Positions 1 to 56,567 of a DNA stretch of 56,567 bases are shown here, one piece after another. Numbering within the stretch: the first letter of the stretch is position 1; each line of letters starts with the position of its first letter. The notes beneath the pieces are model-generated. The model was not told the origin of the DNA. It did no database searches and worked only from the letters and a program-made list of their open reading frames with translations. Both the position numbers and the translations under genes were made by a program. This stretch comes from a virus, in IMG/VR virus record IMGVR_UViG_3300030103_000728, positions 1 to 56,567 of that record; one strand, written 5' to 3'.

Positions 1-501
1 CAGACGGAGTGGAATGGTCTGAAGGTAGGACCAGATGAGTATGAGCCAAAGCACCCACAGCTTGAGCCACCACAGGTAGGGCCAGATCCGCAAGCATTGT
101 TTGATCCACGTCCAGATCAAAGAACCGAGGTGGCTGGGCAACGACTTTTGATTCTCAATCCGTTTGAGTCAGGCTCTTCTGGTTCTAACGTAATTACTGT
201 ATATGAACCTTCTCATGGTCGCAGTACATCTGACGCTGTTAGGTTCCGCAAGGTAGAGGCATTCGATGGTTTTTCGGAAAGTTCTTTGGAAAAAGCTACA
301 GGCTATACGATCACTGTTGTTGACAGTAATTCGTACACAATCTCAATCACCGGAGGAGACACAGCGACAGCCGGTAATACACGAGGTGGCGGTGAAAATG
401 CAACCGCTGGGCCGGGTACAGCAACACCAACAACGGCATCGACCTTTGATGAGACAGATGTTAGACTCGATTCGACCAACAAGACTTTTGACGAGGGTTA
501 A
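1..501 (+). CDS. Virion structural protein, 3' part (5' end is probably the ORF at the window end)
   Basis: The frame is open from base 1 and begins QTEWNGLKVGPDEYEPKHPQ, so its start lies outside the window. The first part carries a conserved VGPDEYE-KHPQLEP motif that I associate with podovirus structural proteins beside the head-tail adaptor. The last third is rich in Thr, Gly and Ala, which suits an exposed virion surface. The gene at 56526, cut by the window end, reads MARYASGKDAWGYS and would continue into this one on a circular genome in the same frame. The stop abuts the next ATG. Function beyond virion structure is unknown. Confidence 0.8.
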   Translation, partial: QTEWNGLKVGPDEYEPKHPQLEPPQVGPDPQALFDPRPDQRTEVAGQRLLILNPFESGSSGSNVITVYEPSHGRSTSDAVRFRKVEAFDGFSESSLEKATGYTITVVDSNSYTISITGGDTATAGNTRGGGENATAGPGTATPTTASTFDETDVRLDSTNKTFDEG

Positions 502-1155
502 ATGGCAAAGCAAACAGTAGGTATTGGCTCTGCCGCGAATGATGGCACTGGTGACACTCTTCGCGATGGTGCCGATAAGATAAACGACAACTTTAACGAA
601 ATCTACGCCGCACTAGGAAACAGTTCTAGCGTACTAACCGACATCATAGATGCAAACGGTCTGCTTGATGTGAGTTCAGGCGCTAACAAGATTGTGTTTT
701 ACTATGCCGCTTTGAGCGATCTGCCTAGTGCCTCTACCTACCACGGTGCGGTAGCTCATGTTCACGCCACAGGTGGCCTTTATTTCGCTCATGGTGGCGT
801 TTGGATAAGATTGAACGACGAGACCACTGGTCCTGTCACTAAGTACACCGCTGGCACTAACGGAAGTTCAGCATATACATTTACCGGGCCGGGTGCAACT
901 TCAGGAGATAACCCAAATTTTACGTTCTATAAGGGCCACACCTATTTGATAGACAACACGGCAAACGTAAGCAGCCATCCTTTGCAGATCAGAACGTCTA
1001 ATGGTGGCTCTGCCTTTACAACAGGGGTGACAGAGAACTACAACTCAACAACTGGACTGACCCAGTTTATTGTGCCACATGAGCCAAGTGATACTTCATT
1101 GGTGTATCAATGCACTGTTCACAGCAGCATGGTTGGAAACATAACAATAGTATAG
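502..1155 (+). CDS. Virion protein with a C-terminal cupredoxin-like domain
   Basis: This is a 217-residue protein. Residues 12-36 carry the NDGTGDTLRD..DKINDNFNEIY motif common in phage tail and neck proteins. Residues about 135-217 look like a small beta-barrel with His159 in a ..NVSSHPLQI.. loop and Cys204, His207 and Met210 in YQCTVHSSMVG. The ligand set and order match type-1 copper proteins of the plastocyanin kind, though the Cys-His-Met spacing is shorter (C-x2-H-x2-M). It lies in the tail gene block directly after another structural gene with no gap. Copper binding is inferred; the fold could have lost the metal. Confidence 0.8.
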   Translation: MAKQTVGIGSAANDGTGDTLRDGADKINDNFNEIYAALGNSSSVLTDIIDANGLLDVSSGANKIVFYYAALSDLPSASTYHGAVAHVHATGGLYFAHGGVWIRLNDETTGPVTKYTAGTNGSSAYTFTGPGATSGDNPNFTFYKGHTYLIDNTANVSSHPLQIRTSNGGSAFTTGVTENYNSTTGLTQFIVPHEPSDTSLVYQCTVHSSMVGNITIV

Positions 1156-1165
1156 TGAGCAGGAC

Positions 1166-1813
1166 ATGTCATTTACATATGCAGAGCTAAAGACAGCGAT
1201 ACAGGATTACACGGAGAACACAGAGTCTACGTTTGTAACCAACTTGCCTACGTTCATTAAGAACACAGAGCAGCGCATATTCAAACTTGTTGACCTAGAG
1301 CTTTTCCGCAAAAATGCCACGTCAGCCTTGTCGCAGAATGACCCGTATCTTTCTGTGCCTAGCGACTACCTAGCGTCTTTTTCTATGTCGATCACCAACA
1401 GTAGCTCCAAAGAGTTTCTGTTGCAGAAGGATGTAAACTTTATCCAAGAGTATAACCCCAACGCATCCACAACAGGGGTTCCTAAGTATTACGCTTTCTT
1501 CGATATCGACAACTTCATTGTGTCGCCAACACCGAATGCAAACTTTGCTGTTGAGCTTCACTACTATTATAGGCCTACGTCATTAACAGCCGGGGCTGAT
1601 TCTGGTACAACATGGCTCAGTGAGAACGCTCCGAATGCCATGCTTTACGGTTCTTTGGTCGAAGCGTATACTTACATGAAAGGTGAGCAGGACATGCTTA
1701 CCATGTACGAGAAGCAGTTTACGGAAGCAATGACCAGGATTAAGGATCTGGCAGAGGCCAGAGAAAACAGCGATGCTTATCGCAGGGGTTTGCCGGAACG
1801 GCCCCGTACTTGA
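1166..1813 (+). CDS. Head-tail adaptor-like protein
   Basis: This 215-residue protein begins MSFTYAELKTAIQDYTEN and has the layout of phage adaptor (neck) proteins: an N-terminal helix, a central strand-rich part with VPSDYL and YYRP, and a C-terminal helix (MYEKQFTEAMTRIKDLAEAREN). Such proteins sit under the portal and join it to the tail. It resembles in layout the protein at 55858, so the genome may carry two diverged adaptors. The start follows a GAGCAGGA ribosome site. The family placement is from pattern only. Confidence 0.7.
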   Translation: MSFTYAELKTAIQDYTENTESTFVTNLPTFIKNTEQRIFKLVDLELFRKNATSALSQNDPYLSVPSDYLASFSMSITNSSSKEFLLQKDVNFIQEYNPNASTTGVPKYYAFFDIDNFIVSPTPNANFAVELHYYYRPTSLTAGADSGTTWLSENAPNAMLYGSLVEAYTYMKGEQDMLTMYEKQFTEAMTRIKDLAEARENSDAYRRGLPERPRT

Positions 1814-1823
1814 GGAGTAAAAA

Positions 1824-2255
1824 ATGGCAACGTCGAATGCAGCAACCAACTATACAGAACATGCTATATTGCAGTTTCTGTTTAAAAACAACGCGGAGAG
1901 TTTTGCAACTCCCGGTAACAGTATCTATGTCGGTCTAGCTACCGCAGTTAGCAGTATCGAAACAGGCTCTGTCACTGAAGCGGACTTTACTAACTATGCG
2001 AGGCAACAGGTAGCGGCTTCTGGTTGGACGGTTCCTGCTGTTAGCACAGACGCACAGACAGCTACAAATGCAGCGAACATTGAGTTTCCAGCATCTGGTG
2101 GCGGCGGTGACGACACAATTACTCATGTGTTCATAGCTGACGCATCAAGTAGCGGAAATATCCTCTTTGTAGGAGCTTTGGACGCCAATAAAACAATTCA
2201 AAGTGGTGACATCTTCCGCCTTAATGCAGGCAATCTGACTGTTGAGCTGAAGTAA
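1824..2255 (+). CDS. Phage structural protein (tail-associated)
   Basis: A 143-residue protein. The N-terminal half (THAILQFLF-type helix, then SIYVGLATA) matches a widespread short phage domain found next to tail fibre genes. The region around residue 90 has a Gly run (ASGGGGDDTITHVFIAD) followed by beta strands ending FRLNAGNLTVELK. It is preceded by a GAGG ribosome site and its stop overlaps the next start. Probably part of the tail tip or fibre attachment; the exact role is unknown. Confidence 0.7.
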   Translation: MATSNAATNYTEHAILQFLFKNNAESFATPGNSIYVGLATAVSSIETGSVTEADFTNYARQQVAASGWTVPAVSTDAQTATNAANIEFPASGGGGDDTITHVFIADASSSGNILFVGALDANKTIQSGDIFRLNAGNLTVELK

Positions 2256-2638
2256 TGACCCTTGTTATTGGCGATAGAATAAAAGAAACCACGGCTACAA
2301 CCGGCACTGGCACTTATACGCTGGCTGGTGCGGTCACTGGTTTTGAGTCTTTCGCCACTGTAGGCAACGGAAATACAACTTACTACGCTTGCACAGACGG
2401 CACTGATTTTGAGGTTGGGGTTGGAACGTACACGTCATCCGGCACGACTTTGGCGCGTACAACTATTTTACAATCTAGTAACTCAGACAATGCGGTTAGT
2501 TGGTCTTCTGGTTCCAAGACTATATTTGTTACACTGCCCGCAGAAAAAACTATACGCACAGATAATCTTGCCTCTGTCGGCGGGAGTACATTTGATCTTG
2601 CAGGGACTGCTGTAGCTATGGCAATCGCGCTTGGGTAA
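2255..2638 (+). CDS. Phage structural protein with DRIKETTATTGTGTYTL-type domain
   Basis: A 127-residue beta-rich protein. It contains the series IGDRIKETT..GTGTYTL, FEVGVGTYTSS..LARTTILQSSN and KTIFVTLPAEKT. This arrangement recurs in small proteins or domains beside fibre genes of many marine phages. It starts in the stop of the preceding gene (TAATG), so the two are translationally coupled. Role inferred from position: virion surface or fibre attachment. Confidence 0.75.
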   Translation: MTLVIGDRIKETTATTGTGTYTLAGAVTGFESFATVGNGNTTYYACTDGTDFEVGVGTYTSSGTTLARTTILQSSNSDNAVSWSSGSKTIFVTLPAEKTIRTDNLASVGGSTFDLAGTAVAMAIALG

Positions 2639-2647
2639 GAGGTAGAT

Positions 2648-2986
2648 ATGGCTAACAATTTTAAGGTGGTTACAAAAGATGGATCTAGTGTTAATGCTGA
2701 CACTGATATGACAATTCATACAGGGGCTTCTAGCACAGAAACTACAATTATTGGGATGACCGTTGCCAATATAGTAAACAGCCAAATAACCGTCGATGTA
2801 AAATTAGAGAATGCAAATGGCGACAATGTTTTTATGGTGAAAAACGCCCCTATCCCGGCGGGTTCTAGTCTTGTTGTTGTTGGTGGGGATCAAAAGGTTG
2901 TCCTAGAAGCATCTGATGTTATTAAAGTTCAGTCTGATACAGCAAATAGTGCGGATACAATTTTAAGTATACTAGAGATTACATAA
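2648..2986 (+). CDS. Small phage structural protein
   Basis: A 112-residue beta-rich protein containing NAPIPAGSSLVVVGGDQKVVLEAS and a C-terminal SADTILSILEIT, phrases I recognise from hypothetical structural proteins of marine phages. It lies 9 bases after the previous gene with an AGAGGTAG ribosome site. No catalytic motif is visible. Probably a tail or fibre accessory protein. Confidence 0.7.
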   Translation: MANNFKVVTKDGSSVNADTDMTIHTGASSTETTIIGMTVANIVNSQITVDVKLENANGDNVFMVKNAPIPAGSSLVVVGGDQKVVLEASDVIKVQSDTANSADTILSILEIT

Positions 2987-2999
2987 TCGTAGGTGACGC

Positions 3000-4382
3000 A
3001 TGGCATATTTAGGAAAAGCCCCTAACGGCGCTGCTATACGAGACAGATATATGTTCACTGCTAGTGGCGGTGAAACAAGCATAAGTAGCAGTCAAATAAC
3101 TGGGTTTTCATTTTCTGACGGGAACTTTGTTGATGTGTATATCAACGGGATTTTGTTAGACCCGCGATCTGATTACAACACCAGCACAGCAAACACCATT
3201 GCTGGTCTCTCTGCGTTGTCTGCAAGTGATATTGTAGAAATCATAGTATACGACACGTTTAGTTTGTTTAGCGGCAATGTCACGGGAAACCTTACCGTCA
3301 CAGGGGAGGTCGATGCTGCAACATTAGATATATCAGGTAACGCTGATATTGACGGCGTTTTGGAAACAGACGGTCTTTCAATTAACGGTACTACCGTTAC
3401 ATCAACTGCGGCAGAGCTAAATAACCTTGACGGTGCTACTGCTGGAACTGTTGTAGCATCAAAAGCCGTAGTTGTTGATTCTAACAAAGACGTAAGTTCT
3501 TTTCGTAATATAGGAGTTTCAGGCACCGTTGATGGTCGTGATATATCCACTGACGGAACTAAGTTAGATGGCATTGAAGCAAGCGCAGATGTTACTGACA
3601 GCACAAACGTAGGGGCCGCTCTAACTGGCTTTTCTACAGGCACAGACGCTGTATCGTCTGATTTAATACCTGTTTATGACGTGTCAGCAAGTGCGTGGGA
3701 AAAACAAACCATAGCTAACGCGGCCTTACAGGGGCCAACCGGACCGACTGGTCCAACAGGGCCAACAGGTAGTAATGGTTCTAACGGGTCTCCAGGACCA
3801 ACGGGTCCAACAGGGCCAACCGGCCCGGATGGATCGACTGGACCAACAGGGCCAACCGGCCCAACAGGTAGCAATGGTTCTAACGGGTCTCCGGGGCCAA
3901 CGGGTCCAACCGGACCGACTGGACCGCAGGGTCCAGATTTTGCTTCAGGCACTAGGATGCTGTTCCAGCAATCATCAGCCCCTACAGGTTGGACCAAGGA
4001 TACGAGCCATAACAACAAAGCATTGCGCTTGGTCTCTGGCAACGTCAGTTCGGGAGGTTCCAACAATTTTACAACTGCGTTTGGCACACCATCATTATCT
4101 GGCTCAACTGGCAGCACATCACTGTCTCTTGCACAACTGCCAAGTCACCGTCACGGCGTATCTATAACCGACACTGTTGCTAATACAGGAACAGGAACTT
4201 CTTATGGAAATTCAGTAGCGTCATACACGGGTGCTGGAAACAATATGGGTCACACATCTTCCAGTTTCAGCGCGAAATTTTCGCAAAACCAAGGCTCTGG
4301 CAGTTCACACAATCACTCGATGTCAGGCACAGCAACAATCAATGTTCAATATGTCGATTTCATTATCGCTCAGAGAAACTAA
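3000..4382 (+). CDS. Collagen-like tail fibre 1
   Basis: A 460-residue fibre. Residues 1-90 form an attachment-like domain (..[12 protein letters not shown].., [10 protein letters not shown]). Residues about 95-235 carry the trimeric [17 protein letters not shown] / [10 protein letters not shown] region. Residues about 243-315 are Gly-X-Y repeats, mostly GPT, with a 33-residue block present twice ([16 protein letters not shown]). The C-terminus ([41 protein letters not shown]) is a collar-like tip with His-rich strands. The same architecture recurs in the gene at 8513, at well under full nucleotide identity. Probably a trimeric receptor-binding fibre. Confidence 0.9.
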
Positions 4383-4391
4383 GGACAGAGA

Positions 4392-4691
4392 ATGAAACTA
4401 GAAGTTAAAGACAACTGCCCTTTGAACGGCTTTGAGCCATGCAAGAAATTTGATTGTGCTTGGTTTATACAGATACGCGGCACTAATCCAAACACGGGTG
4501 AGGAAGTTGATGACTGGGGCTGTGCAATGGCTTGGATGCCAATGCTTCTTATTGAGAACGCGCAGCAGTCACGTCAGACAGGCGCAGCCGTAGAAAGTTT
4601 TAGAAACGAGATGGTCAAATCCAATGACCTCAATAGAGACATTTTGATTGCTCAATCCAAACACGATAAAGATATCGTGCTTATCAGTTAA
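4392..4691 (+). CDS. Four-cysteine conserved phage protein
   Basis: A 99-residue protein. The N-terminal half has cysteines in NCPLNGFEPCKKFDCAWF and a fourth in DDWGCAMAW, which would suit a metal site. The C-terminal half is a helix (LIENAQQSRQTGAAVESFRNEM). I recall similar small proteins among fibre genes of marine phages, with no known function. It sits between two fibre genes in the same direction. Confidence 0.75.
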   Translation: MKLEVKDNCPLNGFEPCKKFDCAWFIQIRGTNPNTGEEVDDWGCAMAWMPMLLIENAQQSRQTGAAVESFRNEMVKSNDLNRDILIAQSKHDKDIVLIS

Positions 4692-4716
4692 GTATTTCGA
4701 CACGAGGAATTAAAAA

Positions 4717-5031
4717 ATGGCAAAATACACAATTATTCACGCTGACGGATTCATCAGTAAAGATGGAGCAGGATACAGCGACCTGTCACTAAGCTGGCTA
4801 CCAGACGACATTCTTGCAGTCCAAGCAGCAGCAGATGGATCAGCCGACCTTGAGAAAGGCGTCAGGTCCACACTGACAATCACAGCTAATGAAGATGTTT
4901 CTGATGTAACGTCATTAAGCTGGTGGTCAAATGTAGATACGACATGGCAAGCAGCGTATGACGCTGAACAAGCAGCAATCGCGGCAGCAGCAGCGGCAGC
5001 AGCAGCGGCAGAGGAGGAGGGCGGTGAGTAG
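4717..5031 (+). CDS. Small protein between fibre genes, poly-Ala tail
   Basis: A 104-residue protein. It begins [17 protein letters not shown], contains two Trp-bearing segments ([25 protein letters not shown]) and ends in a poly-Ala run followed by EEEGGE. The Trp-and-helix end resembles fibre-assembly helpers in layout only. Its last bases encode the ribosome site (GAGGAGG) of the next gene and overlap its GTG start. Function not recognised. Confidence 0.65.
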
Positions 5032-6484
5032 CTACATTGGGCCACAGTTCGACATTGTTGGACCAACTGGAGACACCGGACCAACTGGTCCTACGGGTCC
5101 AAATGGGCCTACGGGACCCACGGGTCCAACTGGCCCACAAGGTCCAGCCGGTAATAATGGATCGACTGGACCCACTGGACCCACAGGATCGACTGGACCC
5201 ACGGGTCCGACCGGCCCAACAGGCAATCCATTCGGCGGTGGCACTTTTACTGGTGATGTAACCTTTAATGGCGATGTCGGCATCGGCACTACCAGCGGCA
5301 ACGAAAAATTAAATGTTCAAGGAGCAATAGGCGTATCTGCTGCATCGGCGGCATTTGGAGGCGGATTAGAACGCGCTCTGATGGACTACACTGGCGCTGT
5401 GGTTCGTTTTGGGCATGTAAATGGAGCTTCTGGGAGCGCAAAGCCTGTAACATTTTTAGTCGCCGGAGGAGAGAAGGCCAGATTGGACGCATCGGGTAAT
5501 CTGTTAGTTGGCAAGACTTCATCTGGAATTGGAACAGAAGGCATCGAACTTCGTGCTAACGACGATGTTATGATTACACAGAGTGGTGACACTTGTTTGT
5601 ATCTGAATAGACTGAGCAGCGATGGTGACATAATCGACTTACGCAAAGACGGCACAACGGTTGGTTCAATCGGCGTTGTAAACAATAATAATCCTTTCAT
5701 TGCCAACGATGCCGATAACTCAGGCTTACAATTTGCATCAACCAGTATCTTGCCACATTACGACAGCCTACAGCGTGATAATGCTGTTGACTTAGGTTCA
5801 TCATCGGTGCGTTTCAAAGACGGTTATTTCAACGGAACTTTGAACGCTGGCAGGTTCGCTGGAAAGAGTGACTCAGACACATTCATCGACTTCCAAGGTT
5901 CTGATGTCATGCAGTTTTTCACTGGCAACAGTGAGCGGGCTAGGTTTGACTCTAGTGGCTCACTCAGAATCGGACAATCGTCAACAAATATACCGGGCGT
6001 TGGCAACACGACTTCTGGTATTAGTTTGCGTGGCCATATCGGTGATGCGTTTTTCTCTCGTTCTGGCGGCGATGCTGCTTACTTCAACACAAATTCTGCT
6101 GGGTCTAGCGTTGTAACATTTAGTCTAAGCGGCACGGGTAAGGGCAATGTGGCCGTGAGTTCTGCTGGTGCTACATTTAACACCACCTCAGACATCAGGC
6201 TCAAACAAGACATCGAACCGTTAGTCGCAACAGATAAGCTGATGCAGATGAACCCTGTGTCATACGCTTGGAAGGCTGACCCAGACGGCCCACGTTCTAT
6301 GGGCTTTATCGCCCAAGAGATGGAAGAGGTGATGCCAGAGGCCGTGTCTACTGGCACTGATGATAAGGCGATGATGTCGATGGATTACGGACGCATCACG
6401 CCAATCTTGGTCAGCGCACTCCAAGATGCTCACAGAAAAATTGAAGAATTGGAAAGTCGTATTGCGGCGATGGAGAGTAAGTAA
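5024..6484 (+). CDS. Collagen-like fibre with S74 self-cleaving chaperone
   Basis: The start is the GTG at 5024, preceded by GAGGAGGG; a longer frame begins at 4958 but lies inside the previous gene. The 486-residue protein has Gly-X-Y repeats at residues about 11-66, beta-structured fibre repeats ([20 protein letters not shown].., [14 protein letters not shown]), and a C-terminal peptidase S74 intramolecular chaperone: [12 protein letters not shown] with the expected Ser-Lys dyad, [14 protein letters not shown] and a final coiled coil. In this family the chaperone trimerises the fibre, then cuts itself off. Probable tail spike or fibre. Confidence 0.92.
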
Positions 6485-6831
6485 TGAGTAGTTTCTCACC
6501 AGACCACGAAGGAATAACGTGTCGAATAAATTTAAATGGAACAGGAACTATAAGCGTAAGAAGCAGTTTTAATGTGTCGAGTGTAACGGACAATGGTGCG
6601 GGAGATTACAGCACTAACTTTAGCTCTTCACATAGCGATGCAAACTATACAATGGGTGGATGGTGCGGATATCCGACTTCCAGAGCGATGGTTTTTGGTG
6701 ATGACAGTTCTGGAGTTAGTTATGGAACCGGAGGCTTGAGGATGGAATCGTCTTATATTTCTGGAACGAATGGTGAAGCAACTCCTGACAACGTAACTTA
6801 TTTCAACATGATTATAGCTGGAAACACCTGA
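6484..6831 (+). CDS. Short tail-fibre tip-like protein
   Basis: A 115-residue beta-rich protein. It carries CRINLNGTGTISVRSSFNVS and DNGAGDYSTNF..SDANYTM, the signature of a domain usually found at the C-terminus of phage tail fibres, here as a free-standing gene. It overlaps the stop of the S74 fibre (TAATG), so it may act as a separately made tip or as an S74 partner. Base composition is AT-richer than its neighbours. Confidence 0.7.
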   Translation: MSSFSPDHEGITCRINLNGTGTISVRSSFNVSSVTDNGAGDYSTNFSSSHSDANYTMGGWCGYPTSRAMVFGDDSSGVSYGTGGLRMESSYISGTNGEATPDNVTYFNMIIAGNT

Positions 6832-7250
6832 TGAAAATGCTTTCTAGGTTGTCAAAGTCTTTAAAAGAATTAGAGCCATTTCAGACACAATTCGCTGTTG
6901 TTTATGAAGATATGGATATGGGCCGCTGTGCTGTTATGCACCCAGACCCAAATGCGATGGCTGCATTGATGGCTGGCGGTGTGTTCCCGCCTGTTTGGGT
7001 CTATTGGAAACTGGCAAAAGACGAGGCACAGCCTGATTTCAAACGGCATCACCGTATGCACCTTCTGAGCGACACACCAAGAGAAGGTCCGAAAACAGAA
7101 GAAGAAGCCTTGTTGTATCTCATTATGAAAGATGTGCCACAGCACATCTGGCGCAACTACGAAACCAGCAACAGTGTTCATCTTAAAATCATTAGGCGTG
7201 AACAGCAGCCAGACAGAGAATTTCGCAACGCTTGGAGGGTCGCAGCATGA
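6831..7250 (+). CDS. Hypothetical protein in fibre cassette
   Basis: A 139-residue protein of unknown function. Visible points are an N-terminal basic helix, a central MHPDPNAMAALMAGGVFPP segment and a C-terminal DREFRNAWRVAA. The FRNAW ending is echoed in the next gene (DRHFRNAWALDG), so the two may bind a common partner. Starts in TGATG overlap with the gene before. Confidence 0.7.
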   Translation: MKMLSRLSKSLKELEPFQTQFAVVYEDMDMGRCAVMHPDPNAMAALMAGGVFPPVWVYWKLAKDEAQPDFKRHHRMHLLSDTPREGPKTEEEALLYLIMKDVPQHIWRNYETSNSVHLKIIRREQQPDREFRNAWRVAA

Positions 7251-7603
7251 CCACAATTATTGCAGATAAAGACGGCAATGAGATTGATGCCACATCAGCC
7301 ACAGTTCCAAGCGACAGACATTTCCGTAACGCTTGGGCTTTGGACGGCACGGTCATCACAGAGGACTTGGCAGCAGCTAAGACAATCTTTGCCGACAAGA
7401 TACGCGAAGCCAGAAAGCCGCTGCTAGAGGCGCTAGACGCTGACTACATGAAAGCCCTTGAAGCAAGCGCAGACACAGCCTCAATCGTGGCTGACAAACA
7501 GGCGTTGCGGGATGCCCCGACTGCTGGCAACAGCGCAACAACAATTAGTGAACTTAAAGCAGCTTGGCCTTCCTGCTGCGGCGATAGCCCATACGAGGAG
7601 TAG
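7247..7603 (+). CDS. Fibre-assembly-like protein (FRNAW / IREARKPLLEALD)
   Basis: The chosen start is the ATG at 7247, with GGAGG eight bases upstream, overlapping the previous stop (ATGA). The 118-residue protein has DRHFRNAWALDGTVI followed by a helix AKTIFADKIREARKPLLEALDADYMKALE and KQALRDAP. That series is typical of small phage proteins next to tail fibres that are often called fibre-assembly proteins. The assignment is by motif memory and context. Confidence 0.75.
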   Translation: MTTIIADKDGNEIDATSATVPSDRHFRNAWALDGTVITEDLAAAKTIFADKIREARKPLLEALDADYMKALEASADTASIVADKQALRDAPTAGNSATTISELKAAWPSCCGDSPYEE

Positions 7604-7606
7604 ACA

Positions 7607-7954
7607 ATGGCAAATTCATACGAGTGGACATATCCACAACTTGACCGTGTGGCAACTGAAGGCGACAAATCTGACGTTGTAAAAACAATTCACTGGCGCG
7701 TTACTGCGACTAGCGACAGTGACAAAGATGCTGACGACAACTTCCTGACAGCCACAATGTACGGCACAACTGGTGTAGAGATGGAAGACGGCGCAGAGTT
7801 TGTGGCATATAATGATCTAACCAAGGACTGGTGCAAAGCCAAAGTTTTGGCTGACATGGGCCAGACTGAAGATGAAGTCAAGTCAGCATTAGATGCCGAC
7901 ATTGCAGAAAAAGCCAGTCCCTCCATTTTAACAGGAACCCCATCAGGGTGGTAA
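7607..7954 (+). CDS. Conserved phage protein with VKTIHWRV motif
   Basis: A 115-residue protein starting MANSYEWTYPQLDRV and containing DVVKTIHWRVTAT, MYGTTGVEME and a C-terminal helix. Similar short proteins (VVxxVHWR) occur beside tail-fibre genes in many phages, without known function. It has a GAGGAG ribosome site and is followed by the oxygenase gene 7 bases later. Confidence 0.7.
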   Translation: MANSYEWTYPQLDRVATEGDKSDVVKTIHWRVTATSDSDKDADDNFLTATMYGTTGVEMEDGAEFVAYNDLTKDWCKAKVLADMGQTEDEVKSALDADIAEKASPSILTGTPSGW

Positions 7955-7961
7955 TTGCTTA

Positions 7962-8510
7962 ATGAGAAATACATGGCAAATGTGGACCGGTGGAGTCTCT
8001 GAAGACCTTATTGAGGCTATAGAAAAAGAGGCTGCTTTAGTTTCAGGGCAAGAAGCTGGTATTTTTGCTAGTTCTGAGAGCGCCCCTGATATCCGCAGAT
8101 CTAATATTAAATGGTTGACGCACAATAATTTTGTGTCAGATCTATTATGGGGTTATGTACAAGAGGCAAATAGAAATGCTTTTGGAGTTGATGTTACGCA
8201 AGTGGCTGATATTCAGTACACAGAATATCACGCATCGGAGCAAGGTCATTACGGACTTCACCACGATATACACTGGCAATCGGATAAGGCTTTCGACAGA
8301 AAGTTATCAGTTACTGTTCAGTTATCATCTCCTGAAGATTATGAAGGCGGAGATTTTTCATTTTCAGAGGTAGAGACTCCCCCGAAAGAATCTAAAGTTA
8401 AAGGGACGATATTAGTGTTTCCAAGTTATTTGCAACATTCAGTAATGCCTGTAACTAAAGGTGTTAGAAAATCTTTGGTTGCATGGTTTGAAGGACCAAG
8501 GTGGAGGTAA
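7962..8510 (+). CDS. 2-oxoglutarate/Fe(II) oxygenase, prolyl-4-hydroxylase-like
   Basis: A 182-residue protein with the full ligand set of the superfamily. The HxD iron motif is His100-His101-Asp102 in YGLHHDIHW, the distal iron His is His159 in FPSYLQHSV, and Arg169 with Ser171 in GVRKSLVAW should bind 2-oxoglutarate. These enzymes hydroxylate protein or small-molecule substrates using oxygen and 2-oxoglutarate. The form resembles PKHD/PiuC-type prolyl-hydroxylase-like enzymes common in marine phages. It lies directly before a collagen-like fibre gene and within 5 kb of two others. The gene is AT-richer than the virion genes, suggesting separate acquisition. Confidence 0.9.
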
Positions 8511-8512
8511 AA

Positions 8513-9640
8513 ATGACTAGGGCGCGTGATCTATCTAAACTATTAAATGGCGGGGTAGCTGATCTTTCTGTTACAGGTGAGATAGATGCGGCTACTCTTG
8601 ATCTCTCTGGTAACGCAGATGTAGATGGAACTCTAGAAACTGATGGTCTTTCTATTAACGGTACAACAGTAACCGCTACAGCCGCTGAATTAAATTACAG
8701 TGATACTGGTGCTGCTGTAGGTACTGTAGTTGCGAGTAAAGTTGTAACGACAGATGCAAATAAAGACGTAGATGGGTTTAGGAATGTTTCTTTAACAGGA
8801 ACTGTAGATGGGCGCGATGTATCTACTGACGGTACAAAACTAGATGGGATTGAAGCCTCTGCTGATGTTACTGATGCGGCTAATGTAGGGTCTGCGCTTA
8901 CATCCTTTTCAACAGGCACTGACGCAACTTCGTCTGATCTTATTCCAGTTTATGATGTTTCTGCTAGTGCTTGGGAAAAGCAGACTATAGCTAATGCCGC
9001 TTTGCAAGGCCCAACAGGATCGACTGGCCCTACGGGTCCAGATGGTCCTACGGGTCCACAAGGACCAGCAGGCAACGATGGCTCTACCGGCCCAACAGGA
9101 CCGACTGGCCCAACAGGACCAACAGGACCCACTGGATCAGCCGGGGGCACAGGACCAACGGGTCCAACAGGACCGACTGGCCCACAAGGACCGGACTTTG
9201 CGTCTGGAACGAAGATGGTATTTCGTCAGTCATCAGCCCCGACAGGCTGGACAAAGGACACAACACAGAACGATGCTGCTCTTCGTGTTGTCTCTGGAAA
9301 TATTGGAACCGGCGGCTCAGTAGGACTGTCTTCAGCTTTAGCAACGCCTTCACTGTCTGGCTCGACTGGCAGCACATCAATTTCAACAGCACAAATGCCT
9401 AGTCACAACCATGTCCTCTACGTCCAGAATCAGTCTGGAAATCAAGGCTTGCAGGGCGCAGGAAGATTTGCTTCTTACGCACCGGGCGCAATGGGGCACA
9501 ATGGATCGGGCGGTAGTACAACGAACAATACGTCATTGATGGGCAACAGTGGTTCAGGAAGTTCTCACAATCACTCCATGAGCGGCACAGCCACAATAAA
9601 CTGTAAGTATTGCGATATCATCATCGCCGCGAGGAATTAA
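8513..9640 (+). CDS. Collagen-like tail fibre 2
   Basis: The start is the ATG at 8513, six bases after GGAGG. The 375-residue protein has no N-terminal attachment domain and begins almost at once with the trimeric [17 protein letters not shown] / TAAELNYSD region. Gly-X-Y repeats follow at residues about 165-228, then a tip ([41 protein letters not shown]). It is paralogous to the fibre at 3000, with many synonymous differences and a different tip centre, pointing to an old duplication or import. It may form the distal part of a two-piece fibre or an alternative receptor binder. Confidence 0.9.
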
Positions 9641-10413
9641 TGCTTGGAGTATCTGCATTATCTGAGTTTGCTTTTTCGGAGCAGGGTATAATTAAATTTG
9701 GTGTTCAAACAATGGACGCTAATTTTACTGTAGATATAGCTCCAGATAATGTTCTGTCTGGCACTAGTCACATGATAGGGACATATTCTAAAATCTCTGT
9801 CGCTTCTGGTATTATGGTTGGTGTATCAACTATAATTTCTCAGTTTGATCAAACAAGCACAGGTGCCGTTACACTGTCTGCAAACGCAGATATTATATCT
9901 TCGTTTATTCAAACTACTGATGACACAAGAGTAAGAACAGACTCTGCCAGCATTGTATCGTCGTTTACGCAATCTAGCGCAGCAAATAGGGTGAAAGAAG
10001 CTGTAGCGTCTGCGACAACACTCTTTATTCAATCAACAGATGGAACTTTGATCTCTGTTGGTTCAGCAGATATTATCTCTAGCTTTACCCAAACAGCCAC
10101 TGGTCTAAGACTAAGACTAGGCTCAAGTGATCTGTCGTTTAATTTTACTCAATCGGCGAGCGGCTCATTAGTATTTAGTGGCGCATCGGATCTTGTGGCT
10201 TCGTTTGAGGTTGATGCTCAAGCTGCGCTTATCGCTTCAGGTGTTTCAAGTATGGAGTTCTTGTTTGTAGTGTCTGCTGCGGGCGATTTGCTTTGGGTGC
10301 CGATTGATCCTGGTGGGACACCTAACTGGTCTGCTATAACTCACACGGGCGATTCATGGACAGAAATCAATGCTGGTGGTACAATCAACCAGTGGACGGA
10401 AGAGGTGGTCTAA
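9640..10413 (+). CDS. Virion protein made of 20-residue repeats
   Basis: The start is the ATG at 9640, overlapping the fibre stop, with GAGGA upstream. The 257-residue protein shows a strict 20-residue period from residue 29 to about 215: each unit opens with an aromatic residue, mostly FxQ-S/T (F29, Y49, F69, F89, F109, F129, F149, F169, F189, F209). Alternating polar residues suggest a beta-solenoid or repeating beta-fibre. The last 40 residues are Trp-rich (PNWSAI..DSWTEIN..NQWTEE). Probably a tail appendage shaft. The family is not recognised. Confidence 0.75.
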   Translation: MLGVSALSEFAFSEQGIIKFGVQTMDANFTVDIAPDNVLSGTSHMIGTYSKISVASGIMVGVSTIISQFDQTSTGAVTLSANADIISSFIQTTDDTRVRTDSASIVSSFTQSSAANRVKEAVASATTLFIQSTDGTLISVGSADIISSFTQTATGLRLRLGSSDLSFNFTQSASGSLVFSGASDLVASFEVDAQAALIASGVSSMEFLFVVSAAGDLLWVPIDPGGTPNWSAITHTGDSWTEINAGGTINQWTEEVV

Positions 10414-11784
10414 ATGGCTAGTACATATACAGCAAACAGTGGCATAGAAAAACCCGGCTCCGGCGAACAGTCAGGAACTTGGGGTGACACCACTAATACA
10501 AACTTCGATATCATTGACCGCGCTCTTAACGGAGTTGGTGCGATTACGCTGTCTGGCACAACACATACGCTGACAACCTCTGACGGTTCTGTGTCTGACG
10601 GTCATTTTAAAGTTCTTGTTCTTGGCGGCTCACCTAGCGGAACCAATACAATTACTATAAGTCCGAATGATCAGGACAAGACGTATCTTGTAAAAAATGG
10701 TTCTGGTCAAACAGCTACCTTCACACAAGGCAGTGGAGGCAACGCTTCGATCTCTGACGGAGAAACTGCTTGGATTTTTGCAGATGGTGCGGGTTCAGGG
10801 GCGCAGGTTCAAAAAGCTGCTTTTGATGTTGTAAATGACACCTCTCCGCAGTTAGGCGGCAATCTTGATGTTAATGCAAAAAATATTGTGTTTGGAGATA
10901 GCAGTGGTGCTTCTGATGACCGCCTGACTTTTGGTGCTGGAACAGATCTGTCTATATACCATGATGGTACAGACAATCATGTGGATGTTGCAGGAACTTT
11001 AACAATAGATGGTTCTGGAGAGACACTCGCCAAATTTATTGATGATGGCGCTGTAGAACTTTATCACAACAACACTAAGAGGATAGAAACAGACTCTGCG
11101 GGTATCACAGTCACTGGGCAGATTACTGTAACTGGTAGTAACATCGTATTTGAGGGCGCAACCGCAGATGCCCATGAAACTACCTTTACGGTCACCGATC
11201 CCACGGCAGACCGCACAATAACATTCCCTAATTCTTCTGGAACCGTGGCCCTAACTTCAGATGTATCCGCGTCTTTGCCCAGTGGAACTATTGTTCCTTA
11301 TGCAGGAAGTTCTGCACCCAGCGGGTATCTGTTAGCGTATGGTCAGGCTGTTAGTAGGTCTACATACTCAGATCTGTTTTCTGCAATAGGAACCACCTAC
11401 GGTGTAGGAGACGGGAGCAGCACCTTCAATCTGCCTGATCTTAGAGGACGCACGATTGCAGGTCAGGACGACATGGGCGGTAGTTCCGCAGATCGACTGA
11501 CTAACCAAACAGGTGGGGTAAACGGAGATACGCTTGGTGGCACAGGTGGCTCGGAAACTCACACTCTTACAGAGGCTCAACTAGCCGCGCACACTCACGG
11601 AGCAGGCTCTTATAAAGCCTCATTTCCACAAGGCGGTGCTTCTGATAGCGGCGGCTTTGGAAATCAAGGATCTATTGGCACCGGCCAGCTTACCGTTACT
11701 GGCACAAGTGGAAGCACTGGTAGCGGTAGCGCACACAACAACGTACAGCCAACAATCATCTTAAACTACATAATCAAAACGTAA
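10414..11784 (+). CDS. Tail fibre with phage tail-collar tip
   Basis: A 456-residue protein. The N-terminus (SGIEKPGSGEQSGTWGDTTNTNFDIID) is a fibre attachment domain I recognise from many marine phages. The middle has GTDLSIYHDGTDNHV and RIETDSAGITVTG repeats. The C-terminus is a tail-collar domain: LPSGTIVPYAGSSAPSGYLLAYG, then YGVGDGSSTFNLPDLRGR, and the closing NNVQPTIILNYIIKT. Probable receptor-binding or tail-tip fibre. Starts at the base after the previous stop. Confidence 0.92.
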   Translation: MASTYTANSGIEKPGSGEQSGTWGDTTNTNFDIIDRALNGVGAITLSGTTHTLTTSDGSVSDGHFKVLVLGGSPSGTNTITISPNDQDKTYLVKNGSGQTATFTQGSGGNASISDGETAWIFADGAGSGAQVQKAAFDVVNDTSPQLGGNLDVNAKNIVFGDSSGASDDRLTFGAGTDLSIYHDGTDNHVDVAGTLTIDGSGETLAKFIDDGAVELYHNNTKRIETDSAGITVTGQITVTGSNIVFEGATADAHETTFTVTDPTADRTITFPNSSGTVALTSDVSASLPSGTIVPYAGSSAPSGYLLAYGQAVSRSTYSDLFSAIGTTYGVGDGSSTFNLPDLRGRTIAGQDDMGGSSADRLTNQTGGVNGDTLGGTGGSETHTLTEAQLAAHTHGAGSYKASFPQGGASDSGGFGNQGSIGTGQLTVTGTSGSTGSGSAHNNVQPTIILNYIIKT

Positions 11785-13661
11785 TGCCATTAACAAAGCT
11801 ACAGTTTAGACCCGGCGTAAACAGGGAAGTCACTTCGTACAGCAACGAGGGCGGCTGGCGCGACTGCGATAAAATCCGTTTCCGCTTTGGCTACCCTGAA
11901 AAGATTGGCGGCTGGGAAAAGTACGCCTCGTCAACCTATCTTGGCTCTGCTCGTGCGCTACACAACTGGATCGCACTTGATGGCTCCAACTATCTTGGTA
12001 TCGGCACTCACCTCAAATACTACATCGAAGAAGGTCAAAGTCTGAACGATATCACACCCATACGCCTGACCACAGGCGCAGGAGACTGCACCTTTGCTGC
12101 AACAAATGGCAGTGCAGTAATCACTGTAACTGACTCTAGTCACGGCGCGGTCGAGAATGACTTTGTTACTTTCTCTAGCGCGGCAAGCCTTGGTGGCAAT
12201 ATCACTGCCGCAGTGCTGAATACTGAGCATCAGATCACACAGATTGTTAACGCTAACAGCTATAAAATCACCGTATCTGCCACAGCTAATGGGTCAGACA
12301 CTGGTAACGGTGGGTCTAATACTGTTGGCGCGTATCAAATAAACGTGGGTCTTGACACTACGGTTGGCGGCACTGGCTGGGGTGCAGGAACATGGGGAAG
12401 AGATGGATGGGGTGACGCAGCATCCGGCGGTCTTACTACAACCACGCAGATCAGACTGTGGTCACACGATAATTTCGGAGAAGATCTACTCATCAACCCT
12501 CGTGACAGTAACATTTACTATTGGGACAGAAGTAATAACCTATCCACGAGAGCGGTTGAACTGTCCACACTCAGTGGCACAAAGACCAGCGTACCGCAGA
12601 TCGCAAAGCAAGTGCTTGTTTCTGATCAAGATAGGCATGTTATTGCTTTTGGTTGTGATGCTCTGAACGCAAGCAACACAGCTAATCAAGGTAACGGTGT
12701 ACAAGACCCGCTGCTCATACGCTTCTCTGACCAAGAGAACCCACTGATCTGGTATCCGGCAGCAACAAATACAGCAGGAGATCTCAGACTTGGATCTGGA
12801 TCTACCTTTGTGCAGGCCGTTGAAACAAAGCGTGAGATACTGGTGTGGACTGACACTGCCCTCAGTTCTATGCGGTTTATCGGTCCTCCGTTTACCTTTG
12901 GCATCCAGCAGCTTGCTTCTAACATCACGATAGCTGGGCCAAACGCTGCTGTTGGTACAGAAGACGTTGTCTACTGGATGGGTATCGACAACTTCTACAT
13001 CTATGCTGGTCAGACACAGCAGTTACCCTGCTCTGTAAAAGACAAGGTGTTTCTCGACTTTAACCAAAGTCAGAGAGACAAGGTTGTAGCTGGAGTCAAC
13101 TCTGAGTTTTCAGAGGTTGTGTGGTATTACCCTAGTGCTAGTAGTTCTGAGAATGACAGATATGTCATATACAACTACGCCGAAAAGGTCTGGTACTTCG
13201 GTAATCTTGCCCGCACCGCGTGGCTTGACCGTGGTGTTAGATCCTTCCCGCTGGCTACAGGCAATCAATACATATATAACCATGAGCTTGGGTACGACGA
13301 CGACGGGTCAGCGATGAACTCATTCATCGAGTCCTCGCCTATGGACATCGGTGATGGCGACAAATTTACCTACATTGGTAGGGTGATACCTGACATTACA
13401 TTTGATGGGTCAACAAATCTCAGTAGCCCACAGGCCACATTTACTGTAAAATCCAGGAACTTCCCAGGTGCGGGCTTCGACAACACAGCATCGGGTGACA
13501 CGATACGCACAGCCACGTCGCCGGTTGAGACATTTACCAACCAGTTGTTCTTGCGGTCTCGTGGTAGATCCTTTGCTCTTCGTATTGAGTCCTCGGCCCT
13601 TGGAGCTAGGTGGAAGCTTGGTAGCCCACGCATAGATATACGACAGGATGGTAGACGCTAA
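11784..13661 (+). CDS. Large tail hub/nozzle-like structural protein
   Basis: A 625-residue protein. The N-terminus reads FRPGVNREVTSYSNEGGWRDCDKIRFR and PEKIGGWEKY, a conserved start of podovirus tail-hub or stabilisation proteins (P22 gp10-like in role). The rest is beta-rich with repeated Trp-containing blades (DNFGEDLLINPRDSNIYYWDR, VVYWMGIDNFYIYAG), suggesting a propeller. It overlaps the previous stop and the next start. Probably forms the short tail tube end. Confidence 0.85.
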   Translation: MPLTKLQFRPGVNREVTSYSNEGGWRDCDKIRFRFGYPEKIGGWEKYASSTYLGSARALHNWIALDGSNYLGIGTHLKYYIEEGQSLNDITPIRLTTGAGDCTFAATNGSAVITVTDSSHGAVENDFVTFSSAASLGGNITAAVLNTEHQITQIVNANSYKITVSATANGSDTGNGGSNTVGAYQINVGLDTTVGGTGWGAGTWGRDGWGDAASGGLTTTTQIRLWSHDNFGEDLLINPRDSNIYYWDRSNNLSTRAVELSTLSGTKTSVPQIAKQVLVSDQDRHVIAFGCDALNASNTANQGNGVQDPLLIRFSDQENPLIWYPAATNTAGDLRLGSGSTFVQAVETKREILVWTDTALSSMRFIGPPFTFGIQQLASNITIAGPNAAVGTEDVVYWMGIDNFYIYAGQTQQLPCSVKDKVFLDFNQSQRDKVVAGVNSEFSEVVWYYPSASSSENDRYVIYNYAEKVWYFGNLARTAWLDRGVRSFPLATGNQYIYNHELGYDDDGSAMNSFIESSPMDIGDGDKFTYIGRVIPDITFDGSTNLSSPQATFTVKSRNFPGAGFDNTASGDTIRTATSPVETFTNQLFLRSRGRSFALRIESSALGARWKLGSPRIDIRQDGRR

Positions 13662-13891
13662 TGTCATCAAATCAGATCGCACCACCAAGGCTACCGGAAG
13701 CACCAACAGAGTATTCGGTTCAGTATATGTCTGACCTGATTCGTTCTCTTGAGTTGTTTATTGCACAGGAGCGTAACCCCGGAGAGATGCGCGGAACAAA
13801 ACTAACACTGACAAATCTGCCTACGAGTGCAACTGGACTTGAAACCGGCGCACTGTATAATGATAGCGGTACTGTAAAGGTAGTGACCTGA
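13661..13891 (+). CDS. Small conserved virion-associated protein
   Basis: A 76-residue protein with PPRLPEAPTEYSVQYMSDLIRSLELFI followed by LTLTNLPTSATGLETGALYNDSGTVKVV. The combination of a helix and a GALYNDSG strand pair recurs in phage proteins next to tail hub genes. Joined to both neighbours by overlapping stop and start. Function unknown. Confidence 0.75.
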   Translation: MSSNQIAPPRLPEAPTEYSVQYMSDLIRSLELFIAQERNPGEMRGTKLTLTNLPTSATGLETGALYNDSGTVKVVT

Positions 13892-14538
13892 TGGGACTTT
13901 TTAGTAAGCTGACAGATAAGATCAAGGACGCCGCACCTATCATTGGTGGGGTGATAGGGTATGGTCTTGGTGGTCCCGCTGGCGGAGCATTGTACTCGGC
14001 CCTCGGATCTGGGATCGGGGGTCTTGTTGCAGGTCAGGATGTTGATGAAGCCTTGAAGACAGCGGCTATCGGAGGTGCGCTTGGGTTTGGTGCTGGAAAG
14101 GTTTTTGGACCTGCGGGAACTTCAAGCTTTTCTCCTGGTTTTATAAGAGATTCTATTTTACCGCAGGCGACAACACAAATTGGTGTCCCAGGAGTAGACT
14201 CAGCAATGGACTTTGCTGTATCACCACAAAATGCTTCCACTCAAGCATTGAACGATCCGTCTTTCTTTGACAAGGCGCTTGGCTTTGCTAAAGAGAATCC
14301 ACTCCTAACAACAGCAGGCCTGGGATCTTTGGCTGCGCTTGGTCTAACCGAGGAGGAAGAAGAGGAAGCAGGGTCTCTGCGTCCATTCCCTGTCGGTAAG
14401 ATGAGAAGAACTCCTGTAACTACATATCTGGGCGAAGAGCTTGATCTAGCTAACCCCGAAGATGTTGAGCTGTACACCAAACGCAAGGCCGAGGTCCGAG
14501 ACCCGGGATTTGAGTATCGGGGGGTTCCTAGAAGTTGA
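13891..14538 (+). CDS. Internal virion/injection-like protein, 5' part of a frame-broken gene
   Basis: A 215-residue product. Residues 15-75 are Gly/Ala-rich and hydrophobic (IIGGVIGYGLGGPAGGALYSALGSG), as in membrane-active DNA-ejection proteins. The frame closes at 14538 just after a run of six G (14519-14524). The expected C-terminal domain of this family lies in another frame (14462-14698). With five G the two would join as ..FEYRG-FLEVEGPG.. and give a protein of about 268 residues. Either the sequence has an extra G or the gene uses a frameshift. Confidence 0.75.
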   Translation: MGLFSKLTDKIKDAAPIIGGVIGYGLGGPAGGALYSALGSGIGGLVAGQDVDEALKTAAIGGALGFGAGKVFGPAGTSSFSPGFIRDSILPQATTQIGVPGVDSAMDFAVSPQNASTQALNDPSFFDKALGFAKENPLLTTAGLGSLAALGLTEEEEEEAGSLRPFPVGKMRRTPVTTYLGEELDLANPEDVELYTKRKAEVRDPGFEYRGVPRS

Positions 14539-14698
14539 GGGTCCGGGCACCGGCACTTCGGACTCAGTGCCAGCCCGTCTATCTGACGGTGAATTTGTAA
14601 TGACAGCCAAAGCGGTTCGTGGCGCAGGCGATGGAGATAGGGATATCGGAGCGGCACGAATGTATGATATGATGGCTGAACTGGAGGCACAGGCGTAA
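14462..14698 (+). CDS. 3' part of the frame-broken gene (LSDGEFVMTAKAV domain)
   Basis: The useful part begins near 14520. It carries GPGTGTSDSVPARLSDGEFVMTAKAV followed by RGAGDGDRDIGAARMYDMMAELE, a conserved C-terminal module of phage virion proteins that I know only as the end of longer proteins. The ATG at 14462 has no good ribosome site and lies inside the previous frame. It is therefore more likely to be read as a continuation of the gene at 13891, after removal of or slippage over one G. Overlaps the next start (TAATG). Confidence 0.7.
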   Translation: MLSCTPNARPRSETRDLSIGGFLEVEGPGTGTSDSVPARLSDGEFVMTAKAVRGAGDGDRDIGAARMYDMMAELEAQA

Positions 14699-15588
14699 TG
14701 GCTACTCAAACCGTTGAACAAATCACCAGACTGCCTGAGTTTCAGGAACAGTTTCTTGCTGACCTTTTAGAACAGGCAGGCACCGTATCCGAAACAGGCA
14801 TGCCGTATGCTCCATCGCAGCTTGCTGATCTATCAGAAGCGCAGCAGAAGGCTATTTCTTCTGCCATGTCTGGTGTTGGTACATACGCTCCATACCTACA
14901 ACAAGCAGCCTCGGCTATCGGTTCTGGGATCACGGGTGCGCAGGGTGCAACTATCACCCCCACATCATATCAACAGTTTATGGATCCGTACCTTGAGGAT
15001 GTAGTTCAGCAGCAGTACGCTGACATCGCCGAGCAGGGTATAAAGCAGCAGCAGGGTCTTGGCGCACAAGCCATAGGAGCTGGTGCCTTCGGTGGGTCAC
15101 GACAGGCCATTCAAGCAGGTGAGATTGACAGGAACGTACTGGAGCAGCAGGCTCGTACAGGATCACAGCTTCGCACTGCTGGCTTTGCACAAGCGCAGCA
15201 GCTTGCTGGTCAGGCTGCACAGCAGCAGTTGCAGCAGGCACAACTGCAAGGTGCGCTGGGTCAAGGTATCGCCGGTCTGGGTCAGCTTGGTCAGCAGATG
15301 GGTACACAGGATATCAACACACTGTTGGGTGTCGGTGGACTACAGCAGCAGCAGGCACAGCAGGGCTTGAACATAGCACAGCAGAATCTTCTGGCGCAGC
15401 AGCAGCTTCCGTTCCAGCAGGTCGGCTTCTTGTCCGATATCTTCCAAGGTGTTCCAGCCTTACAATCAACATACTCTACCACTACAACACCGCCCCCAAG
15501 CGCAACGTCCCAGTTGCTAGGACTTGGAATCGCGGGCCTTGGAGCAGCAGGCCAAGCTGGTGGGTTAGCTAAGTTATTCGGGGGCTGA
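14698..15588 (+). CDS. Gln/Ala-rich internal virion protein
   Basis: A 296-residue protein. The N-terminus (LPEFQEQFLADLLEQAG) is helical, the middle (residues about 90-240) is extremely rich in Gln, Ala and Gly with many QQ pairs and predicted long helices (GAFGGSRQAIQAGEIDRN), and the C-terminus is hydrophobic Gly-rich. Such proteins lie before the large ejection proteins of podoviruses and are thought to be packed inside the head and released with DNA. No enzymatic motif. Confidence 0.75.
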   Translation: MATQTVEQITRLPEFQEQFLADLLEQAGTVSETGMPYAPSQLADLSEAQQKAISSAMSGVGTYAPYLQQAASAIGSGITGAQGATITPTSYQQFMDPYLEDVVQQQYADIAEQGIKQQQGLGAQAIGAGAFGGSRQAIQAGEIDRNVLEQQARTGSQLRTAGFAQAQQLAGQAAQQQLQQAQLQGALGQGIAGLGQLGQQMGTQDINTLLGVGGLQQQQAQQGLNIAQQNLLAQQQLPFQQVGFLSDIFQGVPALQSTYSTTTTPPPSATSQLLGLGIAGLGAAGQAGGLAKLFGG

Positions 15589-15589
15589 T

Positions 15590-17665
15590 ATGAATCCTAT
15601 GAACCGCAAAATGTTTCGTGACCCAATGGCGAGCAGGCAAGCTGCTGGCATCTTGGCGTCATCCCCTGAACTGATGGCAGCAGCGCAACGCAGGCAACCT
15701 GTGCGCATGGCTAACGGTGGCACTGTTAACACTCAGGGAAACTATTTGCTTGCGGTTCAAAACGCTATTCAGGCGGGGGATAAAGCTGCTCTTCAAGAAC
15801 TGGCTAAACCCATAAACTACGGTCAAGCGGCTCGGACCCCGGACGGTAAGGCTGCTATCGCTTTAGCCACTAAGGCATTGGCTGCTCCAAAGGCAGAAGG
15901 CACTGTGCTGGACAAGCTGTCTAGTGGAATATCTAAAGTTGCAGAAGTAGATCGCAACATATATGAAAATACTGATCAATTTTTATTCGGCACAGATGAT
16001 CGTCAAAGTCCTCTGCAATCAGCGGCTAGAGCGGTAATGTCTCCGCTACAATCTGCCGCTAATGCAATTATTGGTACTCCTGGGGCTGTCGCAAGAGATG
16101 TTAAAACCCTGGTTACTCCAGTCTCTACTGCAACTGGAATGACTCCCGCAGAAGAACTCGCTGCTTATCGGCCCGGTACGGTTCCTCCGAGTCAGGGTGC
16201 CATGCCGGCAAGCGCCCCCGCTCCTGGTGCTGGTGCTGGTGCTGCAACTAAAGCAACTCCAGTCACAGTCACAGATACTGTCGGCACCACTCCTGATGCG
16301 GCAGGTAGCGCAGGTGAAGATTCTTCTACCCCGCAGACAGAGGGCAAAAGCGCGGCAGAATTATTAGCTGAAGCGACTGCCAGACAAAAGGGTGAGACTC
16401 CTGCCGCAGCTACAGCGGGGGCTGGTGATACTGACGCCGGTACAACAGGTTCTGGTAACATAACTGCCGCCAAAGTTGTATTGCCTGAATCATTAAAGAA
16501 TCTGCCAGAGGGTGGCGTAGAAAGGGCACCGGGGCAGGCTCTTACAAGGGGTTTTGAAATTGGGTTTAATGAGGCAGATGCAGCAGCCGATAAGGTAGAC
16601 AGTGTCTTAAATCAAAACAGACCAGCTAAAGACGTGGCTAAAGACAATGACGCCGCTTCAGGTATTGATCCAAACCTCTCTAGGTCAGAGAGAGTTAAGC
16701 AGCGGGTCGAGCTATATCGTGAGATGCTGGGTGACGAAGCTGTTAAGGACATTCGCACAGACGCTAACTACAATCTTATGATGCTGGGTCTTCGTATAGC
16801 GTCAGGTCAGTCAGAAAATGCCATAAGCAATATTGCTCAAGCTGGTGCCGCTCAACTTGGTGAGTTTGGAACCGCAGTAGGCGAAGAAACTCAAGCCAAA
16901 GTTAAAGAAAAGCGTGACATAAACCTCATGGCTATTGGTGATGTTAACCAAGAGATGGCTACTGAAGCTGCGGCTATGAATGCTGCGGCGGAAGCAGAAA
17001 AAGACAGACAGTTTAAGTGGGATGTGAATAAGTCTAATCAAGCATTTCAAGCGGCAACAGCGGCTCAAGATAATATTTGGCAAAATGACAGGATACAGAC
17101 ACAAATTAATGCGTCTCTTAAAGAAGCGGGCATGCAAATTGATGCTGCAAACCTTCGGCAGAAAAATGATGCTGCGTTGAGGGTTGCATTACAAAATGCT
17201 CAAAACGAAAACCAGGTGAATCTTGCCCTAGCAAACCATAATTTCGCAGCAGAGCAAGCTAAAGAGGGTAGAATATTTGATCTGGAGAAGTTGGGTATTG
17301 CACAAGCCTTTGCGAAGGACCAGGGACTCAGTGAGCAAGCCTTCCGTGAAAAACTTGCGAAGCTCCCAGGTGACACGCAAAAGCTGTACGAGCAATTCTT
17401 GACACCCGCGCAGATTACAGAGCTTCTCACAGTTGATAAAACGAGTAAGGACAGAAGTAAGTACAAATCTAGCTTTATCAGCGACGTGATGGTCAAAGGA
17501 GAAGCTGCCATCAACATGGAGGATAGTCTAGTACAAGAGCTACTAAACTTGCCTGCAAACCAAGGTAAAAGCGAAGATGAACTTCGTGCCTTTGTAAAAA
17601 ATAATGACTTGGTCGCAAGAAAGTTTTCTGACCTGTTCGACACAGTAGTATGGCCCACACTTTAA
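15590..17665 (+). CDS. Internal virion protein, 691 residues
   Basis: The N-terminal segment (MFRDPMASRQAAGILASSPEL followed by RMANGG) is a conserved phage opening. Residues about 200-300 are a low-complexity Ala/Thr/Gly/Pro linker. Residues about 330-600 are long, charged, Gln-rich helices (KEKRDINLMAIGDVNQEMATEAAAMNAA) suited to a coiled assembly. Placed between two other internal-protein candidates. Role inferred from size, composition and order: DNA-ejection channel component. Confidence 0.7.
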   Translation: MNPMNRKMFRDPMASRQAAGILASSPELMAAAQRRQPVRMANGGTVNTQGNYLLAVQNAIQAGDKAALQELAKPINYGQAARTPDGKAAIALATKALAAPKAEGTVLDKLSSGISKVAEVDRNIYENTDQFLFGTDDRQSPLQSAARAVMSPLQSAANAIIGTPGAVARDVKTLVTPVSTATGMTPAEELAAYRPGTVPPSQGAMPASAPAPGAGAGAATKATPVTVTDTVGTTPDAAGSAGEDSSTPQTEGKSAAELLAEATARQKGETPAAATAGAGDTDAGTTGSGNITAAKVVLPESLKNLPEGGVERAPGQALTRGFEIGFNEADAAADKVDSVLNQNRPAKDVAKDNDAASGIDPNLSRSERVKQRVELYREMLGDEAVKDIRTDANYNLMMLGLRIASGQSENAISNIAQAGAAQLGEFGTAVGEETQAKVKEKRDINLMAIGDVNQEMATEAAAMNAAAEAEKDRQFKWDVNKSNQAFQAATAAQDNIWQNDRIQTQINASLKEAGMQIDAANLRQKNDAALRVALQNAQNENQVNLALANHNFAAEQAKEGRIFDLEKLGIAQAFAKDQGLSEQAFREKLAKLPGDTQKLYEQFLTPAQITELLTVDKTSKDRSKYKSSFISDVMVKGEAAINMEDSLVQELLNLPANQGKSEDELRAFVKNNDLVARKFSDLFDTVVWPTL

Positions 17666-17678
17666 AATAGAGGGGCAG

Positions 17679-20600
17679 ATGGCAAAAACTTTTCTTGAGC
17701 AGATGCAGGAGGAACTAGAAGCCTCCACCTCAACTCCAACCTCTACTGACTTCGCATCCACCAATCGTAGGAGAGAGCTTACCGACGAGAACGAGGGTAC
17801 GCTTCAAGAGATTGGTGAGGGTATCGTATCTGGTGTGTTAGCTGTTCCACAAGGGATCTTGGAACTGGGTGGTTCTGCCATAGATCTGGTAGCAGATACA
17901 AACTACGCGCAGAATGTTGATGACATGTTCGCCGGTATTCGAGCTGCTGGGGGGATTGATCCCGTTGGTACTCCAGGTGAAATCGCTGAAGTCGTTACTC
18001 AGTTTGTAGTTCCTGGTCTAGGTGTTGCTGGCGCTGTCGGTAGAATGGGCGCTCTTTCAAATGTGAGCAAAACAACCAGAGCCGCCGCACAAGCTGGGGC
18101 CGCTGGGGTTACTGATGCTGTTGTATCGACAAACGGAACAACAACAATCGGAGACTTTTTCGGCGGGGGTCCAACAGAAACCACAGATCTAATTGGTCTT
18201 GAAGGTAGAGAAGCCGCTGCCGCTAGAATCGGGAACAAGCTCAAGGTGGGGTTTGAAGCCGCTGGCGCGACTGCTCTTGTAGAACCTACATTCAAAGCTC
18301 TTGGACTCGTGGGCGGAACAGCCGCTAGGATTGCCTCTAAGCCAGCCATAGTAGGAACAGCAACACAAAAGCTGATGGAAGCAAGCACTGCACTGTCCAC
18401 TCGTGGCGGTGAGTTTGCAGAAAAACTACTGGGGGAAGAAAACTTTGATGCGGTAAAATCAGTGTTCAGGGCAAGAGGAAACCTGCCACAGGACGTATTT
18501 GAGGTTAGATCTCTTATATCTGGACGGGTTCAGGCAGAGGCTAACATTGCTGCTCGCACCCTGAAAGACTTAGGCAAAAACATAGATAAAGCATACAAGG
18601 GCGTTGAAGAGGTTATGGTTAACGGAACCTCTCTTACTCGGGCCGACTTGAACAATGATCTGTACGGTTACTTGACAGGTGAGATTTCTGAAAAAGCGTT
18701 GCCAGACTTCATAAAGGTACAAGCTAAAGCTATGAGAGATCAGGTTGATGGCCTGTCCAATAGAATCCTTAACTCAGACTATCTCTCAAAGTCTGACCAG
18801 CAAGACATCATAGACACAATTAAAGGTAATATTGGCTCTTACATACGCCGCAAGTATCGCTTGTTTGAGGACGGCAAAGGGTTTATGCAAACTGCCGAAT
18901 TCAAAAAAGGCAAGGCTGACACCATAAAATTGTTTGAAAAAAACCCGGATATATACAGACAGTTCCATGATCAGATTATCGGGTTTGATGATCTAAGTGG
19001 TCTGTCAAAGGTTGATGAAGGGGTTTTTGTTGGTGTCGGCAAATCGCAGAAAGTAAGCAGGCAAGCTGCTGAAGACTTGACTGAGAAGTTGCTTGCCGCT
19101 TCTCAGGCCAAGAAGGGTAAATACGCAAAAAATGTAGGCGTAAACAGAGTTGTTGTTGATAAGTTAAGAACAGATTTGTTTAAAGCGAGGAACAGCCAGC
19201 CAGAAGCAATCCGTAGAATGCTGGGAGAGGTGAAAGATCCGCAAGAGGCATTCATATCTACCATTGAAGACATGGCTGTGTTTTCAGCGACAGATGATTT
19301 TCTTGGGTACATAGCCAACAAGGCTGGAGATAGCGGAGAGATCCTGACAAAAGAGGCGTATGCCAGACTACCTAATGAGCTGAAAGAACAGTACGAGGTT
19401 CTTGGCCCAGCCAAAAAAGGTGCCGCAGATTACTGGGGCACAGCCTCTGGCCTAGCTGTGAGCAACAACATGTACAAAGATCTCACAAGGATTGTTGCAA
19501 ACGATACGTCTTCAATGGGTAACTTGGCTCGCTCTTCTTACTCCGCGTTTCTCAGAGCGAAGGGCATAACGCAGTTTGGTAAAACTGTTCTATCCCCCGT
19601 TACACAAGTAAGGAACGTAACATCTGCTGCTTTGTTTGCTTTGGCACAGGGTAATGTTGGTCGTGGGGCAAACGTCTTTGAGTCATTTAACATGGTTATG
19701 AACAATATAAGAAAGAAGTCCACAGCCGAGCAGTTAGAGGAATACGCCAAACTTCAGAGACTGGGTGTAATCGGCAATCAAGCACAGTTAAAAGAGATAG
19801 ACAGACTCATTAATGAAGGCTACGGAGTCACTCGTGACGCTGATGAAGTCATTGCTGGAATCAGGGTCGGTAAAAATGCTGGAAATAAATTTACTCAATC
19901 TAGCGCGGCTCAGTTCCTGAACAAGAAGCTTGATGTTGCCCGAGAATACTATCAGGGCGGTGATGATCTTTGGAAAATATACAACTTTAACTTTGAGAAA
20001 AACAAAATACTGTCTGCCTTTGGGACAGAGTTAGAGGCCACCAAAGCATTGCGAGCTTCTAAACAAATCACAGAAACTCAAACGCTAGACGATTACGCTG
20101 CCGACATTGTTCGCAACACCGTGCCCAACTATGAGAGAGTACCGGCTTTTGTAAAGGGTCTTCGTAAGCTACCTCTTGGTAACTTTATTGCGTTTCCTGC
20201 TGAGATTCTTCGTACAAGTGCAAACACACTAAAGCAATCACTTGACGAACTAGCGAGTGGCAACGCAAGAGTTCGTGAGATTGGAATGCGTCGTCTTACT
20301 GGGTTGATGTCCACCACGATGATTCTTCCCGCTGCCATTCAACAGACAGCTATGGGCTTGACCGGCGTCAGTCAAGAACAGTTAGACGCAGCTAGGCGTA
20401 GCGCGGCCCCTTGGTCTCGTAACAGTAGACTAATCCCTACCTCAGTGGATGAGGATGGGAATCTAACAGGATACGTTGATTATAGCTTTACTAATCCATA
20501 CGACTATCTCCAGCGTCCTATACAGGCAATCTTTAACGCTGTTAAAGATGGGCAGGACTTAGGAAAAGACACAGGAAGTATTGCCACCAACGCCGTATTA

Positions 20601-21620
20601 GAAGCTGTTACTGAAATGGTAAAACCTTTCGGGGATGAGTCTATGCTCACCGAAAGATTGTTAGATTCAACGTATCGGCAGGGTGTTACTGGCACAGGAG
20701 CGCGTGTCTACAGAGACGTAGATACCCCCGGCACCAAGGCTTACAAAAGTCTTTTCCATATAGCCGAAGCATTTAATCCTGGCGGATCTCCTGTAACATT
20801 TAAAGCGCAGGAAAAAACAACTCAGACTGGTGGTTTTGAGTTTGGTAGGTTTTTGCGTGGCACACTCCCTGACGCTATGGTCAGCGACAAAGACGCTGCT
20901 GGAAACGAAAGAAGCGCGGCGGAGGAACTTCTTCGTGCTGTGACAGGACTGGGCGAAGTCAAAGTAAAGCCAGACAAAATTGCCATGTACTCATCTTTTG
21001 ACTACAGCAGTAACATAACAGGTGCCCGCCAGATTTTTAACACAGCAGTTAAGACTCAAGGTGCCTTGTCCGATAGTGATGCTACATCTGTTTACCGAGA
21101 CGCTAATGACGCACTCCTCAGAGTTCAGAACAGAATGTACCAGACCGTAAATGATATGCGGGCGCTTGGCATGAGAGATAGCGAAATCAGAAGGTCGCTA
21201 AAAAAATATAAGGTTGGTGACGTAACAAATCTTATGCGTGGTAAATTTACACCTATGCAGGTTAGTGACGAAACTAGAAGAGCGGTCAGAGATAACGGCA
21301 ACCGCTTGCCTATGAGTGAGATACGTTCAATTCAAAGAGAGTACAGAGGAATAGAACTTGGCGGAGAGGAAGAAGAAACTCGAACCTTGGACGCTGGGGT
21401 TAGCGCACCCATCGTAATGCCCCCTAGCCTTACATCTAGCACCACTCAACCATCTCCCGCAGCGGTGGTCGCTCCCACTGCGGGACAGGGGGTCGGAGCG
21501 CAACAGACAGCCCCTGCTGCTCCGACCTCCAACACCACGATTAGAAATAATCCAGCCTTACTTGGGTCAAATCCAATTAATGTCCTGAAGAACATGATTA
21601 TAGGTCAAAGGAATCCATAG
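17679..21620 (+). CDS. Very large internal virion (DNA ejection) protein
   Basis: At 1313 residues this is the largest gene, next to the endolysin. The N-terminus has a Ser/Thr-rich segment and hydrophobic Gly/Ala stretches (VTQFVVPGLGVAGAVGRMG). The central part is helical with KGITQFGKTVLSPVTQVRNVTSAALFALAQGN, a segment typical of large podovirus ejection proteins. The C-terminus has a Pro/Thr/Ala-rich tail. I see no clear transglycosylase Glu motif. By analogy with T7 gp16-type proteins it should be packed in the head and span the cell envelope on infection. Confidence 0.75.
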   Translation: MAKTFLEQMQEELEASTSTPTSTDFASTNRRRELTDENEGTLQEIGEGIVSGVLAVPQGILELGGSAIDLVADTNYAQNVDDMFAGIRAAGGIDPVGTPGEIAEVVTQFVVPGLGVAGAVGRMGALSNVSKTTRAAAQAGAAGVTDAVVSTNGTTTIGDFFGGGPTETTDLIGLEGREAAAARIGNKLKVGFEAAGATALVEPTFKALGLVGGTAARIASKPAIVGTATQKLMEASTALSTRGGEFAEKLLGEENFDAVKSVFRARGNLPQDVFEVRSLISGRVQAEANIAARTLKDLGKNIDKAYKGVEEVMVNGTSLTRADLNNDLYGYLTGEISEKALPDFIKVQAKAMRDQVDGLSNRILNSDYLSKSDQQDIIDTIKGNIGSYIRRKYRLFEDGKGFMQTAEFKKGKADTIKLFEKNPDIYRQFHDQIIGFDDLSGLSKVDEGVFVGVGKSQKVSRQAAEDLTEKLLAASQAKKGKYAKNVGVNRVVVDKLRTDLFKARNSQPEAIRRMLGEVKDPQEAFISTIEDMAVFSATDDFLGYIANKAGDSGEILTKEAYARLPNELKEQYEVLGPAKKGAADYWGTASGLAVSNNMYKDLTRIVANDTSSMGNLARSSYSAFLRAKGITQFGKTVLSPVTQVRNVTSAALFALAQGNVGRGANVFESFNMVMNNIRKKSTAEQLEEYAKLQRLGVIGNQAQLKEIDRLINEGYGVTRDADEVIAGIRVGKNAGNKFTQSSAAQFLNKKLDVAREYYQGGDDLWKIYNFNFEKNKILSAFGTELEATKALRASKQITETQTLDDYAADIVRNTVPNYERVPAFVKGLRKLPLGNFIAFPAEILRTSANTLKQSLDELASGNARVREIGMRRLTGLMSTTMILPAAIQQTAMGLTGVSQEQLDAARRSAAPWSRNSRLIPTSVDEDGNLTGYVDYSFTNPYDYLQRPIQAIFNAVKDGQDLGKDTGSIATNAVLEAVTEMVKPFGDESMLTERLLDSTYRQGVTGTGARVYRDVDTPGTKAYKSLFHIAEAFNPGGSPVTFKAQEKTTQTGGFEFGRFLRGTLPDAMVSDKDAAGNERSAAEELLRAVTGLGEVKVKPDKIAMYSSFDYSSNITGARQIFNTAVKTQGALSDSDATSVYRDANDALLRVQNRMYQTVNDMRALGMRDSEIRRSLKKYKVGDVTNLMRGKFTPMQVSDETRRAVRDNGNRLPMSEIRSIQREYRGIELGGEEEETRTLDAGVSAPIVMPPSLTSSTTQPSPAAVVAPTAGQGVGAQQTAPAAPTSNTTIRNNPALLGSNPINVLKNMIIGQRNP

Positions 21621-21621
21621 T

Positions 21622-21720
21622 ATGTTAAACTGGCTGAAGAGTTTATTGTTTTACAAACACACAGGCGATATGAGCCGGCACAGAGTCCATACTGCTAAGT
21701 ATGAAGACCTGTGTATGTAA
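21622..21720 (+). CDS. Possible 32-residue peptide before the endolysin
   Basis: The ATG at 21622 is preceded by AAAGGAA at nine bases. The peptide MLNWLKSLLFYKHTG.. has a short amphipathic hydrophobic N-terminus and a basic, His-rich tail, ending just before the endolysin ribosome site. It could be a small membrane-active lysis accessory, or a chance frame. No family recognised. Confidence 0.4.
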   Translation: MLNWLKSLLFYKHTGDMSRHRVHTAKYEDLCM

Positions 21721-21731
21721 CGAGGTTAGCT

Positions 21732-22184
21732 ATGAATAAAGATAGATTGCGCGAGGAAATCGCAGAGGACGAAGGCTGCAAGTACGAAATTTATTTGGAT
21801 CACCTTGGTCTACCCACAACGGGTATCGGTCATTTGATTACAGAGTCGGACCAAGAACACGGCAAGCCTGTCGGTACAGTGGTCGAACAAGAGCGGGTCA
21901 AGCAACTGTTCAACCTCGACATGGCTGTTACGGTAGAAGAGTGCAAGGTTCTGTACCCAGACTTCGACGAGCTGCCCGAAGAGTGTCAGCATATCATTGC
22001 AAATATGATGTTCAACATGGGCCGTCCTAGACTCAGCAAGTTCAAGGGTATGAAACGTGGTGTGGACGCTCGTGACTTTATGGCAGCAGCCGACGAGATG
22101 GTCGATTCCAGGTGGTATACTCAGGTTCCCAACCGCGCAAGACGCTTGGTCGAGCGTATGCGGGCACTTGCAGAGCTTGAGTAA
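21732..22184 (+). CDS. Endolysin, T4 lysozyme type (GH24 muramidase)
   Basis: The start is the ATG at 21732 after CGAGG; a longer frame from 21711 overlaps the small ORF. The 150-residue protein carries the GH24 catalytic triad with exact family spacing: Glu14 (EDEGCKYEIY), Asp23 (YLDHLG) and Thr29 (PTTGIGHLI). The C-terminus with RPRLSKFKGM..RRLVERMR completes the lysozyme fold. It cuts the glycan strands of peptidoglycan at lysis. No signal peptide, so it should depend on a holin; the holin-like gene is far away at 46491. Confidence 0.93.
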   Translation: MNKDRLREEIAEDEGCKYEIYLDHLGLPTTGIGHLITESDQEHGKPVGTVVEQERVKQLFNLDMAVTVEECKVLYPDFDELPEECQHIIANMMFNMGRPRLSKFKGMKRGVDARDFMAAADEMVDSRWYTQVPNRARRLVERMRALAELE

Positions 22185-22210
22185 GTAACTAAAATCATTA
22201 GATAAAAATG

Positions 22211-22273
22211 TCGATTCTCGTGGACTTCGTTAAGGGGTGCCGTGTCCTAGTACCTTGAGGTCGCTGAGAATCG
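22211..22273. repeat. Inverted repeat between convergent genes
   Basis: TCGATTCTC (22211-22219) is matched by its exact inverse GAGAATCGA (22265-22273) across a 45-base spacer. It lies where plus-strand late transcription from the endolysin meets minus-strand early transcription. No long T run follows either arm, so terminator function is possible but not shown. Confidence 0.4.
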
Positions 22274-22490
22274 ATGTTTTATGCTTGGTGGTTGTGTCAA
22301 CCTCGCACCTCGCACCCCGGACGTAGTGAATAGCACCTATTGTCTCGTCGTTTTCTATTGTGACGATCATATCAGCTAATCTGTCGCTGCACACAGCGAT
22401 GCTTTCATATGGTCCGCGAGTATCGTCCGCGATAAAGCAAGCGTCGGGACGAGCTATCAGGCATATCATCAACGCTGCTTTGAATAACAT
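22230..22490 (-). CDS. Small putative exported two-cysteine protein
   Basis: An 86-residue protein with a short hydrophobic N-terminus (MLFKAALMICLIARPDACF), then Y-ESIAVCSDRLADMI and GARCEVD. The pattern (export-like N-terminus, Ser/Ile-x-x-Cys helix, later Cys) is shared loosely with the genes at 32768 and 53894. It starts in TGATATG contact with the zinc-ribbon gene before it, so the two are coupled. Last gene of the polymerase operon. Function unknown. Confidence 0.6.
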   Translation of the reverse strand: MLFKAALMICLIARPDACFIADDTRGPYESIAVCSDRLADMIVTIENDETIGAIHYVRGARCEVDTTTKHKTSILSDLKVLGHGTP

Positions 22491-22491
22491 A

Positions 22492-22644
22492 TCAACTCTC
22501 GTCTATCGGAAGCCAGACAAGATAGAACGCATTGCAGTTAGGGCATGACAGGTTGGACTCAATCATTGCCCCACCCTCATCATCTTCTGCATCGTGATCT
22601 CCGCCCCAGATAAGCTCATGCTCACAATGAAAACACCGGATCAT
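22492..22644 (-). CDS. 50-residue zinc-ribbon protein after DNA polymerase
   Basis: The protein opens MIRCFHCEHELIWGG and has CPNC at residues 34-37, giving two CxxC knuckles about 27 residues apart with an acidic loop between them (DHDAEDDEGG). This is the geometry of a zinc ribbon. The ATG overlaps the polymerase stop (ATGA). Similar tiny zinc-ribbon genes follow polA-type genes in other phages in my memory, but no function is known; a nucleic-acid or polymerase partner is a guess. Confidence 0.75.
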   Translation of the reverse strand: MIRCFHCEHELIWGGDHDAEDDEGGAMIESNLSCPNCNAFYLVWLPIDES

Positions 22645-24509
22645 CCTACCTCTCCCCAGTTGTCACCAAGCTCGGCATCTACCTCAAACGGAACCTTCAA
22701 GCCATCAACGCATGTCTCCATGATTTCTTTAATACGTTCCGCCTCGTCCTCTGATTGTACACTAAAGCATAGCTCGTCGTGAACTGTTAACATTGGCACA
22801 AGACCCTCTGCGTAGCAGTCAACCATTGCCTTCTTTGTTTGGTCGGCGCTTGAACCTTGGATCAGTTTGTTGAGAGCCTTGTAAGTAAACGCTCTACGGA
22901 TGCGGCCCTTGCCGCCGTACTCTTCTGCTGCTTCCTCCAGCTTCATAGCCTTGTTGTAGCCAAATGACTTTGGCTCCCACATATCGAAGCGACACTTCCG
23001 CCCCAGCCATGTGCGAATCTTACCATTGTCCATCGCTGCTTTGGCAGCAGCATCCGCCATGCCTTTAACGAAAGGAACCTTGGAGTGATATCCCTCCATC
23101 AGTTCAGTTGCCTCATTGAGGTCGATGTCTAGCACACCAGCCAGCTTCTTCTTGCCCATGCCGTACATGATACCAAGGTTTACTGTCTTTGCTTCCTTGC
23201 GTGTAATTCCAGCAAGATCTGCCACCATCTGGTGAAAGTCAGCGTCACCCTCTTTGTATGCGGCAACGACGCCCTCGACAGATGGGTGGGGGTTTGGCAT
23301 ACTAGCACAGTAGTGAGCAAGCCAGCGCGGCTCCTGGGCCGAATAGTCAAAGCTTCCCCATTTACACCCTTCTTCGGGTATAAACAAACCACGAATCATC
23401 GCTTTGATTTCTGGATCTCTCGCTGGGATTTGCTGGAGATTCGGGTTGGACGACGAAAATCTTCCTGTAACTGTGCCCCCGTCATCTGTACGAAGAGGAT
23501 GAAAATCACAATGGATACGACCATTATGCGCATGATTAAGAATAGTCTCGACAAATGTCGTGTTGGCCTTGTTAAACTCGCGCAGGCGTACAATCTTTTG
23601 CGCGACAGGGTGCGTATGATTCGCCAGAAAGTTCTTTGTAAAGGAGGGCGCATTAGATCCTTCTGTCCTGTTGTAAGAAAGACCCAGACTGTCAAACACC
23701 TTTGCTACAGATGCAGCAGCCCACGGCTCCACGGCGATGCCGGTCTCTTCCTTTATTTCTTTAAGTAGAGCTGCCTCACGTTTCCTCAGATCTTTCTTGA
23801 CCAGCTCTGCTTTGTCTAGATCTACCCGCACACCCTTTGTCTTCATGTCAAGCAGCACGGGCAGCAGCCCGGACTCTAACGCAAAGATGCTGGTAACCTC
23901 ATCTTTATTTATGTCTATACTCAGTCTGTCCCATAGTTTGAGGGTAACAGAAGCGTCCTGCTCCGCGTATCGACCTACGAAACAGGAGTCTAGCTTCCAC
24001 ATCTCGCTCTTTGGATCGACGCCATGCATAGACGCCGCAGACCGCAGCATCTTCTCGTTCTTCCACTCACCAAGATATTCGCCCGCCAGCGAGTTCAGGT
24101 TATAGAACCTGCGATTCTCGTTGAGCAGCGGAGCTGCAATCATTGTGTCGATAATTTTACCCTTCACTTCGATACCAGCCCAGCGCATCCAGCCAAGATC
24201 GTACATGGCATTGTGCATAACCTTCTCAATGTGAGGCGTGTCCATCTGTTTCTTTAGCCAGTTAACTACCATGCGCTCTGGCATGTTTCCGGACTCATGC
24301 CGCACCGGGAAATAACCGACGAAGTCCCCCGCAGCCACAGCGTAACCAATAACGTATCCGTCGTTTCGGCACCATCCTGGACCCAACGTCATCAGGTTTG
24401 GGTCGCGAGTCTCTAGGTCAATGGCTATCCTGTCACAGTTGGTGAGATCAGGAAACGTGGACGGGGGTGACCAAGTGTCCCCCTCATCTTCAAACAAATC
24501 AGCCTTCAT
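22641..24509 (-). CDS. polA: Family A DNA polymerase with 3'-5' exonuclease
   Basis: Start chosen at 24509 (GGGGAG upstream), giving 622 residues. The exonuclease site begins with Asp31-x-Glu33 (AIDLETRD). Polymerase motif A is FDYSAQEPR (Asp388, Glu393). Motif B has Arg437, Lys441 and Tyr449 in RKEAKTVNLGIMYG. Motif C is VHDE (Asp578, Glu579). There is no 5'-nuclease domain. The residue aligned with E. coli Pol I Phe762 is Leu445. Replicates the phage genome, with the helicase and primase encoded just upstream in the same operon. Confidence 0.96.
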   Translation of the reverse strand: MKADLFEDEGDTWSPPSTFPDLTNCDRIAIDLETRDPNLMTLGPGWCRNDGYVIGYAVAAGDFVGYFPVRHESGNMPERMVVNWLKKQMDTPHIEKVMHNAMYDLGWMRWAGIEVKGKIIDTMIAAPLLNENRRFYNLNSLAGEYLGEWKNEKMLRSAASMHGVDPKSEMWKLDSCFVGRYAEQDASVTLKLWDRLSIDINKDEVTSIFALESGLLPVLLDMKTKGVRVDLDKAELVKKDLRKREAALLKEIKEETGIAVEPWAAASVAKVFDSLGLSYNRTEGSNAPSFTKNFLANHTHPVAQKIVRLREFNKANTTFVETILNHAHNGRIHCDFHPLRTDDGGTVTGRFSSSNPNLQQIPARDPEIKAMIRGLFIPEEGCKWGSFDYSAQEPRWLAHYCASMPNPHPSVEGVVAAYKEGDADFHQMVADLAGITRKEAKTVNLGIMYGMGKKKLAGVLDIDLNEATELMEGYHSKVPFVKGMADAAAKAAMDNGKIRTWLGRKCRFDMWEPKSFGYNKAMKLEEAAEEYGGKGRIRRAFTYKALNKLIQGSSADQTKKAMVDCYAEGLVPMLTVHDELCFSVQSEDEAERIKEIMETCVDGLKVPFEVDAELGDNWGEVG

Positions 24510-24783
24510 CGTTGATGATCTCCCCGCCCAACGCTGCGTACCCAATGATGTCTACCCATGAATCATCCTTGCTAATGTCCTCTGCCAGTCTTGCCAGCTT
24601 CAAGCCCACCATACAGGCCACCACCTCTTCCGGTGTAATTTCGGACGATAATTTACCCCGTAGCAGAATCGTCCATATGTCTGCGATACGCTGGTGGTTC
24701 AGCTTTGCAGGACCATATTCCTTGGCCCTCGGACCGTTGATCAGTGACTCTGCTTCCTTGAGGAAGTCTTCTCTCGTTTTCAT
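24499..24783 (-). CDS. MazG-like/DUF6378-type phage protein
   Basis: A 94-residue all-helical protein with AKEYGPAKLNHQRIADIWTILL, ITPEEVVACMVGLKLARLAED and DDSWVDIIGYAALGGEI. This series is typical of small phage proteins of the DUF6378 kind, sometimes likened to all-alpha NTP pyrophosphohydrolases; I do not see the full EExxE metal site. Encoded between helicase and polymerase with overlaps on both sides, so a nucleotide-pool or replication role is plausible. Confidence 0.8.
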   Translation of the reverse strand: MKTREDFLKEAESLINGPRAKEYGPAKLNHQRIADIWTILLRGKLSSEITPEEVVACMVGLKLARLAEDISKDDSWVDIIGYAALGGEIINDEG

Positions 24784-26303
24784 ATCTTGTACCTCGGATT
24801 CCCTGATTCAACTATGTGTAAGTTTTTCTTGGCCCTCGTTGCTCCCACATAGAAACAACGGGCTTCGCCATCTTGGTCGAGGCTTTTTTCGCAGGCTGTG
24901 TTGGTCTCGGTGAGAAGGATTACATTATCCGACTCCCCACCTTTCGCGGCATGAATCGTCGATAGACGAATCCTCGGCTTGGAGTTCCCCAGAATCTTCT
25001 CCCCACTCCGGCGAACTGAGGTGATGTATGTCACCTCCCTGTCCGACACCTTGATCACCTGCGACCAGTGTGTCTCTCGTGTAACGAGTAAGCTGCACTT
25101 CTCTATAATGTCGTCGAGAGTGTAGGTTTCTTCGGGGTCTAAATTGTTCAAACGTCGCTTCCCAGCCGGGGTTATAGCTTCCTTCCTCATAAACTTGCCA
25201 AATTGTTTTAGTTCCTCGGATGAAAACGTCTCTCCTCTGCATAGCCGTAACCATACCTCCAGTGCTTCTAAAGTGTTAGGGGATACAGACCATCCGTTTT
25301 TACCTCGGCCTTCGCGCCAGAACACGAAGCCTTGCTCTTTGAGCATGGTGCCAACTCTGTTGACGATGTTGTTTGTTCTACCAAGAATCAACCACTCACC
25401 AGACCGGATGTCTACGTCCAGTATATCATAGTGCCAATTGACTGATCCATCGTGATCATTGGGTGACCAGTGTTTTTCTTGCCGCAAGCTCACTCGTTTT
25501 ACGATGTTTTGCGCGACGTTATACACTGGTGCGGGAAGCCTGTATGACTTACTCAATACTCTCACGTCATCACAGGACTTCATAAAATCTTGAACGTCAA
25601 CGCCCATCCAAGAATAGATACACTGGTCATCGTCGCCCGCATAATATGTGCGCTCGGACCTCGGAACTAGAATGTCTTTCACCATGCGCCACTGCAACGG
25701 AACCAAGTCCTGTGCCTCATCAACGATCAGCAGATCGAAATGCGGACCCTCCCCGCCTTCAACAAACTGCTCAATCATGTCCACGAAATCCATCTTGCCC
25801 TTTGCACTTTTATAAGATGTAAGCGCACCGTCTATAACTCTGAGTTGACGCAACTGAATCCGCCAGTCGTTTAACTGATGATACTGTGTCTCAACACTGA
25901 CCTGCCTTGCCCTAGCTAGGTTGATAAGATTCAGATACGCATCCCCACCCCTCCCTGCTTTGAACAGTAGCCCGTCGTCCATTGTAAGAGATGCATGAGA
26001 CGAGAACGGGAGTCCCACCAGAGTAGAAAGCTCAGTGTAGTCAGCGCCCTTCATCACGTCCTGTGATCTAAGGCCGAGGTATTGGAACGCCATAGAATGT
26101 AAAGTCCTGAAATGCGTTAGGTACTTTGGGTCGATTCCAAACTTCTGTAATGCTCTTTCTTTTGCTTCCGTTGCAGCCTTCTTACTGAACGAAACAAAAC
26201 CTATGCGGCTTGGGTTCATGCCGCCCTGCAAGGCATCATCAACAATGTTCAGCAGCGTAGTTGTCTTGCCTGTGCCCGGTGGGCCAAAGATAGTTGTTTC
26301 CAT
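24780..26303 (-). CDS. SF1 DNA helicase, UvrD/Rep-like
   Basis: A 507-residue protein. Motif I (Walker A) is GPPGTGKTT at residues 7-15. Motif Ia lies in VSFSKKAATEAKER, motif II is LLIVDEAQDLVPLQW, motif III is YYAGDDDQCIYSWMG, motif IV is in LSKSYRLP, motif V is STIHAAKGGESDNVILL and motif VI is FYVGATRAKKNLHIV. It is short for the family because the accessory 1B/2B domains are reduced. It should unwind DNA 3' to 5' using ATP. Coupled by overlap to the primase before it and the DUF6378-type gene after it. Confidence 0.93.
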   Translation of the reverse strand: METTIFGPPGTGKTTTLLNIVDDALQGGMNPSRIGFVSFSKKAATEAKERALQKFGIDPKYLTHFRTLHSMAFQYLGLRSQDVMKGADYTELSTLVGLPFSSHASLTMDDGLLFKAGRGGDAYLNLINLARARQVSVETQYHQLNDWRIQLRQLRVIDGALTSYKSAKGKMDFVDMIEQFVEGGEGPHFDLLIVDEAQDLVPLQWRMVKDILVPRSERTYYAGDDDQCIYSWMGVDVQDFMKSCDDVRVLSKSYRLPAPVYNVAQNIVKRVSLRQEKHWSPNDHDGSVNWHYDILDVDIRSGEWLILGRTNNIVNRVGTMLKEQGFVFWREGRGKNGWSVSPNTLEALEVWLRLCRGETFSSEELKQFGKFMRKEAITPAGKRRLNNLDPEETYTLDDIIEKCSLLVTRETHWSQVIKVSDREVTYITSVRRSGEKILGNSKPRIRLSTIHAAKGGESDNVILLTETNTACEKSLDQDGEARCFYVGATRAKKNLHIVESGNPRYKI

Positions 26304-27832
26304 TAAAACGGCACCTCCGCTTCTTTAACCTCTACCGACGGCACTTCAACCTGAGAAGTGAACTCCGGCACATGCCAAACTCGTATGTTTTTCCACTCAC
26401 CTTTTGAGTCCTTAAATTTCTTAAACCCATTAGCCTTACCATCAGGGTTCATCTCTTTCAGACGTTCCTGTATTTGCCCACGACTATAGCTATCGAAGCG
26501 GTGGTTCCGCAGATATTTAATTAAAGCCTCAATCCTAAAATATGTGATGCCTTCATCTGTCCACGGCTTACCAAGAGATAGCTCCTCTGGGCTTGCAGCT
26601 TGAACTCTACCGACACAGAATTCTTCCAGATAATCAACAAACTGTCCCTTATAGGTCAGTTCCTCTGGCACATCTATCTCGCTCATGTCCTCCATCATCA
26701 TCGAAACTAGGTCTTGCCAGTCTGCCATCTTCAAAAGTGGTGGCATAATCCTGACCTGTTCCATGCAAGCCTTCTGAAACTTTTGTGGAGTCTGTAGCTC
26801 TTCAGTGGTCAACTCGACGCGGCTACCATCAACATCACAGAACCAGACAGGTGGCTCGGACTTAACCACGCACAGCCCTGTGATGTCTGCGCTTGCCCTG
26901 TTGCCCCCAACCCCATGCTTCCTTGTCTTGCACAATGATTTGTTGCAGCGAGACTTCAGCGGCTCCTGCTGGCAGGGGTAGCCGTACTCTTTCTTCTCGT
27001 GCTGCTGCTGTATGGTGACGATCTCTGACGCAGGCAAAGAAGGCTGCACATACTTTGTGTTGATCTCCTCCAGCCTAGATTTCCAGCTTTCGGGCTGCTC
27101 TTTTTTGCAAGCCACACATGCCGCAAACATCACCGTGTTTCTTGTACCCTCTGGCACACCATCAGAGAACATACCCTGTAGGCATGGGGGGTACTCGTTG
27201 AACTCATCAATGCTGTTGCCAAGTTTAGTGTTCACAAATTCTTTGGGTGTACACTTGCGCTTCTCAACTAACTCAACAAATTCCTCCAGCGTAGCATCCT
27301 GACCATCTTCCTTGACCGCATACCTAGTGGTCTGCTCGTGGTCAAAGTACGGCAGGTTGATGAAGTTACCAACATCTCCACGCTCGACGAGAATCTGCTC
27401 TTGCTTGGGAAATATTTCGCACCCACCATACCCAAGAAACGCAGAGATCTCGCCGGCCTTGTCACGAAATTCTCCGGCACTTATCTCTTCGGTAAAGAAA
27501 AAGAATATATGCGCACCGCCTGACTTTGATCGGCAAACGATGCACGGTATCTCACTCTCCCGCAGCCTGCGATCTATCGCAGCGAGGTCAAGAGGATACT
27601 GGTCAATGTCAAGCGCACCAAACAAGCACTTGTTGTTTTCCTTAATAGGTATAGATCCCACGCCTCGGGCACCGCCGAGATGAGACTTAACGAGATCAAG
27701 CGTCAGTGGTTGTCTGACGATACGAGAGTTCGCTTTCTGCTTACCAGCGCGTCTCTCTTCTGATATTTGTGTCTGTCCATGTGCGCCGCTAAAACCATCA
27801 AACGCCGCCATGAACTTTTCTTCTAGGTTCAT
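26303..27832 (-). CDS. Archaeo-eukaryotic-type primase (AEP)
   Basis: A 509-residue protein. The AEP catalytic core is visible: FGALDIDQY with Asp75 and Asp77, SKSGGAHIFFFF with Ser104 and His108, and NFINLPYF. A cysteine cluster follows (YPCQQEPLKSRCNKSLCKTRKHG), as in primase-associated domains of large phage primases. The C-terminal third looks like a winged-helix substrate or helicase-binding part. It should synthesise primers for the polymerase encoded two genes downstream. Preceded by a structured leader at 27867-27961. Confidence 0.85.
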   Translation of the reverse strand: MNLEEKFMAAFDGFSGAHGQTQISEERRAGKQKANSRIVRQPLTLDLVKSHLGGARGVGSIPIKENNKCLFGALDIDQYPLDLAAIDRRLRESEIPCIVCRSKSGGAHIFFFFTEEISAGEFRDKAGEISAFLGYGGCEIFPKQEQILVERGDVGNFINLPYFDHEQTTRYAVKEDGQDATLEEFVELVEKRKCTPKEFVNTKLGNSIDEFNEYPPCLQGMFSDGVPEGTRNTVMFAACVACKKEQPESWKSRLEEINTKYVQPSLPASEIVTIQQQHEKKEYGYPCQQEPLKSRCNKSLCKTRKHGVGGNRASADITGLCVVKSEPPVWFCDVDGSRVELTTEELQTPQKFQKACMEQVRIMPPLLKMADWQDLVSMMMEDMSEIDVPEELTYKGQFVDYLEEFCVGRVQAASPEELSLGKPWTDEGITYFRIEALIKYLRNHRFDSYSRGQIQERLKEMNPDGKANGFKKFKDSKGEWKNIRVWHVPEFTSQVEVPSVEVKEAEVPF

Positions 27833-27866
27833 CTCTGCCCCCTCGTGTTAGAAAGAGCAGGGGGTA

Positions 27867-27961
27867 ACCAAATGATGATTTACCAGGGCGAGGTAAGCCC
27901 TTGCCGGGATCATTTGGTCTTTATACACGCGGCCCCCTGACCCACGTCGCAACATCCCGGC
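27867..27961 (-). promoter_or_regulatory. Two-state RNA fold between SSB-like gene and primase
   Basis: On the minus-strand RNA three segments occur in order: A (27961-27954, GCCGGGAT), B (27918-27903, 16 bases containing ACCAAATGAT and ATCCCGGC) and C (27876-27867, ATCATTTGGT). B can pair perfectly with A (8 bp) or with C (10 bp), but not with both fully. A small hairpin (AGGGC/GCCCT) sits in the B-C loop. This is the form of an attenuator or translation switch. A cruciform DNA element, for example at an origin, is the alternative. Confidence 0.5.
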
Positions 27962-27963
27962 GA

Positions 27964-28764
27964 TTAGAATGGGATATCGTCTCCATCGTTATCCTGCTTC
28001 TTAGTCATCTCATCACTCGTGCCAGCGGAGGTCTGTACCTCACCTGACTTGAACGACTGGAAGAAGGAACGCGCAGCCATGAATGCTGCATCTGGCACCT
28101 CGGATGGCTCTACACGGGCGATAGCATAGTTGTACCATGTACCCCTGTCGTTGCTCTCTGAGACCACTGTAAGACGCCACGCAGTGCCCCACATAGGTGG
28201 GTTAAACAGGCCATTAGGACCGTCATACTGAACCATACGCATCTGTGTGTTCCAGCGGCGTGAGACTTTGAGCTGGGTCTTCTTCATGTCACAGATAGCT
28301 TGCTGTGTAGCACCTGTCTTGGTGTCCACAATCATCACAAGATGCTGGGCTGAACGAACCAACTCATTGCCACTTGGCAGCATCTCCGCATTACCCTCGC
28401 GGGTAGTGTTGGCAAGGTCGGGATGGTTGGCAGGGATTTCACCCTGAAAGCCACCACCTGAGTCACGCAAACCAAACTCAAGATACTTGAGAGTGTACCC
28501 GCAAGGTATGACCACGACACCCTCGTCTCCATCCCAAGTCTCACCAGTAACGGTGTTGACTAGGTCACCAGCCGACGCGCCCTTGATAAACTTGGGATCG
28601 TTCTTCTGGATCTCTGGAGACAGAGCTTGCAGCACCCGCAAGAACGGGATCTGCATATCATCTGCGGTGATGCTATCCATCCCCTCACCAGCGAACTGAG
28701 CCATGTCAGCCATGATAGTTGAGGGAAGGTTTTCTTTCTTTTCTACTACTGCTGTATCAGCCAT
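27964..28764 (-). CDS. ssb: Single-stranded DNA-binding protein-like
   Basis: Start at 28764 with AAGGAG six bases upstream; the longer frame lacks a ribosome site. The 266-residue protein has a conserved MQIPFLRVLQALSPEIQKNDPKFIKGA opening and a beta-rich core. It ends in an acidic tail closing DGDDIPF, the hallmark partner-binding tip of bacterial and phage SSBs. In marine podoviruses this family is usually placed with replication genes. The core is not the classic SSB sequence, so the call rests on the tail and the context. Confidence 0.75.
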   Translation of the reverse strand: MADTAVVEKKENLPSTIMADMAQFAGEGMDSITADDMQIPFLRVLQALSPEIQKNDPKFIKGASAGDLVNTVTGETWDGDEGVVVIPCGYTLKYLEFGLRDSGGGFQGEIPANHPDLANTTREGNAEMLPSGNELVRSAQHLVMIVDTKTGATQQAICDMKKTQLKVSRRWNTQMRMVQYDGPNGLFNPPMWGTAWRLTVVSESNDRGTWYNYAIARVEPSEVPDAAFMAARSFFQSFKSGEVQTSAGTSDEMTKKQDNDGDDIPF

Positions 28765-28766
28765 GT

Positions 28767-29333
28767 CTAGCTCCTTGTGATCTTGGCTTCTGTGCCGACA
28801 AATACTCCGAAGGTATCGAAGTCTATTTCCTGACCGCTTTCTATGCGGTTCTTTACCCAAGACTTCAACGTCATAGGATGAACGTGTGTCTTCTGCGCTG
28901 GCTCCAACCCTTGGTTGCGCAGGTCATCGACCACGGCACCCGCTTGGTTGTCTTGCCCAGCAGAGAAGGATACTGTCACGTCATTCTTGATGATGTCGGC
29001 CTCACCGATAGACCGCAAGAAACCAAAAGCCTCATCGCGTTTGTCCTCGGTAATACGGGCATGAACGAACTGGCGGAGAGTAACCTTGTTACCATCCACG
29101 TCAACCCTATCCATGCCCATCTCTTCCATGAGCATAGGGATATCTTCTTCGTTCACTTTTCTTTTCTTGAACTTGAGATCCTTGAGATGCTGTTCTGCAT
29201 CCTTGATCTCCTGATCGATCTGAATAGATCGACGGATAAGGTTGGAAAGCTCCGAAGCGCCCTCCTTCCCAACTGTGTCAAACTTATCGGCGTTGACTGC
29301 CTCTTCTTCAAACAGCGAAAACACATCGCTCAT
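28767..29333 (-). CDS. Conserved coiled-coil protein, first gene of the replication operon
   Basis: A 188-residue protein. Residues 25-75 form a charged coiled coil (IDQEIKDAEQHLKDLKFKKRKVNEEDIPMLMEE). The rest has EDKRDEAFGFLRSIGEADIIKNDVTVSFSAG and VHPMTLKSWVKNRIESG. It resembles Gam-like or recombination-accessory phage proteins in layout only. It is the first gene after the promoter at 29411-29439, with AGGAG at a good distance, and just upstream of the SSB-like gene. Confidence 0.75.
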   Translation of the reverse strand: MSDVFSLFEEEAVNADKFDTVGKEGASELSNLIRRSIQIDQEIKDAEQHLKDLKFKKRKVNEEDIPMLMEEMGMDRVDVDGNKVTLRQFVHARITEDKRDEAFGFLRSIGEADIIKNDVTVSFSAGQDNQAGAVVDDLRNQGLEPAQKTHVHPMTLKSWVKNRIESGQEIDFDTFGVFVGTEAKITRS

Positions 29334-29378
29334 CGCACTCTCCTTTTAGTACAAAGTTTAAGCCCTTCGGCTTTTGGG

Positions 29379-29403
29379 CCGTCCGGTCAACCTGACCGGA
29401 CGG
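29379..29403 (-). promoter_or_regulatory. 11-bp hairpin at the start of the replication mRNA
   Basis: CCGTCCGGTCA (29379-29389) pairs perfectly with TGACCGGACGG (29393-29403) around a 3-base loop. It begins about seven bases below the -10 box of the promoter at 29411, so it would form the very 5' end of the transcript. No T run follows, which argues against a simple terminator. mRNA protection or control of initiation is the likely role. Confidence 0.5.
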
Positions 29404-29410
29404 AGACGGG

Positions 29411-29439
29411 GTTATACATATTCCAACGGTGTACTGCAA
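29411..29439 (-). promoter_or_regulatory. Sigma70-like promoter of the replication operon
   Basis: On the minus strand the -35 box TTGCAG (29439-29434) and the -10 box TATAAC (29416-29411) are separated by exactly 17 bases. It points to the genes for the coiled-coil protein, SSB, primase, helicase and polymerase. One half of the inverted repeat at 29426-29457 covers its spacer. Confidence 0.6.
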
Positions 29440-29457
29440 CCCCAAAATGTACACCGT
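29426..29457. promoter_or_regulatory. Operator-like inverted repeat across the replication promoter
   Basis: ACGGTGTAC (29426-29434) and GTACACCGT (29449-29457) are exact inverse copies with a 14-base spacer. One arm lies in the promoter spacer and touches the -35 box; the other lies upstream. The RHH gene ends nine bases away, and RHH proteins bind such paired sites, so local repression is a reasonable model. Confidence 0.5.
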
Positions 29458-29465
29458 AATCTTGG

Positions 29466-29609
29466 TTAGGCAGCTTTCTTTTCAGTCGCAGCCTTGACCA
29501 TATGCGCAACCTGCTTACTGACAGACCTGTCGTTCTTGTCCGCAAGCTCACGCAATGTTCTGTATATATCTATCGACACAGCGATAGACTTCCACTTACT
29601 TGTATCCAC
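29466..29609 (-). CDS. Ribbon-helix-helix (Arc-like) regulator, 47 residues
   Basis: The start is the GTG at 29609 with AGGAG upstream. The protein begins MDTSKWKSIAVSIDIYRTLRE; the strand WKSIAVSI is followed by two helices (YRTLRELADKND and SVSKQVAHMVKAA), the compact RHH fold of Arc and CopG type repressors. It is transcribed toward the replication promoter and lies beside a paired operator. A plus-strand nuclease gene diverges 69 bases away, so one regulator could serve both directions. Confidence 0.8.
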   Translation of the reverse strand: MDTSKWKSIAVSIDIYRTLRELADKNDRSVSKQVAHMVKAATEKKAA

Positions 29610-29678
29610 ACCTTTACTCCTATTCCCTGTTCAGCTAACGTATACTATCTTATGTTTTAGCCAGAGGTCAATAACCAA

Positions 29679-30242
29679 ATGAGACCAGCAAAGAAAAACA
29701 GTGACGGTAAACGATGCGAGTTGATTGCTGCCAACTGGCTGTTCGCCCAAAACTGTTATGTCTACTCCCCTTTCTTGGAGCAAGGCCCGGTTGACCTGAT
29801 AGCCATCACCCCCACTAGGAAGGTGCTATTGTTTGACGTGAAAAAAGCTGGACGCCGAAAGAATGGCTCAGTGATCTCACGTCTTTTAGGTGACGAACAA
29901 AAGAAGCTAGGTGTCCGCCTGTTATATGTTGACATGGAAACACATGAATGTGCCCTGTACCCATATCAGCTAGAAAGTAGATATCGGAGCAAACAAAGCC
30001 AGCACACCTCCGACTATGCCGAACAACGCGCATCTAACCGTCACTTCGGCGGGGGGTTAGTTCCAACCATTTCTTCACTTGTTCACCCAGAGTCTGAGCA
30101 GACAGCTCAATCTTTGACTGCAACGTCTTCACAATGTGTTCATCCACCGTGTTCTTTGTCATCAGATCCACATACAGGACAGGGTGATGCTGACCAATAC
30201 GATGCGCACGATCCTCAGACTGAACACGAGTCTCAAGGTTGA
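29679..30242 (+). CDS. PD-(D/E)XK nuclease, Holliday-resolvase-like; 3' end doubtful
   Basis: A lone plus-strand gene in the early block. Residues 1-60 show the nuclease core: Glu14 (GKRCELIAANWLF), Asp39 (GPVDLIAI) and Asp53-x-Lys55 (LLFDVKKAG), as in Hjc/RecB-like resolvases. The fold should end near residue 110-125. The last 60 codons run antisense to the helicase gene. Just before them is a run of six G (30051-30056). With five G the frame would stop at once (GGT TAG), leaving a normal tail-to-tail overlap. Probable role: branched-DNA or host-DNA cleavage. Confidence 0.75.
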   Translation: MRPAKKNSDGKRCELIAANWLFAQNCYVYSPFLEQGPVDLIAITPTRKVLLFDVKKAGRRKNGSVISRLLGDEQKKLGVRLLYVDMETHECALYPYQLESRYRSKQSQHTSDYAEQRASNRHFGGGLVPTISSLVHPESEQTAQSLTATSSQCVHPPCSLSSDPHTGQGDADQYDAHDPQTEHESQG

Positions 30243-31491
30243 AGTCATTAGCATAGTAGATCACGTTGGTCGCTGCCGTGAGAGTCAAACCAAATCCTGC
30301 GGTCTGCGGGTTAGCCACAAAGAACCTTGCGTCCCCGAACTGAAAAGACTTGATCGCTTCCTGCCTTGCATCATCAGTCGTGTCCCCAAAATAACTGACC
30401 GTGGAACTCGGACCGTGGGTCTTTTTCAGGGCAGCTTCGATCTTCTTGATGTCGTACCTGAACCTCGACCAAATGATAACCTTGCCATCCATCTCATCGA
30501 TGCACTCCTCCAGCGCAGCCAGACGCTTGGTAGGAACCTCAACCAGCTCTCCATCGTCTGTCATCACATGCCCACACAGAACCTGCTGCAATCGTAGTAG
30601 TTGAGTCATGGCTGCTGGAGCTGTGACCAGCTCTCCATCCTCCAGGATGGCGATAGCCGCAGACTTGATCGATGCATAGTAGTCTAGCTGTTGATCAGTC
30701 AGCCCCACCTGTCGAGTGGTATATATCTTCTCAGGTAGGTCTAGGGCTTCTTCCTTTGTCACACGGTAAGAGAACGTGCGCAGCTTATCCGATAGCTCCT
30801 CCAGATTTCTGTAGCCCACTACCTGCTGAAATGAATGACTGCCCATGCGCTGTGTGCGAGTGATCGCGTACCGCCCTTGGAATGAGTAGTAAGAGTCATG
30901 GCCCAGCAGCTTCTTGTCCATGAATCCACACTGTGCGTACAAGTCTAGCGGCGACTTCGTAACAGGTGACCCTGTAAGTATGCGCTTGTAGGCCGCTGTC
31001 GTGCCGAGCCGTACCAGACTTTTAGTCCGCTTGGCTTTGGGATTCTTGATTGTTGTTGACTCGTCAACCGCAAGAAGAAATGTGCTGTCTCCAACGAATG
31101 CCTCCATATACTTTGGCAACTTCGCAGTCGCAAACCCCTCCACATTCGCCAGAAATATGCGGAGGACGCCACGCTTCTTAATGGCATCTCGGAGACGCTC
31201 TGTTTCTTTTTTGTTGGCACTCGCTTTCCATACATAAATCTCATGCGGAATGCCCTCTGGTAGATGAGTCGGTATCTCGCTAGTCTGCCAATTTCGGTAG
31301 ACGCCTTTCGGAGCCACGATAACTGCGGTGTCGATCTTTTTGTTTTCATAAAGCCAGACGATGTTATCAAGTAAGACTTTCGATTTGCCACAACCCATCT
31401 CCATAAAATAGCCATAGTTCCTAGCATCATGCGACTTAGTCAGTGCAGTGTGCTGGTGGTCATACGGTTTTGTTTTATAGTTGAACTTCAT
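30034..31491 (-). CDS. SNF2-type SF2 helicase/translocase
   Basis: Start chosen at 31491 (GGAG upstream), 485 residues. Motif I is EMGCGKSK (Gly33-Lys36). Motif II is LLAVDES, and SNF2-type TTIKNPKAKRTK and LTGSPVTKSPLDLYAQCGF follow. The second RecA lobe has KVIIWSRFR, ANPQTAGFGLTLTAA and RVQSEDRAHRIGQ. Such ATP-driven translocases act on duplex DNA in replication or recombination. The C-terminus meets the plus-strand nuclease gene head-on. Confidence 0.93.
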   Translation of the reverse strand: MKFNYKTKPYDHQHTALTKSHDARNYGYFMEMGCGKSKVLLDNIVWLYENKKIDTAVIVAPKGVYRNWQTSEIPTHLPEGIPHEIYVWKASANKKETERLRDAIKKRGVLRIFLANVEGFATAKLPKYMEAFVGDSTFLLAVDESTTIKNPKAKRTKSLVRLGTTAAYKRILTGSPVTKSPLDLYAQCGFMDKKLLGHDSYYSFQGRYAITRTQRMGSHSFQQVVGYRNLEELSDKLRTFSYRVTKEEALDLPEKIYTTRQVGLTDQQLDYYASIKSAAIAILEDGELVTAPAAMTQLLRLQQVLCGHVMTDDGELVEVPTKRLAALEECIDEMDGKVIIWSRFRYDIKKIEAALKKTHGPSSTVSYFGDTTDDARQEAIKSFQFGDARFFVANPQTAGFGLTLTAATNVIYYANDFNLETRVQSEDRAHRIGQHHPVLYVDLMTKNTVDEHIVKTLQSKIELSAQTLGEQVKKWLELTPRRSDG

Positions 31492-31495
31492 GTCG

Positions 31496-31726
31496 CTACT
31501 CCGAGTCTGTATCACCTAGCATGATGCCAAACCTTGCGGCCTCAAAATACCAGAAGATCTCAGCGGGATCGTGGATGGTCGTGACCATTTGCACAGACCC
31601 CTCCTTGTTCTGACCAAGGATGATCAGATCCTTAAAGTGATCCGCTGCCATCTCACAAACCTTTGGCACAGGTTCTTTGGCCTTCTCAACTTTCTTCACG
31701 GGGAAACTAAGTACGTTGTCTGTCAT
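31496..31726 (-). CDS. Small conserved phage protein
   Basis: A 76-residue protein. A basic N-terminus (LSFPVKKVEKAKEP) is followed by IILGQNKEGSVQMVTTIHDPAEIFWYFEAARFGIML. The EGxxxxxxxxxDPAEixxyfExA pattern recurs in small phage early proteins of unknown role. Its stop lies just upstream of the helicase start. Confidence 0.65.
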   Translation of the reverse strand: MTDNVLSFPVKKVEKAKEPVPKVCEMAADHFKDLIILGQNKEGSVQMVTTIHDPAEIFWYFEAARFGIMLGDTDSE

Positions 31727-31883
31727 CTGTGTTTCTTTCCTGAGAGTTTCTCATGTCAATGTATGTATCCAAACGCTTGCGCGTTTCTTCAGCCTGACGG
31801 TACAGACCTGCGGTCATCAGCTCTGTAAGCTCCTCGTCAAGAATTCTAATGATCCGGGTCAACCCTTGAGTATTCTGTTCCAT
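31707..31883 (-). CDS. 58-residue helical protein
   Basis: The ATG at 31883 follows GGAGG closely. The product is almost wholly helical and charged (TRIIRILDEELTELMTAG, YRQAEETRKRLDTYIDM), suggesting a two-helix hairpin or coiled-coil dimer. It overlaps both neighbours by about 20 bases, as is normal in this operon. Not recognised. Confidence 0.6.
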   Translation of the reverse strand: MEQNTQGLTRIIRILDEELTELMTAGLYRQAEETRKRLDTYIDMRNSQERNTDDRQRT

Positions 31884-32239
31884 GCATCCTCCACTTTTTT
31901 GCGGTCATCCTCGGTGTAATCTTGACACAAAAAGCCATGCTCCATGTCTTCCAGCTTTTCCATCACAATCGCTTCGATAGCTGACACAGCGGAAGACCAT
32001 GAAAGTTTTTCTTCCTTATCAGCTATCTGCTCCGCTGTCGGAGACAACCATGTTTCATGCATATCCGGCTCCCACTCAGATGGTAACGTATCATCTGATA
32101 TCTTATCAGATGGTGGTCGGCTGTCAATGATACGCAACTTGCACACCGTACATTGGTTGCCCTCTACTTTGGCATCACACGATGGGCACCGGCCCCTAGC
32201 CATGCGCTTCGCAAACAATCCATCTCCCTCAATAATCAC
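31859..32239 (-). CDS. Zinc-ribbon protein with acidic tail
   Basis: The likely start is the GTG at 32239, directly after GGGAGG; longer forms lack a site. The 126-residue protein has one zinc ribbon near its N-terminus (RCPSCDAKVEGNQCTVCKLRI) and an acidic helical C-terminal part (ADKEEKLSWSSAVSAIEAIV, EDDRKKVEDAWNRI). It is one of three zinc-ribbon genes in a row. Role unknown; nucleic-acid or RNA polymerase binding is a general possibility. Confidence 0.65.
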   Translation of the reverse strand: MIIEGDGLFAKRMARGRCPSCDAKVEGNQCTVCKLRIIDSRPPSDKISDDTLPSEWEPDMHETWLSPTAEQIADKEEKLSWSSAVSAIEAIVMEKLEDMEHGFLCQDYTEDDRKKVEDAWNRILKG

Positions 32240-32453
32240 ATGAACCTCCCTGACAACAATCATCAATCACAACATGGCACCCCACACACTGAGTGTGCCC
32301 ATGTACTTCCACACGATCTCGGCTCCCGCACCTCGGACAGCGGCCCTCGTAAGACATGTCCTGCTCATGCCCCTTGGCGATGAGTCCATCCCTCTTGTCG
32401 GGAATAACATGGTGCCTGCGTATGCCTCGCCAATTTGGGTCTCTCTGCTTCAT
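32229..32453 (-). CDS. Zinc-ribbon protein, 74 residues
   Basis: Basic N-terminal part (NWRGIRRHHVIPDKR) followed by RCPRCGSRDRVEVHGHTQCVGCHVV, a standard two-CxxC ribbon, and a Cys-rich end (DDCCQGGSCDY). GAGGAG lies eight bases before the ATG. Overlaps the previous zinc-ribbon gene by 89 bases in another frame, so one of the two ends could be altered by a frameshift. Confidence 0.6.
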   Translation of the reverse strand: MKQRDPNWRGIRRHHVIPDKRDGLIAKGHEQDMSYEGRCPRCGSRDRVEVHGHTQCVGCHVVIDDCCQGGSCDY

Positions 32454-32568
32454 GTCTCTTTCTCCTCTTTACCCAACACCCAGCACATTCATATGTGCCG
32501 TCAGAGTTGTGTACGTCAGATGGTGCTGCGCCACACGACTCGCATGTCGGCCTTTTATCAACATACAT
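32365..32568 (-). CDS. Zinc-ribbon protein, 67 residues
   Basis: Opens MYVDKRPTCESCGAAPSD and has ECAGCWVKRRKRH, giving two CxxC pairs 13 residues apart, like small phage zinc-finger proteins. The basic C-terminal third overlaps the next gene and may be less constrained. The ATG follows directly on the preceding stop. Confidence 0.6.
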   Translation of the reverse strand: MYVDKRPTCESCGAAPSDVHNSDGTYECAGCWVKRRKRHEAERPKLARHTQAPCYSRQEGWTHRQGA

Positions 32569-32781
32569 TTAATCATACCCCCACCGCTTCGGGGCAGAGT
32601 ACGCCTCTTCAACATGCCCTGCGCCCCCCAGCGATTGAACAATTTCGGTTGTCTTTTCTACCTCTTCGACTCTTGGATCTTCATCCCGTGCCGGAATGTA
32701 CTCAGCGTTAAGCCAACGCCGTATGCTCTCTCTTGTGCGGCTCCGCCCCAAGTCATCTTTGTACCACTTACTCGTCACCAT
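32569..32781 (-). CDS. Small hypothetical early protein
   Basis: A 70-residue protein with an N-terminal basic helix (SKWYKDDLGRSRTRESIRRWLNAEYI) and an acidic middle (DEDPRVEEVEKTTEIV). The first half could be a short DNA-contacting helix. No family recognised. Overlaps the exported-like gene upstream by 14 bases. Confidence 0.6.
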   Translation of the reverse strand: MVTSKWYKDDLGRSRTRESIRRWLNAEYIPARDEDPRVEEVEKTTEIVQSLGGAGHVEEAYSAPKRWGYD

Positions 32782-32956
32782 CCTGGATACCTATCCTCAT
32801 GCAGACCATTTCCTCATTGAGCGGCATTTGATCCTCCCAGTGGTACTGAGTCGCCGCCACATGACACTGGGCTATTGTATCATAAAAGCCCAGCGCCTCA
32901 TGGTTGAGGGTGTTGTGTTCTGTCAATGAGATCACAAGCAACACCCATTTAATCAT
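32768..32956 (-). CDS. Small putative exported two-cysteine protein
   Basis: A 62-residue protein with a hydrophobic start (MIKWVLLVISL) and then FYDTIAQCHVAATQYHW and EEMVCMRIG. The export-like N-terminus, a Cys in an amphipathic helix and a later Cys recall the genes at 22230 and 53894. The two Cys could form a disulfide outside the cytoplasm. Function unknown. Confidence 0.55.
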   Translation of the reverse strand: MIKWVLLVISLTEHNTLNHEALGFYDTIAQCHVAATQYHWEDQMPLNEEMVCMRIGIQDGDE

Positions 32957-33206
32957 CGTGTTCCTCCTCCGGCTGCACGTCCTCTTTCAGAACGTAGTCC
33001 ATCCAAAACGCCCCCTGTTTTTTGGGCGGCGCAAAACCAAACGTAACTTCCATGACGTGGAGCGCAGACTCAAGATTTCTAAGGTCAGAAATCCAAAGAT
33101 CGTTTGTCTCTACGATTGTATTCTTCATGTCCTTCAGCTCATTACGAGCCTTCAGCAAAGCTATACGCATATCTCTAGTCATTCTCTTACCGTTCATGCC
33201 GCTCAT
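32949..33206 (-). CDS. Small helical early protein
   Basis: An 85-residue protein with two long helices (IALLKARNELKDMKNTIVETNDLWISDLRNLESALHVMEVTF) and an acidic C-terminus (PEEEHDD). Overlaps both neighbours by a few bases. Not recognised. Confidence 0.6.
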   Translation of the reverse strand: MSGMNGKRMTRDMRIALLKARNELKDMKNTIVETNDLWISDLRNLESALHVMEVTFGFAPPKKQGAFWMDYVLKEDVQPEEEHDD

Positions 33207-33565
33207 ACCATGTCTCCTTGTCTGGTTTTATATTTACGCACATTGTTTCCTGACAGTCTGTATTTACGTCGCTGCTTTTTCTGCTGGTCTGTCATCTCAG
33301 CACTGCTTTTACGCAGCTTCGCTTCTTCGTCGTCGGCTGTCGGTGCCGCACTGAACGGCACAAACATAGTTTGCAGGGGCTTGTCTTTATCCCGCCCCTC
33401 GTGGATCTCAGGATAGATAGCGACGAACACGCCTGCTTTCTCCTTGATTATCTGCACCGACAGGTTTTGGATATCGACCCACGTCTCCTGCCCACGCAAC
33501 CGATAGGGCTTGTTCTGCAACAAGTTGTCTTCGGTGTAGTAACTGTTGTTATTAGCATTCCTCAT
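33203..33565 (-). CDS. Hypothetical early protein
   Basis: A 120-residue protein. The first 80 residues look beta-rich (WVDIQNLSVQIIKEKAGVFVAIYPE), with a PLQTMFVPFSAA strand. The last 40 are basic (KKQRRKYRLSGNNVRKYKT). Similar small proteins of unknown role occur in marine phage early regions in my memory. ATGA-type contact with the next gene. Confidence 0.65.
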   Translation of the reverse strand: MRNANNNSYYTEDNLLQNKPYRLRGQETWVDIQNLSVQIIKEKAGVFVAIYPEIHEGRDKDKPLQTMFVPFSAAPTADDEEAKLRKSSAEMTDQQKKQRRKYRLSGNNVRKYKTRQGDMV

Positions 33566-33813
33566 TCTTCGCCCTCGTCTAAAACCTGATCAACCAATGA
33601 CCCCATAGTCCATCCGCATGCCCACGCCAGAGTCTTATCAATCAAACTCCTCTCTGACACGTCAGCCCTTTTCCACAGGTTGTATAGTTTTTCCATCGAT
33701 CTCGCCCCGTCATCGTCTGTCTGTACGGCCTCATAGAATTTCATGTACAGGCAAGATGTGTCCTCTTCCAGCTTGGCGTCCATTCGTTCCAAACGCTTAT
33801 CAACTATCGGCAT
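33562..33813 (-). CDS. Small helical early protein
   Basis: Start at 33813 (GGAGG seven bases upstream) rather than the longer frame from 33867. The 83-residue product is helical: KRLERMDAKLEEDTSCLYMKFYEAV, then SLIDKTLAWACGWTMGSLVDQVL, which has a hydrophobic helix. No family recognised. Confidence 0.6.
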   Translation of the reverse strand: MPIVDKRLERMDAKLEEDTSCLYMKFYEAVQTDDDGARSMEKLYNLWKRADVSERSLIDKTLAWACGWTMGSLVDQVLDEGEE

Positions 33814-34000
33814 TGTCTTCCTCCATCTCCACGTTCCCATATGCTTTCTTGCCCGCAGACTCCACATGATCTGACCAGTGTTCTAAGGCCTCGTCATATA
33901 CGTCCAGATTATGCGCACCGTGACGCGCGGCCCACGAATCTCGGCTCATCCACATGGCATCCTCCTGCATGTCCATCAGCCAACCCTTTACCTTACCCAT
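33800..34000 (-). CDS. Small early protein, Trp- and Met-rich
   Basis: Start at 34000 with AAGGAG upstream, overlapping the nuclease stop. The 66-residue protein reads MGKVKGWLMDMQEDAMWMSRD, then NLDVYDEALEHWSDHVESAGKKAYG and an acidic end. Not recognised; continuous with the operon. Confidence 0.6.
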   Translation of the reverse strand: MGKVKGWLMDMQEDAMWMSRDSWAARHGAHNLDVYDEALEHWSDHVESAGKKAYGNVEMEEDNADS

Positions 34001-35123
34001 TACTTTTCTCCTTCGTTCTTGGTCCCTCAAAAACATACTGACGATGGAACGCCAGAAAATTTAATGTCCTATCCGATTTGATTGGAACTGTAACATCCGC
34101 TTTCAGTCCCATACTCAACAGCAATTCATCACTTACCCCGGACTTTTCGCTTTTCATAAGCTTCCCCTCGTGATCAAACGAAATGTAACCACAATCAAAA
34201 AGCTTGTCGGCATTTGGCGACAACAAAAACCCATTGTGTGGATCTGTTTTTTCAGCCCTCAAATCGCACGATGCAAATGGTTTTATGTGACTAGCTATCA
34301 AAAACCGTGGGTCTGCAATCAAAGTAAATGGGCACATTGCCTCGCAATCTGTGGCATCAAGTAGCCTGTCCCTGAACAAGGCCCGATCTACAGACTCATC
34401 CCGCTTCCGCCTTTCGTCCCTAGATATATTATTCTTAGGCGGTGGAGAATTTTTCTGTGTTGGTTCTAACTTAATCCTAGCCAGATTTTCGGTAAAGTTT
34501 ACTAACCTACCCAAATTAGTCGGACCATCAAAATATGGTTCAAGTCCATACACACCTAAAAAGTTTAAGGTAATGACTGCCCCTAATGGTGAACACATTG
34601 TCGTCATGTTCTTGTCGTCATAGTTAGGGAACGCTAGTCGATAAATCCTTGACTCTTTTTCCGTTGGGTTATTGTGTAAATACCCATTCAAATCCCTAGC
34701 CAAAAGCGTTGATGTTGCTCCCCTGTGTATTTTTGTTTTTATTCCCCTCATCCACTCAAAAAGTTGAGTGCGTTTTATACACATACTTCGTACAAAACTT
34801 TTGTCGTTTTCAAGATGCAGGACCAAAGGCCATGACACGCCAGCGGTGATGTCCTGTTTCTCTTGTGCCTCCTTTACATCGTATGGAAACGGGTCACCAG
34901 CACCATACAGGATCACCTTGTTACGATCCTCTGATGTCGGGGCTACATCTCTATATTCAATCCCATTGCCCCTCTCCGGGGCAGCAGGCTGTCTGTTGCG
35001 GCGAACCTCGACCTGAACAGTCCTGCGACCAGCACCGAGCGATGGCGCACCACGGAGTTGACAAGCATCGATACTGCCTAGCTTCAGCCTACCGCCCGCT
35101 AGGCTCAGTTTTTTCTCTGCCAT
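33993..35123 (-). CDS. HNH endonuclease with an IF-2-like N-terminal segment
   Basis: A 376-residue protein. The C-terminal third is an HNH domain of the HNH_2 kind: FRDRLLDATDCEAMCPFT, LIASHIKPF (first His), NGFLLSPNADKLFDCGYISFD. Residues 4-44 (KKLSLAGGRLKL, then GAGRRTVQVEVRRNRQ) closely resemble the IF-2-associated segment at the front of bacterial InfB. Residues 90-240 are not recognised. The gene is AT-richer than its neighbours, pointing to transfer. It may be a mobile (homing-type) nuclease or an anti-competitor or host-shutoff enzyme. Confidence 0.75.
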   Translation of the reverse strand: MAEKKLSLAGGRLKLGSIDACQLRGAPSLGAGRRTVQVEVRRNRQPAAPERGNGIEYRDVAPTSEDRNKVILYGAGDPFPYDVKEAQEKQDITAGVSWPLVLHLENDKSFVRSMCIKRTQLFEWMRGIKTKIHRGATSTLLARDLNGYLHNNPTEKESRIYRLAFPNYDDKNMTTMCSPLGAVITLNFLGVYGLEPYFDGPTNLGRLVNFTENLARIKLEPTQKNSPPPKNNISRDERRKRDESVDRALFRDRLLDATDCEAMCPFTLIADPRFLIASHIKPFASCDLRAEKTDPHNGFLLSPNADKLFDCGYISFDHEGKLMKSEKSGVSDELLLSMGLKADVTVPIKSDRTLNFLAFHRQYVFEGPRTKEKSNG

Positions 35124-35350
35124 ATTGCTTTCCTTCCTCTAGTGTATTCATTGATCGGAATGGCAAATGCATCCGGCTCTTGGTCCGGCTCCATGCCGCT
35201 GTCAATCTGGTTGCGGCGGAGATCGTCGAAAGTGTAATCGATCTCCGCCTGTGCATCTGCCTCAGTCTCATACACTTCAACATCGCCAGACTGTTCGCCC
35301 CACGCCTGCCACCCCTCACACAGGGTGTCGGTTACAATTACCCAGCCCAT
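35105..35350 (-). CDS. Small early protein
   Basis: An 81-residue protein starting MGWVIVTDTLCEGWQAWGEQ and continuing VYETEADAQAEIDYTFDDLRRN. The opening (WxIxTD..EGWQ.. then a helix with AxAE) resembles small phage or plasmid proteins that hold a beta-hairpin-helix fold. The ATG overlaps the previous stop (TGATG). Function unknown. Confidence 0.6.
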   Translation of the reverse strand: MGWVIVTDTLCEGWQAWGEQSGDVEVYETEADAQAEIDYTFDDLRRNQIDSGMEPDQEPDAFAIPINEYTRGRKAIWQRKN

Positions 35351-35793
35351 CACGCATTCACCTCAAGATACCTATATTTTTCTTTCATCTCAGTGTGTGT
35401 AAGCGTGTCTTTCAAAACCCAACGCACACCGCCGGACCCTTCTTGCAAATGGTAATCGTCGTCATAGCGGCTTTCCCAAATCTCAATCCACAGATCTTGG
35501 CTGTTATGTTTTGAGATCACATAATAAAAGTCGCAAAGATGATTGGCCCCCAACATCTCATCACGATCATTGAAATTAGCGTTGACCAGACGAACACCAC
35601 CGCCCCTCCGATCCTTGTTCGCCGCAACAAATGATGCTGCAAACTCGTCAGCCTCAAACCGTGGCAACTCCCATGCGAATTCTTTGGCTTTCTCAATGAA
35701 ATCCACCGCACCCTGCGGGTAGTTGTCATAATGCTTGTAGACGTAGGCCTCTTCATGCTCGTCTTCAAAAATATAAATCGCTCTAGTTCCCAT
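35350..35793 (-). CDS. Conserved phage protein (MGTRAIYIF / YKHYDNYP)
   Basis: A 147-residue protein with MGTRAIYIFED..YVYKHYDNYPQGAVDFIEKA and LPRFEADEFAASFVAANKD. I recognise this pattern from conserved proteins of marine and other phages and from some plasmids. They are usually encoded among early genes and have no established function. TAATG contact with the gene before. Confidence 0.75.
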   Translation of the reverse strand: MGTRAIYIFEDEHEEAYVYKHYDNYPQGAVDFIEKAKEFAWELPRFEADEFAASFVAANKDRRGGGVRLVNANFNDRDEMLGANHLCDFYYVISKHNSQDLWIEIWESRYDDDYHLQEGSGGVRWVLKDTLTHTEMKEKYRYLEVNA

Positions 35794-36023
35794 TAGTCTG
35801 TCCTCATCTGATAACGTATCGTTGCATAAACAGAGTCCATAGGCTCTGCCACCTGCGTGAAACTATATGTCCCCGTCTGTTGAATGATGGTGACCGTGCG
35901 CTCACGGTCACCCCTCTTCTTTGTCTGCTCAAACATCTTGAACTCTGTTCCAATCAACAACACAGGCTGGTCAAGAGAAGGATCAAGAGAGTCATCAACC
36001 ATAGTTAATTCCAAAACAATCAT
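35793..36023 (-). CDS. Small early protein
   Basis: A 76-residue beta-rich protein (MIVLELTMVDDSLD, QPVLLIGTEFKMFEQ, RTVTIIQQTGTYSFTQV, VYATIRYQM). No motif recognised. Overlaps both neighbours by one base, so translation is coupled. Confidence 0.65.
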   Translation of the reverse strand: MIVLELTMVDDSLDPSLDQPVLLIGTEFKMFEQTKKRGDRERTVTIIQQTGTYSFTQVAEPMDSVYATIRYQMRTD

Positions 36024-36238
36024 TACACCGTCTCCACTTGCTCAATGTTGTCACAATAGTTTTTCTCCAGATGCCGACACACGCCCAACCAAGTGGTCGC
36101 AGTATCAGGACCAATGTCAGCAGCAATCCCATCCATGCCCTCGTCCTCACAGACCAAAGCATAATTCGCAAAGGGATCGACCTTGCCATAGCAAAGGGTC
36201 TCACCCCCATCCTTGCGCTTGTAAATATAGTCAGCCAT
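36023..36238 (-). CDS. Small early protein
   Basis: Start at 36238 in TAATG overlap. The 71-residue product has MADYIYKRKDGGETLCYGKVD and VCEDEGMDGIAADIG..WLGVCRHLE with three cysteines. No family recognised; acidic overall. Confidence 0.6.
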   Translation of the reverse strand: MADYIYKRKDGGETLCYGKVDPFANYALVCEDEGMDGIAADIGPDTATTWLGVCRHLEKNYCDNIEQVETV

Positions 36239-36456
36239 TAGTAACAACCCTCCCCATTAAACACTGGCTTACGCTTGCCAAAATCAATGAACACACCACG
36301 ATCACTCAACTCCTCAAGATACTTGGTCGCATAGACCATGTTCCAATGACCCTTGGTGTGACCCAAAGAAGTCATGCTCGTGTGCATGGCATTCGCGTAC
36401 CACACCTGAAGCTGCTCATCACTCGCCTCTGCGATCTTTGTCTTTAACCATTGCAT
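36238..36456 (-). CDS. First gene of the minus-strand early operon
   Basis: Start chosen at 36456, where AAGGAGG lies seven bases upstream; a longer frame begins at 36609 but would start before the predicted promoter at 36548-36566. The 72-residue protein (MQWLKTKIAEASDEQLQVWY, GHTKGHWNMVYATKYLEELSDRG) is helical with an aromatic-rich centre. As first gene after the divergent hub it may be an immediate-early protein. Not recognised. Confidence 0.6.
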   Translation of the reverse strand: MQWLKTKIAEASDEQLQVWYANAMHTSMTSLGHTKGHWNMVYATKYLEELSDRGVFIDFGKRKPVFNGEGCY

Positions 36457-36547
36457 CGTCGCTCTACCTCCTTGCAACTCGGACCTCGGTGGTTTATTCT
36501 GGGTCCATCCCATGTGGTTACATATAGTCTTTAATGGAGAGTCACAT

Positions 36548-36566
36548 ATAATCCCATACAATGCAA
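36548..36566 (-). promoter_or_regulatory. Extended -10 promoter of the minus early operon
   Basis: On the minus strand TTGCAT (36566-36561) is followed by TATGGGATTAT, which contains TG-G-GATTAT, an extended -10 form (36556-36548). The same TTGnA..TATGGGAT arrangement occurs at 38455 and 39038. Transcription would begin near 36540 and give a leader of about 85 bases for the gene at 36456. Confidence 0.5.
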
Positions 36567-36590
36567 ACACTTTTTTCACGTTGTTTACTT

Positions 36591-36604
36591 TCCTATAGTG
36601 TTTT
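36591..36604 (-). promoter_or_regulatory. CACTATAGG promoter-like sequence, minus-facing arm
   Basis: Read on the minus strand it is AAAACACTATAGGA. It is an exact 14-base inverse copy of the site at 36784-36797, and the core CACTATAGG equals the initiation part of T7-type phage promoters. I found no single-subunit RNA polymerase gene in this window, so a different factor may use it. Confidence 0.45.
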
Positions 36605-36644
36605 CTCACGGATAAAGTTTTTTTTTATTTTTTTTTCAAATTAG

Positions 36645-36674
36645 GCGTGACAAGCGTGACAAGCGTGACAAGCG
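36645..36674. repeat. Iteron-like array: GCGTGACAA x3
   Basis: Three perfect head-to-tail copies of the 9-mer GCGTGACAA (36645-36671) plus a partial GCG. They lie nine bases from an AT tract. The 9-base period is close to one helical turn, which suits side-by-side binding of a protein. Confidence 0.75.
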
Positions 36675-36696
36675 TTGTTTTCATTGGGTTATTCTC

Positions 36697-36724
36697 GGCA
36701 CACTTTGGCACGTTTGGCACACTT
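36697..36724. repeat. Opposed iteron-like array: GGCACxxTTT
   Basis: GGCACACTTT, GGCACGTTT and GGCACACTT follow one another. On the other strand they read GTGCCAAA, differing from the left array unit (GTGACAA) mainly by one base. The two arrays therefore face each other across 22 bases, as expected for a protein bound in opposite orientations. Confidence 0.65.
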
Positions 36725-36783
36725 CATAGGCCTCGGAGTCCGCCGCGCGTTGCTTTTTTGATTTTATTTGGGTTACCCGTGGA

Positions 36784-36797
36784 AAAACACTATAGGA
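36784..36797 (+). promoter_or_regulatory. CACTATAGG promoter-like sequence, plus-facing arm
   Basis: AAAACACTATAGGA is the exact inverse of 36591-36604. Its AGG continues into AGGAG, the ribosome site of the TerS gene. If it is a promoter of T7 form, transcription would start within the G pair and give a very short leader. Confidence 0.45.
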
Positions 36798-36806
36798 GAA
36801 TTTGAC

Positions 36807-37352
36807 TTGGCAAAGGTTGGAAGACCAGCAGGATTGACACAACGTCAGCGAGAGTTTGCAAAGCATTATGTCGAGGGGCGCAACAGCAATGCTGGCTGCG
36901 CTAGGTTGGCTGGGTACGCGACTGACTCGGCAGCGCAGCATGCCGCAAAACTTCTTGACGGAAAATCTTATCCGGCTGTTGTGGAGCTGATCAAAGAACT
37001 TCGGGAAGACAGACAGAAAAGATATGGTGTGACATTGGTCGGTCAGTTGAAACGCCTAGACGAACTGTCGAGGGGCGCGGAGGAAGAGGGACAATTCTCT
37101 GCCGCCATTAACGCAGAGAAGATTCGATCTGCACTTGGTGGGCTGACGATTGATAGACGTGAGCAGCAGCACATTCACCAGCTTGATAAGCTGTCGCGTG
37201 AAGAGATTGTCTCTCGACTTGCTGACCTGCGTAAGCAGCACCCACATGCCTTCGATGACATGAAGAGGATTGAAGATGCCAAAGACAGAGAAATCACTGT
37301 GGACTTCATTGAAACAAAAACTCCCGAAAAAGTCTCATTATCAGAGGATTGA
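36807..37352 (+). CDS. terS: Terminase small subunit-like protein
   Basis: The start is the TTG at 36807 with AGGAG seven bases before it; the longer frame from 36768 has no site. The 181-residue protein carries the Terminase_2-like helix-turn-helix GLTQRQREFAKHYVEGRNSNAGCARLAGYAT, then a helical oligomerisation part (LIKELREDRQKRYG, QLDKLSREEIVSRLADL). TerS recognises the packaging site. Unusually, TerL lies 3.4 kb away behind minus-strand genes. A regulatory HTH protein is the alternative. Confidence 0.75.
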   Translation: MAKVGRPAGLTQRQREFAKHYVEGRNSNAGCARLAGYATDSAAQHAAKLLDGKSYPAVVELIKELREDRQKRYGVTLVGQLKRLDELSRGAEEEGQFSAAINAEKIRSALGGLTIDRREQQHIHQLDKLSREEIVSRLADLRKQHPHAFDDMKRIEDAKDREITVDFIETKTPEKVSLSED

Positions 37353-37704
37353 GAACCGTGTCGGGGAGGGCATGCCCGACACATATTTGTGCATGGACGG
37401 GGTTCCAATCTGGCTTGAATTAAAAATAATTAAAAACAGCCGCGTTAGGCTGTCAAAGTCCCAGATCGCGTGGCATTTGGGGCATACGCGCTGTAATGGC
37501 GTAAGTTTTTTCTTGCTCCACTGCCCCTCTAAGGGCGATGCACTTTTGTTTGACGGGGGTTTAGCGCCCGAGTTGCAAGGTTCACGGATCGATGTCCTGC
37601 GCCCTGCGGCCCTATATGATGGTCCGTTGTCGGGGTTGCCCTGCGCCCTGCGGGCCAAGGCTGTAGATGCGTGGTCCTGCGTCCTGCGTCCTGCGTCCCC
37701 GTGA
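37276..37704 (+). CDS. VRR-NUC/PD-(D/E)XK nuclease-like protein with repeat-derived tail
   Basis: Start at 37276 (ATG, GAGGA upstream), overlapping TerS by 77 bases. Residues 1-95 carry the nuclease core: LW..LK, QRIENRVGEGMPDTYLC, WLELKI (Asp in MPD, Glu-x-Lys in ELK) and SKSQIAWH, as in VRR-NUC proteins. From residue about 105 the protein is encoded by CCTGCGN repeats and reads VLRPAALYDG.. CALRAK.. CVLRPA, so the natural C-terminus may have been extended by repeat invasion. Possible role in DNA branch cutting at packaging. Confidence 0.8.
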   Translation: MPKTEKSLWTSLKQKLPKKSHYQRIENRVGEGMPDTYLCMDGVPIWLELKIIKNSRVRLSKSQIAWHLGHTRCNGVSFFLLHCPSKGDALLFDGGLAPELQGSRIDVLRPAALYDGPLSGLPCALRAKAVDAWSCVLRPASP

Positions 37705-37748
37705 TATAAAAACAGGACGCAAAGCCCTGCGGCCCTGCGTCCTGCGTG
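37595..37748. repeat. CCTGCGN heptamer repeat cluster 1
   Basis: Four short runs of the heptamer CCTGCG(T/C/G) lie at 37595-37612, 37638-37655, 37675-37700 and 37723-37748. The third contains three perfect CCTGCGT copies in tandem. They cover the 3' end of the nuclease gene and the gap after it. The last two runs are separated by GTGATATAAAAACAGGACGC. Confidence 0.75.
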
Positions 37749-37782
37749 TCATATGTCATGGAGAAAGACATAAGAAAAAGTA

Positions 37783-37802
37783 CCACGGTCCGAGGACCGT
37801 GG
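37783..37802 (-). terminator. Rho-independent terminator after the Gp88-like gene
   Basis: A perfect 8-bp stem CCACGGTC/GACCGTGG with a CGAG loop. Read on the minus strand it lies nine bases after the stop and is followed by TACTTTTTC. It should end the Gp88-like transcript before it meets plus-strand transcription. Confidence 0.7.
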
Positions 37803-37810
37803 CAATGGTG

Positions 37811-38416
37811 TCAGTGTTGTTTGTATGTGACATTGGAGACCGAGCGATCCCAACATGCTCGGCATGGCCCGCATTTTCCATCCTGTGTGGGGGCCGGGCA
37901 TAGGTGCCCGGTGATCTTGCCCGCGCTGCCGGCGACTGTGCTGGTGTTCTGCCATGCTTTGGGGGCTGGTCCGTCTATCATATGCGCAGACATGCGAAGT
38001 GTGACATTGTCCGGCAGGTTGCGAACCCGCAGCACGTCCGCCCATATCTTATATTCGCGGCTTGGGATCCAATGCTTTTTGTTCGGTGTTGCTTCGCAAA
38101 CATCTAGAATATTGTGACCCATGCGCGAATCTTCGACATCGCCAGAATCGAACCATCTGAATTCTGGTGTCCGTAGTCGATTAAGAACCGCGACCATGCG
38201 CGGGACAAAATCAATGGCATGGAAAAAATCCTCCCTGCGTACCATCGCGGCCCGCACGTTGGGCATGTTGTACATGCCCTTTAATGCATAGCATTTTTCG
38301 CATGTAGATCCTTTGACTAGGCGAAGCTTCGCGCCCACGTTGCACAACCTGGCATCGCGCGAGATGCTATGCCCTGGCATTTTACTCACATTAGATAAGA
38401 GTTTTTTGTCGTCCAT
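37811..38416 (-). CDS. Gp88-like phage protein with CxxCYA motif
   Basis: A 201-residue protein: KMPGHSISRDARLCNVGAKL, then GSTCEKCYALKGMYNMPNVRAAMVRRED, and FRWFDSGDVEDSRMGHNILDVC. This series marks the Gp88 family first seen in mycobacteriophages; function is unknown. Late cysteines (CPAPTQDGKCGPCRACWD) could complete a metal or Fe-S site. A single-gene transcription unit with its own promoter (38442-38469) and terminator (37783-37802). Confidence 0.82.
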   Translation of the reverse strand: MDDKKLLSNVSKMPGHSISRDARLCNVGAKLRLVKGSTCEKCYALKGMYNMPNVRAAMVRREDFFHAIDFVPRMVAVLNRLRTPEFRWFDSGDVEDSRMGHNILDVCEATPNKKHWIPSREYKIWADVLRVRNLPDNVTLRMSAHMIDGPAPKAWQNTSTVAGSAGKITGHLCPAPTQDGKCGPCRACWDRSVSNVTYKQH

Positions 38417-38441
38417 TTATTCCTCCATTTATGACCCGTTT

Positions 38442-38469
38442 ATTATATAGGAAAATCCCATATATGCAA
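38442..38469 (-). promoter_or_regulatory. Promoter of the Gp88-like gene
   Basis: On the minus strand -35 TTGCAT (38469-38464) and -10 TATAAT (38447-38442) are 16 bases apart. The spacer contains the shared TATGGGAT motif. Heptamer repeats end right at the upstream edge of the -35 box. A GGAGG ribosome site follows before the ATG at 38416. Confidence 0.65.
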
Positions 38470-38497
38470 GCCCTGCGTCCTGCGTCCTGCGCCCCTG
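38470..38497. repeat. CCTGCGN heptamer repeat cluster 2
   Basis: CCCTGCG TCCTGCG TCCTGCG CCCC directly upstream of the Gp88-like promoter. It is followed by TGTGATAT, close to the GTGATAT after a cluster 1 run. The position suggests a binding array for an activator or repressor. Confidence 0.7.
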
Positions 38498-38520
38498 TGT
38501 GATATGGGGCAGGCACAAAA

Positions 38521-38550
38521 AATCAGGACCGGCGCAAGCCGGTCCTGATT
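38521..38550 (-). terminator. Strong rho-independent terminator
   Basis: A perfect 13-bp stem (AATCAGGACCGGC and its inverse) with a GCAA loop, followed on the minus strand by T6. It lies four bases after the stop of the gene at 38555. Confidence 0.85.
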
Positions 38551-38554
38551 GCTC

Positions 38555-38797
38555 CTAATCGCCCCGGCCCACCCCGGCCTCCGGCTCTAGATCCTCATCG
38601 TGCCAATAGTCGGAGTCCGAAAACACATCAGCGCGATAGCGCCTCCGGTTATCGGCCTCGACCTCGGAGGCGCACATGTGGCACATGCGCCCGCCGAGCA
38701 TGTAGCCCCGTGCGTCGTACTCGTACCATGTGTATTCCTTACGACCATCGGAATCCCGATGGTCGCATGTGTTACGTCCGTCCTTAAAATAGGTCAT
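38555..38797 (-). CDS. Small conserved phage protein (YWHDE)
   Basis: An 80-residue protein with two cysteine pairs (NTCDH.. and RMCHMCASEVEAD) and RRRYRADVFSDSDYWHDEDLEPE. The YR.DV.sD.dYWHDE ending is one I recognise in small phage proteins of unknown role. Overlaps the stop of the gene before; ends at a strong terminator. Confidence 0.7.
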   Translation of the reverse strand: MTYFKDGRNTCDHRDSDGRKEYTWYEYDARGYMLGGRMCHMCASEVEADNRRRYRADVFSDSDYWHDEDLEPEAGVGRGD

Positions 38798-39009
38798 CAG
38801 CTTCCCTCCGGGCGGACGATGACCTCAAGCGCGTATTCAACGCTCTGTAGGTCGGAGATCGCGGTCTCAATTTCCTCCATCAGATCCTCGGAGTGAACTC
38901 GATGATCCAAAGGAAGATCCTCCAACATAGAAATGGCCTCAGAAACGCGGGCATTAGCCGCGTCTATACGATCAATAATGTTTTCTGATTTAGTCAATAT
39001 AACCTCCAT
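38797..39009 (-). CDS. Small acidic helical protein
   Basis: A 70-residue protein with heptad-like helices (NIIDRIDAANARVSEAISMLEDL, LMEEIETAISDLQSVEYALEVIV), probably a coiled-coil dimer. First gene after the promoter at 39035-39052, with GGAGG before its start. Not recognised. Confidence 0.65.
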   Translation of the reverse strand: MEVILTKSENIIDRIDAANARVSEAISMLEDLPLDHRVHSEDLMEEIETAISDLQSVEYALEVIVRPEGS

Positions 39010-39034
39010 AGTTATGACTCTTAGATCCTAGCAT

Positions 39035-39052
39035 ATTATCCCATATGTACAA
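39035..39052 (-). promoter_or_regulatory. Extended -10 promoter, minus strand
   Basis: TTGTAC (39052-39047) then TATGGGATAAT, whose TG-G-GATAAT is an extended -10 box (39043-39035). It shares the TATGGGAT core with the promoters at 36548 and 38442. It serves the two genes at 38797-39009 and 38555-38797. Confidence 0.5.
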
Positions 39053-39072
39053 AGGAAAAGCAGCGCAGCGCG

Positions 39073-39092
39073 TACGGTATAATAATACCGTA
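39073..39092. promoter_or_regulatory. Palindromic operator-like site
   Basis: TACGGTAT-AATA-ATACCGTA, a perfect 8-base inverted repeat with a 4-base centre, located between a heptamer cluster and the promoter at 39035. It lacks a T run, so it is more likely a dimer binding site than a terminator. Confidence 0.5.
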
Positions 39093-39093
39093 T

Positions 39094-39120
39094 GGCCCTG
39101 CGGCCTGCGCCCTGCGTCCC
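39094..39120. repeat. CCTGCGN heptamer repeat cluster 3
   Basis: GCCCTGCG GCCTGCG CCCTGCG TCCC, followed by TATATATCGGGCGCAGGCCCG. It lies in the 216-base gap between two minus-strand units, flanked by the palindrome at 39073 and a terminator at 39153. Confidence 0.7.
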
Positions 39121-39152
39121 TATATATCGGGCGCAGGCCCGCAAAGAAAAGA

Positions 39153-39174
39153 CCCCCAGACCGAAGTCTGGGGG
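39153..39174 (-). terminator. Rho-independent terminator
   Basis: Stem CCCCCAGAC/GTCTGGGGG with a CGAA loop. On the minus strand it is followed by TCTTTTCTTT. It ends the unit holding the gene at 39226-39498. Confidence 0.75.
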
Positions 39175-39225
39175 CAAGTCATGGGAGGTTCGCACGGTAC
39201 TTTCCGCCCCGTGCGGCGGGTTCGA

Positions 39226-39498
39226 TCACCCGTAGTGTTCACGCCACTCGTCGGTGGCTGCTGCTAGGCGTCCGTGCTGCTTCACGTCCGCTGCGTAGGT
39301 GTCACCCAGCTCGCCCTCCGGGCAAAGCGGAGACGTGACAAAAGTGAACCAGCGAGCGTATTGATCCCCGGCCTCCTTGTCGGGCCGCTTATAGGTCTTC
39401 AACACTGCCCACGTCCAGCCATGACTGGATCTATACACTGCGTAGGGCTTTTGCTTGGTGGCTGATTTACCAAAAGGATTAGTCTTTCTTGCGGTCAT
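39226..39498 (-). CDS. Conserved phage protein (GWTWAVLKTYKRP)
   Basis: A 90-residue protein with a basic N-terminus (KTNPFGKSATKQKPYAVY), HGWTWAVLKTYKRPDKE, YARWFTFVTSP and ELGDTYAADVKQHG. The W-x-VLK-YK-P / ARWF / GDTY pattern is one I recall from phage early regions; function unknown. Ends before its own terminator. Confidence 0.7.
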   Translation of the reverse strand: MTARKTNPFGKSATKQKPYAVYRSSHGWTWAVLKTYKRPDKEAGDQYARWFTFVTSPLCPEGELGDTYAADVKQHGRLAAATDEWREHYG

Positions 39499-39530
39499 AA
39501 TCTTTCTCCTTTTCCTATGACATAATAAAA

Positions 39531-39557
39531 GCCTACACCATCAAGGACGGTGTAGGC
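39531..39557 (-). terminator. Terminator, possibly bidirectional
   Basis: Stem GCCTACACC/GGTGTAGGC with a 9-base loop. The minus strand continues TTTTATTATG and the plus strand continues AAGTTTTTT, so it could stop transcription both ways. It follows the winged-helix gene at 39574. Confidence 0.65.
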
Positions 39558-39573
39558 AAGTTTTTTATCGCTG

Positions 39574-39960
39574 TTAAATTGAGAAGCGCTTGTTCCGCTT
39601 GCCAGTCTTCTCGCTCTTCACGTCCAGCTCATGGACCTTGCGCATCTCCCAGATCAGCGAGTGGACGCTGCTTTTCTTGAGGCCTAGAAAGGTCGAGAGC
39701 TGCGGGACCGTAAACTTGCCCCCGCTGGTTAACAGCTCTTTGCAGCGGGCCACCGTGTCCTTTGCAAACATGGCTCTGGGCTTGGCGGGCCGGCGGTCTG
39801 TGGTCCGGACCTCAATGTTATCCCCGTCAATCTCTATGCGGTTAAGCTCGCGCTTGCCATTCCCGTCTAGGTGCCAGACCCAAAGATCATATCCGTAGGT
39901 TGTCCGCTCCAGCTCAACAGTCTGAACCTTGTCGAAAGTAGTTAATACTGTCTTGATCAT
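39574..39960 (-). CDS. Winged-helix DNA-binding protein, putative regulator
   Basis: Start at 39960 (GGAG nine bases upstream) rather than 39975. The 128-residue protein has a beta-rich N-terminal half and a C-terminal helix-turn-helix: MFAKDTVARCKELLTSGGKF, TVPQLSTFLGLKKSSVHSLIWEMRK, then a basic tail (KSEKTGKRNKRFSI). It is the clearest transcription-factor candidate near the heptamer and palindrome sites. Target unknown. Confidence 0.75.
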   Translation of the reverse strand: MIKTVLTTFDKVQTVELERTTYGYDLWVWHLDGNGKRELNRIEIDGDNIEVRTTDRRPAKPRAMFAKDTVARCKELLTSGGKFTVPQLSTFLGLKKSSVHSLIWEMRKVHELDVKSEKTGKRNKRFSI

Positions 39961-40036
39961 TGTTATATTCTCCATGACTAAGTTTACCGTTTCGGCCTTT
40001 TGGCCTCATCAGCGGCAGCACACACTGCCGGACGGT

Positions 40037-40052
40037 GGGGGCCGAAGCCCCC
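40037..40052 (-). terminator. GC-rich hairpin after the gene at 40058
   Basis: GGGGGC-CGAA-GCCCCC, four bases past the stop of the gene at 40058. The following minus-strand sequence has no long T run but holds two more small hairpins (GGCAG/CTGCC, GGCC/GGCC), so termination may be partial, allowing read-through to the winged-helix gene. Confidence 0.45.
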
Positions 40053-40057
40053 GGTCC

Positions 40058-40291
40058 TCATTCCTTGAGGACCACGTTGTTCTCGTCGAGAACCTCGATC
40101 CAGACCTTTGCCCCGCAGGACAGCGGCTTGTCGGGGCTGTAGACCAGCCGGCAGCGGCCCTCAATCTCGACCTCGCTGGCGTATCGATTAGACTTGCCCG
40201 CCTTGACGGTGAAGACCGGGTTGCGGTCTCCACTCTTGGCGTTGGCGCGGATCACGTGCTGATTAACGTGAATGCGAGTGAGCTTGCCCAT
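40058..40291 (-). CDS. Conserved phage protein (IHVNQHVIRAN)
   Basis: A 77-residue beta-rich protein: LTRIHVNQHVIRANAKSGD, PVFTVKAGKSNRYASEVEIEG and YSPDKPLSCGAKVWIEV. This series is one I recall from conserved hypothetical proteins of phages and their hosts. It overlaps the stop of the gene before (TAATG). Confidence 0.75.
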   Translation of the reverse strand: MGKLTRIHVNQHVIRANAKSGDRNPVFTVKAGKSNRYASEVEIEGRCRLVYSPDKPLSCGAKVWIEVLDENNVVLKE

Positions 40292-40524
40292 TAACCGGAC
40301 ACCACGGTCTTGCCAGACCGGAACTCATACGGTCCATCTAGCTTGGCGCGGCGGGGCTTGCCCAGACCGAAGTCAATGAAAGTGACCGTGTCGGGGTGAT
40401 CATTGAGGCGATCATCCTCGACGAGCTGCCCCCATGCTTTCCGGGTCGTGCCGTCGGCCTTGGTGAAAGTGGCTGTAAAAATCCGGCCAGCCAACCGGGT
40501 CTTGAGTGTTTCGCGCTTTGACAT
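40291..40524 (-). CDS. Small basic beta-barrel-like early protein
   Basis: A 77-residue protein: RETLKTRLAGRIFTATFTKADGTTRKAWGQL and DTVTFIDFGLGKPRRAKLDG. The FTATFTKxDGTxR strand pair recalls small SH3-like phage proteins. AGGAGG precedes the start. First gene after the promoter at 40574-40602. Confidence 0.7.
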   Translation of the reverse strand: MSKRETLKTRLAGRIFTATFTKADGTTRKAWGQLVEDDRLNDHPDTVTFIDFGLGKPRRAKLDGPYEFRSGKTVVSG

Positions 40525-40573
40525 ATGAACCTCCTATGTCGCTGTTGTGAGGGTTGCCTCCCTCTTGAAAACC

Positions 40574-40602
40574 ATAAGATCACATGGGATTGCATGGGTC
40601 AA
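40574..40602 (-). promoter_or_regulatory. Sigma70-like promoter with overlapping operator
   Basis: On the minus strand -35 TTGACC (40602-40597) and -10 TCTTAT (40579-40574) are 17 bases apart. The inverted repeat ATGGGT-CA-ACCCAT (40594-40607) covers the -35 box, as a repressor site would. It should drive the genes from 40524 downward. Confidence 0.6.
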
Positions 40603-40707
40603 CCCATTATCTTTGCGAACGTCTCGCAACTATGCAAATTGGAATCATTCTAAACTGCGCGGGGCGGGGTTACTTGGGGGCTTTGCCAGCCAGTTTTGGA
40701 TCCGCGC

Positions 40708-40726
40708 GGGGGGCACCCCCTTTTTT
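40708..40726 (+). terminator. Hairpin plus T6 before TerL
   Basis: GGGGG-gca-CCCCC followed directly by TTTTTT on the plus strand. No plus-strand gene lies just upstream, so it may stop antisense or read-through RNA arriving from the TerS unit. The second G run after it (40731-40736) offers an alternative stem. Confidence 0.5.
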
Positions 40727-40784
40727 CGGCGGGGGGTGTTGACGCCACATGCCATGCCATGCTGGGTTGATAAATTCATTGCGT

Positions 40785-40790
40785 TATAAT
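40785..40790 (+). promoter_or_regulatory. -10 box (TATAAT) very close to the TerL start
   Basis: TATAAT ends 11 bases before the ATG at 40802, with TTGATA (40767-40772) at an unusually short 12-base spacing. No ribosome site precedes the ATG. Transcription from here would give an almost leaderless mRNA. Confidence 0.4.
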
Positions 40791-40801
40791 ATCGTTCCGG
40801 C

Positions 40802-42286
40802 ATGAGCATAGGATTAGATACAGTCCCAGAGGACGACCTCCGAGAAATGCTGCTGCTAGAACAGCAGCTAAAGCTCCTGGAGACCCGAGAATCAGCGCAA
40901 GATAACTTCATGGACTACGTCCAGCATGTGTATGATGGGTTCATCGTGGGCCGACATCATAAAATCATTGCAGAAAAGTTAGAGCGCATAGCTTCGGGTG
41001 ACTTGAAGCGATTGATTGTGAACATGCCTCCTCGTCACAGTAAGTCTGAGTTTGCGTCCTATCTCATGCCTTCGTGGTTCTTGGGCCGAAATCCGAAGTT
41101 GAAAATCATTCAGGCTACCATGAACACTGAACTTGCTGTAAGATTCGGCAGGAAAGTCCGAGATCTGATCGCTGACCCCAAGTATGCGGAGATCTTTCCA
41201 AACACGGACTTGAAACAGGATTCCCAAGCGGCAGGTCGGTGGGAGACCAGCGCGGGGGGCGAGTATTTTGCTGCTGGGGTGGGCGCAGCAATGACTGGTC
41301 GTGGTGGTGACTTGGTGATTATTGACGATCCGCACTCGGAGCAGGATGCGTTATCCCCCACTGCGTATGACAGAACCTATGAGTGGTACACCTCGGGTCC
41401 GAGACAGCGTCTTCAGCCGGGTGGTTCCATTATCATTGTGCAAACACGGTGGTCAAAGAAGGATTTGACGGGCCGGTTACTGCAAGCACAGGGTAACGAC
41501 ATCATGTCTGATCAGTGGGAGGTGGTAGAGTTTCCTGCCATTATGCCTTCTGACGAGCCTCTTTGGCCTGAATTTTGGAAAAAAGATGAGCTATTAAAGG
41601 TAAAAGCTTCGCTTTCGCCTGGAAAGTGGAACGCTCAGTGGCAGCAGAATCCCGTCTCTGAAGAGACGGCGATGATCAAGCGGGAGTGGTGGCAACCGTG
41701 GGAAGAGGAGGATATACCTGCTCTACAGTATGTCATTCAGTCTTATGATACTGCGTACAGCAAGAAGGAGACGGCTGACTACACTGCCATCACGACGTGG
41801 GGCGTGTTTGAGCCGCATGATAACGGCGAGCAGCATTTGATTATGCTTGACGCGAAGAAGGGGCGGTGGAACTTCCCAGAGCTGAAGCAGATTGCTACAG
41901 AGGAGAATGAGTATTGGGAGCCGGACATGATGTTGATTGAGGCCAAGGCATCAGGTACTCCGCTCGCGGACGAGATGCGCTTGATCAATCTGCCGGTTAC
42001 TACGTTTTCTCCGGGCCGGAAAAAGGGCGGTGGGGGTGTTGATAAGACAACTCGCATGCATATGGCTTCTCCTATATTTGAATCTGGTAAAGTGTGGTAT
42101 CCTTCTGGTAGGAGATTTGCTGAAGAAGTGATTGAAGAGGTAGCTTCGTTTCCTAACGGAGATCACGATGACTTCTGTGACAGCATGACAATGGCTCTGA
42201 TGCGTTTTAGGCAGGGCGGGTTTATTAGTCTGCATGGTGAAGAGCTTGATGACTGGTTGCCGTCCAAGACAAGAGAGTATTACTGA
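40802..42286 (+). CDS. terL: Terminase large subunit
   Basis: A 494-residue packaging motor. The ATPase has Walker A NMPPRHSKSE (residues 74-83) and Walker B LVIIDDPH (Asp175-Asp176). The C-terminal RNase H-like nuclease has SYDTAYSKKETADYTA (Asp316), LIEAKASGT and NGDHDDFCDSMTMAL. It pumps DNA into the prohead through the portal and cuts it. The start lacks a ribosome site and follows a TATAAT box by 11 bases. First gene of the late plus-strand block. Confidence 0.96.
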   Translation: MSIGLDTVPEDDLREMLLLEQQLKLLETRESAQDNFMDYVQHVYDGFIVGRHHKIIAEKLERIASGDLKRLIVNMPPRHSKSEFASYLMPSWFLGRNPKLKIIQATMNTELAVRFGRKVRDLIADPKYAEIFPNTDLKQDSQAAGRWETSAGGEYFAAGVGAAMTGRGGDLVIIDDPHSEQDALSPTAYDRTYEWYTSGPRQRLQPGGSIIIVQTRWSKKDLTGRLLQAQGNDIMSDQWEVVEFPAIMPSDEPLWPEFWKKDELLKVKASLSPGKWNAQWQQNPVSEETAMIKREWWQPWEEEDIPALQYVIQSYDTAYSKKETADYTAITTWGVFEPHDNGEQHLIMLDAKKGRWNFPELKQIATEENEYWEPDMMLIEAKASGTPLADEMRLINLPVTTFSPGRKKGGGGVDKTTRMHMASPIFESGKVWYPSGRRFAEEVIEEVASFPNGDHDDFCDSMTMALMRFRQGGFISLHGEELDDWLPSKTREYY

Positions 42287-43314
42287 TGGCTCAAGGTGAC
42301 CGTCCCGGCAAGAAGCCCTTCGACCCAGAGCGGGCTGACCAGATAAAATCTGACATAGTGCGTGGTGCGAAGTACGCGCCTTTTGATTTGATTGGTGCCC
42401 CTGTTGATATCGTCAACATGGCTATGGGTGCGGTTGGTATACCTGTTTCTGACAAGCCGGTGATGGGATCAGAGTACCTGATAGATAAGTACGCGGACCT
42501 CGGAGAGGCTATCGGGGTAACTTATGATCGTCCTACAGGTAGCACGGAAGAGACGATTGGTCGTGTTGTTGGTGGCTTGGGCATGGAAGGCAGCTTAGTG
42601 GGCATTGCTTCTCAATTTGCAAAAGCCGCTCGTGTGAAAAAAGGTCAGGGGTCCGAGCTTCAAGGTACGAGTGACGCGCAGCTAAAAGCTCCGCCCTCGG
42701 ACGTTGAGGTATTGAACGCCCGTTCTCGGAAGGTTGAGGTAGAAGTTGAGGACATGGTTTCCGACTACAACCTTGAGGATTATGGTTTAGGTGGTCCTAC
42801 TGATTTTGCGGAAGATGTTGTGTTGGAGTACCAGGGGTTACTGGATGAAGGTTTACCTCAGAGTGAGGCATTAACGAGTGCTTTGGTTCAAAGTGCAAAT
42901 AGGGTGAACGAGGCTGTTGGCGACACGCTTATAAGTGCTGATGATTTGTTGAAGGACATTGCGCGTCGGAACCCGGACCGTGAAGCTTTTACTGGGTTGG
43001 ATGATCTTGTAGCTCGGCGCGTGGAGGGTAGCAAGTCTCGTCGAGAGATGGAGTTGAAGGCGGAGCGGGCGAGGTATGAGGCGTCTCCTGAAGCAGCGGA
43101 GGTAAGGGCGAGGACTGCTGCTTTGGAACAGGCTGCGGGGGTAACTCCGGATATGGACGCTGCTGCTAGGGCGGATGCGATGCGTATGTTTGCAGAGGGC
43201 CAGCAGCGGGACGCTGTGGGTGTTGGGTTACCTAAAAAACCGGCAAAGCCTGACCTGAAGTTAGTAAAGAAGGCTCGGGGTGGTATCGCCGACGTGTTTC
43301 GATTATACTCTTGA
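42286..43314 (+). CDS. Virion-associated protein with KKARGG tail
   Basis: A 342-residue protein. The first 115 residues are hydrophobic in patches (YAPFDLIGAPVDIVNMAMGAVGIP) and Gly-rich. The rest is helical and charged (RRVEGSKSRREMELKAERARYEAS). It ends KKARGGIADVFRLYS, similar in form to the RGGTFKGIF ends of the next genes. It starts in the TerL stop. Resembles proteins between TerL and portal in marine podoviruses; function unknown. Confidence 0.7.
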   Translation: MAQGDRPGKKPFDPERADQIKSDIVRGAKYAPFDLIGAPVDIVNMAMGAVGIPVSDKPVMGSEYLIDKYADLGEAIGVTYDRPTGSTEETIGRVVGGLGMEGSLVGIASQFAKAARVKKGQGSELQGTSDAQLKAPPSDVEVLNARSRKVEVEVEDMVSDYNLEDYGLGGPTDFAEDVVLEYQGLLDEGLPQSEALTSALVQSANRVNEAVGDTLISADDLLKDIARRNPDREAFTGLDDLVARRVEGSKSRREMELKAERARYEASPEAAEVRARTAALEQAAGVTPDMDAAARADAMRMFAEGQQRDAVGVGLPKKPAKPDLKLVKKARGGIADVFRLYS

Positions 43315-43329
43315 CCGGAGGATTTTTTG

Positions 43330-43524
43330 ATGCCTACGAAAAAAATTGACATTACCACTGCCAGCTATGAAGAGTTGACGCAGTTGATAAATCAGCTCAA
43401 GAAGGAGCGAGAGCGGGAAGCTCTTGCTGAATCCAAAAAGGCTCCAGTAAAGAAAGCAGCCGGCGGCATGATTAAGGGCTTTAGCCCGATTGCTCGTCCA
43501 CAGAGATTTAAGGGGATATTCTAG
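43330..43524 (+). CDS. Small protein with RFKGIF C-terminal tag
   Basis: ATG at 43330, GGAGG nine bases before. The 64-residue product has a helix (SYEELTQLINQLKKEREREALAES), a basic linker and AAGGMIKGFSPIARPQRFKGIF. The KGIF ending is identical in the next two genes. Probably virion-associated or assembly-related because of its place beside the portal. Confidence 0.75.
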   Translation: MPTKKIDITTASYEELTQLINQLKKEREREALAESKKAPVKKAAGGMIKGFSPIARPQRFKGIF

Positions 43525-43913
43525 TGGCTGACAACAAGAAAAGATCACCTAAGGTAGAAAAACATCAAAAATCAAAGTTTGGAACAAAATTCAAAAAAGA
43601 TGTTCCTAGCAGGAAACAAACGACTTTGGGTGGTGTAACTCCTCCCAAGCGTCTGAGGGATGCTATTGATGAGGAGTTATACGCTAATCAACTAACTCAA
43701 ATGGGTGGTAAATTTGGCGCTCAAGTCGATCCACAGCCCTCCATGAAGAAAAAAATTAAGGTTGCGTTGAAGGGTCCGCTTGGAGCTTTGAAAGATGATG
43801 TAGCACCAGAACTCTTGGAGCGTGTTAGAAAAGAAGATAAAAAGCGCAAGAAGAAAGCTTTTGGCGGAGCAGTGATGAAAGCCCGTGGTGGCACATTCAA
43901 GGGGATATTCTAA
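43524..43913 (+). CDS. Basic protein with RGGTFKGIF C-terminal tag
   Basis: Starts at GTG 43524 inside the previous stop (TAGTG). The 129-residue protein is strongly basic (KKRSPKVEKHQKSKFGTKFKK, KKDKKRKKKAFGG-type end) and finishes VMKARGGTFKGIF. The Gly-Gly-Ala-Val-Met-Lys segment before the tag also matches the next gene. No enzymatic motif. Confidence 0.75.
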   Translation: MADNKKRSPKVEKHQKSKFGTKFKKDVPSRKQTTLGGVTPPKRLRDAIDEELYANQLTQMGGKFGAQVDPQPSMKKKIKVALKGPLGALKDDVAPELLERVRKEDKKRKKKAFGGAVMKARGGTFKGIF

Positions 43914-44110
43914 TGAGCAATCAACAGAACGAAGCCATTCTTGAGGATCTTTTCGACGAAGGGATGGACATGGGTTTGACCACTGAGCAGGCTGCTAAGT
44001 ACGCCCGTGAGAGGTTTGAAGATTTACCAGAGCCTGACTACAAGCGTAATGGCGGCATGTCGAAAGCTGTTATGAAAAAGCGCGGTGGCACATTCAAAGG
44101 AATATTTTAA
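43913..44110 (+). CDS. Acidic protein with RGGTFKGIF C-terminal tag
   Basis: A 65-residue protein starting in TAATG contact. Its first 40 residues are acidic and helical (AILEDLFDEGMDMGLTTEQAAKYARERFED), unlike the basic gene before it. The end NGGMSKAVMKKRGGTFKGIF is nearly the same. Different bodies with one tail suggest a docking or sorting signal. Confidence 0.78.
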   Translation: MSNQQNEAILEDLFDEGMDMGLTTEQAAKYARERFEDLPEPDYKRNGGMSKAVMKKRGGTFKGIF

Positions 44111-46494
44111 TGGCACTACCTCCTCAGATGGTTGAATCGGCTATGGGTGCTGGCGGTCCGTCAGAAGTCATGCCTCAAGAGATGCAAGTCGAGCTTCCTA
44201 TGGAGGAGGGTCTGCCTGATGGCATAGAGCTTGCGGGCATGGAAGAGATGGTCGAGGTCCAAGCTGAGATGTACGACCACAACGCCAATCTGGCGGAGGT
44301 CTTAGATGATTCGGTCCTTGGTTCGTTGTCCTCTGACTTGCGTGACAGGGTTGAGAGCGACAAAGAATCTCGTGAGGATTGGGAAGAAGCTATCTCCAAG
44401 GGTCTACGACTTCTTGGTGTAAACTACGAGGAGCGCACTGCACCATTCTTGGGTGCTAGTGGCGTTCACCATCCGCTGCTCAGTGAGGCTGTTACGCAGT
44501 TTCAGGCGCAGGCTTACAAAGAAATGCTGCCGGCAGGTGGTCCTGTAAAGGGGCAAGTTGTTGGCACACCTACACCGCAGACTGAAGATCAGGCGCAGCG
44601 TGTAAGTGACTTTATGAATTATCAGCTTACAGAGGTTATGGACGAGTACGATCCTGATACGGATCAGATGCTCTTTTATTTACCGCTGACAGGTTCCACA
44701 TTTAAGAAGACATACTTCGATCCCGCCAAACAGCGGGCTGTGTCTAAGTTCGTACCAGCGGAAGATCTGATTGTCCCGTATGCTGCCAGTGATTTGAACA
44801 CGGCAGAGCGGGTAACTCATGTAGTACGCATGACGGAGAACGAACTTCGCAAGATGCAGGTCTCAGGTGTTTACCGGGACATTGAGTTGCAGGGAGAAGA
44901 TGAAGATGATCCAGGACCAATTAAAGAGACTGAGAACGAGCTTCAAGGGGTTCGCCCAACGTATGGGGACGATGTGTTCACATTGTTGGAGTGTCACACA
45001 GAACTTGACCTTGACGGTTTTGAAGACGTTGATGCAGAAGGTGAACCCACGGGAGTTAAGCTTCCTTATATCGTCACACTGGATGAGGGGTCAGGCAAGA
45101 TTCTTTCAGTGGTTAGAAACTTCCGGGAGACAGATCCACTCCGCCGCAAGAGACAATACTTCGTGCATTATAAGTTTTTGCCTGGGTTCGGCTTTTACGG
45201 CTTTGGTCTTCTTCATACTATAGGAGGTCTCTCTCGTGCAGCGACATCAATCCTCAGACAACTTATCGATGCTGGAACGCTTTCCAATCTTCCAGCGGGT
45301 TTCAAGGCTCGTGGTGTCCGTATCCGTAACGACGATGAGCCGCTTGCTCCTGGCGAGTTTCGTGACATTGATGCTCCCGGTGGCGATCTTCGCAACGCTC
45401 TTATGCCCCTCCCTTATAAGGAGCCTTCTGGCACACTTGCTCAACTCCTCGGGGTTATTGTTGATTCCGGCAGAAGATTTGCACAAGTTGCAGATGCAAA
45501 AATCGCAGATGTCAATTCTCAAGCGCCAGTGGGAACAACGGTTGCACTGATTGAGCAAGGCTCAAAGATTATCTCCAGTATCCACAAGCGGCTGCATTAT
45601 GGGCAGAAGCAGGAGTTCCGGCTGCTGGCAGAGATCTTCGCAGATAACCCAATGCCGTACCCATACTTTGTGGGTGTGAATGTGCCGCCTGAGATCATGG
45701 CACAGGACTTTGACGGACGTGTGGATATTCTGCCTGTCAGTGATCCGTCCATCTTCTCTATGTCTCAGCGCCTGTCTTTGGCGCAGACACAGTTGCAGTT
45801 GGCGCAAGCTGCTCCGCAGATGCATAACATGTACGAGGCATATCGTCGGATGTATGATGCGCTGGATGTTAAGAACATTGATAGCATCCTGCCGGCACCA
45901 CAGCCGCCACAACCTATTGATCCGGCAACCGAGAACGCAAATGCTGTAAAGGGCAAGCCAACACAGGCATTCCCACAGCAGGACCACGAGTCGCACATTG
46001 CGGCGCATGCCATGTTCTTGTCCTCACCAGTGGCTACAGCAAATCCACAAGGCTTCTTGCTGTTGCAGGCTCACGTCCAAGAGCATGTGTCCTTCTTGGC
46101 GAGAGATCAGGTTGCAGCGTTCTTTACCAACGCGCAGCAGCAAGCACAGCAGGCTGGAGAGCCAGTGCCTACGATTGACCCAGCAGTGATTGAGTCAGCC
46201 GTTGCACAGCAGGTTGGTGAGATTATGAAAGAGATCATGCCAATGATTCAGCCAGCCCAGCAGCAAGATCCGCTGGTCGGGATTCGCCAGCAGGAGTTGC
46301 AGAACGATACGATGGAAATCCAGCGTAAAATGCAGAACGACGCTATGGACTTTCAGATCGATCAGGCCAAGATGCAGCAGGCATTCAATCTTGCCCAGCA
46401 GCGTATGCAGCTTCAGGAAGAGATTGCTGGCGACAGAAACGATGTCAACATATACCGCATTAACACACAGGCGGCACTGTCAGGAAGAAAATGA
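44110..46494 (+). CDS. Portal protein
   Basis: A 794-residue protein of podovirus portal type. It has EDWEEAISKGLRLLGVNYEERT, GASGVHHPLLSEAVTQFQAQAYKEML, FDPAKQRAVSKFVPAEDLIVPY and QGSKIISSIHKRLHYGQKQEFRLLAEIF. The long Gln-rich C-terminal helix would form the barrel inside the head. Twelve copies form the DNA entry ring that docks TerL. Overlaps the tagged gene before and the holin gene after. Confidence 0.92.
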   Translation: MALPPQMVESAMGAGGPSEVMPQEMQVELPMEEGLPDGIELAGMEEMVEVQAEMYDHNANLAEVLDDSVLGSLSSDLRDRVESDKESREDWEEAISKGLRLLGVNYEERTAPFLGASGVHHPLLSEAVTQFQAQAYKEMLPAGGPVKGQVVGTPTPQTEDQAQRVSDFMNYQLTEVMDEYDPDTDQMLFYLPLTGSTFKKTYFDPAKQRAVSKFVPAEDLIVPYAASDLNTAERVTHVVRMTENELRKMQVSGVYRDIELQGEDEDDPGPIKETENELQGVRPTYGDDVFTLLECHTELDLDGFEDVDAEGEPTGVKLPYIVTLDEGSGKILSVVRNFRETDPLRRKRQYFVHYKFLPGFGFYGFGLLHTIGGLSRAATSILRQLIDAGTLSNLPAGFKARGVRIRNDDEPLAPGEFRDIDAPGGDLRNALMPLPYKEPSGTLAQLLGVIVDSGRRFAQVADAKIADVNSQAPVGTTVALIEQGSKIISSIHKRLHYGQKQEFRLLAEIFADNPMPYPYFVGVNVPPEIMAQDFDGRVDILPVSDPSIFSMSQRLSLAQTQLQLAQAAPQMHNMYEAYRRMYDALDVKNIDSILPAPQPPQPIDPATENANAVKGKPTQAFPQQDHESHIAAHAMFLSSPVATANPQGFLLLQAHVQEHVSFLARDQVAAFFTNAQQQAQQAGEPVPTIDPAVIESAVAQQVGEIMKEIMPMIQPAQQQDPLVGIRQQELQNDTMEIQRKMQNDAMDFQIDQAKMQQAFNLAQQRMQLQEEIAGDRNDVNIYRINTQAALSGRK

Positions 46495-46874
46495 TACAGG
46501 CGTTCATAGGTCCAATAGCGAACCTTGCCGGTACATGGCTCAACGGCAAGGTAGAAGAGAAGAAGGCTGAGTCCGCAACTAAGGTTGCCAAGGCGCAGGC
46601 TGAAGCTGTGGTCATGCAGAAAAAAGCCACTGGGGAGATTGACTGGGATCTTGAGATGGCAAAGGGTAGTCAGTCTTCGTGGAAAGACGAATGGCTTACT
46701 ATTTTGTTTTCGATCCCGCTTATTTTAGCCTTCATTCCGGGCATGGAGGAAGTAGTTGCAAACGGATTCGCACAACTCAATGCGATGCCTGAATGGTATC
46801 AATATTCCTTGGGAGTTATCGTTGCCGCTTCTTTTGGAGTTCGTAGCGCGACTAAATTCTTCGGGAAGAAATAA
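46491..46874 (+). CDS. Holin, GTA-type three-TM family
   Basis: A 127-residue protein. N-terminal amphipathic part, a coiled middle (NGKVEEKKAESATKVAKAQAEAVVMQKKA), then SSWKDEWLTILFSIPLILAFIPGM and MPEWYQYSLGVIVAASFGVRSATKF, giving at least two membrane segments. The WKDEWLT..P motif is that of GTA_holin_3TM proteins, common in alphaproteobacteria and their phages. It would open the inner membrane for the endolysin encoded 24 kb away across the early block. Confidence 0.85.
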   Translation: MIQAFIGPIANLAGTWLNGKVEEKKAESATKVAKAQAEAVVMQKKATGEIDWDLEMAKGSQSSWKDEWLTILFSIPLILAFIPGMEEVVANGFAQLNAMPEWYQYSLGVIVAASFGVRSATKFFGKK

Positions 46875-47074
46875 TGGCGAAATGGGGCTTACACGAGCGG
46901 ACGACAGAAGAGCAAGCGAGGATTAATCGTGGCAGACGTGACAATGGAAAGGTTTCTCAAGTGGAAGATATTACCCCGCTTGATGATGATTATGATGTCA
47001 ATATCGGCTTGGCGGGTAGTGGAGTGGTTTATGACATTGCCAGACCCTACACCAGCGCAGGCAGGCTTAGTTAG
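46874..47074 (+). CDS. Doubtful overlapping ORF after the holin
   Basis: Begins in TAATG contact with the holin and would make 66 residues (MAKWGLHERTTEEQARINRGRRDNGK..). Three quarters of it lies in another frame of the membrane-protein gene at 46929, which looks far more protein-like. It may be a real short leader gene or only a coupling frame. Confidence 0.35.
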   Translation: MAKWGLHERTTEEQARINRGRRDNGKVSQVEDITPLDDDYDVNIGLAGSGVVYDIARPYTSAGRLS

Positions 47075-47147
47075 TGTAGTGACAGGAGCCATGACCGGCG
47101 CATTTGCTGTGTGGTTGGGCCACGAAAAGGAAAAAGGCAATGGCTAG
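46929..47147 (+). CDS. Small membrane protein, holin or antiholin-like
   Basis: Starts at GTG 46929 with GAGGA upstream. The 72-residue protein has two likely membrane segments, ILPRLMMIMMSISAWRVVEWF and AGLVSVVTGAMTGAFAVWLG, joined by MTLPDPTPAQ. The PDPT..QAGLVSVVTGAMTGAFAVW part is familiar from small membrane proteins of marine phages. Next to the 3TM holin it is a good candidate for a second lysis-timing protein. Confidence 0.75.
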   Translation: MADVTMERFLKWKILPRLMMIMMSISAWRVVEWFMTLPDPTPAQAGLVSVVTGAMTGAFAVWLGHEKEKGNG

Positions 47148-47526
47148 ACCTAGAGCAGCACAGTTTGGCAGAGACATTGGTGTCTCGACGGCAGGAGCAA
47201 AAAAGCTTATAAATGAAGGACGGCGTCGTAACGACGGCGGCTCACAAGTTTTGGAGAGACACATGTCAGAAATGAAAGAAAAAGTAACCCCGCCCCGTCC
47301 GCTACCTCCAGAGGCTAGGGCGCGTAGAGAAAACTCTAAGATGTACAAGAAGAAGGGCCGTCCTAATCCTGGTGATCGGAACGAGAGAAAGAATCCTGGT
47401 CAGACAGATGTAGAGACTCGTGAGGCTGCTATGGGTACATATGTAGAAGCCGGAGACGGTAAGTACATGTCTTGTCGTGGTATGGGCGCAGCCATTAAAG
47501 GCGGCAAGTTTTCGGGAACAAGGTAA
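47140..47526 (+). CDS. Basic protein ending CRGMGAAIKGGKFSGTR
   Basis: Start at the ATG 47140 overlapping the previous stop. The 128-residue protein is basic throughout (FGRDIGVSTAGAKKLINEGRRRN, KMYKKKGRPNPGDRNERKN). The C-terminus YMSCRGMGAAIKGGKFSGTR is recognisable from small marine phage proteins and resembles the Gly-Gly tags of the genes before the portal. Probably virion or DNA-associated. Confidence 0.72.
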   Translation: MARPRAAQFGRDIGVSTAGAKKLINEGRRRNDGGSQVLERHMSEMKEKVTPPRPLPPEARARRENSKMYKKKGRPNPGDRNERKNPGQTDVETREAAMGTYVEAGDGKYMSCRGMGAAIKGGKFSGTR

Positions 47527-48269
47527 TGCCTAGAGGTTTTGGTGGAGAAACTGCTGCTCAAGAAGCTAGGGGTCCAGGTGGAGGTGCGGCTTCTCCTGAG
47601 AGAGAACGTCAGGTAACAGAAGCACGTCAGCAAGCAGGATACGCGCAGGCCCAAAGAGACAAGGGCAGGGACAATGTCCAGGACTTTATGCTTGCCACAG
47701 GAAGAACCGAAACAAATCCATACGGAAACGAAGGGTTTTTTAGCCGAGTTTTCGGTATTGACCCAAAGAATATAAGCTATGCGAACAATATCCCCGGTGG
47801 GTCAGCCGGAATTGCAAACTTGAACCGTCTGGCCTATGACAGGTTTACGAACCCATATGCATCTGTAAATGTATTGGGCCGTCGTGTTGGCGGCGATGCA
47901 GCCACTGGACAGCTCCGCGAAGGTCTATCTGCGGGGGACATGACCAGCCGTGGTATGGTAGCTGCGCAGCGCAGACCCATGTCTGGGCAGGAAATGGCAG
48001 GCCGAGGCATATTTAGTATACTCGCTGCGGGGACACCTGTTGGATTACTTACTGGTGCGCTGAGAAAAGATCCATTGGCAATCCAAGGCACAGAGTTTTA
48101 CGACTCCACACTTGATCCAGCCAGTGAAGATTTCACAGGATCAAGCGGGATGTTTAGTAATATGTTGAAGCCACTTACAGGTGGTATTACATATGGTGAT
48201 GTAGAGCCGAAGATAAGCCCAATGGTAGAGGGCGCAAAACAGTTTTTCCAAGCGGGGCTAAAAAGATGA
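47526..48269 (+). CDS. Structural-region protein, unknown
   Basis: A 247-residue protein. The first 60 residues are disordered and charged, then YGNEGFFSRVFGIDPKNISYANN, and a Gly-rich hydrophobic stretch (FSILAAGTPVGLLTGAL). It may associate with membranes or the head interior. Not recognised. Confidence 0.65.
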   Translation: MPRGFGGETAAQEARGPGGGAASPERERQVTEARQQAGYAQAQRDKGRDNVQDFMLATGRTETNPYGNEGFFSRVFGIDPKNISYANNIPGGSAGIANLNRLAYDRFTNPYASVNVLGRRVGGDAATGQLREGLSAGDMTSRGMVAAQRRPMSGQEMAGRGIFSILAAGTPVGLLTGALRKDPLAIQGTEFYDSTLDPASEDFTGSSGMFSNMLKPLTGGITYGDVEPKISPMVEGAKQFFQAGLKR

Positions 48270-48769
48270 AAATAGAAATAAAACTTATCCCTGACGGTCT
48301 GGATCTGGCTAAAGAAATTCAAGACGGAACTCCTGTGGATCAAATGCAGGGAGAGTGCCCTGCTGCGACACAAGATTTAGACTTAAATCTTGAGAACAGG
48401 CAAAAGGCGATTGATGAGTATGGGTATGGTCCTCTGAATCCAAACCTTGATGATACAGGTAAGAACGATAGCTTCTGGCAGAAAATAGCGAACACATTTA
48501 ATACAGAAATAGAGGCTGCAAAAGACAGCCGATGCGGTAATTGTGCGGCCTTTAACCTAACGTCAAAAATAAAAGATTGCATTGCTGAAGGCATTGGTAT
48601 GGATGGTGGTGCAGATCCATATGCATCTGTGGATGCGGGTGACATAGGGTACTGTCAGTTTATAAAGTTCAAATGTGCGTCCATGCGTGTGTGTAATGCT
48701 TGGGTTTCTGGTGGTCCAATAACTGATATGAACATGAAGGACAACCACGAGCCTTGCGGCTGTTCGTAA
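48266..48769 (+). CDS. Cysteine-rich protein, possible metal or Fe-S site
   Basis: A 167-residue protein. Cysteines lie in GECPAA, RCGNCAAFNL, KDCIAEG, IGYCQFIKFKCASMRVCNAWV and EPCGCS. The RCgNCAAF...C...GyCq..kFkC...r.CdAWV..GPI series is one I recall from proteins of marine phages encoded near capsid genes. Its spacing could bind an iron-sulfur cluster of high-potential type or zinc. Function unknown. Confidence 0.72.
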   Translation: MKIEIKLIPDGLDLAKEIQDGTPVDQMQGECPAATQDLDLNLENRQKAIDEYGYGPLNPNLDDTGKNDSFWQKIANTFNTEIEAAKDSRCGNCAAFNLTSKIKDCIAEGIGMDGGADPYASVDAGDIGYCQFIKFKCASMRVCNAWVSGGPITDMNMKDNHEPCGCS

Positions 48770-48791
48770 AAGACTGCTATAGAAGGGGCAA

Positions 48792-49001
48792 ATGGACGTA
48801 ATACAATTTTTATCAAGGTATCGTAAAGCCTTGCAAACTCGTGTGGACGATATTAGCATTTCCGTGACAAGCGGCAGTGCATCCGATATCGGACAATACC
48901 GCGCAATGGTTGGTGAGATTCAGGGACTCACCTACGCATTAGATGAACTCCAAACCCTGCTAAAAAAGGTAAACTATGACGAAGACTCTATTCGTTCCTG
49001 A
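48792..49001 (+). CDS. Small helical head-region protein
   Basis: A 69-residue protein of two helices (IQFLSRYRKALQTRVDDI, YRAMVGEIQGLTYALDELQTLLKKV). Similar proteins occur before GroES-like genes in marine phages in my memory. The end overlaps the next gene by 26 bases. Confidence 0.7.
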   Translation: MDVIQFLSRYRKALQTRVDDISISVTSGSASDIGQYRAMVGEIQGLTYALDELQTLLKKVNYDEDSIRS

Positions 49002-49410
49002 CCACATAATACGGCAACAGCAAGCCAAAAAAGAAGCTGAACAACTAGCAAAAAATAAACCTATCACAGAACGTGTGCCGCAACCCACAGGCTGGCGCAT
49101 TCTTGTTATGCCGTATGCAGGTAAAGACAAGACTGAAGGTGGTGTTTATGTGCCGGATCAAGCCAAAGACCGAGAAGCACGGGGCACAATGGTAGCCTAT
49201 GTGGTTAAGGTCGGGCCGCTTGCCTACAAAGATCAAGACAAATTTGGTCCTGATTCCGAGCCTTGGTGCAAGGAAGGTGATTGGATTTGTATTGGTCGCT
49301 ACGCTGGATCTCGTTTTAATATTGAAGGCGGCGAGGTTCGTATTATCAATGACGATGAGGTCATTGCAACTATTGTCGATCCAGACGACATAAAGACATA
49401 CGGAGCTTAG
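48976..49410 (+). CDS. GroES-like co-chaperonin
   Basis: A 144-residue protein with a Cpn10 core: PTGWRILVMPYAGKDKTEGGVYVPD (roof and mobile-loop region), GTMVAYVVKVGPLAYKD, GDWICIGRYAGSRF and VRIINDDEVIATIVDPDDI. Longer than bacterial GroES at the N-terminus and in the middle. Phage co-chaperonins (T4 gp31 is the known case) adapt the host GroEL for folding the capsid protein. Here it sits just before scaffold and capsid genes, with no GroEL gene in the window. Confidence 0.85.
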   Translation: MTKTLFVPDHIIRQQQAKKEAEQLAKNKPITERVPQPTGWRILVMPYAGKDKTEGGVYVPDQAKDREARGTMVAYVVKVGPLAYKDQDKFGPDSEPWCKEGDWICIGRYAGSRFNIEGGEVRIINDDEVIATIVDPDDIKTYGA

Positions 49411-49411
49411 T

Positions 49412-50290
49412 ATGCAAAACAATCTTGCTGAGAAAGAAGAAGAACTAGAAGTCGTAGAGGCTGAACAGGAAGAGGAGCAGCAAGAGGCTGCTCCAGCAGA
49501 GGAAACCGCAGAGCAGGAAACCGCAGCTTCTGAAGATGATGAGCTTGAGCAGTATTCTGATTCTGTCCAGCGTAGAATTAGTAAACTTACCAACCGCTTT
49601 CGGGAAGAAGAGAGACAGCGACAAGCTGCTTTGGAGTACGCCGAGGCTGTAAAAAAGCAGAACGACGAACTCAAGTCACGACTTGATAAGCTTGATCAGT
49701 CGTATGTTGGTGAGTTTGGCAGCAGACTGGAGTCCGAGGTCACGACAGCCAAGGAATCATACCGCAAAGCCTATGAAGACGGTGACGCGGATGCCATGTT
49801 TGAGGCCCAGCAAAAGATTAGTCAACTTGCCCTAGAACAGGCTAGGTATGCAGAAGCAAAGCGGCGTAATGAAGAGAGGGCTGAACAGCCGGCGCAAGAA
49901 GTCGCGCAGCAGCCTGCACCGCAGCAGCAAGCCCAGCCAGATCCAAAAGCGGAGTCTTGGGCAAAAAACAACGAATGGTTCGGTACTGATCAAACAATGA
50001 CCTATGCTGCTTTTGGCATACATAGGCAATTAATTGAGGATGAAGGATTTGACCCAACCTCAGATGAGTATTATACTGAGCTTGACAAACGAGTTCGCGT
50101 TGAGTTTCCACACAAGTTCAAGGAGACAAAACGTGACTCTGGACCCAGAGTCGCTTCTGCTGAGTCCACGGCGTCAAAGTCGTCGTCACCAAAGGGGCGC
50201 AGAACAGTCAAACTGTCTCCTTCGCAGATTGCCATTGCGAAACGACTGAATGTTCCGCTTGAAGAATATGCAAAGTATGTAAAGGAGTAG
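49412..50290 (+). CDS. Scaffolding protein
   Basis: A 292-residue, highly charged, helical protein. Residues 1-45 are nearly all Glu and Ala, residues 48-160 form coiled coils (RRISKLTNRFREEERQRQAALEYAE), then a Gln/Pro/Ala linker and a basic end (GRRTVKLSPSQIAIAKRLNVPLEEYAKYV). Size, composition and position before the capsid gene are those of a podovirus scaffold, which is removed from the prohead as DNA enters. Confidence 0.85.
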   Translation: MQNNLAEKEEELEVVEAEQEEEQQEAAPAEETAEQETAASEDDELEQYSDSVQRRISKLTNRFREEERQRQAALEYAEAVKKQNDELKSRLDKLDQSYVGEFGSRLESEVTTAKESYRKAYEDGDADAMFEAQQKISQLALEQARYAEAKRRNEERAEQPAQEVAQQPAPQQQAQPDPKAESWAKNNEWFGTDQTMTYAAFGIHRQLIEDEGFDPTSDEYYTELDKRVRVEFPHKFKETKRDSGPRVASAESTASKSSSPKGRRTVKLSPSQIAIAKRLNVPLEEYAKYVKE

Positions 50291-50293
50291 AAA

Positions 50294-50743
50294 ATGGCTG
50301 AAAGAACTACACGCGAATCAAAGAGTCGCGCAAACACCCAACGGCGCAAGCCTTGGGCACCACCTTCAAAGCTGGAAGCACCAGAACCACCAGCAGGGTA
50401 CAAGCATCGTTGGATCAGAACTGCCATTCGTGGTGAGGATGATAAAACAAATGTACACTCAAAGATGCGTGAGGGATGGGAACCAGTTCGTGCAGATGAA
50501 TATCCTGACGAAATGGATCGTTATCCAGTGCTTGAAGAGGGTAAGAATGCAGGAATTATTGGTGTCGGCGGACTAATGCTGTGCCGTATTCCTGAAGAAA
50601 CGGTAGAGGAAAGAACTGAATATTTTCGGGAGCAGACCCGCAACCAAATCAAGGCCGTTGATGAGAACCTAATGAGGGAACAACATCCCTCTATGCCCAT
50701 CCATAATGATAGGCAAAGTCGTGTATCTTTTGGTGGTAAGTAA
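50294..50743 (+). CDS. Conserved head-region protein
   Basis: A 149-residue protein. A basic N-terminus (KSRANTQRRKPWAPPSKLEAP) is followed by YKHRWIRTAIRGEDDKTNVHSKMREGWEPVRADEYP and MLCRIPEETVEERTEYFR. The WIR...G..D..N...+.REGWE.V pattern is conserved between scaffold and capsid genes of marine podoviruses. Probably a minor head component or assembly factor. Confidence 0.75.
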   Translation: MAERTTRESKSRANTQRRKPWAPPSKLEAPEPPAGYKHRWIRTAIRGEDDKTNVHSKMREGWEPVRADEYPDEMDRYPVLEEGKNAGIIGVGGLMLCRIPEETVEERTEYFREQTRNQIKAVDENLMREQHPSMPIHNDRQSRVSFGGK

Positions 50744-50772
50744 CCACCTAACTTAGAGAGAAAGGTAGCATT

Positions 50773-51387
50773 ATGGCAAACGTCAATGTTGCATTCGGCA
50801 TGAAGCCGATTAATAACGCAGGTAGCACACCAGCTACAGGCGGTACTAATGCATACTTGATCGCCAGTGATGCGTCGGCAATCTATCAGGGTTCTGCGGT
50901 AAAAGCTGTTAATGGCGGTTCAATCGCCATTGGTTCTGCTTCCGGGGACACTGTAGCATTTGTTGGCGTTTTTGCTGGTTGTGAGTATGTATCTTCGTCA
51001 ACAGGGAAAAAAGTCTTTTCAAATTTCTGGCCTGGTTCAGGGGCGGACACAAACTTCGATATTATCGGATTTGTGTACGACAACCCGCTCCAGCGTTTTG
51101 TAATTTGTACAGACGCTTCTTTCACGGATCAGGCAACCGCTGAAGCAGCTATTTTTGAAAGCACAATGTTCAATAGCGGCGCAGGCGGAAGCACAACAAC
51201 AGGTATTTCCAACGCACAGTTGGATGTAGCTACGTTGGATTCATCCAATACCTCACTTCCTCTGAAGATTGTAGGTATTCAGGATGATGCAGACAACGAA
51301 GACTACGCTGCTGCTGGTCTGCCTGTGATTGTGATGTTCAACAACCACGCACTGCTTCAGGCCGATTCTGAAGCGGCAATTTCATAG
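50773..51387 (+). CDS. Capsid decoration or fibre-like protein
   Basis: A 204-residue beta-rich protein (FGMKPINNAGSTPATGG, FVGVFAGCEYVSSSTGKKVFSNFWPGSG). The GC-Y....TG..vfS..WP series is typical of proteins encoded directly before major capsid genes. It probably binds the outer capsid surface. AGAGAGAAAGG leader with a normal start. Confidence 0.75.
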   Translation: MANVNVAFGMKPINNAGSTPATGGTNAYLIASDASAIYQGSAVKAVNGGSIAIGSASGDTVAFVGVFAGCEYVSSSTGKKVFSNFWPGSGADTNFDIIGFVYDNPLQRFVICTDASFTDQATAEAAIFESTMFNSGAGGSTTTGISNAQLDVATLDSSNTSLPLKIVGIQDDADNEDYAAAGLPVIVMFNNHALLQADSEAAIS

Positions 51388-51399
51388 GGAGGCTAGACA

Positions 51400-52311
51400 A
51401 TGGCTATTTCTCGCGCACAACTCGCCAAAGAACTAGAACCAGGCCTCAACGCCCTCTTTGGTATGGAATACAACCGCTACGAAGGTCAGCATGCTGAGAT
51501 CTTTGACACCGAGTCATCAGACCGGGCGTTTGAAGAAGAAGTTATGCTGTCAGGTTTCGGTGCAGCCCCTGTGAAAAACGAGGGTTCTGGAATCTCCTAT
51601 GACGATGCAAATGAGGCGTATACCGCACGGTATAACCACGAGACCATCGCAATGGGCTTTTCAATCACGGAAGAGGCTATCGAAGATAACCTTTATGACC
51701 GTCTTGGTGCCCGCTATACACGCGCTCTTGCTCGTTCTATGGCACACACCAAGCAGGTTAAGGCTGCTTCTGTCCTCAACAATGGCTTCTCCGCTGGCGC
51801 ATTTGCTGGTGGTGACGGTGTAGCTCTTATGGCGACAAACCACCCGCTCACAAGCGGTGGCACGTTCTCAAACGAGCCAGCAACTGCCTCAGACCTTAAT
51901 GAGACTTCACTTGAAGACGCTCTTATCAGCATCGCTGGTTTCGTTGACGAGCGTGGACTCATCATTGCTCTTCGCGGCATGAAACTGATTGTTCCACGTC
52001 AACTGCAATTCGTTGCAGAGCGTCTGCTTGTTTCTAACCTCCGTGTTGGAACAGCCGACAACGACGTGAACGCGCTGAAGTCAATGGGCATGCTGCCTGA
52101 AGGCTATGTAGTCAACGACTACCTGACCGACACAGATGCATTCTTCATCAAGACTGATGCACCTAACGGTCTGAAGCACTTTGAGCGTACAGCCCTGTCA
52201 ACCAACATGGACCCAGACTTCGACACTGGTAACATGCGGTTCAAGGCTCGTGAGCGTTACAGCTTCGGCTTCTCAGACCCACGTTGTGTATTCGGTTCAC
52301 CCGGAGCATAA
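51400..52311 (+). CDS. Major capsid protein, HK97-fold (Mu gpT-like)
   Basis: A 303-residue protein. It opens LAKELEPGLNALFGMEYNRYEGQHAEIFDTESSDRAF-type in order, with an FEEEVMLSGFGAA segment. A helix holds TEEAIEDNLYDRLGARYTRALARSMAHTKQ (spine helix), followed by NNGFSAGAFAGGDGVALMATNHPL and a C-terminal RYSFGFSDPRCVFG. The order matches the Mu gpT branch of HK97-fold capsid proteins. The gene ends before a strong terminator, in keeping with high expression. Confidence 0.93.
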   Translation: MAISRAQLAKELEPGLNALFGMEYNRYEGQHAEIFDTESSDRAFEEEVMLSGFGAAPVKNEGSGISYDDANEAYTARYNHETIAMGFSITEEAIEDNLYDRLGARYTRALARSMAHTKQVKAASVLNNGFSAGAFAGGDGVALMATNHPLTSGGTFSNEPATASDLNETSLEDALISIAGFVDERGLIIALRGMKLIVPRQLQFVAERLLVSNLRVGTADNDVNALKSMGMLPEGYVVNDYLTDTDAFFIKTDAPNGLKHFERTALSTNMDPDFDTGNMRFKARERYSFGFSDPRCVFGSPGA

Positions 52312-52333
52312 CTGTAGGCACAAAGAAACTAGA

Positions 52334-52359
52334 GGGCGGCTTCCATGCCGCCCTTTTTT
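52334..52359 (+). terminator. Rho-independent terminator after the capsid gene
   Basis: Perfect stem GGGCGGC/GCCGCCC with a 6-base loop (TTCCAT) followed by TTTTTTA. It lies 22 bases after the capsid stop and would limit transcription of the downstream small virion genes. Confidence 0.92.
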
Positions 52360-52393
52360 ATTGTATAGTTACTTATCCCTGACAGCCGCACAG

Positions 52394-52413
52394 CGTGGCT
52401 GACACTAGCCACG
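52394..52413 (+). promoter_or_regulatory. Leader hairpin before the gene at 52427
   Basis: CGTGGCT-GACACT-AGCCACG, a 7-bp stem, ends two bases before the AGGAG ribosome site. A preceding TTGTATAGTTACTTAT stretch might hold a promoter but no clear -35/-10 pair is seen. The hairpin may tune translation or mark an mRNA processing point. Confidence 0.4.
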
Positions 52414-52426
52414 ACAGGAGTACAAA

Positions 52427-52888
52427 ATGGCTACAACTACTTTCTCTGGTCCTATTAAGGCCGGAACGATTAAGAACACAACAGGCACAACACTTGGCAC
52501 TAACATTGCCAATGTCGGTCAGGTTGTTATGGCTCAAACATTCTCAGTAGATCTTTCTGGTGGTGCAGTCGCAGCATCTGTAACTGACGTTGTTATCCCA
52601 GCAAACTCTCAAATTATTGACTGTGTGATTGATGTTATCACCGCAGCTAACACTGCAACTAACCTTAGTGTTGGTGACACTGTTGGTGGTGCTGCTACCA
52701 TTCTCAACACGTTTGCAATCGGAACAACTGCTGGTCGCAAGTATCCAACAACTCAAGCTGGCGCTGCATTGGCGTGGCAGGACACAGGAACAGCGGACAT
52801 TCGTTTGACTGTAACTGGCTCCGCTGCAACAAACGCAGGTCTTGTTCGTGTTACAATCCTGTACCAGCAGAATAACAACCTTGCTTAA
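52427..52888 (+). CDS. Virion decoration-like protein
   Basis: A 153-residue beta-rich protein: TFSGPIKAGTIKNTTG, NVGQVVMAQTFSVDLSGG, DVVIPANSQIIDCVIDVITAANT and RLTVTGSAATNAGLVRVTILYQQ. The GPiKaGTi+.t.G opening is familiar from proteins directly after capsid genes in marine phages. Probably a capsid-surface or connector protein. Confidence 0.75.
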   Translation: MATTTFSGPIKAGTIKNTTGTTLGTNIANVGQVVMAQTFSVDLSGGAVAASVTDVVIPANSQIIDCVIDVITAANTATNLSVGDTVGGAATILNTFAIGTTAGRKYPTTQAGAALAWQDTGTADIRLTVTGSAATNAGLVRVTILYQQNNNLA

Positions 52889-52900
52889 TAGGAGGGCACA

Positions 52901-53173
52901 ATGGCTGCTTCTATTACAGCAAAGACTGCTACAGCTACAGGCACATTGCAGGGTGGTAGAACTCGTCTAAAGGCTTTCTATGTAAAGACAGCCTCTAGTG
53001 GGTCACCCGCCGTTGTGTTTAAGAACGGGAGCGGTGGTGCAACATTGTTGTCAATGGTGTTTCATACATCAGACGACAATCAAATCACCATTCCTGATCA
53101 CGGCATGATCTTCGATGATGAGTGTCATGTAACGCTCACTAACGTAGACTCTATCACTGGGTTCTTTGGCTAA
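52901..53173 (+). CDS. Small virion protein
   Basis: A 90-residue beta-rich protein (GTLQGGRTRLKAFYVKTASSGSPAVVFKNG-type order, FDDECHVTLTNVDSITGFFG). AGGAGG before its start. It often pairs with the previous gene in related genomes as I remember them. Likely a head or tail surface component. Confidence 0.7.
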   Translation: MAASITAKTATATGTLQGGRTRLKAFYVKTASSGSPAVVFKNGSGGATLLSMVFHTSDDNQITIPDHGMIFDDECHVTLTNVDSITGFFG

Positions 53174-53457
53174 TGGCTAGAAAGCCATCAAAGATGCCCA
53201 AGCGCAACAAAAAGAATTTCCGCTCCACTAAATCTGGAGCGGGAATGACTAAGGCTGGTGTTGCAGCGTATCGTCGTAAAAACCCGGGAAGCAAGCTTCA
53301 AACAGCGGTGACTGAGAGCAAGCCTAGCAAATCTCGTGCAAAGCGCCGCAAGTCATACTGCTCGCGTTCTGCTGGTCAGATGAAGATGCATAACATCAGT
53401 TGCAAGAAGACCCCTAAGAAACGTATCTGTGCAGCTCGTCGGAGATGGAAATGCTAA
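53173..53457 (+). CDS. Basic protein ending ARRRWKC (DUF6321-like)
   Basis: A 94-residue, Lys/Arg-rich protein with GAGMTKAGVAAYRRKNPGSKLQTAVT, KRRKSYCSRSAGQM and a closing CAARRRWKC. This series matches a family I know as DUF6321 from cyanophages and other marine phages. Three or four cysteines could bind zinc. Likely DNA-associated or packaged in the virion. Confidence 0.8.
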   Translation: MARKPSKMPKRNKKNFRSTKSGAGMTKAGVAAYRRKNPGSKLQTAVTESKPSKSRAKRRKSYCSRSAGQMKMHNISCKKTPKKRICAARRRWKC

Positions 53458-53687
53458 ATATAGGAGTTACTGCAATCCTGGGTTTTGTTGCTTGGATAGC
53501 TCTGTCCGTAGTTGAGCTAAAGACAGACACAGCTGTTATAAGCGTCAAGGTTGATGAAAACCACAAGATGCTCACTACTTTGTGGGAAGACTACATAGAG
53601 AGGAATAAAGATGGGAATCTCGCGTGGGTCGCTCGAAAGCCAAATATCAAAGCCGCCCCAGAAGAAAAAGTTCAAGAAGGTTCGTAA
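53451..53687 (+). CDS. Small single-TM protein
   Basis: Start at 53451 (GGAG six bases before) rather than 53445. The 78-residue protein has one membrane segment (GVTAILGFVAWIALSVVEL), then a polar helix with HKMLTTLWEDYIERN. The build resembles small phage membrane proteins near lysis or head genes. Function unknown. Confidence 0.65.
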   Translation: MLNIGVTAILGFVAWIALSVVELKTDTAVISVKVDENHKMLTTLWEDYIERNKDGNLAWVARKPNIKAAPEEKVQEGS

Positions 53688-53715
53688 GGCTAAAAAACCA
53701 AAGAGGCAGAAATGA
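53611..53715 (+). CDS. 34-residue basic microprotein
   Basis: ATG at 53611 with GAGGA seven bases before, inside the 3' end of the previous gene in another frame. It reads MGISRGSLESQISKPPQKKK and ends in a Lys/Arg tail. The SRGSLESQISKPP part recurs in marine phage microproteins as I remember them. Its stop overlaps the next ATG. Confidence 0.65.
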   Translation: MGISRGSLESQISKPPQKKKFKKVRKAKKPKRQK

Positions 53716-53888
53716 GCAAGAAGGATGCATGCTATCACAAAGTTAAACGCCGCTATAAGGTCTTCCCGTCGGCGTATGCAAGCGGTGCCATCGCAAAATG
53801 CCGAAAAGTTGGCGCAGCAAACTGGGGTAACAGCAAAAAGAAAGCAACCGGCGGAACGTACAAGTACCGCACAACAAAGATTTATTGA
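53712..53888 (+). CDS. 58-residue KKDACYHKVK protein
   Basis: Starts in ATGA overlap with the microprotein before. It reads MSKKDACYHKVKRRYKVFPS, then AYASGAIAKCRKVGAANWGN and a basic end. The KKDaCY.KVK.RYKV.PSAYASGA..KCRKVGAANWG series is highly conserved in marine phages; the two Cys and a His could bind metal. Function unknown, possibly capsid-linked. Confidence 0.82.
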   Translation: MSKKDACYHKVKRRYKVFPSAYASGAIAKCRKVGAANWGNSKKKATGGTYKYRTTKIY

Positions 53889-53893
53889 CCGCG

Positions 53894-54121
53894 ATGATAC
53901 ATGTGTTTGTCTTAATGGTGTACCTGGGAACGGGTGAAGACAGACGCTTAACAAGTGCAGATATGCATTTTAGATCTGTTACAGAATGTAACTATTTTGC
54001 TGCCGAGGTTTCAAAGAGGTACGGAAACTACGGCTATAAAGACTACATAGATCCGAAGGACCGCGTCACTGCTTACTGTGTGCCAAAGTACGTCAAGGAA
54101 GGAAGCGTGGAGGTGTATTAA
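53894..54121 (+). CDS. Small putative exported two-cysteine protein
   Basis: ATG at 53894 (a TTG at 53885 is an alternative). The 75-residue protein has a hydrophobic start (MIHVFVLMVYLGTG), then FRSVTECNYFAAEVSKRYG and VTAYCVPKYV. The layout resembles the early genes at 22230 and 32768, but this one is in the late block. A periplasmic or virion role is possible. Confidence 0.62.
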   Translation: MIHVFVLMVYLGTGEDRRLTSADMHFRSVTECNYFAAEVSKRYGNYGYKDYIDPKDRVTAYCVPKYVKEGSVEVY

Positions 54122-54816
54122 TGGATCCAGTATCAGCGATGGCAGCAGCTTCCGCAGCTTTTGGCGCAATCAAAAAAGGTATGCAGGTAGGACGTGATAT
54201 TGAGTCGATGGCTTCCGACTTGTCACGGTGGATGGGTGCGCTCAGTGACCTGGATATGCTGGAAAAAGAAGCTAAGAACCCTCCTCTGTTTAAAAAGCTG
54301 TTCGCTGGTAAATCTGTTGAACAAGAGGCAATAGAAACCTTTGCGGCTAAAGAAAAAGCTGAACAGCAAAGACGAGAGCTTCAACAATGGATTGGCCTTA
54401 CTCTTGGTAAATCCAAATGGGACTCCCTTGTGAAAATGGAAGGTCAGATCCGAAAGCAGCGCCAGGAAACATTGTATCGTCAGAGGCAACGTAGGCGCAA
54501 ATTTGTTGAGATTGTGGCGTGGATTTTAGTGGCCTGTGTAGGGTCAGGGGTTTTACTGGGTTTTGTAATGTTCCTAAAAAGTGCAGCTAACGCAGCATCC
54601 ATACCGGAGTATGTAGATTGCCGACTCAAAGGTTGTGAGCTTATAGACGGGCAGCGTGTATGTATATATCATGGGCCTAATAACACTGTTGACAGCGTAT
54701 GGTTAGGCTTGAACGAGTTTTTCCCACGGGAAATAAAGTGCAAGTACGATCCGAAGAATGAGAAGCCTGCCACTATGCGGGAGACATTCGATGCGATTAA
54801 AAAGTCAAGGAAGTAA
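54121..54816 (+). CDS. Conserved membrane-spanning phage protein (MDPVSAMAAASAAF)
   Basis: A 231-residue protein. N-terminus MDPVSAMAAASAAFGAIKKG, RDIESMASDLSRWMG, KNPPLFKKLFAGKS, then a helix (ETFAAKEKAEQQRRELQQWI) and a membrane segment at residues about 136-158 (VAWILVACVGSGVLLGFVMF). The C-terminal 75 residues hold four cysteines (VDCRLKGCEL, RVCIYH, IKCKYD), likely outside the membrane. Known in marine phages without a function. Confidence 0.78.
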   Translation: MDPVSAMAAASAAFGAIKKGMQVGRDIESMASDLSRWMGALSDLDMLEKEAKNPPLFKKLFAGKSVEQEAIETFAAKEKAEQQRRELQQWIGLTLGKSKWDSLVKMEGQIRKQRQETLYRQRQRRRKFVEIVAWILVACVGSGVLLGFVMFLKSAANAASIPEYVDCRLKGCELIDGQRVCIYHGPNNTVDSVWLGLNEFFPREIKCKYDPKNEKPATMRETFDAIKKSRK

Positions 54817-54819
54817 ACA

Positions 54820-55104
54820 ATGGCGGTACGCAAGACGAAAAAGGGCTTGGCTCTTAAAAGATGGTTTAAGGAAAAGTGGACGGACCAGCGTACAGGAAAA
54901 CCGTGTGGCCGTCGCAAGGGTGAAAAACGGGGTACTCCATATTGTCGCCCCTCTAAGAGAGTTTCCAGTAAAACTCCTAAAACATCTAGCGAAATGACAG
55001 CAGCAGAGAAGCGTAGTAGAATTGCGCAGAAGAAACGTATTGGGCAACCAGCCGGAAAGCCCCGGCGTGTAAAAGCATTAAGGAGAAAGAAACGTGGCAA
55101 ATAA
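54820..55104 (+). CDS. Basic KRWFKEKW protein
   Basis: A 94-residue protein rich in Lys and Arg: GLALKRWFKEKWTDQRTGKPCGRRKGE and TPYCRPSKRVSSKTPKT, ending ALRRKKRGK. The KRWFKEKW..PCGR..YC+PS+RV series is conserved in phages and some bacteria. Likely nucleic-acid-binding and virion-packaged, by composition only. Confidence 0.8.
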   Translation: MAVRKTKKGLALKRWFKEKWTDQRTGKPCGRRKGEKRGTPYCRPSKRVSSKTPKTSSEMTAAEKRSRIAQKKRIGQPAGKPRRVKALRRKKRGK

Positions 55105-55270
55105 AAAGTTCCCGGATTTGAACAAGGATGGCGATGTTACGAAAGCTGACATTTTAAAGGGACGTGGTGTTCCTGGTTTTAGTCATGGCGGCATGCACTG
55201 TTCCCCCCGCAAAGAAATGGCTGGTGCTATAACTATGCCAAAGAAAAATGTCACTAACAGACGTTCTTAA
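55094..55270 (+). CDS. 58-residue EF-hand-like microprotein
   Basis: GTG at 55094 with GGAGA seven bases before. The N-terminus reads MANKKFPDLNKDGDVTKAD, in which DLNKDGDVTKAD fits a calcium EF-hand loop at every ligand position (1, 3, 5, 9, 12, with Gly at 6 and Val at 8). ILKGRGVPGFSHGGMHCSP follows. A single loop suggests dimerisation or a dockerin-like use. Overlaps the next gene by 23 bases. Confidence 0.75.
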   Translation: MANKKFPDLNKDGDVTKADILKGRGVPGFSHGGMHCSPRKEMAGAITMPKKNVTNRRS

Positions 55271-55730
55271 AAATTGGATTGTATCGGAACTTAGTCAGCC
55301 AGATAAATCCGTCAACGGAAATGCTTTGTGCCCTTTCGCCAAAAACGCTTGGTTTGCAAACAAAGTAAAAGTCCGAGAAGAAAAAGACGATTTGTGGGAC
55401 GCGGTTTACGAAGAGATACAAAGTTTTGACGATACATATCAGGTCGTAATTTGTGCCAGCTACACACACAAACAAAGTTACGATGATCTAGAGGCCTCTT
55501 GTTTTGCCTTAAACGGATGGTTAGCAGCAACAGGGCACAATATTTGGTTGTTGGCGTTTAAGGAAAAAAAGTTAAGCATGGTGTTTATTCAACGCTTGAC
55601 AGATATAGACAACGCTAGTGCAAAGCTAGAGGCTTTAGGGTATTATTCAAACTATGAAGACCAGGATTATCAACGCTTAGTTAAACATCGTAGAGATAGG
55701 AGAAAGTGTTATGAAGAAACCAATGCGTAA
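55248..55730 (+). CDS. Conserved protein with LCPFAKNAW motif
   Basis: A 160-residue protein: LKNWIVSELSQPDKSVNGNALCPFAKNAWF, FDDTYQVVICASYTHKQSYDDLEASCFALNGW and NIWLLAFKEKKLSMVFIQRLTD. The CPFA motif after W...ELS.P recalls small proteins of unknown function in bacteria and marine phages. AT-rich relative to the virion genes, so possibly acquired. No catalytic residues identified. Confidence 0.7.
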   Translation: MSLTDVLKNWIVSELSQPDKSVNGNALCPFAKNAWFANKVKVREEKDDLWDAVYEEIQSFDDTYQVVICASYTHKQSYDDLEASCFALNGWLAATGHNIWLLAFKEKKLSMVFIQRLTDIDNASAKLEALGYYSNYEDQDYQRLVKHRRDRRKCYEETNA

Positions 55731-55857
55731 GATGCGTGGTGGAATGGGCGCAAAGAAAGCTATGCGCGGTGGTGGTTCAATGATGAAGAAACCAGTCATG
55801 GCAAAAAAGGGCAAAGCTATGCGTAAGATGCGTGGCGGCACATTGAAGAGAAAGTAA
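55711..55857 (+). CDS. 48-residue Lys/Met/Gly repeat microprotein
   Basis: ATG at 55711 with AGGAG eight bases before. Almost only Lys, Arg, Met, Gly and Ala: MKKPMRKMRGG, MGAKKAMRGGG, MMKKPVMAKKGKAMRKMRGGTLKRK. KMRGG occurs twice, and the end RGGTLK resembles the RGGTFK tags near the portal. Likely a disordered DNA- or capsid-binding peptide. Adjoins the adaptor start. Confidence 0.75.
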   Translation: MKKPMRKMRGGMGAKKAMRGGGSMMKKPVMAKKGKAMRKMRGGTLKRK

Positions 55858-56526
55858 ATGGCAACTTCAGGTTCACGAGACTTTGATCTCGACGTAGCAG
55901 AGATAATCGAAGAGGCGTATGAGAGGTGCGGGCTTGAAGTTCGCACTGGCTATGATGCTCGCACGGCGCGTAGGTCCATGAACCTGATGTTTGCGGACTG
56001 GGCAAACCGTGGGCTAAACTTGTGGACAGTCAAGCAAGCTACGCAAGCTCTGACTCAAGGCACGGCGACGTATACATTTACATCGGACTATACGGACCTT
56101 TTGGAAGTAGTAGTTCGCCGTAGTGGTACAGACTTTGAGATAAGCCGAATGTCACGCAGTGAGTATTTGACGATACCAAACAAGACAACACAGGGACGCC
56201 CAAGTCAGTATTATTACAATCGTCAGGTGGAGCCTCAGATCACGCTGTGGCCCACCCCTGAAAACTCCACAGACACATTGGTATATTACTATGTTCAACG
56301 GATTGAAGATGTCGATGCTTTGGTTAACACAACAGATGCACCATTTAGGTTTTTGCCCTGCATGGTCGCAGGCCTTGCGTACTATACTGCTCTTAAAAAA
56401 GCACCGGAACGAGTGCAGCTTCTAAAGAACCTGTACGAAGAAGAGTTTCAACGTGCCGCAGACGAGGACGAAGACCGAGTTGCCCTGAAACTACAGCCAA
56501 GCATACAGTATCTGAGGGTTAATTAA
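55858..56526 (+). CDS. Head-tail adaptor / tail tubular A-like protein
   Basis: A 222-residue protein: DFDLDVAEIIEEAYERCGLEVRTGYDARTARRSMNLMF and LNLWTVKQATQALTQGTATYTFTSDYTDLLEVVVR. The IEEAyeRcG.e...gyd..tArrslN.m...W.nrGlnLW series is typical of the ring that joins the portal to the short tail. It is followed in TAATG contact by the gene cut by the window end. Resembles in layout the protein at 1166. Confidence 0.85.
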   Translation: MATSGSRDFDLDVAEIIEEAYERCGLEVRTGYDARTARRSMNLMFADWANRGLNLWTVKQATQALTQGTATYTFTSDYTDLLEVVVRRSGTDFEISRMSRSEYLTIPNKTTQGRPSQYYYNRQVEPQITLWPTPENSTDTLVYYYVQRIEDVDALVNTTDAPFRFLPCMVAGLAYYTALKKAPERVQLLKNLYEEEFQRAADEDEDRVALKLQPSIQYLRVN

Positions 56527-56567
56527 TGGCGAGGTATGCTTCGGGTAAAGATGCTTGGGGCTACTCC
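56526..56567 (+). CDS. 5' end of the structural gene that continues at base 1
   Basis: Only 14 codons are present: MARYASGKDAWGYS. The MARYASGK opening is one I recognise from podovirus structural proteins directly after the adaptor. The frame continues correctly into base 1 of the window. Remembered homologs have roughly a dozen more residues between this start and EWNGL..VGPDEYE, so a few codons may be missing at the junction. Confidence 0.75.
   Translation, partial: MARYASGKDAWGYS

Follow-up and report, generated by a model that had tools for sequence, protein, structure and literature searches.

Electron-transfer proteins and copper enzymes are where type-1 copper centres are known to occur. 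Among these, amicyanin and the N-terminal cupredoxin of the Hyphomicrobium copper nitrite reductase (CuNiR) are periplasmic electron-transfer proteins in which the ligands follow a His...Cys-x2-His-x2-Met spacing within a Y-x-C-T-x-H-x-x-M-x-G loop, with a tyrosine two residues before the cysteine, whereas plastocyanin (petE), be it cellular or a phage metabolic gene, has a C-x2-H-x4-M loop (CEPHRGAGM in the plastocyanin L213) and His-Asn at the first ligand, is exported and does not belong to the virion. On the phage side, the cyanophage gp9 or baseplate wedge connectors (phrog_677) are proteins of ~400-500 aa with extra internal modules from contractile-tailed phages, and their annotation does not mention copper. 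Metal on marine phage tails is an existing idea: the Ferrojan horse proposal (PMC11705849) builds on HxH motifs that bind iron in T4 gp37 and in the fibres of marine phages. Our literature search, confined to the open literature and thus no proof of novelty, returned no description linking cupredoxins with phage virions.

Here we analyse a 217-aa tail protein encoded in the window, the whole 56,567-nt stretch of the IMG/VR virus record IMGVR_UViG_3300030103_000728. Its C-terminal domain is like amicyanin and the Hyphomicrobium CuNiR domain in predicted fold, ligand spacing, tyrosine and loop, but it has a proline after the first ligand histidine, has no signal peptide and is fused to a phage tail anchor. 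It shares predicted fold and ligand set with plastocyanin as well (reached by a phage profile at 1e-8). With the cyanophage connectors it shares an N-terminal anchor and C-terminal cupredoxin, at 40% identity end to end to the S-SZBM1 protein, although the window protein is shorter and belongs to a podovirus-like genome. Secreted Bacteroidota cupredoxin lipoproteins (for example L181, L199 and L200) have the same His-Pro variant and all four ligands, yet they are secreted or located at the cell surface, frequently carry CHRD domains and lack a phage anchor. The Ferrojan horse motifs likewise put metal on a marine phage tail, but as octahedral iron along a trimeric fibre rather than in a predicted mononuclear copper site of a cupredoxin.

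The tail gene and the predicted fold of its C-terminal domain

The N-terminus matches the T4 gp9/gp10-like family at 37.9 bits against a gathering cutoff of 25 (profile positions 1-60 of 175), and the N-termini of T4 gp10 and gp9 in the PDB match the same residues by sequence. The middle module corresponds to a stretch of the tail fibre family phrog_9729. The C-terminal part, residues 108-217, aligns to profile positions 301-409 of 412 in phrog_677 (baseplate wedge tail fiber connector) with an E-value of 2.7e-49. Beyond the neighbours listed in the table, the surrounding genes include collagen-like and S74-chaperone fibres. Elsewhere in the window, a 1313-aa ORF at 17679-21620 has no Pfam match.

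Window positions of the tail gene, its modules, its predicted copper ligands and its neighbours
Feature	Position	Strand	Basis or remark
217-aa tail protein	502..1155	+	ORF; gp9/10-type anchor, middle module and predicted C-terminal cupredoxin
T4 gp9/gp10-like anchor, residues 3-61	508..684	+	PF07880; PDB T4 gp10/gp9 N-termini
Middle module, residues 65-107	694..822	+	phrog_9729; also in marine phage tail fibre proteins
Predicted cupredoxin domain, residues 109-217	826..1152	+	AlphaFold2, Foldseek, VIA, profile
His159, predicted first type-1 ligand, followed by Pro160	976..978	+	invariant, 31 clusters
Cys204, predicted ligand	1111..1113	+	invariant; codons TGC/TGT
His207, predicted ligand	1120..1122	+	invariant, 31 clusters
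Met210, predicted axial ligand	1129..1131	+	invariant, 31 clusters
Upstream flank, KHPQLEPP protein	97..501	+	listed ORF from 97; frame open to window start
Downstream flank, SU10-type adaptor protein	1166..1813	+	PF24175 4.4e-27
Fibre protein, GP4 gp80 kind	1824-2255		neighbour, downstream side

The 498-aa baseplate wedge protein of S-SZBM1 has the same anchor, middle module, cupredoxin and ligands as the window protein, with the middle module in the same order. Mass spectrometry detected S-SZBM1_206, which we equated with the corresponding CDS (L215) by its length of 498 aa and its product name, in virions purified on CsCl (9 peptides, 24.9% coverage; PMC9146016). The proposal of the preliminary description that the gene encodes a virion protein of the tail block is supported by the gp9/10-type anchor, the tail PHROGs, the tail-module context and a homologue in virions.

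That description had also proposed a cupredoxin-type C-terminal domain and suggested structure prediction against cupredoxins as a check. An AlphaFold2 model of the window protein, built from an alignment of 37 sequences, has pLDDT block means of 73-93 across residues 111-217; the remainder is of low confidence, and we left the N-terminal half uninterpreted. All 50 of the 50 VIA matches listed for model residues 110-217 are copper cupredoxins, headed by the N-terminal cupredoxin of the Hyphomicrobium copper nitrite reductase (Z 10.2, 96 aligned residues, rmsd 2.9 A) and followed by laccases (Z ~8-9) and rusticyanin (up to 8.9). Foldseek listed the same proteins together with plastocyanin, amicyanin, pseudoazurin and AcoP, and a structure search of a viral library matched cyanophage connectors and fibres. 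A sequence profile built from ten phage domains retrieved copper nitrite reductases, plastocyanins and amicyanins from the PDB (best 2.9e-5 to ~1e-3), with many other cupredoxins behind them, and in the profile alignments displayed the ligand loop is in register, the Hyphomicrobium loop reading YHCTPHPFMSG. Eight of the ten profile members match the NCBIfam amicyanin model TIGR02657 at E <1 (best 8.3e-5), and five match Pfam Copper-bind (PF00127, plastocyanin/azurin) weakly (best E 0.0011); P-HM1 reached 18.2 bits there, against a cutoff of 21.2. The window domain alone matched neither TIGR02657 nor PF00127, staying below the gathering cutoff of the latter. A later profile of 192 matches retrieved cyanobacterial plastocyanins (L213, L214) at ~1e-8 with all ligands aligned. 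Model, structure searches and profiles thus bear out the proposal: the domain is predicted to have a cupredoxin fold.

Conservation of the predicted copper ligands

His159, Cys204, His207 and Met210 lie exactly where the preliminary description had placed them, in the settings SSHPLQIR (His159) and LVYQCTVHSSMVGNITIV (Cys204, His207 and Met210); Cys204 is the sole cysteine of the protein. The remark that the C-x2-H-x2-M spacing is shorter than in plastocyanin holds, but it marks no oddity, being normal in amicyanin and in the Hyphomicrobium CuNiR domain. That spacing occurs in 175 of 185 redundant alignment rows, the rarer forms being C-x2-H-x3-M and C-x4-H-x2-M.

A scan of genome contigs used a pattern that included the Cys, His and Met ligands, and we therefore judged conservation by a ligand-free scan of viral sequences instead, whose query (A1) was the part of the domain preceding the first ligand, which avoids circularity. 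All four ligands were present in 79 of 80 loci, and the 80th (L103) runs off its contig end. Gaps in the ligand columns of the full alignment stem from a contig end, from long-loop variants whose ligands lie past the local match, and from split partial matches. The relatives fall into 31 clusters at <70% identity, between which pairwise identity averages 44% and drops to 24% at the lowest. Only seven of the 106 domain columns never vary, namely those of the four ligands, of Tyr202 and of two glycines. Four named columns would fall among seven invariant ones by chance with a hypergeometric p = 7e-6, and a chance motif is ruled out by the invariance over the 31 clusters. In a set of 62 close and distinct relatives, the codons for His and Cys differ by synonymous changes alone while the residues stay constant, and every cellular relative that we examined, plastocyanin included, has all four ligands. 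A complete and conserved His, Cys, His and Met set thus occupies homologous positions, its conservation is near-absolute and under purifying selection, and homologs rarely lose it. Neither of the two outcomes that the preliminary description had named as refuting, a predicted fold unlike cupredoxin or homologs that shed the ligands freely, was thus obtained.

The single loss that we saw is in S-CAM1, where the domain passes into a protease-like region after the first histidine. This fibre protein (L091:796-3060) has a cupredoxin without Cys-His-Met, and immediately upstream there is a C-H-M tail belonging to another copy; either the ligands were lost naturally or the site bears the scar of a recombination.

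The preliminary description had also considered that only the fold was borrowed. The cupredoxin beta-sandwich would then serve as an adhesin-like spacer and be copper-free in nature. Beta-sandwich domains are common swappable fibre modules and the S-CAM1 copy lacks Cys-His-Met, which fits such a spacer, but scaffold-only cupredoxins are expected to lose their ligands, while here the ligands are invariant as most other columns vary and their codons change synonymously. The invariance disfavours a copper-free spacer, which we regard as improbable. From the same invariance, copper binding by the domain appears quite probable.

One feature sets the site apart from its small relatives. Small blue copper proteins usually carry an asparagine after the first ligand histidine, in place of which the window domain has Pro160, and the site may accordingly depart from the standard blue type. 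Multicopper oxidases, however, also have His-Pro at their type-1 site, and Pro160 therefore does not exclude copper.

Distribution and acquisition of the domain

In tblastn searches of 50,697 phage records with three different queries, the domain was found in ~330-350 records, nearly all of them Synechococcus or Prochlorococcus phages; the few others are Pelagibacter, Methylophilales, Actinomycetia and uncultured marine phages. In marine phages it forms the C-terminal end of proteins resembling gp9 or gp10, but its setting varies: it also lies close to the N-terminus in podovirus fibres (P-GSP1, P-SCSP2), occurs several times in P-SSM2, and stands beside a subtilase in P-HM1. Syn9 is another cyanophage with the domain. 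A second, long-loop cupredoxin (H...C-x2-H-x2-M) lies downstream of gp9 in 293 phage records of marine cyanomyoviruses and is joined to a YHYH domain in both copies that we examined (S-SSM4 and L105:2006-3958); judged by its ligands, it is a potential second copper site near the baseplate. Such a long-loop gene after gp9 lies, for example, at L083:1822-3312.

The window phage itself has an SU10-like portal. Its portal and DNA polymerase are ~50% identical to those of the SAR11 podoviruses HTVC023P and HTVC027P, with the Roseobacter phages CRP-901 and CRP-902 next closest for the portal, so a heterotrophic marine bacterium is a likelier host for it than a cyanobacterium. In HTVC027P, HTVC023P and CRP-901 the homologues of the two genes that flank the window gene abut, and the cupredoxin domain is absent from the whole records of these three phages. 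By this comparison, the window gene is an accessory piece of the tail that this lineage acquired, probably through exchange with tail genes of the cyanophage type, as the shared module order suggests.

Cellular occurrences comprise secreted Bacteroidota proteins and one signal-peptide protein on a Prochlorococcus contig. The domain was found in 13 of 247 cell genomes drawn from the phylum of G001 and in 3 of 194 from that of G003, the latter a Prochlorococcus single-cell genome that encodes the signal-peptide protein (L195; 148 aa), which has the same copper ligands and resembles the P-SSM2 and P-HM1 domains. L195 is a possible host-side source of the domain. The hits L176-L178 from cell bins resemble contigs of phages and hence give no evidence of a cellular origin: L177 (NZ_RMVE01000006.1, assigned to Nonlabens xiamenensis) is a 188-kb contig with 99% identity over 12.3 kb to the cyanophage P-TIM40 (188.6 kb), an apparent contamination of a flavobacterial genome. 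A tree of the domain, with few columns and weak inner support, has one virus-only group of 34 viral domains (SH-aLRT 85) and a few viral domains among the cellular ones, which suggests that viruses acquired the domain more than once.

The kinship to plastocyanin raises the question of an auxiliary metabolic gene, that is, a soluble plastocyanin-like electron carrier acting inside the infected cell. Cyanophages do carry true petE (PMC2984593), and a relative in S-SCSM2R (L089:2797-3303), where the domain forms a small separate protein, is annotated PetE. However, the nearest isolated relatives of the window phage infect the non-photosynthetic SAR11 and Roseobacter, and the tail anchor, the lack of a signal peptide, the location in the tail module and the virion homologue speak against a metabolic PetE for the window gene, leaving such a carrier largely refuted and exceedingly improbable. 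The S-SCSM2R protein lacks a signal peptide too, and a peptidase S8-like protein is among its neighbours; its PetE label is a probable misannotation of a virion-type cupredoxin as a photosynthesis gene.

Possible roles of copper on the tail

We favour, with rather more confidence than doubt, a protein that is an accessory part of the tail in a marine short-tailed phage and displays a type-1 cupredoxin, perhaps as a rigid copper-locked module. The gp9/gp10-type N-terminus would anchor the protein in the tail, the C-terminal cupredoxin would be displayed outward, and each chain would most likely hold one copper ion in a type-1 site of His159, Cys204, His207 and Met210. The copper-locked, rigid peripheral module would then stabilise or present a receptor-contacting part of the tail in seawater. 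That the role is structural or adhesive is our guess from the position in the tail; a metal-locked peripheral tail module is the likeliest role, with redox use and receptor mimicry as possible ones. Two points bear on copper loading: the protein has no signal peptide, and copper in seawater is scarce and mostly complexed. With no export signal, the copper would come from the lysing cell or from seawater.

Redox use would mean that the virion's copper alternates between Cu(I) and Cu(II), either trading electrons with a partner at the host surface or in the periplasm, or switching the tail when the tail meets the reducing cell surface. Type-1 sites are built for electron transfer, and the complete set, axial methionine included, is kept together with the amicyanin-type loop, where a purely structural metal would not require precisely these ligands. 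But there is no known partner, a single one is unlikely for hosts as different as cyanobacteria, SAR11 and Methylophilales, and the domain occupies many unrelated positions in tail proteins; we hold this to be unlikely.

Receptor mimicry would be a copper Trojan horse: a host receptor for copper uptake or for copper proteins would recognise the loaded copper or the surface of the cupredoxin. It would be the copper counterpart of the iron-in-tail-fibre hypothesis already put forward for marine phages (PMC11705849), and it fits a domain that is almost confined to marine phages and that has similar versions secreted by bacteria, such as the signal-peptide protein L195. Type-1 copper, though, is buried and tightly held, and the domain often sits in the baseplate connector rather than at a fibre tip, making such a lure distinctly improbable.

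With the four ligands almost never missing, marine phage particles bearing the domain probably carry copper. A conserved type-1 centre in proteins on the tails of abundant marine phages would take this chemistry to a new setting and would turn virions into copper-binding particles in copper-poor seawater. As a tentative and less probable extension, working redox-active type-1 copper centres may sit on marine phage tails, with the copper state taking part in host contact, triggering or stability; if this were true, virions would be a redox-active copper pool in the ocean. Finally, some phage "PetE" calls may be tail proteins rather than metabolic genes.

What the first reader, a model, noticed from the sequence alone, without database searches (positions are those of the whole stretch)
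7962..9640. Prolyl-hydroxylase-like oxygenase beside collagen-like tail fibres
Seen: a 2-oxoglutarate/Fe(II) oxygenase with complete ligands (H100-x-D102, H159, R169) lies between fibre genes, and three fibres within 6.7 kb carry long Gly-Pro-Thr repeats. Known: prolyl-4-hydroxylases of this fold modify collagen in animals. Inferred: the phage enzyme may hydroxylate Pro (or Thr) in its own fibres, altering stiffness or allowing glycosylation. Caution: Pro is in the X position of Gly-X-Y, whereas the animal collagen enzyme acts mainly on Y, and PKHD-type relatives may have other substrates.
Basis: partly seen in the sequence, partly recalled or inferred. Interest (0 to 1): 0.8.

Follow-up and report, generated by a model that had tools for sequence, protein, structure and literature searches.

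The report
Phage prolyl hydroxylase for collagen-like fibres
A marine bacteriophage carries an enzyme that very probably adds hydroxyl groups to prolines in its own collagen-like tail fibres, much as animals do with collagen; related phages carry a second enzyme resembling the animal ones that modify collagen lysines, and the fibre sequences match whichever enzymes are present.

Summary
In detail: a 182-aa 2OG-Fe(II) oxygenase (7962-8510; ligands H100/D102/H159/R169) lies among three fibres with Gly-X-Y runs (63 triplets, 35 GPT). I call the oxygenase "c1". All 18 viral c1 clusters at least 50% identical to it, with enough flank to tell, lie near Pro-rich collagen runs. In Sphingobium, 15/15 c1 genomes and 1/79 others carry a (Gly-Pro-Y)n gene, and the exception is a contig break. 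Many relatives also carry "c2", a fused COLGALT1-like/LH3-like glycosyltransferase and lysyl-hydroxylase-like protein, found also in cultured Synechococcus phages and Roseobacter phage CRP-6. Dereplicated fibres doubly dissociate. c1 only: Pro at X, almost no Lys (0/30 clusters with >=10% Lys at Y). c1+c2: Pro and Lys (27/27 each). c2 only: Lys but 0-5% Pro (7/7). Thr at Y is common in all three. So c1 tracks proline, not Thr or Lys. The AlphaFold model matches prolyl hydroxylases, including viral collagen hydroxylase vCPH. Best explanation: c1 hydroxylates X-position Pro of the phage's own fibres. Activity, hydroxylated carbon and physical effect are inferred. Some c1 homologues have no collagen nearby.

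The parts
7962..8510 (+). c1: 2OG-Fe(II) oxygenase, predicted prolyl hydroxylase acting on Gly-Pro-Y repeats (182 aa)
   Evidence: PF13640 1.2e-13; phrog_61 8.9e-29; ligands H100/D102/H159/R169; AlphaFold pLDDT 91.5; Foldseek to prolyl hydroxylases
8513..9640 (+). collagen-like tail fibre 3 (GTG start possible at 8501)
   Evidence: Pfam Collagen 1.1e-6; tail fibre PHROGs
9008..9196 (+). Gly-X-Y run of fibre 3, 21 triplets, predicted substrate
3000..4382 (+). collagen-like tail fibre 1
   Evidence: Pfam Collagen 3.7e-13
3732..3938 (+). Gly-X-Y run of fibre 1, 23 triplets, predicted substrate
4958..6484 (+). collagen-like tail fibre 2 with C-terminal S74 intramolecular chaperone domain
   Evidence: Peptidase_S74 9.4e-18, Collagen 1.7e-8
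5060..5230 (+). Gly-X-Y run of fibre 2, 19 triplets, predicted substrate
6831..7250 (+). c3: small ORF that recurs beside c1 in relatives
   Evidence: cluster c3 in L003, L018, L027, L100 and others
7247..7603 (+). c4: small ORF that recurs beside c1; weak match to tail fibre assembly PHROG
   Evidence: phrog_20196 2.3e-27, phrog_4912 'tail fiber assembly' 0.0015; cluster c4
7607..7954 (+). DUF7936 protein directly upstream of c1
   Evidence: PF25590 9.2e-22

Best explanation
c1 is a phage-encoded prolyl hydroxylase. While the fibres are made in the host cytoplasm, and before their collagen-like stretch closes into a triple helix, it uses O2, 2-oxoglutarate and Fe(II) to hydroxylate proline at the X position of Gly-Pro-Y (mostly Gly-Pro-Thr) triplets in the phage's own three tail fibres. 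This would tune triple-helix stability of the fibre stalk. Shown here: the catalytic ligands and prolyl-hydroxylase-type fold, the tight linkage to Pro-rich collagen repeats, and the fact that fibre Pro content follows c1 and not the neighbouring lysine enzyme. Inferred: the reaction itself, which carbon is hydroxylated, the timing, and the effect on the fibre.
For: 1) Linkage: of viral c1 clusters >=50% identical to the window's, 18 have Pro-rich collagen near, 0 lack it with >=3 kb visible each side, 4 cannot be judged; over all 42 clusters with collagen the median distance is 1.1 kb, maximum 3.5 kb. Phage relatives picked by a tail protein instead, with >=6 kb upstream visible: 34 lack both c1 and collagen, 1 has both, 1 has c1 only. 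2) Sphingobium: 15 of 94 genomes carry a strong c1 and 16 carry (GPX)7 DNA; the sets agree except G036, whose contig begins just where c1 would end. Two genomes with two c1 genes have two separate GP-repeat loci; X is Pro in 91-100% of those triplets, Y varies. 3) Double dissociation, 85% clusters: c1 only, Y-Lys 0-0.04 in 30/30, X-Pro 0.23-1.0 in 28/30 (the two others are short Gly-rich runs, L075 and L105); c1+c2, X-Pro 0.10-0.52 and Y-Lys 0.16-0.44 in 27/27; c2 only, X-Pro 0-0.05 and Y-Lys 0.23-0.34 in 7/7, with Y-Thr still 0.26-0.48. On the c2 tree c1-minus needs 4 changes; L430 (no c1, X-Pro 0.01) sits in the same clade as L426 (c1, X-Pro 0.29). 4) Fold: top PDB matches are P. putida P4H 5.8e-11, PBCV-1 collagen prolyl hydroxylase vCPH 1.1e-10 (TM 0.72/0.73), algal P4H with (Ser-Pro)5, PHD2. 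5) In relatives the neighbour c2 is itself a collagen-enzyme homologue (LH3 4.7e-37, COLGALT1 about 1e-16).
Against: No biochemical data. Nearest solved sequences are PKHD-type (Sbal_3634, PiuC), not collagen P4Hs. Several more distant c1 homologues have no collagen in view: SAR116-like MAGs (L295-L298; no Pfam Collagen match in those genomes), L076, L079, L308, and a basal Rhodobacteraceae-type clade with none. Most GPT-array viral loci show no c1 (66 of 76), so hydroxylation is not obligatory for GPT fibres. Clusters share ancestry, so the Fisher values are not true probabilities. Mammalian collagen P4H acts mainly on Y-Pro, which is nearly absent here.
Confidence: 0.74

Rival explanations
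1. c1 hydroxylates threonine (or another Y-position residue) of the repeats, perhaps as an attachment point for sugar.
For: GPT is the dominant triplet in the window (35/63), and Thr occurs in all c1-associated Pro-rich repeats, down to 0.15 in Erythrobacter L294.
Against: c2-only fibres keep Y-Thr at 0.26-0.48 but lose Pro; viral loci picked for GAT arrays show c1 in 1/70 (and that one has X-Pro 0.25) against 8/71 for GPT arrays; in Sphingobium X is nearly always Pro while Y varies. No glycosyltransferase was seen in the window's fibre region.
Confidence: 0.08
2. c1 modifies another part of the virion (globular fibre tip, another structural protein); the collagen repeats are only a frequent neighbour.
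For: c1 sits in the tail-fibre region; some homologues have no collagen run near (L105, L075, L076); many enzymes accumulate in this variable region of cyanophages.
Against: Does not explain why X-Pro disappears in c1-less c2 phages, nor the Sphingobium lipoprotein pairing, where the partner is not a phage fibre.
Confidence: 0.08
3. c1 is a host-takeover or metabolic oxygenase (for example a hydroxylase of EF-Tu like the P. putida P4H, or a PKHD-like iron-uptake factor such as PiuC).
For: Best sequence matches in the PDB are PKHD/PiuC and the best fold match is the P. putida P4H solved with EF-Tu; PHROGs files the family as auxiliary metabolic; basal homologues in Rhodobacteraceae and SAR116 lack collagen.
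Against: Tight linkage to collagen genes in phages and independently in Sphingobium; the c1/Pro dissociation; no Pfam PKHD C-terminal domain match.
Confidence: 0.05
4. The association is only hitch-hiking: fibre and oxygenase travel as a recombining fibre cassette without functional contact.
For: Fibre cassettes are mosaic; c1, c3, c4 and the fibre recur together; clusters are related by descent.
Against: Residue-level matching of fibre composition to enzyme content across many clusters and repeated gains or losses, and a separate chromosomal pairing in Sphingobium, are not expected from hitch-hiking.
Confidence: 0.05

Closest known systems
PBCV-1 viral collagen prolyl hydroxylase vCPH (PDB 5c5t; chlorella virus)
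   Same: Small virus-encoded single-domain 2OG prolyl hydroxylase; fold match TM 0.72/0.73, E=1.1e-10; profile match 1.1e-5.
   Different: Eukaryotic virus; c1 is 17-20% identical in the aligned fold and belongs to its own phage/bacterial family (phrog_61 C-terminal part).
Mimivirus L230 lysyl hydroxylase/glucosyltransferase (PMC9614988)
   Same: Virus that modifies its own collagen-like proteins; L230 has an N-terminal glycosyltransferase domain (GLT25D1-like) and a C-terminal lysyl hydroxylase. The c2 enzymes of related phages combine the same kinds of domain.
   Different: The window has no c2; c1 has no glycosyltransferase and its fibres have no Lys in the repeats. Nothing of the kind in bacteriophages was found in the literature searched.
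Bacillus anthracis prolyl 4-hydroxylase and BclA (PMC8968730)
   Same: Bacterial P4H able to hydroxylate X- and Y-position Pro of (PPG) peptides; bacterial collagen-like proteins are rich in Pro at X and Thr at Y.
   Different: c1 is physically linked to its presumed substrate gene; substrate repeats nearly lack Y-Pro; no B. anthracis P4H chain appeared in the sequence search.
PKHD-type hydroxylases (Sbal_3634, PiuC)
   Same: Nearest solved sequences (3.4e-12 and about 3e-9 with the family profile).
   Different: c1 lacks a Pfam PKHD C-terminal domain match and associates with collagen genes.
Phage-encoded P4H reported as an auxiliary gene (PMC9301287)
   Same: Abundant viral 'P4HA' in Baltic Sea viromes; the authors mention collagen in tail fibres and call its use 'cryptic'.
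   Different: The passages read give no linkage test; here linkage and residue matching are shown.

Membership tests
2OG-Fe(II) dioxygenase superfamily (PF13640) | Profile match over curated cut-off | tested here: met
   52.3 bits, cut-off 27
2OG-Fe(II) dioxygenase superfamily (PF13640) | HxD...H iron triad and basic 2OG-binding residue | tested here: met
   H100, D102, H159, R169, invariant in 32 relatives
2OG-Fe(II) dioxygenase superfamily (PF13640) | Double-stranded beta-helix fold | tested here: met
   AlphaFold pLDDT 91.5; 373 PDB matches at E<=0.001, the top ones of this fold
Prolyl (4-)hydroxylases | Closest solved folds are prolyl hydroxylases | tested here: met
   4iw3, 5c5t, 3gze, PHD2 among the top matches; the PKHD 3dkq is interspersed
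Prolyl (4-)hydroxylases | Active-site motif Y-x2-H-x-D and W six residues after the 2OG-binding residue (from memory of PHD2 and algal P4H) | tested here: met
   Y97 nearly invariant; W175, R113 and Y89 invariant in c1; the comparison with known enzymes is from memory
Prolyl (4-)hydroxylases | Hydroxylates peptidyl proline | not testable with these tools
   Indirect only: fibre X-Pro tracks c1
Animal collagen prolyl 4-hydroxylase | Substrate Pro at the Y position | tested here: not met
   3 of 63 Y residues are Pro in the window; Y-Pro <=0.13 in all c1-only clusters
Animal collagen prolyl 4-hydroxylase | 2OG-binding lysine (from memory) | tested here: not met
   Arg at 169, invariant
PKHD-type hydroxylases (PiuC/YbiX) | Sequence similarity over the catalytic domain | tested here: met
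   3.4e-12 to Sbal_3634
PKHD-type hydroxylases (PiuC/YbiX) | C-terminal PKHD_C domain | tested here: not met
   Only PF13640 and a weak PF13759 match; the protein ends at the catalytic domain
PLOD / lysyl hydroxylase-glycosyltransferase | GT_PLOD domain plus hydroxylase domain in one protein | tested here: not met
   Not met by the window's protein; the glycosyltransferase domains are met by c2 of related phages (GT_PLOD 6.5e-44, GT25 5e-18)
Collagen-like proteins (PF01391) | Gly-X-Y repeats over the curated cut-off | tested here: met
   Three fibres, 28.7-49.5 bits, cut-off 27.2
Collagen-like proteins (PF01391) | Forms a triple helix | not testable with these tools
   none

The most novel reading that the evidence does not exclude
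Bacteriophages carry a modular, residue-matched collagen-maturation system. c1 makes X-position hydroxyproline, and the fused GT25/GT_PLOD/lysyl-hydroxylase-like c2 makes glycosylated hydroxylysine at Y. Fibres evolve Pro or Lys in step with gain and loss of the matching enzyme, and the same c1 pairs with a chromosomal collagen-like lipoprotein in Sphingobium.
Probability: 0.6. Interest if true: 0.9.

Novelty: new variant of a known kind. Interest (0 to 1): 0.82.

Why it matters
Collagen hydroxylation and hydroxylysine glycosylation are regarded as animal (and giant-virus) traits; a study of phage collagens states that bacteria and viruses lack the prolyl hydroxylases needed (PMC3368898), and the use of viral P4H genes is called cryptic (PMC9301287). 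A phage enzyme whose presence predicts proline in its own fibres gives that gene a concrete function. It makes the question directly testable in cultured phages (S-CAM9, S-PRM1, S-8S55 with c1+c2; CRP-6 with c2 only) and offers compact bacterial enzymes for making hydroxylated collagen.

Tried and rejected
(a) Chance neighbourhood: rejected by linkage, by tail-protein-selected relatives and by Sphingobium presence/absence. (b) Thr as target: disfavoured by c2-only fibres and GAT arrays. (c) Lys as c1's target: the window and all c1-only fibres have almost none. (d) Glycosylation in this phage: no glycosyltransferase was seen in the fibre region, but not every window ORF was scanned. (e) DNA or nucleotide modification: only weak PHROG matches to families so labelled, and the fold points to prolyl hydroxylases. 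(f) Measuring c1-only fibres with a filter requiring Pro at X was circular for Pro; repeated without that filter. (g) Literature for (Gly-Hyp-Thr)n stability was not held in readable form; only the title of Mizuno et al. 2003 was seen in a reference list. (h) Mimivirus L230 original paper not held; a review was used. (i) genome search rejected a locus id as centre; solved with genome handles.

Full report
OBSERVATION. The window is one IMG/VR virus record of 56,567 bases, a tailed phage with family A DNA polymerase, SU10-like portal, terminase and capsid genes. Three fibre ORFs within 3000-9640 carry Gly-X-Y runs that pass the Pfam Collagen cut-off: 63 triplets, Pro at X in 46, Thr at Y in 42, GPT 35, Y-Pro 3, Lys 0.

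FOLD. An alignment of 32 relatives keeps the ligands invariant. The AlphaFold2 model has mean pLDDT 91.5. Foldseek against the PDB puts prolyl hydroxylases on top: P. putida P4H (5.8e-11), PBCV-1 viral collagen prolyl hydroxylase (1.1e-10, TM 0.72/0.73), algal P4H with (Ser-Pro)5, PHD2; the PKHD Sbal_3634 is interspersed. By sequence the nearest solved proteins are PKHD-type, then vCPH and algal P4H. The protein is therefore a prolyl-hydroxylase-type oxygenase in its own family.

LINKAGE IN PHAGES. Eighty IMG/VR loci encoding c1 relatives were fetched, and collagen runs sought in all ORFs. After clustering at 85% identity, all 18 viral clusters at least 50% identical to the window's c1 that could be judged have a Pro-rich collagen run nearby, none lacks it, and 4 cannot be judged; in the 40-50% bin 9 have it and 5 do not. 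Relatives chosen by a tail protein instead, with at least 6 kb upstream visible, gave 34 loci with neither c1 nor collagen, one with both (L100) and one with c1 only (L105). In the reverse direction, of 76 viral loci chosen only for a (GPT)4 DNA pattern, 10 show a related oxygenase, so c1 usually implies collagen but not the reverse.

A SECOND ENZYME. In many relatives c1 is followed by 'c2', 400-620 aa. c2 carries a PLOD glycosyltransferase domain (6.5e-44), in long forms a GT25 domain (5e-18), and a C-terminal 2OG oxygenase domain; it matches human LH3 at 4.7e-37, procollagen galactosyltransferase 1 at about 1e-16 and mimivirus R699 at 4e-24. The same cassette is in cultured Synechococcus phages S-CAM9, S-PRM1 and S-8S55, where c2 is mostly annotated as hypothetical protein or 2OG oxygenase; 11 phage records hold c2.

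DOUBLE DISSOCIATION. Roseobacter phage CRP-6 has c2 but no c1, and its fibre reads GATGATGAKGQKGE..., rich in Lys and almost without Pro. A further scan with the CRP-6 c2 allowed a comparison without any Pro filter. c2 only: 7 clusters with X-Pro 0-0.05 and Y-Lys 0.23-0.34. c1+c2: 27 clusters with X-Pro 0.10-0.52 and Y-Lys 0.16-0.44. c1 only: 30 clusters with Y-Lys at most 0.04, of which 28 have X-Pro 0.23-1.0 and two (L075, L105) have only 13-14 Gly-rich triplets without Pro. Thr at Y is 0.26-0.48 in c2-only fibres, so it does not follow c1. Fisher tests gave 7e-17 (Lys versus c2) and 2e-7 (Pro versus c1 among c2 carriers); these ignore shared descent. On a tree of c2 the c1-minus label needs four changes, one of them L364, whose fibre is not in view; L430 (no c1, X-Pro 0.01) falls inside a clade of c1-plus phages such as L426 (X-Pro 0.29). 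Among viral loci picked for (GAT)4 arrays only 1 of 70 has c1, and that one has X-Pro 0.25; for (GPT)4 arrays it is 8 of 71.

A CELLULAR PARALLEL. c1 relatives occur on Sphingobium and Novosphingobium contigs about 0.4-3 kb from a lipoprotein-like gene with (Gly-Pro-Y)n repeats. In 94 genomes of the Sphingobium genus, 15 have c1 and 16 have a (GPX)7 DNA match; the one mismatch is a contig that starts where c1 would end. Two genomes with a second c1 have a second repeat gene beside it. There X is almost always Pro while Y is Thr, Ser, Gly, Ala, Asn or Asp. An Erythrobacter MAG has a GP(A/Q/D) gene directly upstream of c1.

COUNTER-EXAMPLES. SAR116-like MAGs (L295-L298) carry c1 at 47-52% identity without Pfam Collagen anywhere in those assemblies. 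Two myxobacterial/deltaproteobacterial MAGs without collagen beside c1 do have collagen elsewhere, one of them in great number. A basal clade including Rhodobacteraceae, and single viruses (L076, L079, L291, L293), have none nearby. The wider family may therefore include other substrates.

MECHANISM. The simplest reading is that c1 hydroxylates X-position Pro of Gly-Pro-Y triplets in the phage's own fibres. B. anthracis P4H is reported to hydroxylate both X and Y Pro (PMC8968730), so X is chemically reachable by bacterial enzymes. From memory, peptide work by Bann, Mizuno and Baechinger found that (Gly-4Hyp-Thr)n forms a triple helix where (Gly-Pro-Thr)n does not, which would make X-Hyp before Thr stabilising; only a reference title was seen here, so this stays a lead. 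The reaction, carbon position and physical effect are not shown.

NOVELTY. Virus-encoded collagen hydroxylases are known from PBCV-1 and mimivirus (PMC9614988), and viral P4H genes are listed as auxiliary genes with cryptic use (PMC9301287). Ghosh et al. state that bacteria and viruses lack such enzymes (PMC3368898). The paper searches made here found no description of collagen-modifying cassettes in bacteriophages, but the library is incomplete. I rate it a new variant of a known kind.

Noticed in passing
L100:5762-7624; L072:9890-11725; L289:9555-11399 (S-CAM9); L363:8926-10695 (CRP-6): Phage proteins fusing a GT25 (COLGALT1-like) domain, a PLOD-type glycosyltransferase domain and a C-terminal 2OG oxygenase domain; annotated as hypothetical or 2OG oxygenase in cultured phages. 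Their presence tracks Lys at Y of the fibre repeats.
   Followed up: yes
L301:8001-10453; L305; L341, L342 (Sphingobium): Chromosomal pair of a c1-type oxygenase and a lipoprotein-like (Gly-Pro-Y)n gene, present together in 15 of 94 Sphingobium genomes.
   Followed up: yes
L033:12278-12823; L426:10670-11218; L430:10834-11379: FkbM-type methyltransferase (Pfam-tested in L033 only; the others by resemblance) directly after c2 in several cassettes; might methylate the fibre sugar.
   Followed up: no
L291:7319-8875 (Synechococcus phage Sf-CH11): A gene annotated tryptophan 7-halogenase sits among 2OG oxygenases in the structural region, with no collagen run nearby.
   Followed up: no
cyanophage records such as NC_021530, NC_015283; phrog_3531: 2OG oxygenase genes are annotated 'ferrochelatase', apparently a PHROG name transfer; likely a database misannotation.
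   Followed up: no
G007 (Myxococcales MAG; L300, L352-L362): A MAG with 67 Pfam Collagen matches, including an open frame of 2387 aa, that also carries a c1 homologue: a collagen-rich bacterium.
   Followed up: partly
window 3000-4382 and 8513-9640: The two fibres share a closely similar N-terminal stretch leading into the GPT run ([22 protein letters not shown] ... [23 protein letters not shown]): a fibre duplication flanking the oxygenase.
   Followed up: no
L055:4567-5133 and 5151-5801; L289:8393-9004: Further oxygenases (2OG-FeII_Oxy_5, 2OG-FeII_Oxy_3) and an unassigned protein (L055:5151-5801) inside the same fibre cassettes, substrates unknown.
   Followed up: no

Follow-up and report, generated by a model that had tools for sequence, protein, structure and literature searches.

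What is the function of the noncoding DNA that lies between the replication and packaging genes of this phage? The sequence-only reading had proposed a replication origin combined with a divergent switch, served by a factor specific to this phage group. The origin is strongly supported by two lines of evidence, covariation with the primase and the position of the GC-skew minimum. The group-specific factor was right in spirit, and the best candidate for it is the phage's own AEP primase with its C-terminal winged helix. We conclude that the region is very probably an iteron-type replication origin read by this primase through its C-terminal wing. For a widespread group of uncultivated marine phages, this supplies both a predicted origin and a predicted initiator.

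Layout of the locus in the window and in relatives

The window, the whole stretch of DNA analysed, is an entire 56.6-kb virus record (56,567 bases); as the record is classed as linear, it may be a fragment. Its large terminase shares 55-62% identity with those of the Pelagibacter phages HTVC027P and HTVC023P, and no near-identical DNA was found among phage records. To the left of the repeats is a replication operon with an SNF2 helicase, Pam3-like genes, the AEP primase, a UvrD-type helicase and DNA polymerase A. To the right is terS, with packaging and capsid genes further on; directly after the capsid gene (52377-52429, plus strand), the window matches the Rfam Mu-gpT-DE RNA at 67.7 bits. 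The features of the locus are:

36238..36456, minus strand: first small gene of the leftward operon, 72 aa, with no family assigned by family searches
36591..36604, minus strand: left outward-facing TATA site, AAAACACTATAGGA on the minus strand, towards the leftward replication operon (CCCGTAGAAAAC-A-(C/T)-TATA in relatives)
36614..36640, no strand: A+T-rich tract, putative DNA unwinding element, with a T9AT9 core at 36618-36636
36645..36671, plus strand: left iteron array, three perfect 9-bp units of GCGTGACAA followed by a partial fourth unit (same position, other letters in relatives)
36672..36693, no strand: spacer separating the arrays, its sequence class differing among relatives
36694..36724, minus strand: right iteron array, three inverted units (GTGTGCCAA, ACGTGCCAA, AGTGTGCCGA)
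36784..36797, plus strand: right outward-facing TATA site, AAAACACTATAGGA, directly before terS
36807..37352, plus strand: terminase small subunit (TerS), TTG start, the anchor for finding relatives (PF03592, 3.6e-7; PHROG 51, 8.7e-13)

The repeats, the T tract and the outward-facing sites were all found as first described. The left units start at 36645, 36654 and 36663 and occur nowhere else in the window, the tract is 19 bases long (T9-A-T9), and AAAACACTATAGGA occurs exactly twice in the 56,567 bases, once on each strand. The inverted array is also present, although its earlier count of about 2.5 repeats is corrected to three units, the last imperfect (minus strand, AAGTGTGCCAA-ACGTGCCAA-AGTGTGCCGAG). 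Exact tandem triples of 7-12-base units are seen twice in the window, in these repeats and in GTCCTGC at 37674, and never in 100 simulated genomes of equal dinucleotide content. As in iteron-type origins, short direct repeats are clustered in noncoding DNA, both here and in relatives, and they adjoin an A+T-rich region (mean 84% and minimum 75% A+T before the left array in 37 loci) whose role in unwinding is putative.

A TerS scan recovered 80 loci in relatives. In nearly all of those with upstream DNA the same order is kept: an outward TATA site, an A+T tract, three direct repeats, a spacer, three inverted copies, a second TATA site and terS. The direct repeats are 8-10 bp long and mostly start with (G/A)(T/C)G, and their type varies wholesale (GCGTGACAA, GTGTTAGGA, GTGTTACGA, GTGTAACGA, GTGTCTTAT, GTGTGGCAA, GTGTAGTAA, GTGTGAAA and more). 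The letters differ even between phages that are ~97% identical elsewhere. Three loci whose TerS is 99% identical to that of the window (L123, L124 and L125) already hold three repeat types, and L158 and L159 carry different cassettes inside nearly identical flanks. Mosaic right arrays occur in G001 and L246. The left core scores a mean of 16.4 of 18 against its own right arm, versus 12.3 for a different core; joint change of the two arrays is a trend only, as the own core outscores every other in 25 of 39 cases.

The relative G001 matches the window at ~97% identity in most genes, yet has another repeat. The two genomes also differ in the tail and collagen-repeat/S74 genes (window 2648-11784), which are mostly replaced, as expected for receptor-binding modules. 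An HNH_2 endonuclease gene of the leftward operon (33993-35123) is missing from G001, its neighbourhood being replaced there. A small palindrome (CAACCCTTA...TAAGGGTTG) makes up the spacer of L149 and L154-L158, and its loop, TCCAG, is found in both orientations among close relatives.

Arrays of the window type are not present in HTVC027P or HTVC023P. In the cultured pelagiphage HTVC023P (L210), five copies of CTAGGAAA together with TATA sites precede terS (11680-11790), and this cluster is a candidate origin of another repeat type. Genome contigs yielded only three distant primases, and the two of these contigs with a terS-like match have no recognisable arrays before it.

The primase and its covariation with the repeats

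Three features of the primase gene bear on how the repeats may be read:

26303..27832, minus strand: AEP (TOTE/CAPP-like) primase, 509 aa, proposed initiator (PF22548, 1.1e-16; PHROG primase, 1.1e-85; Foldseek match to the CAPP prim-pol 7nqf, E 3.3e-11)
26348..26671, minus strand: C-terminal winged-helix domain, residues 388-495, proposed to bind the iterons (AF2 pLDDT 88.6)
26387..26425, minus strand: codons 470-482, with putative specificity residues F470, K472 and N482 on two wing strands (the top three of 321 variable columns)

The AEP catalytic domain is recognised by PF22548 and matches 7nqf both by profile (E about 1e-8) and by fold in the AF2 model (mean pLDDT 82). No helicase domain was detected in the 509-aa protein with Pfam or PHROG, which report the AEP primase only; the helicases are separate genes. 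In the modelled wing, strand 468-474 carries residues 470 and 472, strand 480-489 carries residue 482, and the helix preceding the wing (SRGQIQERLKE) is nearly invariant. In VIA-align, the best match of the C-terminal domain is TcpK (Z 7.1 over 90 residues at 3.2 A); the SCCmec Cch C-terminal domain (Z 6.6) comes next, followed by PadR regulators. The TcpK match is a lead only, since a Z under 8 may reflect a common arrangement. Foldseek returned no solved relative of this domain at E<0.001 (E above 0.1), and the P4 alpha origin-binding domain is not among the structure matches listed for it. Neither a second copy of the winged helix, for example in an origin-directed nuclease, was found in ten genomes or contigs, nor a ribbon-helix-helix protein among the window proteins scanned.

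The primases of the window and G001 show few differences, two of which are adjacent near the C-terminus (NGFKKF versus NGLKRF). Covariation was scanned in 39 metagenomic contigs that carry both origin and primase, aligned, using partial Mantel correlation over 321 variable primase columns with the distance over residues 1-430 removed. Repeat units were marked out by eye on the printed DNA, with contiguity checked by script where the upstream stretch was tabulated, and a frameshift in an A-run of the relevant codons of L329/L259 was read through for comparison. Columns 472, 470 and 482 rank first, second and third of the 321 (r 0.55, 0.40 and 0.40), at a permutation p of 2e-4, which is the floor of the test. 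Over whole proteins, the partial r is 0.40 for the primase versus 0.03-0.20 for SNF2, TerS, gp34, DUF7307, VRR-NUC, helicase and two others.

Close pairs (<5% core difference) mostly change both partners together: 32 differ in this residue triad and in the repeat, 9 in neither, and 5 are discordant. For example, primase residues 1-430 are identical in L377 and G005, and Q or L at position 470 pairs with ATAC or TTAC. Three of the five discordant pairs involve L331. The first ~2.4 kb of this contig (1-2412, the terS/origin end) is L327-like and the stretch 2412-12198 matches L323 at 99.4%; judged by these matches, it is a recombinant or an assembly chimera with its join between origin and primase.

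The same pairings are found at greater distance. Among pairs at least 10% apart, equal triads go with equal repeat cores in 30 of 31; of the 634 pairs with unequal triads, 35 have the same core. The concordant 30 comprise Q-R-P/ATAC (18), L-R-P/TTAC (7), H-R-Q/TAAC (2), K-Y-Q/TCTT (2) and Q-K-N/GGAC (1); they are not independent events, and the pairings nonetheless recur in separate clades. In leave-one-out prediction from relatives at least 10% away, with L331 omitted, an exact triad match gives the correct core in 21 of 22 cases and the nearest primase core does so in 1 of 38. The triad is not a one-to-one code for the 13 repeat cores of the set: TAAC accompanies H, V and A at position 470, and L339 and L356 have a common triad and cores one base apart (TCTC/TCTT). 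On this comparative evidence, origin specificity has been switched many times.

Strand asymmetry and the competing explanations

The sequence-only reading had suggested checking GC skew over the region. The minimum of the cumulative third-codon-position skew falls within 515 bp of the iterons in all six genomes (-213, -78, -515, -80, +349 and +28 bp); G000 and G001 are near relatives, so there are fewer than six independent cases. Strand asymmetry thus switches at the site, as it does at iteron-type origins. In the window itself the minimum is 213 bp away, and the two-segment fit places its break 4 kb to the right. Pooled third-position skew on the plus strand is negative on the left (-0.083 and -0.123) and positive on the right (+0.091 and +0.144) for both gene orientations, with few genes in the minority orientation (pooled, 1,902 informative sites to the right). 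Because the sign follows the side in both orientations, gene direction alone is an insufficient explanation, with the caveat that transcription also shapes GC skew. From the covariation and the skew minimum together, we infer that the primase is the initiator and reads the iterons.

Could the arrays instead be an operator, at which the primase winged helix or another regulator represses or activates two divergent promoters while replication starts elsewhere? They do sit between outward-facing TATA sites, and the operon that starts at them encodes the primase, so autoregulation would equally force covariation. We consider this unlikely, given that six genomes have their strand-asymmetry minimum at the arrays, that an A+T tract lies next to them in every locus measured, and that the covarying protein is a primase rather than a dedicated regulator. 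The two functions may also coexist. Comparison of the outer sites shows a conserved form, (C)CCGTNGAAAA, a few bases and TATA, inverted at both ends and drifting in its last letters; the motif is absent from the remaining intergenic DNA of the window, and its distance to terS differs among clades. A sigma-70 scan of the region gave one match, the same number as in shuffles. The outward TATA sites probably serve as promoters, one for the leftward replication operon and one for terS. The divergent switch of the earlier reading is plausible, as this operon and terS start on opposite sides.

TerS binding sites are frequently located within or beside terS, and the repeats immediately precede that gene. 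That they form a packaging (pac/cos) site read by TerS is nevertheless very improbable: TerS shows little covariation (whole-protein partial r 0.11), and a CCTGCG array downstream of terS, with conserved letters, is a better packaging candidate. This second cluster (37590-37790 and 38472-38491) consists of CCTGCG/TCTGCG units, including 3.6 copies of GTCCTGC at 37674, and lies at the 3' end of a VRR-NUC-like gene. Its letters are similar in all clades read, the A+T-rich ones included (TCTTGCG), making it a candidate packaging site or TerS target. TerS as reader also fails on the comparison with G001, whose TerS is 98% identical to that of the window although the repeats differ. A DnaA box was rejected as well: TTATCCA occurs in either orientation in the spacer of some clades and is absent from the window and many others.

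The least probable reading, which we effectively discount, makes the outer sites outward T7-type phage promoters, used by a single-subunit RNA polymerase, with the G of CACTATAG as the start: CACTATAGG is similar to T7/SP6 start regions and is present in two perfect copies, but it drifts between relatives (among 61 representative relatives, exact at 3 of the 52 left sites that could be located and at 19 of the 55 right ones) and so is not a conserved part of the sites, it has only two genome copies and none before other genes, where a T7 system has letter-conserved promoters repeated across the genome, and no RNA_pol domain was seen among the large proteins scanned. Absence of the polymerase is likely rather than proven, as a genome search with PF00940 gave no match and its positive control was also silent.

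How might an iteron origin of this kind work and change? The primase would bind the iterons through its wing, and several molecules would load, on both strands. The A+T tract would then melt, the separately encoded UvrD/Dda-like and SNF2-like helicases would enter, and the primase itself may prime leading strands in both directions for the family-A DNA polymerase of the phage. New repeat types may arise when the ~100-bp iteron cassette is exchanged or rewritten, with a compensating change in a few wing residues. We tentatively suggest a wing code, in which a handful of primase residues set the 9-bp iteron and lineages hop among a limited number of addresses (ATAC, TTAC, TAAC, TCTT, GGAC and others), so that identical residue-repeat pairs are reached by convergence. 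Such hopping might be driven by escape from co-infecting phages, satellites or origin-directed nucleases. With dozens of natural initiator-origin pairs that are only a few residues and bases apart, it is directly testable how origin specificity changes without the death of intermediates. In the text of one genome survey of related HTVC023P-type phages reached by a term search, an origin is not mentioned. Full-text literature searches, incomplete in coverage, returned no paper joining PrimPol, iteron, phage and replication origin, and novelty is therefore provisional.

Comparison with known systems

The P4 alpha protein, with its ori/crr, is a functional parallel: a primase whose C-terminal winged helix binds short origin repeats (PMC4234260, citing Ziegelin & Lanka 1995 and Yeo et al. 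2002). The phage primase would work alike, with a C-terminal winged helix as the predicted origin reader, and fold matches here reach only a Z of about 7. However, alpha is a Toprim-type primase (PMC4234260) that also unwinds DNA, whereas the phage enzyme is of the AEP type; helicase and primase are not joined in one polypeptide here. The arrays here form a 3+3 inverted arrangement. In the Rep-ori of PICI/SaPI elements, two sets of short iterons constitute the origin and the reader is on the replication protein (PMC6092414); the phage locus likewise has two iteron sets, with a predicted reader of this kind. In PICIs, a primase homolog is encoded along with a Rep initiator, and the two are fused in some cases. 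Their iterons flank an A+T-rich region; here two sets are present and the tract lies outside the left array. Given the lack of a helicase domain and the position of the tract, we do not class the phage system with either P4 alpha or the PICIs.

Changes of origin specificity have precedents. In the RepA_N/ori modules of V. cholerae PLE, iterons co-vary with the DNA-binding domain of the initiator, and there were several module swaps, for which an origin-directed nuclease is a possible driver (PMC8263062). PLE shows two specificity groups and whole-domain swaps, in contrast to the 13 repeat cores and residue-level changes within one domain found here. Closely related geminiviruses likewise have different iterons, each read specifically by its cognate Rep (PMC12548392), but this is a rolling-circle Rep of single-stranded DNA plant viruses, with an unrelated replication mode.

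Two further proteins are informative about recognition. The NrS-1 primase-polymerase, a phage AEP enzyme, recognises the template motifs TTTGGTTA and GTG with involvement of a helix-bundle domain (PMC8718748). Winged-helix covariation is not described for it; what the systems have in common is a phage AEP enzyme and a short recognised sequence, the recognition being putative here. TcpK of plasmid pCW3, a winged-helix protein, recognises 9-nt tandem repeats by placing its beta-wing in the major groove (PMC6137059). It is a stand-alone relaxosome protein that acts at oriT, and the likeness is by fold only; its beta-wing binding mode is what the covariation between primase and iterons would predict.
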